From IMG/VR virus record IMGVR_UViG_3300042691_043782, positions 1-24,935 of that record: a stretch of 24,935 bases of DNA; one strand, written 5' to 3'. Within the stretch, counting starts at the first letter, position 1. Each line of letters starts with the position of its first letter. The notes under the pieces are model-generated. The model searched no databases. It saw only the letters and a program-made list of their open reading frames with translations, and was not told where the DNA came from. The DNA comes from a virus. Of this stretch, positions 1 through 24,935 are shown piece after piece. Made by a program: the position numbers and the translations under genes.

Positions 1-2
1 CA

Positions 3-59
3 AAAATGGAACAGGCTGAAAGAGATAAAGCGGCATTTATGGGCATGGGGAGTAGATAA
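3..59 (+). CDS. C-terminal end of an upstream gene (partial)
   Basis: An open frame enters from the left edge and stops with TAA at 57-59. Only 18 codons are visible, ending in MGMGSR. The ATG at 6 is in the same frame but is more likely internal, since no start signal lies before it. It lies 18 nt upstream of the gp53-like gene on the same strand, so it is probably another late virion gene. Nothing can be said about its function. Confidence 0.55.
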   Translation, partial: KMEQAERDKAAFMGMGSR

Positions 60-77
60 TTTTTTTTTTTATAAAAT
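60..77 (+). promoter_or_regulatory. T-tract and TATA-like leader before the gp53-like gene
   Basis: The whole gap between two genes is an 11-T run (60-70) followed by ATAAAAT, giving TATAAAAT directly against the ATG at 78. It resembles the late box used elsewhere in this window (NNTAAATA), but the spacing is 0 instead of 5-6 nt and it has an extra A. It may be a degenerate late promoter. No stem precedes the T-run, so it does not look like an intrinsic terminator. Confidence 0.25.
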
Positions 78-428
78 ATGGAATCCTATAAAATAACACA
101 TCCTAACGAATATTATGAAAACATTTTCAATATGTATAGAGATACAAATGAAAATGGAGATATGTATTATTTTTATAATATAGGAAAAAAAATAACACTG
201 CCAGAAAATATTGATGATGGAGTATTTGATTATTTTTCCGTTCCAGATTATTTGCCGCTAACAACTATAAGTTATCAAGTATATGGTAGTATTCATTTAT
301 GGTGGTTATTGCTTTTGTGTAACAATATTCAAAATTCGATAAAAATTTTAACACCTGGTTCAGTTATTAAAATTATAAAAAAAGAATACTTACCTTCTAT
401 TTTAAATTCATTAAAAGCAAGAGAATAA
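78..428 (+). CDS. 53: gp53-like baseplate wedge protein
   Basis: Probable baseplate wedge subunit related to T4 gp53, which helps join wedges around the hub. The diagnostic stretch is residues 67-83 (QVYGSIHLWWLLLLCNN), which parallels the IYGNPQLYWVLLMCND segment of T4 gp53. A LysM-like tail follows (LTPGSVIKII, 91-100). At 116 residues it is clearly shorter than T4 gp53 (about 196), so only the core is kept. It is followed after 1 nt by the hub gene, matching the grouping of gene 53 with baseplate genes in T4-like phages. The call rests on the motif and context; the rest of the sequence is too diverged to judge by eye. Confidence 0.72.
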   Translation: MESYKITHPNEYYENIFNMYRDTNENGDMYYFYNIGKKITLPENIDDGVFDYFSVPDYLPLTTISYQVYGSIHLWWLLLLCNNIQNSIKILTPGSVIKIIKKEYLPSILNSLKARE

Positions 429-429
429 T

Positions 430-1944
430 ATGGCTATTTCGGACTATATAGGCAGTGATCAGGAAGTATTTCGATACCAATACAATGGTGATGATTATTT
501 GGTATGCGGTGCGTTTGTATCATTAGATGATTCAGGTAACGGTATTTTATTAAAAGGTAATGCATTCAAATATATAGAAATAGTTGATAATATATATCAT
601 CCATTTCACACCGGTGAAATAATTGTTAACAATAATTTAAATTTCTTTGATAAAGAATATACTTATCTCGGAAATGGCCGCGACATGTTAGTATTAACTA
701 TATTGCCTGATTCGAATCAAAATGCCATATTACCACACACTAATGAAGATTTTGTTTTAAAATTTGAATTTATAATTACTGAGTGTATAGATATAAATTA
801 TGAGAATTCATTATGCAAAAGACTAAAATTAGTAGAAGCAAAAGAATATAAATTATCAGAAACATTTTTCAATATAGCTGGTGTACAAAAATCAATTGGC
901 GGATTTTCTTATCTCAATTCAAATGAAGGTAATGCAAAACCAACTAGTGAGTGGATAAAATCAATTCTGCAAAACGTATACACAGAAATGCAAAACAACC
1001 TTTTCATCAAAGATAAAGAAGGTAAAGATTTCTTTGAAGCTTCAAATTGTATAAACATTGACATAACGCCTCATGGTGCTATACCCAATATATCTGTTTT
1101 AAATTATATAATGCAATTTCATACACATAATGAAAGTCCGTGTATATTAAGATTTGATCGAATCAAAAAGAAATTTTTTTTATTATCATATAATACTCTA
1201 TTTGCGAATAATGAAATCTTTTGCAAAGACGAAATACATTTCGGTAGACAATCAAATGAAAGCGAAAAAAATACACCAGATATAGAGTATCAACATTTTT
1301 CGAAAGTATGGAGTGAATATGCGCTATTGGGATCTTCGGGGAAAAATTCTCAAATTATAGAATTTTATAGAGAAAATCCCGATGCATCTCTTATTTTAAA
1401 ATTCTTTACAAAAGAAGGTATGTCTAGTTATTCAAGAGCACATGGAGCTTTTATGTATAATACACAAACACTAGCGCCCGAAGAAATTATACAAAAATAT
1501 GATAAATTATTTTTAGAACCATTTAAAAAACTTTTTAATAAAAATAATTTATCATATAATTTTATAATGCCACAAAGCACCTCGCATTTAAAGGATGCTT
1601 GGAAAACCGTGACAGATTCTTTGCCACCAGAAATGAATGAAGAAAAAATTAAAATTAAAAAAATATCAAATTTATTAAATTTAAATTATACATATATGTT
1701 CAAAGTTCGTGGCTCGACTGCTAGAAAAGCATCTACTTTCATAGATGTTTTAAAATTTGATAATATAGATAATGATGAACGCTATGATTTTAATAATCTT
1801 GGCAGACATCTTATTACCAATGTAAAACATATTTTTGTAGAAAATAGTTATTTCAATAAAATAGAAACTATCAAACCATATAAATTGTTGCCTAATCAGT
1901 CCACATTAAATCAAAATTCAATTCAAAATTTATTAAAATCATGA
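430..1944 (+). CDS. Probable baseplate hub protein (gp27-like)
   Basis: A 504-residue protein whose N-terminal part (about 25-150) is beta-rich and resembles phage hub proteins: an EIVDNIYHPFHTGEIIV segment, then GNGRDMLVLTILP, then a KRLKLVEAKEYKLSETF segment. This is the pattern of gp27/gpD-type hub domains. The hub trimer would sit at the tail-tube tip and hold the lytic spike protein. Its 3' end overlaps the next gene by 4 nt (ATGA) and that gene carries a lytic domain, the usual hub/lysin pairing. The start is 1 nt after the gp53-like stop, with only a weak AAGAGA upstream, suggesting translational coupling. It is longer than T4 gp27 (391 residues). The family call is by pattern and context only. 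Confidence 0.55.
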   Translation: MAISDYIGSDQEVFRYQYNGDDYLVCGAFVSLDDSGNGILLKGNAFKYIEIVDNIYHPFHTGEIIVNNNLNFFDKEYTYLGNGRDMLVLTILPDSNQNAILPHTNEDFVLKFEFIITECIDINYENSLCKRLKLVEAKEYKLSETFFNIAGVQKSIGGFSYLNSNEGNAKPTSEWIKSILQNVYTEMQNNLFIKDKEGKDFFEASNCINIDITPHGAIPNISVLNYIMQFHTHNESPCILRFDRIKKKFFLLSYNTLFANNEIFCKDEIHFGRQSNESEKNTPDIEYQHFSKVWSEYALLGSSGKNSQIIEFYRENPDASLILKFFTKEGMSSYSRAHGAFMYNTQTLAPEEIIQKYDKLFLEPFKKLFNKNNLSYNFIMPQSTSHLKDAWKTVTDSLPPEMNEEKIKIKKISNLLNLNYTYMFKVRGSTARKASTFIDVLKFDNIDNDERYDFNNLGRHLITNVKHIFVENSYFNKIETIKPYKLLPNQSTLNQNSIQNLLKS

Positions 1945-3545
1945 TAGTAAAAACCGGATTTCCAGAATATATCGAATCAATAGCTATAGGAGATAATCCC
2001 GATTTTTTAAAAGATAATACGGACTTATGTCAAATAGCAGAAGATTTTTCCACAGAAATAAACTTAGCATATCTTTGGAAAAAGATTGCTACTGACCCTG
2101 ATACACTAGCTGCGTCTAGGGACTTTATGAAAAATTTTTTATTAGATGCACCCGCATTAACTACAGAACATTTAATTTTTTATAGGAAAAAAATAGATCA
2201 ATTACCAAATAATATAAAACAAACATTAAAAAGAGAAGTTGAATCTACATTCGAAAAAGCAGAAAATTTATCCGAAAGAGTAAAAGACCCAAATTCTAAA
2301 AGAAATTTTACTAGATCTTCATCTATTGATAAAGACAAAGATTTTTTGCAAAAGATATCAGATTTAATGAATCAATGCGAATCTGCATGTAATTATTTTA
2401 AAAATTTGTCACAGCGCGTTGGCTCTATATATGATTATAGTGCTGCTAATTCTATATACAATTCACCTCCCCAGGATACTGATATAAATTCACCGCCGCC
2501 TACAGGTTTATCTTTGGAGAAGGTGAATAAAATTCCTTCTGCATTAATAGATTCGACAACAGAAGCTTATACTAGCATGAAAACGTTTATGGATAAGGCA
2601 AAGTCTGCTATGCATAATTTTGTTTCGAATTATAATTTAGAAAAATTAGGAAAAAAAGCTTTTGCACCAGACGATAAAGGTGCTGTATATATTGGTGCCA
2701 CTAGTCCATCATTATTTCAAAGTACAATGGAAGCTTATTCAAAAGGAGTTTCCAATAATAGAATGATGCTGGGTGATTGTTTCCGTGTCGTTGATTATAT
2801 GTCCCGCTATAATCCATTCAACCCCGAAATGAATATTGCTAAACCTATAGATAAAGATATAGGTATAAAAACACTATATGCGGTAAACGGGCAATACGAA
2901 GAAAGAGTATCAAAAGTTAAAGTAAATGGGGTGGCTAGCTATAATCATACAGGCAGATCTTATGGATTAGCAGATACACCATCAACTACTATAAAACTTC
3001 ATGACGAAATGAAAAAGAAGAAAACAAGTAAAACGCACGCTCAAACACAAGAAGAAATAAGAGAAGCATTAGACAAATATCTCGAAGGATCTCCTCTTAT
3101 AACAAATTTTGAAAATTTGTCCCCCGAAACAAGAGCACAAATGGCATCTTATGGGATAGTCACTGGTTCAAAAGAAGAATGGTCTAACTTTTTTATGCGA
3201 TTAGGAAATGTAGAATCGGGGTTCAACGAAAGAAATGTATCAGATATTAATGGTTATAGTCCTGGTCAAAAAGGTTATAATGGTACACCCACTTCATATG
3301 GTGTTTTTCAAATAGGATTAGAAGCAGGTGGCGGTTATAAATTAAATGGTGGCAAAAGCTTCACGCCAGAACAATTGTTTGATGTTAATACAAATACCCA
3401 AGCGGCTGTTAAAATTTGGGAAACTAATTTATATAGTTCCCGATTTGGTTTTATAAAATCTTCGAATGGTGCTGGTGCGGGTTACTTCGGAAAAGCCAGC
3501 ATGTCTAAAATTAAAAATGATTATAGCAATAATACGTATTATTAA
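1941..3545 (+). CDS. Baseplate hub/tail protein with C-terminal transglycosylase-like domain
   Basis: 534 residues. The C-terminal 130 or so look like a lysozyme/lytic transglycosylase (SLT) fold: NVESGFNERNVSD with Glu425 as the likely catalytic acid, then SYGVFQIGLEAGG (about 451-463), the usual S-x-G-x-x-Q-I motif, then a helix with TQAAVKIWETNL. The domain would cut peptidoglycan during tail penetration. The N-terminal 400 residues are largely helical and polar, with a Pro/Ser-rich linker (about 172-187, including SPPPTG), and are not recognised. The gene overlaps the hub gene by 4 nt and its stop overlaps the stop of the convergent minus-strand gene. In T4, gp5 carries its lysozyme in the middle and ends in a beta-helix. 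Here the lytic domain is C-terminal and no beta-helix repeat is visible, so it is a functional analogue rather than a clear orthologue. Confidence 0.68.
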   Translation: MIVKTGFPEYIESIAIGDNPDFLKDNTDLCQIAEDFSTEINLAYLWKKIATDPDTLAASRDFMKNFLLDAPALTTEHLIFYRKKIDQLPNNIKQTLKREVESTFEKAENLSERVKDPNSKRNFTRSSSIDKDKDFLQKISDLMNQCESACNYFKNLSQRVGSIYDYSAANSIYNSPPQDTDINSPPPTGLSLEKVNKIPSALIDSTTEAYTSMKTFMDKAKSAMHNFVSNYNLEKLGKKAFAPDDKGAVYIGATSPSLFQSTMEAYSKGVSNNRMMLGDCFRVVDYMSRYNPFNPEMNIAKPIDKDIGIKTLYAVNGQYEERVSKVKVNGVASYNHTGRSYGLADTPSTTIKLHDEMKKKKTSKTHAQTQEEIREALDKYLEGSPLITNFENLSPETRAQMASYGIVTGSKEEWSNFFMRLGNVESGFNERNVSDINGYSPGQKGYNGTPTSYGVFQIGLEAGGGYKLNGGKSFTPEQLFDVNTNTQAAVKIWETNLYSSRFGFIKSSNGAGAGYFGKASMSKIKNDYSNNTYY

Positions 3546-4003
3546 TCATTAGTCAGTTCAGGTGTATTTTCAATTACAGTAGCATTAATTAACTGTTTCA
3601 TTAATTCTTCTCGGGTGGATCTTAGCTTTAATCCAACCACGGCATCCAATTCCTTTTGTCTGCTCTTATTATCCATTTCTTTGATCTTAATAGCAGTACT
3701 GGTTTTCTTATCTGTGATGAGAATACGATTCAAACTTTCAACCGCAGAAGATGTTGCTTTAATTAATTCTGCTAATGCCGTTACTTCTTCTGCATTAGGT
3801 GCCGCTTCAACATAGTCTCTGACTAATGTAACAGATTCAGAAGCTTGTTTAACTAAATTACCGGTGTGTTTTAAAATGAATTCCTCGAGATTTTCTTTTG
3901 TTAGGGCATCTTCTACTTGATCTACTTCTCTCGTCGCTTTAGGAATAGATTTTAGTTGATTAATGAGCGAATCTACAGAGTCTAATGAATCATCTTCTGA
4001 CAT
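3542..4003 (-). CDS. Possible terminase small subunit (gp16-like)
   Basis: A 153-residue, charged, helical protein. The N-terminus is acidic (SEDDSLDSVDSL). The middle (about 50-98) holds two helices, ASESVTLVRDYVEAAPNAEE and LAELIKATSSAVESLNRILI. Their pattern is like the central oligomerisation helices of T4 gp16 ([39 protein letters not shown]). A basic Lys/Arg-rich segment (101-136) follows. gp16 forms rings that recognise DNA and regulate the large terminase. The gene is alone on the minus strand, convergent with the lytic tail gene and divergent from dUTPase, and has a late-type box 6 nt before its ATG, fitting a late packaging role. No large terminase gene is in the window. Other coiled-coil proteins could look like this, so the name is tentative. 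Confidence 0.42.
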   Translation of the reverse strand: MSEDDSLDSVDSLINQLKSIPKATREVDQVEDALTKENLEEFILKHTGNLVKQASESVTLVRDYVEAAPNAEEVTALAELIKATSSAVESLNRILITDKKTSTAIKIKEMDNKSRQKELDAVVGLKLRSTREELMKQLINATVIENTPELTND

Positions 4004-4009
4004 AAAAAA

Positions 4010-4017
4010 TATTTATT
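4010..4017 (-). promoter_or_regulatory. Late-type promoter box (AATAAATA) for the minus-strand gene
   Basis: Read on the minus strand, AATAAATA is followed by six T and then the ATG at 4003-4001. It matches the T4 late -10 box TATAAATA at 7 of 8 positions. With T4 geometry (box at -13 to -6), transcription would start at or one base before the start codon. It overlaps by two bases the -35 element of the divergent sigma70-type promoter at 4016-4044. Confidence 0.6.
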
Positions 4018-4044
4018 GATAAACAGTGAAGCATCACCTATAAT
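4016..4044 (+). promoter_or_regulatory. Sigma70-type promoter of the dUTPase/clamp loader unit
   Basis: TTGATA at 4016-4021 and TATAAT at 4039-4044 are separated by exactly 17 bp: a 5/6 match to the -35 consensus and a perfect -10. The -10 ends 6 nt before the ATG at 4051, so the normal +1 would be the A of the start codon and the mRNA would be leaderless. No Shine-Dalgarno sequence lies between promoter and ATG. It probably fires early with the host polymerase, in contrast to the late box on the opposite strand. Confidence 0.72.
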
Positions 4045-4050
4045 TATTGC

Positions 4051-4485
4051 ATGATTAAATTCTTAAAGACACATGATGACGCAGTATTACCAAAGAAAAA
4101 TAATACAGATCCTACAACAGGTGATAGTGGATATGACATGACAGCAGTAGAAGAAACAGTTATTCCAGCTAGAGGATCAGCTGTTGTTCCTGTAGGGTTG
4201 ACATTAGCATACTTATCGCCAGAATTTTGGGTTCGAATTGAAAGTCGATCTGGTTTAGCATTCAAATATAATGTAACCGCATTTAATGGTATTATTGATA
4301 ATCCATATCGGGGCGATTTGGGTGTTAAATTATTCAATCATTCAGATTCCGATTATACAGTAAAGAAGGGTGATAGATGTGCTCAGCTGGTTATCTATCC
4401 TTTAGTATCTATGAATGCTGACTGGGCTGATTCAGTGTCTGAAACAAGTCGTGGTGCTAAGGGATTTGGTTCTTCTGGAAAATAA
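4051..4485 (+). CDS. dut: dUTP diphosphatase (dUTPase)
   Basis: Trimeric dUTPase that hydrolyses dUTP to dUMP and pyrophosphate, keeping uracil out of phage DNA and supplying dUMP for thymidylate synthesis. All five family motifs are visible in 144 residues: I at 24-32 (GDSGYDMTA), II at 64-70 (ESRSGLA), III at 80-92 (GIIDNPYRGDLGV, with the catalytic Asp and the Tyr region of the uracil pocket), IV at 106-115 (KGDRCAQLVI) and V at 134-143 (RGAKGFGSSG, the flexible P-loop-like arm). Length is normal and the protein looks intact. It is the first gene of a two-gene unit with the clamp loader, 5 nt apart, behind the sigma70-type promoter at 4016-4044. It sits as a DNA-metabolism insert between baseplate genes. 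Confidence 0.96.
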   Translation: MIKFLKTHDDAVLPKKNNTDPTTGDSGYDMTAVEETVIPARGSAVVPVGLTLAYLSPEFWVRIESRSGLAFKYNVTAFNGIIDNPYRGDLGVKLFNHSDSDYTVKKGDRCAQLVIYPLVSMNADWADSVSETSRGAKGFGSSGK

Positions 4486-4490
4486 TTATT

Positions 4491-5408
4491 ATGAATTTTG
4501 ATAATATTTGGGTTGAGAAGTATAGACCAAAGACATTAGATGATATTGTCCTTCCAGTTGATACTAGGAAGGTCATTGAATCATATAAAACAAAGAAAGA
4601 GATCTCTAATCTTCTTCTTATTTCATCACCAGGTCAAGGCAAGACCACTTTAGCTAAGATGATTGTTAATAATATTCTCGAATGTGATTATCTTTATGTC
4701 AATGCATCCGATGAAAATGGTATTGATACTATTAGAACCAAAGTAATTTCATTTGCACAGACCAGATCATTAACGGGTGATATTAAAGTAGTTATATTAG
4801 ATGAATCGGATGGAATTTCAGCAGAAGGACAGCGTGCTTTACGCAATGTTATGGAAGAATATGCTGCTAATACCCGCTTTATTCTCACAGCTAATTATAA
4901 GCATAAGATCATTCCTGCTGTTCAATCTCGTTGTGTTAGCTTGAATTTCAATCATAACATTCAAGATGTCATTAAGCATTGTTTTGGTATCCTTAAAAGG
5001 GAGTCTATTGTAGTGCCTGAAGATCAGAAGCCGTTGTTTGTTGAATTAGTAAAGCATAATTTTCCCGATTTCAGAAAGATTATTAATGAATTGCAAAAAA
5101 ATTCTATTTCTGGTACATTGAGTATTGTTAATCAAGCAACACAAAATGAATTTGTTAAAGAAGTTTTTGATAAGATCGGAGAAAATCCATTTGAATGCAG
5201 AAAGTTTTATATTCAAAATGAAAGTACCTTTCAATCAGACTATCATAATCTGATGAAGAATATGGTTCAGTTTGTTTATTCTTGGCAGAATGAACCAAAG
5301 AAAGCTGAAACCATTTTAGTTATAACAGAATACATGTATAGGCATGCATTTGTTGTTGATCAGGAGATCAATTTCTTTGCATTAATCTTGCAAATCGCAA
5401 AATTATAG
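4491..5408 (+). CDS. 44: Sliding-clamp loader ATPase subunit (gp44-like)
   Basis: AAA+ ATPase of the clamp-loader family, related to T4 gp44 and RFC/DnaX. With a small subunit it would open and load the sliding clamp onto primed DNA; in T4 that clamp (gp45) also activates late promoters. Visible features: an N-terminal WVEKYRPKTLDDIV (7-20, the conserved clamp-loader entry motif), Walker A SPGQGKTT (46-53), Walker B VVILDESD (100-107), sensor 1 with TAN (133-135), the SRC arginine-finger motif (146-148), and a C-terminal helical collar. The 305 residues compare with 319 for T4 gp44. It begins 5 nt after the dUTPase stop, without a Shine-Dalgarno, so it is probably co-translated. Neither gp62 nor gp45 is in the window. 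Lysine codons favour AAG here (8 of the first 12), unlike the nearly all-AAA virion genes. Confidence 0.93.
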   Translation: MNFDNIWVEKYRPKTLDDIVLPVDTRKVIESYKTKKEISNLLLISSPGQGKTTLAKMIVNNILECDYLYVNASDENGIDTIRTKVISFAQTRSLTGDIKVVILDESDGISAEGQRALRNVMEEYAANTRFILTANYKHKIIPAVQSRCVSLNFNHNIQDVIKHCFGILKRESIVVPEDQKPLFVELVKHNFPDFRKIINELQKNSISGTLSIVNQATQNEFVKEVFDKIGENPFECRKFYIQNESTFQSDYHNLMKNMVQFVYSWQNEPKKAETILVITEYMYRHAFVVDQEINFFALILQIAKL

Positions 5409-5963
5409 TTCTTGGAAGCTTTTGAGATACCTCGCAGTAGTTGGTTGCTGTGCTGGTATCTTAATATTTTGGGTAGGTAATTTATGCTCAATGGAGGTAG
5501 CCTTACCTTCACCCCTATCAGCCTTAAATGATTCTGTTTCCTTTATAGAATACTCTAAAGGTTTAATTTGTGTTCCATTTGGTCTTACTAAAGAAGAGTC
5601 AAACGCGGGATAATTGATGCCATCGGTTTGCATCTGTTCAACACAACAAGCAGGAATCTTTGTATAGTGTGTATAACGACCACCGCCATTATCCAATGCA
5701 ATGTCTAATGTGACATCACCTGTCATGGTATCAGGATTTCCGGGAAATCTGGGCGTATTATTATCTACAATACCAACAACACGCAAATGCAATTTCGAAG
5801 ATTCCATTTCATCAAGCAGTTGTTTAATATTACCACCTAACATTTTATAAGCATCGTTAGTCTTAAAATTTTTAGCAAACTTGACATAGTCACCTACTAA
5901 AAATCCACCACGGGAATAACGGGTCAATGCTGCTTCAAAAATGGCATGAAACTTCTTCTTCAT
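5403..5963 (-). CDS. Late protein of unknown function, minus strand
   Basis: 186 residues, not assigned to a family. The N-terminus is basic and amphipathic (MKKKFHAIFEAALTRYSRGG), followed by GGFLVGDYVKF, a short beta motif like those opening SH3/KOW-type barrels. A second beta-rich part follows (LHLRVVGIVDN; TMTGDVTLDIALDNGGGRYTHYTKIP), then a low-complexity polar C-terminal third rich in Lys, Gln and Pro. There is no signal peptide or membrane segment. It is convergent with the clamp loader (stops overlap by 6 nt) and divergent from gp25. Its own late-type box lies 5 nt before the ATG, so it is probably made late with virion proteins. I infer a minor structural or assembly role; nothing in the sequence proves it. 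Confidence 0.75.
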   Translation of the reverse strand: MKKKFHAIFEAALTRYSRGGFLVGDYVKFAKNFKTNDAYKMLGGNIKQLLDEMESSKLHLRVVGIVDNNTPRFPGNPDTMTGDVTLDIALDNGGGRYTHYTKIPACCVEQMQTDGINYPAFDSSLVRPNGTQIKPLEYSIKETESFKADRGEGKATSIEHKLPTQNIKIPAQQPTTARYLKSFQEL

Positions 5964-5968
5964 GCTAT

Positions 5969-5976
5969 TATTTACT
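5969..5976 (-). promoter_or_regulatory. Late-type promoter box (AGTAAATA) for the 5403-5963 gene
   Basis: On the minus strand AGTAAATA is followed by ATAGC and then the ATG at 5963-5961. The spacing is exactly 5 nt, which places +1 on the start codon with T4 late geometry. It lies back to back with the plus-strand late box of gp25 (5982-5989), five bases away. Confidence 0.55.
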
Positions 5977-5981
5977 TCATT

Positions 5982-5989
5982 GTTAAATA
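5982..5989 (+). promoter_or_regulatory. Late-type promoter box (GTTAAATA) for gp25
   Basis: GTTAAATA followed by five T and ATG at 5995. It matches the TAAATA core of the T4 late box with the same 5-nt spacing as other late genes here. It decides the gp25 start in favour of 5995 over the upstream in-frame ATG at 5962. Confidence 0.6.
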
Positions 5990-5994
5990 TTTTT

Positions 5995-6471
5995 ATGGCG
6001 TCAATTAAAATAAGTGGATTACCTGAACCGAGGGTTCAGACTAAAGCATTTACTTATTCTGACCTGCATTTAGATTTGCAAAAAAAATATTTAATTAAAG
6101 ATAATTTAAAACAACAACCAGAAATTAATGATTTGGTTTTGGATTATGATTTAAACGCTATAAAAAATTCTATTAGAAATATTTTTAATACTACGCCAGG
6201 TGAAAAAGTTTTAAATCCTGAATTTGGTTTAAATTTAAAACAATTTTTATTCAGTCCTATGAGTGATTTAGTTGCTTTGGATATAGCTGGTTTAATTAGA
6301 TCTAAATTAACTTTTTTTGAACCGAGAATCTCATTGAATTATGTGAATGTATATCCAATGTACGATACATCAGAGTATAATATAGATATTTCATTTTCGT
6401 TACCCCAATTAAATACCCCTGCATTCACAATGTCGGGTGCATTAAATAGTATTGGTTACACAAACTACTAA
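5995..6471 (+). CDS. 25: gp25-like baseplate wedge protein
   Basis: Baseplate wedge component of the gp25/IraD-like lysozyme-fold family found in all contractile injection systems. With gp6 it forms the core of the wedge and contacts the first sheath ring. The signature is clear: YSDLHLDL near the N-terminus, then AIKNSIRNIFNTTPGEKVLN with PEFGLNLKQFLF following (about residues 54-85), then the LTFFEPRI motif (about 104-111; the EPR triad is conserved in this family). The protein is 158 residues from the chosen ATG. An in-frame ATG at 5962 would add 11 residues, but it would overlap the divergent gene's start and lie upstream of the late promoter box, so 5995 is preferred. gp6 follows 2 nt after the stop. 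Confidence 0.92.
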   Translation: MASIKISGLPEPRVQTKAFTYSDLHLDLQKKYLIKDNLKQQPEINDLVLDYDLNAIKNSIRNIFNTTPGEKVLNPEFGLNLKQFLFSPMSDLVALDIAGLIRSKLTFFEPRISLNYVNVYPMYDTSEYNIDISFSLPQLNTPAFTMSGALNSIGYTNY

Positions 6472-6473
6472 TT

Positions 6474-8294
6474 ATGTCAATATCAAATTTTACAGAATTT
6501 AATTTGCCCAGAAATGCTTATGCTTCGTTTGACGCGGTTAGCATGAAACAATTGATTATCAATCGATTGAAAACAGCTGAAAAATTTCAAGACATTGATT
6601 TTGAAGGTAGTAATATATCTGCGTTAGTAGACGTGATTGCATACATGTACCATGTATTGATATTTTATCTAAATCAAACTTCATCCGAAGCAACTTTTTC
6701 ACAAGCAGAATTATTTGAAAATATCAATAAGATAGTTTCTCTAATAGGATATAAGCCACATGGATACCATACGTCATCTATTACAATTAGTGAATTCACT
6801 GCTAGCTCAGATATTATTCCAGGTTCTTATCTATTGCCTAGATTTTCTTATATAAATGTAGACGGTTCAACTTATACATTTACAGAAGATGTATTTTTTG
6901 AGAAAACAAATAATGGTGATGAAAATATTGATAGTGTTACAAAAAATAATATTCTTTATCAAGGCGATGTAAAAGAATATCCTACCGAAACGGCATTGGG
7001 TGAAGCATTTGAAATCAAAACAATAACTGTTCAAGATTTGATAAACAATTCTGTTATTATTGATAATAATAATATATTTGTATTTGTTAAAGATTCAAAT
7101 ACAAATAAATGGGTTGAATGGAAAGAAGTTGATTCCGTATATGGTCAAGAAGCAACTGCTAGAGTTTTTGAAAAACGCTTTAATGAAAATTTGAATTATG
7201 AATTAAAATTTGGTAACAATGTTAATGGTAAACAATTGAATTTGGGAGACCAAATTGCAATTTATTACTTACAAAGCAAAGGATCAGCAGGGAAAATAGG
7301 GTCTAATTTATTAAATGGTAAGCAATTGTCTCTTTATAATACAAACAGATGGAATGAAATTTATAATGATATTAAAATATCTGCTGCTACAAAAATTACA
7401 TCAAATGATTTGACTTATTTAAATATCAATAATGAAACAGCATCTACAAATTTTAAAACATATGAGTCTGCTGAAGAAATTAAGAAAAATGCGCCTCTCA
7501 TGTTCATGTCACAAAATAGATGTGTAACAGTAGATGATTTTGAATCTAAAATATCATCAAAATTTTCTAATATTATTCAAACAACAAAGGTAGTAAATAA
7601 TCAAGACTATACAAAATATTATTTGAAATATTTTTATGATATAGGTTTAGAGAGACCTAATCAAGAAGAAAGAGTATTGATGAATCAGGTTTTATTTTCT
7701 GATAGTTGTGATTTTAATAATGTGTATTGCTTCATAGTTCCTAAGTATGGATCTATTATTAATGAACAAATACCATCTAGTATATCAATTTCACAAAAAC
7801 AAGCAATTGCTGAATCTTTTAGAGATATTAAATTAATAAATCAAAATATAGTAGTATGTGATCCTATATATAATGCATTTGATATTGGATTACCCTTTCC
7901 AGACGAAACAAATACTGAAGTTATAAGAGATGAAACAAAATTAAAAATTTACCGCGATCCCGCCTTTAATACATCAAAAGAATTAATTAAGAGTAATGTA
8001 TTCAGTATTATACAAGATTTTTTTGATATATCAAATAATAAATTAGGATCTCTATTAAATTTGTCTCAATTGTCACAAGATATACTAACTATACCGGGTA
8101 TTCAAAAAATTGAAACATATAGGAATAATAAAAATAATGAATTTTTCGTATCAAGAATAAATTTCGTAGTATGGAATCCGTTATATCCGGAAGTTACTCT
8201 AGAAAGCACATCACAAAATTATTCTTTGCAATATTTTCAGTTTCCGTTTTTCTATCAAATAAGTAATTTATTAAACAAAATTGAAGTAATTTAA
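6474..8294 (+). CDS. 6: gp6-like baseplate wedge protein (Baseplate_J)
   Basis: 606 residues (T4 gp6 has 660). gp6 dimers form the inner ring of the baseplate that changes from hexagon to star on contraction. Supporting features: an N-terminal helical segment of the form MKQLIINRLKTAEKFQDIDF.GSNISALVDVIAYMYHVLIFYLNQTSSEA, typical of gp6/gpJ proteins; a beta-rich middle with YELKFGNNVNGKQLNLGDQIAIYYLQSKGSAG (about 238-272), matching the 'FG-x-G-x-G-x-x-P-x-G-x-x-I-x-v-x-Y-x-x-x-x-G-x-x-G' strand pattern of Baseplate_J; then PLMFMSQNRCVTVDDFE, the conserved entry to the next domain; and a C-terminal wedge domain. It starts 2 nt after gp25 and its stop shares one base with the next ATG, so the trio is translated together. 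Confidence 0.9.
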   Translation: MSISNFTEFNLPRNAYASFDAVSMKQLIINRLKTAEKFQDIDFEGSNISALVDVIAYMYHVLIFYLNQTSSEATFSQAELFENINKIVSLIGYKPHGYHTSSITISEFTASSDIIPGSYLLPRFSYINVDGSTYTFTEDVFFEKTNNGDENIDSVTKNNILYQGDVKEYPTETALGEAFEIKTITVQDLINNSVIIDNNNIFVFVKDSNTNKWVEWKEVDSVYGQEATARVFEKRFNENLNYELKFGNNVNGKQLNLGDQIAIYYLQSKGSAGKIGSNLLNGKQLSLYNTNRWNEIYNDIKISAATKITSNDLTYLNINNETASTNFKTYESAEEIKKNAPLMFMSQNRCVTVDDFESKISSKFSNIIQTTKVVNNQDYTKYYLKYFYDIGLERPNQEERVLMNQVLFSDSCDFNNVYCFIVPKYGSIINEQIPSSISISQKQAIAESFRDIKLINQNIVVCDPIYNAFDIGLPFPDETNTEVIRDETKLKIYRDPAFNTSKELIKSNVFSIIQDFFDISNNKLGSLLNLSQLSQDILTIPGIQKIETYRNNKNNEFFVSRINFVVWNPLYPEVTLESTSQNYSLQYFQFPFFYQISNLLNKIEVI

Positions 8295-11200
8295 TGGATA
8301 CAGATTATAGATATTTAAATTTTTCTGTACTTGACTATACAAATAGTCAAATTACTTCTGGCTATACATTGCCCATAACACCATTTACATTTATACCTAA
8401 ATTTGATGCTGGTGATGGTCATGTAGTCTCTAATACTAGAATAATATGGGATTTTGGTGATGGTACTTTTAGCCGAGATATAACAGCAACACATTATTTT
8501 AAAATTCCGGGTACTTATAGTGTAAAATGTTATTTTTATGGCGCTAGCGGAATAGGATATGAATCTTCGTTTGTACAGAATATTCTTGTACGTGACTTTA
8601 TTTCAGACACTTTAGTACTTTCTGCTAAAAATAACCCTATCATTAGAACTTCTAGATATGAATGCCCCTTTTTAATATCACGTTTTAATAGTTGGCAAAC
8701 ATATAATTCATTATCCAGCGAAGGCGCATCTATTTGTTTAGAAGTATCTGGAAATTCATCGCCTATTTTAGATGTAGAAAACTATTATCTGGATAAGTAT
8801 GCTCATCTTAAACCCAGTGCAAGATTTTTGACATTGGATTATAATGAAACCCTTTCTGCTTATGATGCCATACCGGTAAAAATTATAAAGACACGTAATA
8901 ATGTGGATTTATATGTAAAAATAAATAATTTTAATGATATAGTTTTTTGTAAAAAAGATGATCCAGGTTCTGTATTGGCGGGTACTTCTGGTCAAAGTCT
9001 CATTTATTACACAGATGATACAGTAAGGACACCTGACAACAAAACTATAAAACCAGCCACTATAAGCATATATTTCGATTATAATAATTTTTATGATGTT
9101 GACAATATTAGATACAATATAAATGAAAGTTATTCTGTATTAAATGGTACCGCACATGCAACATATTCGCCTTATATTCATTATATCGAAGAATTAAATT
9201 GTGTATCATTTTCTACAAATGGTATAGACTCTGAAGGTAATTTTGATATCGCAACCTTCAAAATAGGTAAAAATAAATATCTAGGACAGAAAATACCATT
9301 CGTAGCTAAGGTAAAGGATTATGAAAATTTTACTAGTAAGGCATGGAAAAAATTTACTCTTGTAAGAGATAATGAAGATATGACCGATAATTCAATTAAA
9401 TTTTATTTGAAAGATACGGTTACCAATACAATAATACCATCAGCGTTTGATATTTACGAAGATTATGGAGAGTTTGAAAATTATGAAAGATTGGGCTTTT
9501 TTAAGGGTTATATAATACCCAAAGTAGCAAAAGATAACGTTTCACTTTGTTGTGACGTTAATTCAACTAGTGATAAATTCTTATATGTTGATACCAATCA
9601 TACAATTATCACAAACCCCCAATCAACCAGCATCTATAAATTAGACTTAGTTCACGATTATACCACTAATATATTTGATGAAATTAATACTTCAAAGAAT
9701 GTATATGATACGAAAACATTGTCTGGTATGTATGCTTCCATTATTGTTCCATCATATAAAAATGCTACCATATCACATACATATTGGGCCATAGATTCTG
9801 ATCAAGATTTAATAGCCAGACTTGAATTTGATAATAATGATGTAACTGTTGGAAAAATCCGTTTACCAGCAAACTCTTCACCTAGTCATCTAGCTGCCGA
9901 TAAACACGGTAGTGTATGGGTGACATTGTATGACAGAGTAAGTGTATGTAAAATTGATAGCACTGGGATATTTGAGTTTTTTACCGCCCCGAATTTAACC
10001 AATGTTGATTATTCAAGTAATTCATATTATATCCCAAATAGGGGCGCAGCCGGTTCGAATTCAATATTACCCGCTATAGTTGATGTTGATGTTAGGAATA
10101 ATGCATGGGTTGTATATAATTTTTCACTATCATCTTTTATATGTGTATATGACTCACAAGGAAATGTTTTAACAAATTACGAAATACCATTAAATTATAT
10201 AGGAATAGATATAATTTGTACATACGAGCAGATTACATGGATTTTATTAAAAAATAAAAATAATTTTGAAAATGATGGGCTTCTAAAAATAAATCAAGGT
10301 AGTGGCGAAACTACACTCATCCCAATAGACCATAAGGTATGGGCATTTTCATATGATACAAATAATAATTTATGGTTCATTGCTAATAAAAATGATATTT
10401 TATTAAAATCATATTTTACAGATGATGTTATATACGTGAGAACGGTAAATTCTACATCAAATATAATATCACCAGATTGCAATTTTAATGGCATAGCCTC
10501 TACAACGCAAGGTAGTTTATTAATTTTTGATTATATAGACAGTAATATAAAAATATTTAACATCAATGAATTAACCAACGATCCCAATAACGCATCCATT
10601 AAAACTATAGAACTAAATGATATTAATACAAATGGATTTTATCAAAATTTTATTAATACAAAAGGAGATCCCACCGGTTTCAAGTATATTGAAAAATTTT
10701 TATATGGAAATCCTCAATTTAGTAGGCAAGGCTGTTGTAGTAATAAATTTAATATAAATCCATTGAGCGGCACAAGCATAGCAAAATTAAATGAAAATTT
10801 TGATATGACAGCACAGATTAAGAATTTTTCATTTCAAGAAACATTAAAAGATAGTAGTGATTTATTTGATATTTTTCTAGAAAAGTGTTTGGGTTCAAAT
10901 AACGAATCACCTACCCTTTTAGGAAAAAAGATATACGAAAAAATATCTAATTTCGTAGATAATAACAGTTTTATAGATACATGTAATATAGAAAAATTAA
11001 ATTCTATTCATAAGTTATTGAATGAAAATTTATATATTTTCAATACATATAATTTTCCACCCAATATAACAAGATTACTGGATTTATTTTCTATAAAATT
11101 ATCAAAATTAAAAGGTTCGCGAAACAAATTTAATGAAAATTTTGATACCAAAGGCTACACCGAAAATTCAAATACAATTTATGGTAAGAATTTGGGTGAA

Positions 11201-11602
11201 AAATTAAATTTTTTGAATTCATTAATATCTATTAATGACGGATATATAGTAGCACATGAAAGATTTTCAGATACCTATACTTTATGCAATACAAACGTAT
11301 TAACAGCAAATTTTATAGGAGGTACTAATACATATCCACTATCATCATATACACCTTTATGGGGATGGTCTTTAGTTCTACCAAAAACATACGACAACTA
11401 CGAAATAGAGAAATATTATACCTTTTATAAATATATTTCAACTTACTCTAATGAACAATTGGAAGGCATAATAAATTGGAGTGATAAACTCACAACCATG
11501 TCAGAATCAATATCATCACAAGATGATTGGTGGAATTTAGCTGAAAATATAATTACTAGAGAATTAATGGTTGGGCTGCAATTATTGTCTTCAAATTCCT
11601 AA
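8294..11602 (+). CDS. Giant baseplate-associated protein with PKD domain and beta-propeller
   Basis: 1102 residues in the position held by gp7 in T4 (directly after gp6), but not visibly similar to it. Residues about 30-100 are a PKD/Ig-like domain with WDFGDGT (52-58) and HYFKIPGTYSV (67-77). A beta-rich middle follows. About 525-770 holds NHL/Vgb-like propeller blades, e.g. LAADKHGSVWVTLYDRVSVC, VDVRNNAWVVYNF, SYDTNNNLWFIANKN. The last 290 residues are helical and polar, with SNKFNINPLSGTS, then WGWSLVLPKTYDNYEIEKYY near the end. PKD and propeller domains usually bind protein or sugar, so it may join the wedge to the adhesins encoded downstream. It overlaps the gp6 stop by one base. It could be a gp7 replacement or a separate tail appendage protein. 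Confidence 0.72.
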   Translation: MDTDYRYLNFSVLDYTNSQITSGYTLPITPFTFIPKFDAGDGHVVSNTRIIWDFGDGTFSRDITATHYFKIPGTYSVKCYFYGASGIGYESSFVQNILVRDFISDTLVLSAKNNPIIRTSRYECPFLISRFNSWQTYNSLSSEGASICLEVSGNSSPILDVENYYLDKYAHLKPSARFLTLDYNETLSAYDAIPVKIIKTRNNVDLYVKINNFNDIVFCKKDDPGSVLAGTSGQSLIYYTDDTVRTPDNKTIKPATISIYFDYNNFYDVDNIRYNINESYSVLNGTAHATYSPYIHYIEELNCVSFSTNGIDSEGNFDIATFKIGKNKYLGQKIPFVAKVKDYENFTSKAWKKFTLVRDNEDMTDNSIKFYLKDTVTNTIIPSAFDIYEDYGEFENYERLGFFKGYIIPKVAKDNVSLCCDVNSTSDKFLYVDTNHTIITNPQSTSIYKLDLVHDYTTNIFDEINTSKNVYDTKTLSGMYASIIVPSYKNATISHTYWAIDSDQDLIARLEFDNNDVTVGKIRLPANSSPSHLAADKHGSVWVTLYDRVSVCKIDSTGIFEFFTAPNLTNVDYSSNSYYIPNRGAAGSNSILPAIVDVDVRNNAWVVYNFSLSSFICVYDSQGNVLTNYEIPLNYIGIDIICTYEQITWILLKNKNNFENDGLLKINQGSGETTLIPIDHKVWAFSYDTNNNLWFIANKNDILLKSYFTDDVIYVRTVNSTSNIISPDCNFNGIASTTQGSLLIFDYIDSNIKIFNINELTNDPNNASIKTIELNDINTNGFYQNFINTKGDPTGFKYIEKFLYGNPQFSRQGCCSNKFNINPLSGTSIAKLNENFDMTAQIKNFSFQETLKDSSDLFDIFLEKCLGSNNESPTLLGKKIYEKISNFVDNNSFIDTCNIEKLNSIHKLLNENLYIFNTYNFPPNITRLLDLFSIKLSKLKGSRNKFNENFDTKGYTENSNTIYGKNLGEKLNFLNSLISINDGYIVAHERFSDTYTLCNTNVLTANFIGGTNTYPLSSYTPLWGWSLVLPKTYDNYEIEKYYTFYKYISTYSNEQLEGIINWSDKLTTMSESISSQDDWWNLAENIITRELMVGLQLLSSNS

Positions 11603-11607
11603 AATGC

Positions 11608-11615
11608 TCTAAATA
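11608..11615 (+). promoter_or_regulatory. Late-type promoter box (TCTAAATA)
   Basis: TCTAAATA, then TTTGT, then the GTG start at 11621. The match to TATAAATA is 7 of 8 and the spacing is 5 nt, as at the other late genes. It supports the GTG as the true start, since no ATG or Shine-Dalgarno offers an alternative close by. Confidence 0.55.
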
Positions 11616-11620
11616 TTTGT

Positions 11621-14431
11621 GTGTCCACTGGTTTAAATGAACAATTGCCTTTGCCCTTTAATTCTATAACAAAAGATAGAATTAATAATGCCGCGGCTAA
11701 AGATTTTAAAGAGGCATTTTCATTTTATGATTTTTTACAAAATACGGAAATACGGTTAACATACCAACAATATAATAATGCTTATAAAAATTATTTGTTT
11801 GTATGGTCCGAAGTTAAGCGAAATAGCAGTTCTCAATCACAACAATTAATAAGAGATAGATATGTCGAATTATTAAAAGATATAAGTCTAAATTACCTAA
11901 CATTTGAAGAAAAAAGATTTTTGAAATTAGCTAATTTCAATGACGAAAATGATCTAGATATCATTATACCATTATATTCTAAAAAAATAATTGAAATATG
12001 CAAATACCATGCAGAAAAAAGAGAAAAAACAAAACATTCTGTACACAAAAATCAAGAAAGAGGTACTAAAAAATCTGTAGAAGGTGCTATCCATGATTCA
12101 CTTACAGATTATGTTTTGGTATCTGACGACCAAAATTTAGCTTATAATTTACCAAAATTAAAAATTGAAGAAATTATAAGCACATTAGATATTGAAATTG
12201 AAGAACTTATAGATGTATATACAACTTATCTAGATAATAATCCTGATGCCGGATTTGAACTATATGATACAAAGAATATTTTACGTCAAGAATTATTTAC
12301 AGCAAACACCAATAGTATAGATGGAAATATATTTTTAGATTTTGATGCCGCTACAAGAAAATATATTTTTGAAATACTGAGTATTTTTCTTAAAGAAACT
12401 GGCAGAATATTTGCAATTAATTATGACATTACGAAAGCTGATTTGAATTGTAAATCAGGTGACAAGCTTTATGAATTAATCACAAAATATAAAGACTATG
12501 CTTCAAATATTTTGGATTTAAAAAGTATACTTATAAAAAAATTTATAGGTGCTGATTTTTATTATATAAAAACCGGAGATTCAAAAAATAGCATTGAAAC
12601 AGGTAAATTATTTGAAGCGGAAAACCCTTCAGGTAATCTATTAAATAGACATTTTCCTAGTACCGCAACAATAGAAGAAAATTCACTTAAAACGTTACGA
12701 AAAATAGGATTATTTTTTAAACCAGAAAAGACAGGATTACTATATTTTTCTGTTCCTAAAAATCATTTTGAAATAGATTATTCTAAATTAGAACCAAATA
12801 AGCTTTATATATATCCAGACCCCAATAGATACGGCAATACAACTGGATTAACAAATACGCATTTTAATGATTATCCATTAATACATACACAGGATTATAC
12901 ATCTCTGATTAAAAAAATATCAGACGGGTTTTCTGAAGGCGATATATATTCCAATCCTTCAGAACAAAATTTTTATGCATATATAGCTAAAAATCAATTA
13001 TCTAATTCAAAAATACTTAATAATAAAGGCTTAGAATTAAATTTTTTATCGTTAGCTAATAAAGGTAAAATTACCAGATGGCAAAGCGATATATATGGAA
13101 ATCAATTTGCGCTTTTTGAACCGACAAAATTAAAAGAATATAAGGATGAAAGATTGACTAAAAATCAAAGCATTACCTCTTATCACAAATTTGATGGGGG
13201 TGTGTTTTTATTTGATGACGGAAATCAATTGCCCTCATTATTTTCTTCTGATAAAATTCAATGGCCCGGTTCAATTTTTAGTTCTAACTATTATTATAAT
13301 ATATTATTGGACGGCGGCGTAGGAGGCACACTTAATGGAGTGATGATTAGACCAACTTTAGGTAGCCCCATCTATGATGGATTAGATTTTAGTATACCAT
13401 CAACAAACACATTTTCATTCGAAATAAATCGCAGCTCAATTTCGTGGGATACATATACAATCATATACAATTGTGGTAGTTTTTATGATTCACTACCTGT
13501 TGAAACATCATTTACATATAGCTATATATTATCCTCTATTTTATTTGAAGATATTGACGGTGGTAATTTTATCCTTGATGAAAAATATGACGAATTTGAT
13601 AGTTCTAAAAATATTTTTTTAGACGAAGTAAAGGAAAATTGCAATACAAAAATAATCAATCTATCTTCAATTACAAAAAAAGAAATATACGTAAAAAATA
13701 TAATAGATAGAAATATTTTAAATATAAATGTTGCATTTTCTAATATTCTAAAAAAGTATAATTATAATGTATTATTATCATCCGAATTGATTTATGATCT
13801 AAAAGATTTTGGAATTTATAATGATATTCTATATATTAGAACCAAAAATTATGCTATTTTTGAGCGTTATGGATTTGACGGAAAATTCAATCCGTTAAAC
13901 ACCCCCAGTAATGCATTGAGCGGAAATTTATCTGAACCTTTCTTTTTTGAAAACAAAAACTTTGCAATTTTATGCAAAATTGATTTGCTGAGTGCTAATA
14001 ACATTAACAGCATTATTGTCCCCACAATATATAAAATATCTTATGATAATACAAATATTGAAGAGATAATTTATACATATGATAATAGTTTATCGGGATA
14101 TGATGAATTTAAAAATCCACTCCCAGTTGCGTTTACAAGAGTATCAAAACCTATTATAACATACAATTCACGAAATAAAATATATGCTATTTGTTGCACA
14201 TTATATGATAACAACAATATGCCATATTTATATAAAATATTTTTTAAATATAACAATATAGAATTAATGATTTTGAGAATAAATTTAATTTCTATGATGA
14301 AAGCCGGGTCATATACCACCATTGATTTCATTAATAATCAACATGCGTCTCTATTTAATTTCAACCCATTAAATAGTATATGTACTTTACAAACTAGTAT
14401 TGAGGGGAGCTTAGATTTTTATGGTATCTAA
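11621..14431 (+). CDS. Large virion protein of unknown function
   Basis: 936 residues starting with GTG. I do not recognise the family. The first 330 residues or so are mostly helical and charged (e.g. EEKRFLKLANFNDENDLDII, EIISTLDIEIEELIDVYTTY). From about 340 it becomes beta-rich and aromatic, with KTLRKIGLFFKPEKTGLLYF, PNKLYIYPDPNRYGN, GVFLFDDGNQLPSLF and LLDGGVGGT segments, then a Tyr/Asn-rich beta region to the end. There is no signal peptide or transmembrane segment. It lies between the gp7-position protein and a run of adhesin-like genes and has its own late box, so a baseplate-peripheral or fibre-attachment role is the best inference. The 3' end overlaps the next gene by 11 nt. Confidence 0.75.
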   Translation: MSTGLNEQLPLPFNSITKDRINNAAAKDFKEAFSFYDFLQNTEIRLTYQQYNNAYKNYLFVWSEVKRNSSSQSQQLIRDRYVELLKDISLNYLTFEEKRFLKLANFNDENDLDIIIPLYSKKIIEICKYHAEKREKTKHSVHKNQERGTKKSVEGAIHDSLTDYVLVSDDQNLAYNLPKLKIEEIISTLDIEIEELIDVYTTYLDNNPDAGFELYDTKNILRQELFTANTNSIDGNIFLDFDAATRKYIFEILSIFLKETGRIFAINYDITKADLNCKSGDKLYELITKYKDYASNILDLKSILIKKFIGADFYYIKTGDSKNSIETGKLFEAENPSGNLLNRHFPSTATIEENSLKTLRKIGLFFKPEKTGLLYFSVPKNHFEIDYSKLEPNKLYIYPDPNRYGNTTGLTNTHFNDYPLIHTQDYTSLIKKISDGFSEGDIYSNPSEQNFYAYIAKNQLSNSKILNNKGLELNFLSLANKGKITRWQSDIYGNQFALFEPTKLKEYKDERLTKNQSITSYHKFDGGVFLFDDGNQLPSLFSSDKIQWPGSIFSSNYYYNILLDGGVGGTLNGVMIRPTLGSPIYDGLDFSIPSTNTFSFEINRSSISWDTYTIIYNCGSFYDSLPVETSFTYSYILSSILFEDIDGGNFILDEKYDEFDSSKNIFLDEVKENCNTKIINLSSITKKEIYVKNIIDRNILNINVAFSNILKKYNYNVLLSSELIYDLKDFGIYNDILYIRTKNYAIFERYGFDGKFNPLNTPSNALSGNLSEPFFFENKNFAILCKIDLLSANNINSIIVPTIYKISYDNTNIEEIIYTYDNSLSGYDEFKNPLPVAFTRVSKPIITYNSRNKIYAICCTLYDNNNMPYLYKIFFKYNNIELMILRINLISMMKAGSYTTIDFINNQHASLFNFNPLNSICTLQTSIEGSLDFYGI

Positions 14432-15020
14432 TAGATTTGATATAGATTTAGCCGTTGATGGCAATGCTGGTTCCTACGTTAGTGAAACAAGAGTTATAAA
14501 TGAATTGGAATTAGAATTAAATTTGAATTTTACGATTACCAACAATGCTGATCTAATAAAGACTAAAATCATTTTTGATAAAAATATCATTATAAATGAA
14601 TTCAAAAATATAAAAAATAATTTTTTACTAAAAAAGAAAGATTCTATTTATGATATTAAAAAAGATATGCTACAAATTAGATTGTATTATAGCAATTTTA
14701 ATATATTTGAATATCTTGTGCCTCTAGTTTTTATACCACCATCTACACTCGATTATTTTGATGGGGCTATCATACAAAACGCTCAGTTTATTGATACAAA
14801 AGAAAATGACGATTTATTTTTTGTCATGAAAAACAATAAAGATCAATTATTTAATTTTAGGTCAGGATCCAATGTTGTGACATACAAAAATTATTTATCG
14901 AGTTTGTCGGCGGCAGAAGATGATATAACAAATATACTATCCGGTACATTATCAACAATACCAGCTACTACAGCAAATATATTGACTGAATTTGGCGAAT
15001 TTATAGAAGTGACTACATAG
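14421..15020 (+). CDS. Small virion protein of unknown function
   Basis: 199 residues, unrecognised. The N-terminus (NRFDIDLAVDGNAGSYVSET) leads into a beta-rich domain with alternating hydrophobics (ELELELNLNFTITNN; DMLQIRLYYSNFNIFEYLVP). The last 45 residues are Ser/Thr/Ala-rich and helix-prone (SLSAAEDDITNILSGTLSTI), similar in flavour to short linker or coiled-coil ends of fibre proteins. It starts inside the end of the previous gene (11-nt overlap) with no late box, so it is translated from the same mRNA. A GAGGGGAG stretch 11 nt upstream of the ATG is the only Shine-Dalgarno-like sequence near a start in the window, but it is also ordinary coding sequence. Confidence 0.72.
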   Translation: MVSNRFDIDLAVDGNAGSYVSETRVINELELELNLNFTITNNADLIKTKIIFDKNIIINEFKNIKNNFLLKKKDSIYDIKKDMLQIRLYYSNFNIFEYLVPLVFIPPSTLDYFDGAIIQNAQFIDTKENDDLFFVMKNNKDQLFNFRSGSNVVTYKNYLSSLSAAEDDITNILSGTLSTIPATTANILTEFGEFIEVTT

Positions 15021-15028
15021 GTTAAATA
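15021..15028 (+). promoter_or_regulatory. Late-type promoter box (GTTAAATA)
   Basis: GTTAAATA in the 13-nt gap, then ATATT, then ATG at 15034. Spacing is exactly 5 nt. It is identical in its eight bases to the gp25 box at 5982-5989. Confidence 0.58.
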
Positions 15029-15033
15029 ATATT

Positions 15034-15447
15034 ATGAGCAATGTATCTATAGATATAAAAAGTTTGCCGCCAGCTGATGACGTGGGTGATGATGATTTGA
15101 TCATTTTAGAAAAACCCAATTTTACAGCTGCCGCTCAAGCCGGTTTTTTTAAAAATTATCTAGTAAAAGAAATTTCAGAACGTATATCTGAAAATACATA
15201 TTATGCAGATGAAGCTACATTAACTTTATCTGCTGGTGAATTTAAAATAAAGGACGGCGGCATAAAAGAAGAACAATTATCGCCAGGCATTTTGTCAAGA
15301 TTAAATGGTACTACATCTACCTTATCAGGAAAAATTTCTACATATATTGACCCCATTACAGCTGTTGGTGAATACTTGGAAATGTTTTTACAGCCGGCGC
15401 CCGGTGCCGCGCCGGTAAAATACGCTATCCGAGTCTATAAAGTATAA
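15034..15447 (+). CDS. Short tail fibre/adaptor protein
   Basis: 137 residues. The N-terminus (SIDIKSLPPADDVGDDDLIILEKP) resembles the head module of short phage fibre proteins that attach to a partner. The middle FKIKDGGI, LNG and LSG elements match the fibre at 21573-22628, where FQLKNGGI, LDG and LSG occur in the same order and nearly the same spacing. The C-terminus, GEYLEMFLQ then KYAIRVYKV, resembles the ending of the 22637-23392 fibre (QFLQINIDG then RYIRLWDV). This suggests a common trimerisation or capping strand. A late box precedes it. It is probably a minor fibre or a connector; receptor binding is not shown. Confidence 0.65.
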   Translation: MSNVSIDIKSLPPADDVGDDDLIILEKPNFTAAAQAGFFKNYLVKEISERISENTYYADEATLTLSAGEFKIKDGGIKEEQLSPGILSRLNGTTSTLSGKISTYIDPITAVGEYLEMFLQPAPGAAPVKYAIRVYKV

Positions 15448-15452
15448 GATAT

Positions 15453-15460
15453 TATAAATA
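15453..15460 (+). promoter_or_regulatory. Late promoter with exact T4 consensus TATAAATA
   Basis: A perfect TATAAATA in the 18-nt gap, followed by AAAGT and the GTG start at 15466. Spacing is 5 nt. This is the best match to the T4 late consensus in an intergenic position in this window and anchors the reading of the weaker NNTAAATA boxes. Confidence 0.7.
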
Positions 15461-15465
15461 AAAGT

Positions 15466-17646
15466 GTGCGTGTATTTCATCAAAATGAGATTATAGAACC
15501 CCTCCTTACTAAATATACAGGAGATAATGATCTCAATTTCAAAGGAAATAGAATAGTTTCACAAGACGGTTTTGAATTTTGTGATGAAGAGTATTTAAAA
15601 TACATAAAAAGCCATAGTATTAATAATTATAGCAATTTTGTTCTAACAGAAAATATAAAAAATAATGATATTTTTAATTTTAATGATATCAAATATAAAT
15701 TGCCTATATTATTCTCATCTTCAATAAAATTCAAAAATAACACATTTTTAAGCATTGATAAAAATTATAACGTATCTTTATTGAAAAATGTAGACAGAAA
15801 ATGCATATTTGAAATTTTATTATTAAATGAAAATCTATGTCAAATTTCATATAGGGATGGATTTGACTCATATTATTTAAATTATGAAGCAAATACTTTT
15901 GTTTTTTCAAAAAAATATGATCTTACACTAAATCAGCTTTATTATATAAAGAATGATAATAAATTTTATTTTTTCAAAAAAATTGGCAATACAAAAAAAG
16001 TACTTTCTATAGTAGACGGAAAATTAACATGTACTACAGATTCATATTTGAATAATGAAATTATATTAAATTTTTATATACAAGAATTTTCATTTAATGG
16101 AAATAGTTCGTGGGCTTCATATCAAAAATACAATAAAAATGCATTACAAATTAATCCTGAAAAATCAATATTAGATTGTTCAAATAATATTTTAATTTAT
16201 AATAATTATACGTACATATCAGGATCCGAAATAGAAGCAAATTTTTTAACACTTAAAAATCATCATACTAATAAAAATTACAGTTATCGTGCAGATAACT
16301 TACAAAATACAGAATTAAATATTCCGAATATAAAAATAAGAGAATATAATTCAGTTAATACAGGACTAAACCAAGAACTAGGATTTGATTCAATTGTATT
16401 AACTTATGATTTATATAATGGTGATTATACTTTTCATAAAGACAGTTATACAAATTTTAAAATACCCCATTCAACATATCCTTTTGAACAGTTAAACATT
16501 AATGATAGTTTATTATTCAGAAATGGCGCAATCGCCGGCAATACACCATACCATTCTGATAAATTATTTTTTAAAGATTCTAGAAAGAATACAGAAACAA
16601 CAAGATATTTGTGTACGTGGTTATCTGGCTCAACCGATAATGCAACTTGGGTCGATAGATATTATTATCCCGAAAAATGTAATTTTGCTGCTAGCTTATC
16701 TACTGTTCCTGAATTTACTTTTTATGATGAAATTGAAAGCTATTTAAATACCGTATTGGCACCATCAGCTTATTATGATAATTTTATATGGCAGAATAAC
16801 TTTTTAAGCGAGCTTCAAAATACCCCACAAAAAATAAGGGATGCTATATGGGGTGAATACTTTTTTGATAAAAAAAGTGACGTTATTTTGGTATCTGATC
16901 AGGAATATATATACCAAAGAATAGGTGAAAAGTATGCACAAAAAATATTAGATGCATTATCAGGATCAATAATATCAGACGGTCTAACACCGTTTAGAAG
17001 ATATGATGGATTTGAATTTATTTTTGATGAAGCTTCAAATAATATTAATTATGAGTTTACGGGGAATGAATACTCTCTCATAGAAGATTATAGAAAAATC
17101 AATGATACTAATGAATTTACATTGTCATTTTCTATAAATTCATATAATTGGCCTTCTGGATTCGGTAACCAAATTATGGGTTCTTTTAATGACAGAGGTT
17201 TTGGTATTTTTTCAGATGAAAAAATAACACCATTTATCATGGTTCAAGAAGGTAGGATGGCGAATATATATAATTCATCATTCGAGAAAATAGATAGTGT
17301 GTATTTGGCTCAAGATGAATTAGATATGGTTGCATTATCTACAGTCATTAATAATGATAATATAAAGAAGGTTACTAAATATGACACAACAACTCACGCA
17401 ATTAAGGATATCATTAGAACTGAACATTTAAATTTCTTTTCGCCTACCGTAAAAAGCATTACGGCTACTTTCACTGAAGAAATAAATGCAATTATAAATC
17501 GAAAAGAATGTGGCATTCTTTATACAGACGAAAAAATTACATCACGCATATTATCACCCAACAATGTATTTGCAATAGATGGGACTTCTATGGAAAAAAT
17601 TCAAATTGAGCAATGCAAATTCAAAACACGATTTAAATCAAGATAA
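15466..17646 (+). CDS. Large tail/adhesin protein, possible beta-trefoil and lectin-like domains
   Basis: 726 residues from a GTG start placed by the perfect late box. About 70-210 shows a repeating pattern of short strands with NNTFLSIDKNYNVSLLKN, CIFEILLLNENLCQISYRDG, SYYLNYEANTFVFSKK and KVLSIVDGKLTCTTD, reminiscent of a beta-trefoil (ricin-like or fascin-like); this is a visual impression. About 350-410 contains GNTPYHSDKLFFK and YLCTWLSGSTDNATWVDRYY, a Trp/Tyr-rich block that looks like a conserved core. About 540-620 looks lectin-like (EFTLSFSINSYNWPSGFGNQ). No catalytic motif is visible. It is the first of two tightly linked genes (2 nt to the next). It probably forms part of the host-recognition apparatus. 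Confidence 0.7.
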   Translation: MRVFHQNEIIEPLLTKYTGDNDLNFKGNRIVSQDGFEFCDEEYLKYIKSHSINNYSNFVLTENIKNNDIFNFNDIKYKLPILFSSSIKFKNNTFLSIDKNYNVSLLKNVDRKCIFEILLLNENLCQISYRDGFDSYYLNYEANTFVFSKKYDLTLNQLYYIKNDNKFYFFKKIGNTKKVLSIVDGKLTCTTDSYLNNEIILNFYIQEFSFNGNSSWASYQKYNKNALQINPEKSILDCSNNILIYNNYTYISGSEIEANFLTLKNHHTNKNYSYRADNLQNTELNIPNIKIREYNSVNTGLNQELGFDSIVLTYDLYNGDYTFHKDSYTNFKIPHSTYPFEQLNINDSLLFRNGAIAGNTPYHSDKLFFKDSRKNTETTRYLCTWLSGSTDNATWVDRYYYPEKCNFAASLSTVPEFTFYDEIESYLNTVLAPSAYYDNFIWQNNFLSELQNTPQKIRDAIWGEYFFDKKSDVILVSDQEYIYQRIGEKYAQKILDALSGSIISDGLTPFRRYDGFEFIFDEASNNINYEFTGNEYSLIEDYRKINDTNEFTLSFSINSYNWPSGFGNQIMGSFNDRGFGIFSDEKITPFIMVQEGRMANIYNSSFEKIDSVYLAQDELDMVALSTVINNDNIKKVTKYDTTTHAIKDIIRTEHLNFFSPTVKSITATFTEEINAIINRKECGILYTDEKITSRILSPNNVFAIDGTSMEKIQIEQCKFKTRFKSR

Positions 17647-17648
17647 CT

Positions 17649-19058
17649 ATGGCTTTACCTTATACATCAAAATTTTATTCAAATGGATCCCTTTTTGATT
17701 CGTTTGGTTCTTTAAATGAAAAATATATATCATATTATGTAGAAGGAGATAATCTATATTATTTGTTAGATCAAAATAATTGCCAAAGTATAAATTTAAA
17801 AACTGAAGAAATATCATTTCCATCAATAATACCGCCCACAGATATCGATGGAAATGATATTACCTGTAAAACTATAGTTTCGAAAAATGGTATTGTATAT
17901 GGCTTCGATGGATACCAAGCAAAACTATTTCGCGATGAATATGTTTTGTATAAAAAAAATACTAGTGAAATTTGGCGCGAAAATTTAGATCATAGTACAA
18001 AAGATATGCTACTGTCATCTGCAACACAAATAAGAGATTTTGTTATAGATGATGATGATAATTTTTATGTAATACATTCATCTTCGAAAATAACAAAATT
18101 CAATAAATTCAGAGAAAAGATATACACATTAACAAATGATAATGCTTCACTTAGTAGCGTAATACCAAAAGCATCATTTATAAAATTAGATATTATTAGA
18201 GAATATACTGAAGATGGATTAGCTTTTTACCCCATTTTATTGGGACACAATGAGAATGAAAGACATTTTTTAACAAAAATAAATGAATCAGCCTTAACAT
18301 TCGAAAGCACTAAATTAATAGATTCATATGGAATATATGAACATGAAACTAGCGATAGGAGAACAAATTATAATTTAACAAATTATGATTATTTAAAGCA
18401 TCAAATCAAAAATAAAAATTCTCTAATTTTTAAAACTAGATTGAAAAATATTTATAATAATAGAAATGTTTTGGATCTAGCAATACCGGTCGATATATCT
18501 ACTTTTAAAAATGGAGAACACCATTTTATTTTCAGAATGAATACTATAAAAGGTAAAATTGATGTATTTGTTGATGGTGCCCTTTATAGTAGTGTAGATT
18601 TTCCGAAAGCTGACTTTTCGTTTCAAGATATCACTCAAGAATCATTTGTTGTTGGGACAACATATTTCTATAACAATATAACATTACCACAATATTTAAA
18701 ACAACCTAAAAATTATATGTTAAATAATTGCTCTATCAAAAATTTTAAATTATTTGATAAAGCTATTTCAAATGACGAAATTAAATTTTTATTAATTAAT
18801 AATTATGGTGCAACTGATTTAATTGCTTCATTACCAGTAGGTCACAGAAATGAAATAGAACAAATTGAAAGAATATTCTCTGTAAATACACCCGGAAATA
18901 AAAGCAACAAAATAAACATTATCATTAAAAATAGTAATATTAATAATGATATCATTAAACAAAATGTTAAAAATGTTATTTTAGAAAAAATTAATAAAAT
19001 ATTACCTGTTGGTGTAACGGTAAATGAGGTCGTGTTTAAAAACACGGATATTAAATAA
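17649..19058 (+). CDS. Tail adhesin with propeller-like and LamG/concanavalin-like domains
   Basis: 469 residues. The first 200 or so show propeller-like strands (NLYYLLDQNNCQSINL, RDFVIDDDDNFYVIHSSSKI). Residues about 240-395 look like a LamG/concanavalin A-like lectin domain: GEHHFIFRMNTIKGKIDVFV, DGALYSSVDF, then the typical closing strand NCSIKNFKLFDKAISNDEIK. The last 65 residues form an alpha/beta module (KINIIIKNSNI then ILPVGVTVNEVVFKN) that may anchor it to the baseplate. LamG domains bind glycans or proteins, so surface binding is the likely job. It follows the previous gene by 2 nt in another frame with no late box, so it is a coupled second cistron and not a frameshifted piece. 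Confidence 0.7.
   Translation: MALPYTSKFYSNGSLFDSFGSLNEKYISYYVEGDNLYYLLDQNNCQSINLKTEEISFPSIIPPTDIDGNDITCKTIVSKNGIVYGFDGYQAKLFRDEYVLYKKNTSEIWRENLDHSTKDMLLSSATQIRDFVIDDDDNFYVIHSSSKITKFNKFREKIYTLTNDNASLSSVIPKASFIKLDIIREYTEDGLAFYPILLGHNENERHFLTKINESALTFESTKLIDSYGIYEHETSDRRTNYNLTNYDYLKHQIKNKNSLIFKTRLKNIYNNRNVLDLAIPVDISTFKNGEHHFIFRMNTIKGKIDVFVDGALYSSVDFPKADFSFQDITQESFVVGTTYFYNNITLPQYLKQPKNYMLNNCSIKNFKLFDKAISNDEIKFLLINNYGATDLIASLPVGHRNEIEQIERIFSVNTPGNKSNKINIIIKNSNINNDIIKQNVKNVILEKINKILPVGVTVNEVVFKNTDIK
19050..19057 (+). promoter_or_regulatory. Late-type promoter box (ATTAAATA)
   Basis: ATTAAATA overlaps the last codons and stop of the previous gene and is followed by ATTTTA and the ATG at 19064. 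Spacing is 6 nt. Confidence 0.5.
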
Positions 19059-19063
19059 TTTTA

Positions 19064-20950
19064 ATGGATCCATATCAGATAAAATACGGGTATGCAGAGG
19101 GCAATGAGCTTTTTTTAAAAAAAAATAAATATCGGGGATTTTATAATGTATATAATGACGGTAGTGTATATACTGGTCAATATCGTACCGATACATCAGT
19201 ACCATTAAAAGTTGCAGATAATTATAGTGGGGATTTCATATCTTCAAATATTTTCAAAGATAGGACTATATTAGATGAATATAAATTACCGTATTCCCAA
19301 AAAGACATTTATTTTGATACAAATGAATTAGTAAGCTGTGCTTCTATTAATACTAAATTAAAATATATACAAGATAATTTAATTTACATCTATTCGAGAT
19401 TATTTTTTGGCGATACAGATATACCATATAGATATGCTTATACTGCCGGTATATCAAAAGATACATCGGTATTTTCATGGCACGTTTCAAAAAACAGTAC
19501 AACCAATAGTCAATATTTGTTTGAAGCACAGACTTTCGCAGACACTGCTGCATTATCAGGATATTCACAATTTGATAATCTTAAAAAATTTATTATTTTT
19601 CCTCAAACAAAAACAAGTAATACTTCCATATTGGGAATTACAAATACACATCTGATAGGATTAACCTCAAATGCATCTTTCACGGACATAGGAATAGTTT
19701 TGTATGAAAATGTTATAGATAATTTTTCTGAAGAACGATGCAGAAATTTATCAGATTTAACATTTGATGGAAAATATTTATTTGTCACAGATTCACAAAT
19801 AAATAGTGGCGGTCAAGTTTTCAAATATGATATTTTATCTTACTTTACAGGAGATTTAGCTTATGAATATAAACGTTTTTTGATAAAGCCTATGGGAGGA
19901 TTTGGTTCTTCAAAAAATAAAAATAAATTCAATGGTTGTGATATAATAGGATCGAAAAAAAATTTAATATTCGTAAACGATTCCGGAAATAAAGTAATAA
20001 AAGTATATGATTCTAATTTTATTTATAAAAGAACTTTAAAATATTCTATAAATTTTGTCGTTAAAGATATTAGATGGCGTGAATTAAACAATTCAATGTA
20101 TGTATTGTTCTATGATACCAAAAAAGACATATATTTGATGAGAGAATATGCGGAAAATTATAAATTCAATGATTTTGAATTTGAAGATTTATTTTACAAA
20201 GAAACAGATTTCGAATTTAGACGAATGTGTTTTTCTGAAACAGATTCAAATGTTTTTTATTTGATAACAAAATCAAATGTTTATAAAAAATTCTTTTCGA
20301 ATCCAAAGAAAACTTTTGCTACTTTTACTAGATCAAAATATGGGCAAGATCCTTCTATAGCATGGAAATTTCAGACGATAAAATGGAAAAATATGAATCT
20401 TAGATGGGGGTTCGGCTCTGGTAACAAAAAATTTGATCTATTTGATGTAGATATTTTAAATTTAAATGATGGTCATGATTCAATGTTTGTTCTATCAAAT
20501 AGTAAAATTTTATTTTTTAAAGAAAAAACAATTTATAATTCTATTTTAAAAAATACCGAATTGCCTTATTTTAAAACCGACAAAGTATTATTGAATATCG
20601 AAGAAAATGTTCAAGCACTAGTTTTGAATAAAGAGTTATATAAAATTTATTCTAATATTATACAGATTAAAAATAACCTCAAAGGCAGATTTTATTATAA
20701 GTATGATAATTATGGCGATTTAAATTATAATAACTATATTTCATTATTAGATGAAGAAATTAATAAAATAAACATATTAATAAATTATGATACTAAAATA
20801 AATGATAATGAAATTGTTGTGCCGCAAGTAATGAATAGAATATTTTCTAAAATAATAGAACTTGAAAATTTATTATTTGAACTAACAGAACCATTTATTC
20901 CTAACTTTAAAAATTTACCTACAATTGACAATGTAGTATATATTGAATAA
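19064..20950 (+). CDS. Tail protein with beta-propeller
   Basis: 628 residues. The N-terminus has a short module, NELFLKKNKYRGFYNVYNDG followed by SVYTGQY (about 14-40), of a type seen at the start of structural proteins in T4-like phages (recalled pattern, not checked). About 195-450 carries NHL-like blades: NLSDLTFDGKYLFVTDSQI, LIFVNDSGNKVIKVYDSNFI, DIRWRELNNSMYVLFYDTKK, MCFSETDSNVFYLITKSN. The last 130 residues are helical (NVQALVLNKELYKIYSNIIQ, SLLDEEINKINILINYD) and probably oligomerise or dock. Lysine codons are AAA for the first eight of eight, unlike the clamp loader. With the 8294-11602 protein it makes at least two propeller proteins in the cluster. Function is inferred as part of the tail tip or adhesin complex. 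Confidence 0.7.
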   Translation: MDPYQIKYGYAEGNELFLKKNKYRGFYNVYNDGSVYTGQYRTDTSVPLKVADNYSGDFISSNIFKDRTILDEYKLPYSQKDIYFDTNELVSCASINTKLKYIQDNLIYIYSRLFFGDTDIPYRYAYTAGISKDTSVFSWHVSKNSTTNSQYLFEAQTFADTAALSGYSQFDNLKKFIIFPQTKTSNTSILGITNTHLIGLTSNASFTDIGIVLYENVIDNFSEERCRNLSDLTFDGKYLFVTDSQINSGGQVFKYDILSYFTGDLAYEYKRFLIKPMGGFGSSKNKNKFNGCDIIGSKKNLIFVNDSGNKVIKVYDSNFIYKRTLKYSINFVVKDIRWRELNNSMYVLFYDTKKDIYLMREYAENYKFNDFEFEDLFYKETDFEFRRMCFSETDSNVFYLITKSNVYKKFFSNPKKTFATFTRSKYGQDPSIAWKFQTIKWKNMNLRWGFGSGNKKFDLFDVDILNLNDGHDSMFVLSNSKILFFKEKTIYNSILKNTELPYFKTDKVLLNIEENVQALVLNKELYKIYSNIIQIKNNLKGRFYYKYDNYGDLNYNNYISLLDEEINKINILINYDTKINDNEIVVPQVMNRIFSKIIELENLLFELTEPFIPNFKNLPTIDNVVYIE

Positions 20951-20953
20951 ATA
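20946..20953 (+). promoter_or_regulatory. Late-type promoter box (AATAAATA)
   Basis: AATAAATA covers the stop codon of the previous gene, followed by GTAAC and the ATG at 20959. Spacing is 5 nt. The eight bases are identical to the minus-strand box at 4010-4017. Confidence 0.58.
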
Positions 20954-20958
20954 GTAAC

Positions 20959-21567
20959 ATGCCTACAAATTTAACAGATGCAAATATAGACGATACCTTT
21001 GGCGGTATCTTGCATTCACAGGGCGCACCATTACCGGGATCAGGGAAAATAGATATGTATGACGGTAAAGGCAATAAGTCATCAATACAACTAGGTAAAT
21101 ATGGTGCTGGTGCTACCATTTATGCGGGCGTAAATGACGATAGCTTTACTGTACTAGGAGATTTATCAGCTACTGGGAGAGCCACTATTGATCACGTAGA
21201 AGCTTTGGGGGGCGTAACCGGACCAAATATTCCCAAGGCTTTTGTCAGTTTTTTTGGTAACGATGGCATGCCATATACCGGTTACGGCATCTCTTCAGTA
21301 ATAAGAGAAAACAGCGGTAGATATAAAATAGAATTTTCAGATAATACTAAGACTTTATTACAAGGTTTAACTGCAGATCATTATCATGTTCAAGCAAATA
21401 TTAGCTTATATACAGCAGATTTAATCCTACCTAAGGTTTATAGCACAGTAGTAGATGGTGATTTATCAGATAATGATTTTGTTTACATCAAATGCATAAA
21501 ATTTGAATCAGGCACTGCTGATTTTTTTGACCCCAAACATGTGCACGTAGCAATTTTTAAATCTTAA
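20959..21567 (+). CDS. Tail fibre-associated protein
   Basis: 202 residues. The N-terminus DANIDDTFGGILHSQGAPLP then GSGKIDMYDGKGNKSSIQLG resembles the start of small structural proteins of marine T4-like phages (recalled pattern). A glycine-rich linker with GAGATIYAG and LSATGRATIDHVEALGG looks like the beta-strand repeats of trimeric fibre shafts. The C-terminal half (from about 95) is a compact beta domain (KAFVSFFGNDGMPYTGYGIS, RYKIEFSDNTKTLLQGLTAD, HVHVAIFKS) with several His, including the last strand. No enzyme motif is visible. It has its own late box and is followed after 5 nt by a fibre gene, so the two probably work together, for example as fibre base and shaft. Confidence 0.65.
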   Translation: MPTNLTDANIDDTFGGILHSQGAPLPGSGKIDMYDGKGNKSSIQLGKYGAGATIYAGVNDDSFTVLGDLSATGRATIDHVEALGGVTGPNIPKAFVSFFGNDGMPYTGYGISSVIRENSGRYKIEFSDNTKTLLQGLTADHYHVQANISLYTADLILPKVYSTVVDGDLSDNDFVYIKCIKFESGTADFFDPKHVHVAIFKS

Positions 21568-21572
21568 CATTT

Positions 21573-22628
21573 ATGATCGATCGAAGAATAGCAAAAATTA
21601 AATTAAGGAGAGGCAATGAAGCTGAAAGAACAGCCGTGGTTTTTGAAGAAGGAGAATTAGTTTATGCTGTTGATTCTAAAAAAGTATATATAGGGGATGG
21701 TAGTACTTCTGGTGGTAATCTGGTAGCTACGAGAATAACGGTTTCGCCCACTCCGCCCAATGCAAATACTAGCGGTGACATTTATTTCAACCAAACTGAA
21801 GGTAGAGGTTATATCAGAGATGATACCGAATGGAAAATGATAGGTGGTAGTCCAGATGACCAAACCATAGAATATGAATTTGGTCATTTTCAATTAAAAA
21901 ATGGTGGTATAATGAGGGATCATATAGGAGAAATACATAAATTGGACGGCGGATTAGGTTCATTATCTGGTGAAGGAGTTTTTATCAATTATGATACAAC
22001 ACAATTTGAAGTTATTGATGGTGTATTTAAGTTAATTCCAAATCCCGGTATTACGGTTGATGCTGGTGGCGCTATTGTAAATACCACAAATGGGTTATCT
22101 GCTAATGTCGATAATGATTCTCTTATAATAGCAGGTAATCAAATATCAATAAATAAAGTATATAATTCACAAATTATAAGTGGCATTACGCCAGATAAAG
22201 CTGCGTCGTCATTTGCTAATTCTTCATCAGGATTGCAAATTAATTCTAATGGCATGTCTATCAAGACAGTATCTAACGATTTAGATTTTGATCCAGATGG
22301 TAATCTTCGATTAAATCCGAATCAATTTATTGCTGCAAAAGGAGATAATGGTTACCAAGCATTTCCTACAAATTTTATTATGCAATGGGGCAAAACAGCT
22401 CCATTGACAGCTAATCAGTTCTATACTGTATTATTCCCATTATCTACTTGGGCTATATGTTACAATGTTCAGGCAACATTATCTTATACTTCAATTATAA
22501 ATAACAATTTCTCTCCTGTTATAAGAAATATAACTTTATCATCCTTCGATATAGCATTGGATTATTCCGGCACATCTACGATAGATTCGGCTGTGGTATA
22601 TTGGAATGCAATAGGCTATCTTAGCTAA
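21573..22628 (+). CDS. Tail fibre with Mtd-like N-terminus and gp53-like C-terminal tip
   Basis: 351 residues, likely a receptor-binding fibre. The N-terminus has KLRRGNEAERTAVVFEEGEL (10-29) then VYIGDGSTSGGN (38-49), the signature of the major tropism determinant N-terminal (Mtd_N-like) attachment domain. A linker with FQLKNGGI and LSG matches the short fibre at 15034. The middle has repeating strands (ITVDAGGAIVNTTNGLSANV). The C-terminus (268-351) begins FIMQWGKTAPL, continues with VLFPLSTWA and ends YWNAIGYLS, the pattern of the C-terminal receptor-binding domain of many phage tail fibres (QWG ... FP ... W-x-AIG). It starts 5 nt after the previous gene without a late box. The specificity cannot be read. 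Confidence 0.8.
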   Translation: MIDRRIAKIKLRRGNEAERTAVVFEEGELVYAVDSKKVYIGDGSTSGGNLVATRITVSPTPPNANTSGDIYFNQTEGRGYIRDDTEWKMIGGSPDDQTIEYEFGHFQLKNGGIMRDHIGEIHKLDGGLGSLSGEGVFINYDTTQFEVIDGVFKLIPNPGITVDAGGAIVNTTNGLSANVDNDSLIIAGNQISINKVYNSQIISGITPDKAASSFANSSSGLQINSNGMSIKTVSNDLDFDPDGNLRLNPNQFIAAKGDNGYQAFPTNFIMQWGKTAPLTANQFYTVLFPLSTWAICYNVQATLSYTSIINNNFSPVIRNITLSSFDIALDYSGTSTIDSAVVYWNAIGYLS

Positions 22629-22631
22629 ATA
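22624..22631 (+). promoter_or_regulatory. Late-type promoter box (GCTAAATA)
   Basis: GCTAAATA overlaps the previous gene's stop codon and is followed by AATAT and ATG at 22637. Spacing is 5 nt. A second overlapping AATAAATA sits 4 bases further on but would leave only one base before the ATG, so the first is preferred. Confidence 0.5.
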
Positions 22632-22636
22632 AATAT

Positions 22637-23392
22637 ATGCCCACCAGAGTAGACGCTACAATACAGGTAAAACGAGGACCCGAAAGTGAACGGATTAATA
22701 TACCTTTTTTGGATGGCGAATTAGCATATTCATCTGATGTTAAACGTTTATATATTGGTGATGGGACCACCCCGGGCGGTAATGCAGCAAGTTCAAAATT
22801 ATATTATGGCGCCCCCACAGATTTGGGTACTACTATAGGCGGCATGGTGCCTGGTGATTATTTTTTAGATACTACAAATGGCCAATATACATCCATATTA
22901 TATGCATTAACGTCTATAGATTTTGTGGATTTTCCTGGATCATACGCATTAGTTTGTGATAGTAATCCAGCAGTTGATATATATACAGTTGTAAAAGATA
23001 ATAGCGCATTTTGGGGCGCCGCCGGTGGGGTGACTTTCGCAGATGCACAAATTACTTTAGCTAGTAATTCAGCAAAATGGGATTCAGTATATACTACAGT
23101 ATATAATAATTCAGCTATGTGGGACTCTCTGTTCGGCCCGGGTGGCGGTGGAACGGGGGGCGGCATTACTAATGTTTTTGTTGTAAATTCTATTGTAGCA
23201 GGAAATTCTGCAAAATGGAATGATGCAAGTACTATTGTTCAAGACAACTCAGCAAAATGGTTAATTCAAGAAGGCATACAAGAAGAAGCATATTTCTTGC
23301 CAGGTAGTATAGCAACTTCGAACCAATTTTTGCAAATAAATATAGACGGTACTATTAGGTATATTAGGCTTTGGGATGTATCATCACCTTGA
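22637..23392 (+). CDS. Second Mtd-type tail fibre with NSAxW repeats
   Basis: 251 residues and paralogous to the previous fibre at its N-terminus: QVKRGPESERINIPFLDGEL (10-29) and LYIGDGTTPGGN (38-49) align residue for residue with it. The rest differs. Five NSAxW motifs occur at 122-126, 144-148, 158-162, 190-194 and 204-208; two pairs are exactly 14 residues apart, as in a shaft of repeating helical or beta units. A Gly-rich hinge (GPGGGGTGGG, 167-176) separates them. The C-terminus (QFLQINIDGTIRYIRLWD) resembles that of the short fibre at 15034. No receptor-binding tip like that of the preceding fibre is present, so it may be a shaft, a connector or a fibre with a separately encoded tip. 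Confidence 0.75.
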   Translation: MPTRVDATIQVKRGPESERINIPFLDGELAYSSDVKRLYIGDGTTPGGNAASSKLYYGAPTDLGTTIGGMVPGDYFLDTTNGQYTSILYALTSIDFVDFPGSYALVCDSNPAVDIYTVVKDNSAFWGAAGGVTFADAQITLASNSAKWDSVYTTVYNNSAMWDSLFGPGGGGTGGGITNVFVVNSIVAGNSAKWNDASTIVQDNSAKWLIQEGIQEEAYFLPGSIATSNQFLQINIDGTIRYIRLWDVSSP

Positions 23393-23416
23393 TAATTTCT
23401 TCTAATATTATATATT
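23389..23416 (+). promoter_or_regulatory. Sigma70-type promoter of the nuclease gene
   Basis: TTGATA (23389-23394, overlapping the fibre gene's stop) and TATATT (23411-23416) are 16 bp apart; GAGTC then leads to the ATG at 23422. The -35 is identical to that of the dUTPase promoter. The -10 ends 5 nt before the start codon, so the transcript should begin at or within a base or so of the ATG. It marks the change from late virion genes to DNA-metabolism genes. Confidence 0.5.
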
Positions 23417-23421
23417 GAGTC

Positions 23422-24135
23422 ATGCATAATGACATTGTATTGGATCATTCTACCCATACATATACTAATATTCACAATAGTGAAAAGTATATGTCGGTTA
23501 CAACACTAATTGGAAAGTATAAAAAACCTTTCGATAAAGATTTCTGGAGTAAGCATGTAGCTAATCGAGACGGTAAAGATCCTGATCAGGTACTAAAAGA
23601 GTGGGAAAGTATTACTAAAACAGCTCAAAATAGAGGTACTAATATCCACTCCATTATGGAACGATATCTTAAAGAGCAATATATCACAGAAGGTCAAGAA
23701 GAATTGATTAAAAGCTTTGATAAGAAATGCACTGGCGTTATTAAGTCCAATTCAAATATCCTTTGTGAACACACAGTATATTCACATGATTATAGATTAG
23801 CAGGAACAGCAGATGTTATTGTGGAAAATAATGACTTATTTTATATTTTAGATTTTAAGACCAATAAGAAGTTCAATTTTACATCTAAGTATAATGACTA
23901 TTTTTTTGCACCATTAGACTATCTCCAACAATGTGAATTTACCACTTATACTATTCAGCTTTCTATCTATGCATATTTGCATGAGCAATTAACAGGAAAG
24001 AAATGTGCAGGACTTAAGATTTTTTATCTCAGAGAATTTAATGACAAAACCTTCTGGCAAGATATCGCAGCGGTTTATATGAAGAGCACAGTACGTGATT
24101 TATTGCAAGATAAGGATAAAAAAGATTTATTATGA
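23422..24135 (+). CDS. PD-(D/E)XK nuclease (RecB/Cas4-like exonuclease family)
   Basis: 237 residues with the nuclease core visible: NRGTNIHSIME with His76, the upstream helix of RecB-type nucleases; CEHTVYSHDYRLAGTADVIV with Glu116 and Asp131 (GTAD); the central LDFKTNK with Asp144 and Lys146; then QLSIYAYL with Gln179 and Tyr183, the QxxxY motif of the RecB/AddB/Cas4 group. These residues bind the metal and cut DNA. The likely role is phage recombination, DNA processing or host DNA degradation. No cysteine cluster of the Cas4 iron-sulphur type is apparent. It is the first gene after the virion block, behind a sigma70-type promoter, so probably early. The precise substrate is unknown. Confidence 0.88.
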   Translation: MHNDIVLDHSTHTYTNIHNSEKYMSVTTLIGKYKKPFDKDFWSKHVANRDGKDPDQVLKEWESITKTAQNRGTNIHSIMERYLKEQYITEGQEELIKSFDKKCTGVIKSNSNILCEHTVYSHDYRLAGTADVIVENNDLFYILDFKTNKKFNFTSKYNDYFFAPLDYLQQCEFTTYTIQLSIYAYLHEQLTGKKCAGLKIFYLREFNDKTFWQDIAAVYMKSTVRDLLQDKDKKDLL

Positions 24136-24164
24136 AACCCAATAAATTAGTAAAAACATAAAAC

Positions 24165-24626
24165 ATGGCAGAGAACCCTAATAAAAAATATAGTAACGAA
24201 GAGCTCAATGAATTTTGGAATTTTGTTGAGACTATTCAATTCAACCAAAGCAAAGACGCTAAAACAATTAAGAAAGACTTGCTGAAACGTCTAGTACCAC
24301 ATCAATCAGAATTGTATAAAAATGTTTGTGATGATTATGCATACTTTTTGAATAGTAAATTAGCTGCGAAAAATACAAAATACTTATTTTATTGTTATGC
24401 AGCAATTGCCGCTGGTAGAGAATTCTATAATTTATGTTCTGAGAAGACAGATACTCTAGAATCATTAACCGATCAAGTAGATCTCATGAATCATCTTGGA
24501 AATTGTTTCCCACTCAGTGATGATTATTTCTTTCCAGACCAAGACTCCTTTATCGTAGAAGAATCAAAAGACTTCGAATATGAAGAGTATGAAGAGTATG
24601 ATGATAATCCATATGAAGATGATTAA
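24165..24626 (+). CDS. Acidic protein of unknown function
   Basis: 153 residues, not recognised. The body is helical (NEELNEFWNFVETIQFNQSK, KYLFYCYAAIAAGREFYNLC). The last 20 residues are strongly acidic with a repeated EYEEYEEYDD motif, as in DNA mimics or proteins that bind basic partners, though this is only suggestive. It starts 29 nt after the nuclease gene; the gap has A-rich sequence but no convincing promoter or Shine-Dalgarno. Position suggests an early DNA-metabolism or host-takeover unit. It could be a small regulatory or accessory protein. Confidence 0.7.
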   Translation: MAENPNKKYSNEELNEFWNFVETIQFNQSKDAKTIKKDLLKRLVPHQSELYKNVCDDYAYFLNSKLAAKNTKYLFYCYAAIAAGREFYNLCSEKTDTLESLTDQVDLMNHLGNCFPLSDDYFFPDQDSFIVEESKDFEYEEYEEYDDNPYEDD

Positions 24627-24634
24627 CTAATAAT

Positions 24635-24935
24635 ATGCAATTCATAAAGATTCGGTGTGATAAAAAAGATAAAAAAACAATCGAGAATTGTAATATAAAT
24701 CTTCAGTACATTGAATCTTTATTATCTTGTATTTTAAATTCAATTAGACCAAAGAGAACAACCAATTATCATATTCTTCGATTAAGAATCATTAAAGAAG
24801 AATACTCTCAATATACGTTCAATAATGCCATATGTATAAGAAAAGATATATTTGAATTATCTGAGCATCAAGCAATGAAATTGTTCATTGAAGATCTTTT
24901 GCATGAATTTTGCCATTATATTCAATACGTAGTAG
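24635..24935 (+). CDS. Protein with HExxH metalloprotease-like motif (partial)
   Basis: An open frame starts at ATG 24635, 8 nt after the previous stop, and runs off the window after 100 codons. Residues 90-94 read HEFCH within EDLLHEFCHYIQ, an HExxH zinc-binding motif on a predicted helix, preceded by IKEEYSQYTFNNAICIRKD, which resembles the strand before the active-site helix of small SprT-like or minimal gluzincin-type proteases. If real, His90 and His94 bind zinc and Glu91 is catalytic. The third ligand would lie beyond the window edge. It may be a phage protease or only a structural zinc fold; the truncated end prevents a decision. Confidence 0.65.
   Translation, partial: MQFIKIRCDKKDKKTIENCNINLQYIESLLSCILNSIRPKRTTNYHILRLRIIKEEYSQYTFNNAICIRKDIFELSEHQAMKLFIEDLLHEFCHYIQYVV

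Follow-up and report, generated by a model that had tools for sequence, protein, structure and literature searches.

The window analyzed here, a 24.9-kb fragment of a T4-like phage, carries a 47-bp divergent gap between a leftward gene and dUTPase. We interpret this gap, with good confidence, as a minimal bidirectional promoter from which both transcripts would be leaderless and in which the sigma factor and clamp loading would set the active arm. This interpretation draws on the promoter boxes, their distances to the start codons, their conservation, the split of box classes between gene functions and the recurrence of the same layout across related genomes.

Promoter elements and flanking genes of the divergent gap

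The window also carries gp25, a gp6-like baseplate protein and the gp44 clamp loader. When its DNA was compared with known phages, the sole match was 57 bp within the clamp loader gene, in Lak phages. As presented in Table 1, the gap contains a rightward TTGATA-17-TATAAT pair, an 11/12 match to a sigma70-type promoter with hexamers inside the 16-18 bp spacing used to define such sites, and a leftward AATAAATA box with one mismatch to the T4-type late consensus TATAAATA. The first-pass annotation had described these elements, their overlap at bases 4016-4017 and the ending of both sites 6 nt ahead of a start codon; we checked every base, and the description was correct on each point.

Table 1. 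Positions of the features in and around the two divergent gaps of the window.
Feature	Position	Strand	Details
Divergent gap	4004-4050		47 bp, between minus-strand gene (ATG 4003) and dUTPase (ATG 4051, +)
Putative late promoter box AATAAATA	4017-4010	-	followed by 6 nt (4009-4004), then ATG 4003
-35 element TTGATA	4016-4021	+	-35 to -30 from A of dUTPase ATG
Spacer	4022-4038	+	17 bp, between TTGATA and TATAAT
GCATCACC	4031-4038	+	conserved; abuts -10 box; operator or extended-promoter candidate
-10 element TATAAT	4039-4044	+	-12 to -7 from A of dUTPase ATG; followed by 6 nt (4045-4050), then ATG 4051
Probable small terminase subunit (T4 gp16-like)	3542..4003	-	153 aa; late gene, leftward
dUTPase	4051..4485	+	PF00692 6.6e-25, phrog_135 8.2e-38; first gene of early unit; predicted leaderless start 4051
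gp44-type clamp loader large subunit	4491..5408	+	phrog_168 8.9e-82, Gp44_lid 5.3e-11; second gene of early unit
Second divergent gap (late/late)	5964..5994	.	31 bp
Putative late box AGTAAATA	5969-5976	-	5 nt before ATG 5963
Putative late box GTTAAATA	5982-5989	+	5 nt before ATG 5995 (gp25)

The 153-aa product of the minus-strand gene gave no match as a single sequence against PHROG/Pfam or by tblastn in phages, and nothing meaningful in a profile search of solved structures. A profile built from 20 relatives matched gp16 of T4, Mosig and Syn9 (hhalign 83%, P 9e-6), a central helical part and then a C-terminal segment (NNT..SREE..KQLL vs NIQNATVFMGSPTELMDEI) being arranged in the same order. 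Its AlphaFold model (pLDDT 75) consists of helices throughout, two of them long. Foldseek returned no significant match for this model, the gp16 of 44RR (3txq) being found at rank 44 (E 3.5, prob 0.44). The gene is probably a gp16-like small terminase and a late gene, on the strength of the profile match and without significant structural support.

To assign the two arms, we compared the boxes carried by genes of known function in the relatives. Among structural and packaging homologues, 29/35 had the late box, either at the gene itself or at its unit, and none had the early box, while the early box was present for 21/27 replication and transcription homologues and the late box for none. Since the counts of 29:0 vs 0:21 are not independent across relatives, they were repeated by orthologue group, which gave 10:0 vs 0:7 (p = 5e-5). 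A homologue of the late sigma factor gp55 was detected in G001, G007 and G010 (6e-15 to 6e-19), and gp45 homology was weak, in G001 and G005 (E 2.8e-4). No gp33 was found, and the window itself is a fragment. The pairing of a sigma70-type early promoter with a T4-type late promoter, as first proposed from the window, is thus supported by the gene-class split, the gp55 homologues and the gp16-like left gene, the leftward arm being the putative late promoter and the rightward arm the putative early one.

A search for the host through contigs of cellular genomes found none, and no tRNA genes were found in G001. A tmRNA gene with the tag AANKVVDFVLPQAEPQFALAA is present on the phage contig of G007 (L105 15777-16193).

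Conservation of the boxes and their distance to the start codons

Neither pattern is in excess in this DNA. We counted 152 sigma70-like sites at positions 1-20000 of the window, five of them at 11/12, vs 152.3 +/- 11.0 in shuffles, and 196 sites resembling TATAAATA with at most one mismatch vs 190.6 +/- 14.4. As the DNA is AT-rich and the patterns alone are not unusual, the evidence has to come from where the boxes lie and how well they are conserved.

Relatives of the three genes were found by IMG/VR searches. In the 11 closest loci (window included), invariant columns made up 8/8 of the late box, 5/6 of the -35 and 6/6 of the -10, compared with 31/128 of the third codon positions in the flanking genes. 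Both boxes were at promoter distance from the ATG in 35/39 related loci, whose TerS identity ranged between 100% and ~24%. This is a fairer count than the 14/14 obtained for 14 representatives (dinucleotide shuffles of the same gaps: mean 0.011, maximum 1/14), which had been selected from loci having both boxes. One large clade has a small ORF (MET/MEI..NT..) in between, which takes the place of dUTPase as first gene; the start of this ORF is again 6-8 nt after the -10.

Several variants were observed among these loci. The distance from start codon to start codon is mostly either 46-49 or 54-58 bp, two groups that differ by about one helical turn. In the clade L044-L066, the small terminase gene has CTTAATTA or CTTAAGTA as its late box; despite this variant, TAAATA is still dominant elsewhere in G011 and G012. 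L003 / L071 / L076 (IMGVR_UViG_3300008120_007578) is without the -10 and ~80 dUTPase codons. Its junction, TATTGATAAT, is similar to sequence of the gap and also to window 4293-4302, which points to either a deletion or an assembly collapse.

With +1 set at the A of the dUTPase ATG, the -35 and the -10 are placed exactly at -35..-30 and -12..-7. ATG 4051 was the sole start candidate reported for this frame, the next in-frame ATG being inside the conserved DSGYDMTA motif. From this geometry and the sole good start, the dUTPase mRNA must begin at or beside the AUG, if the promoter is used. On the other strand, the T4 late TATA box is located about one helical turn ahead of the start site (PMC2988020), which, for a late box 6 nt from the ATG, predicts a leader of 0-1 nt. 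Both mRNAs of the gap should be leaderless as judged from these distances, a feature that the first-pass annotation overlooked.

We then analyzed the same distances across whole contigs, in which gene starts were called mechanically. TAAATA ended 5-6 nt ahead of the start in 6/21 genes of the window (shuffle mean 0.10, maximum 1) and in 23/112 genes of G001, a 98.6-kb contig from a close relative (shuffle mean 0.66, maximum 3). The corresponding counts were 17/41 in G006, 39/254 in G007 and 26/315 in G010, the shuffle means of all five ranging from 0.10 to 1.31. At the same distance from ATGs inside genes, the rate of TAAATA was 0-1.2%. For the early class, TATAAT ended 6-7 nt ahead of 16 starts in G007 (0.95 in shuffles) and of 10 in G010 (1.32 in shuffles), and two-part early promoters peaked at a gap of 6 (5 in G001, 8 in G007 and 12 in G010). 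In an unbiased positional 6-mer scan, the top-ranked motif of the window, G001, G006, G007 and G010 was TAAATA, at a gap of 5 or 6; the scan also retrieved TATTGA at gap 31 in G001, which places TTGA at -35. Shine-Dalgarno cores occurred at 0/41 leaderless-type starts in G001, 2/92 in G007 and 0/88 in G010, vs 27/227 other starts in G010. In G010, G011 and G012, the late box is spread over ~5-14 nt from the start, which indicates that short leaders exist there.

The second divergent gap of the window carries two late boxes facing away from each other (Table 1). The longest gp25 frame starts at 5962, and the late box and the relatives favour ATG 5995 as the real start. Late/late divergent gaps in the same genomes measure 15-34 bp, and where two late boxes share a gap of 15-22 bp, no space remains for leaders. 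Taken together, these results make it likely that, in this large uncultured T4-like lineage and for the late genes of the cultured phage HTVC008M (see below), the first genes of early and late units are expressed from leaderless mRNAs, with promoter position replacing the ribosome-binding site and divergent gaps shrinking to 15-60 bp.

Proposed mechanism and alternative readings

For the start sites, leaderless translation, timing and competition, we infer the following course. Early in infection, host RNA polymerase with a sigma70-type factor would read TTGATA-17-TATAAT and initiate on, or right beside, the first base of the dUTPase ATG, so that AUG opens the dUTPase-gp44 mRNA. In the later phase, AATAAATA would be read by polymerase that has taken up the phage sigma gp55 and is aided by the sliding clamp, in whose loading gp44 takes part; initiation would then fall on the small terminase ATG or no more than 1 nt from it. 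The sigma factor and clamp loading would choose the active arm, as they do in T4; timing is probably set by sigma exchange. Because the predicted starts are only ~47 bp apart, two polymerases could not occupy the gap together; competition between them is likely and would be independent of the two shared bases. The gap can be short because there would be no leaders: the late promoter needs ~13 bp and the early one ~35 bp, and nothing more. Both promoter classes are seemingly fused to the start codon genome-wide, and the choice of a transcription start would also be the choice of a translation start.

An additional layer of control at the dUTPase arm is possible, although we consider it doubtful: a phage or host regulator could bind GCATCACC, in which case this arm would be an early or middle promoter under repression or activation instead of a plain sigma70 promoter. 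All 8/8 columns of this box are invariant in the 11 loci (p = 2.6e-5 vs third positions), and conservation of the spacer is concentrated in its second half (8/9 invariant columns vs 2/8 in the first half). Moreover, G001 has another box, ACGAAACC, in the same place ahead of three other promoters. However, GCATCACC is confined to this promoter and to the close clade, and the -35 and -10 are near consensus, which makes an activator unnecessary. Binding of a regulator could be compatible with leaderless transcripts. As a genome-wide motif, GCATCACC was unsupported, being absent from other gene starts. The ACGAAACC box occurs three times in the 98.6 kb of G001 (= L100-L104), at genes 3191 (-), 28428 (+) and 48802 (+, gp32), each copy just ahead of a -10-like box upstream of a gene, and another copy precedes gp32 in G005. 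It may be an activator box for a class of middle promoters.

The first-pass annotation had also proposed that the promoters exclude each other because they share two bases, the overlap itself being the early/late switch. The overlap is real, and it is strictly kept in the clade of the window, where 4016-4017 are invariant in 11 loci; polymerases at starts 47 bp apart must clash in any case. A switch made by the overlap is nevertheless unsupported and appears unlikely. Box offsets across related loci range from -2 to +25, the 2-bp overlap being specific to the closest clade; elsewhere the boxes overlap by 1 bp (three loci) or are 1-25 bp apart, and both promoters persist. In addition, late/late pairs, including the window pair at 5963/5995, are as tight or tighter (15-34 bp), and no early/late switch is possible there. 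Each box requires the two bases anyway, so their invariance does not prove selection on the overlap. Since late/late gaps are packed more tightly than the early/late gap, close packing is best read as a consequence of leaderless promoters rather than as a switch device.

Finally, it is very improbable that the near-start boxes are A/T-rich translation signals with the true RNA starts further upstream: the genomes are indeed AT-rich with few Shine-Dalgarno sites, but the late and early boxes have the different spacings expected from promoter geometry (5-6 vs 6-7), a -35 element is present at -35, box class tracks gene function, and gaps of 15-22 bp are too short to hold other promoters between genes.

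Comparison with known phages and leaderless systems

T4 is the classic example of distinct promoter classes combined with ribosome-binding sites, its late promoters (TATAAATA) depending on gp55, gp33 and gp45. The late box described here resembles them as an 8-bp TATA-like box without a -35 element, located on structural genes, in a lineage whose relatives encode a gp55 homologue. It differs by its distance of 5-6 nt from the start codon, leaderless by prediction. No TAAATA was found at 4-7 nt from starts in the T4 late region or in the Syn9, P-SSM2 and phiM12 stretches, which we examined as controls by the same procedure. In the T4, Syn9 and P-SSM2 stretches, TAAATA was mostly more than 20 nt from starts (13 at 21-50 nt in the T4 late region), and 27/41 'other' starts of the T4 late region had Shine-Dalgarno-like cores. 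The cyanophages S-PM2 and Syn9 have NATAAATA late promoters (PMC2984593). They share with the window relaxed first bases of the late box and early and late promoters that are often close together; the Syn9 and P-SSM2 stretches differ in having no box at 4-7 nt.

A parallel was observed in HTVC008M, a cultured marine Pelagibacter phage. TAAATA is exactly 5 nt upstream of 11 of its starts (14 at 4-7 nt), among them 18916 (-), 18943 (+), 19456 (+), 31132 (+) and 49760 (+); these are mostly the same as the annotated starts, and TAAATA at gap 5 was the top positional motif in the unbiased 6-mer scan. Shine-Dalgarno cores were present at 1/14 leaderless-type starts vs 95/182 other genes (p = 0.0013), so that HTVC008M differs from the lineage of the window in having retained these sites at other genes. 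Its first 50 kb showed no leaderless peak of early promoters. In NC_020484 (HTVC008M), facing late promoters at 18916/18943 occupy the 26-bp gp2/gp4 divergent gap, both leaderless by geometry. A survey of pelagimyophages reported no success in predicting late promoters (PMC7029224), a failure that leaderless late boxes may explain.

Leaderless mRNAs are known in mycobacteria (PMC4633059) and have been remarked for some phages (PMC5312081). The likeness lies in RNA that starts at the start codon with no Shine-Dalgarno site; the difference is that here this is predicted for both the early and late classes of a T4-like genome. In the literature that we searched, in which subscription journals were sparsely represented, we found no account of a T4-like phage with leaderless expression throughout its genome. 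The predicted leaderless layout would allow both starts and promoters in many uncultured phages to be annotated by one simple rule, TAAATA ending 5-6 nt ahead of an ATG.
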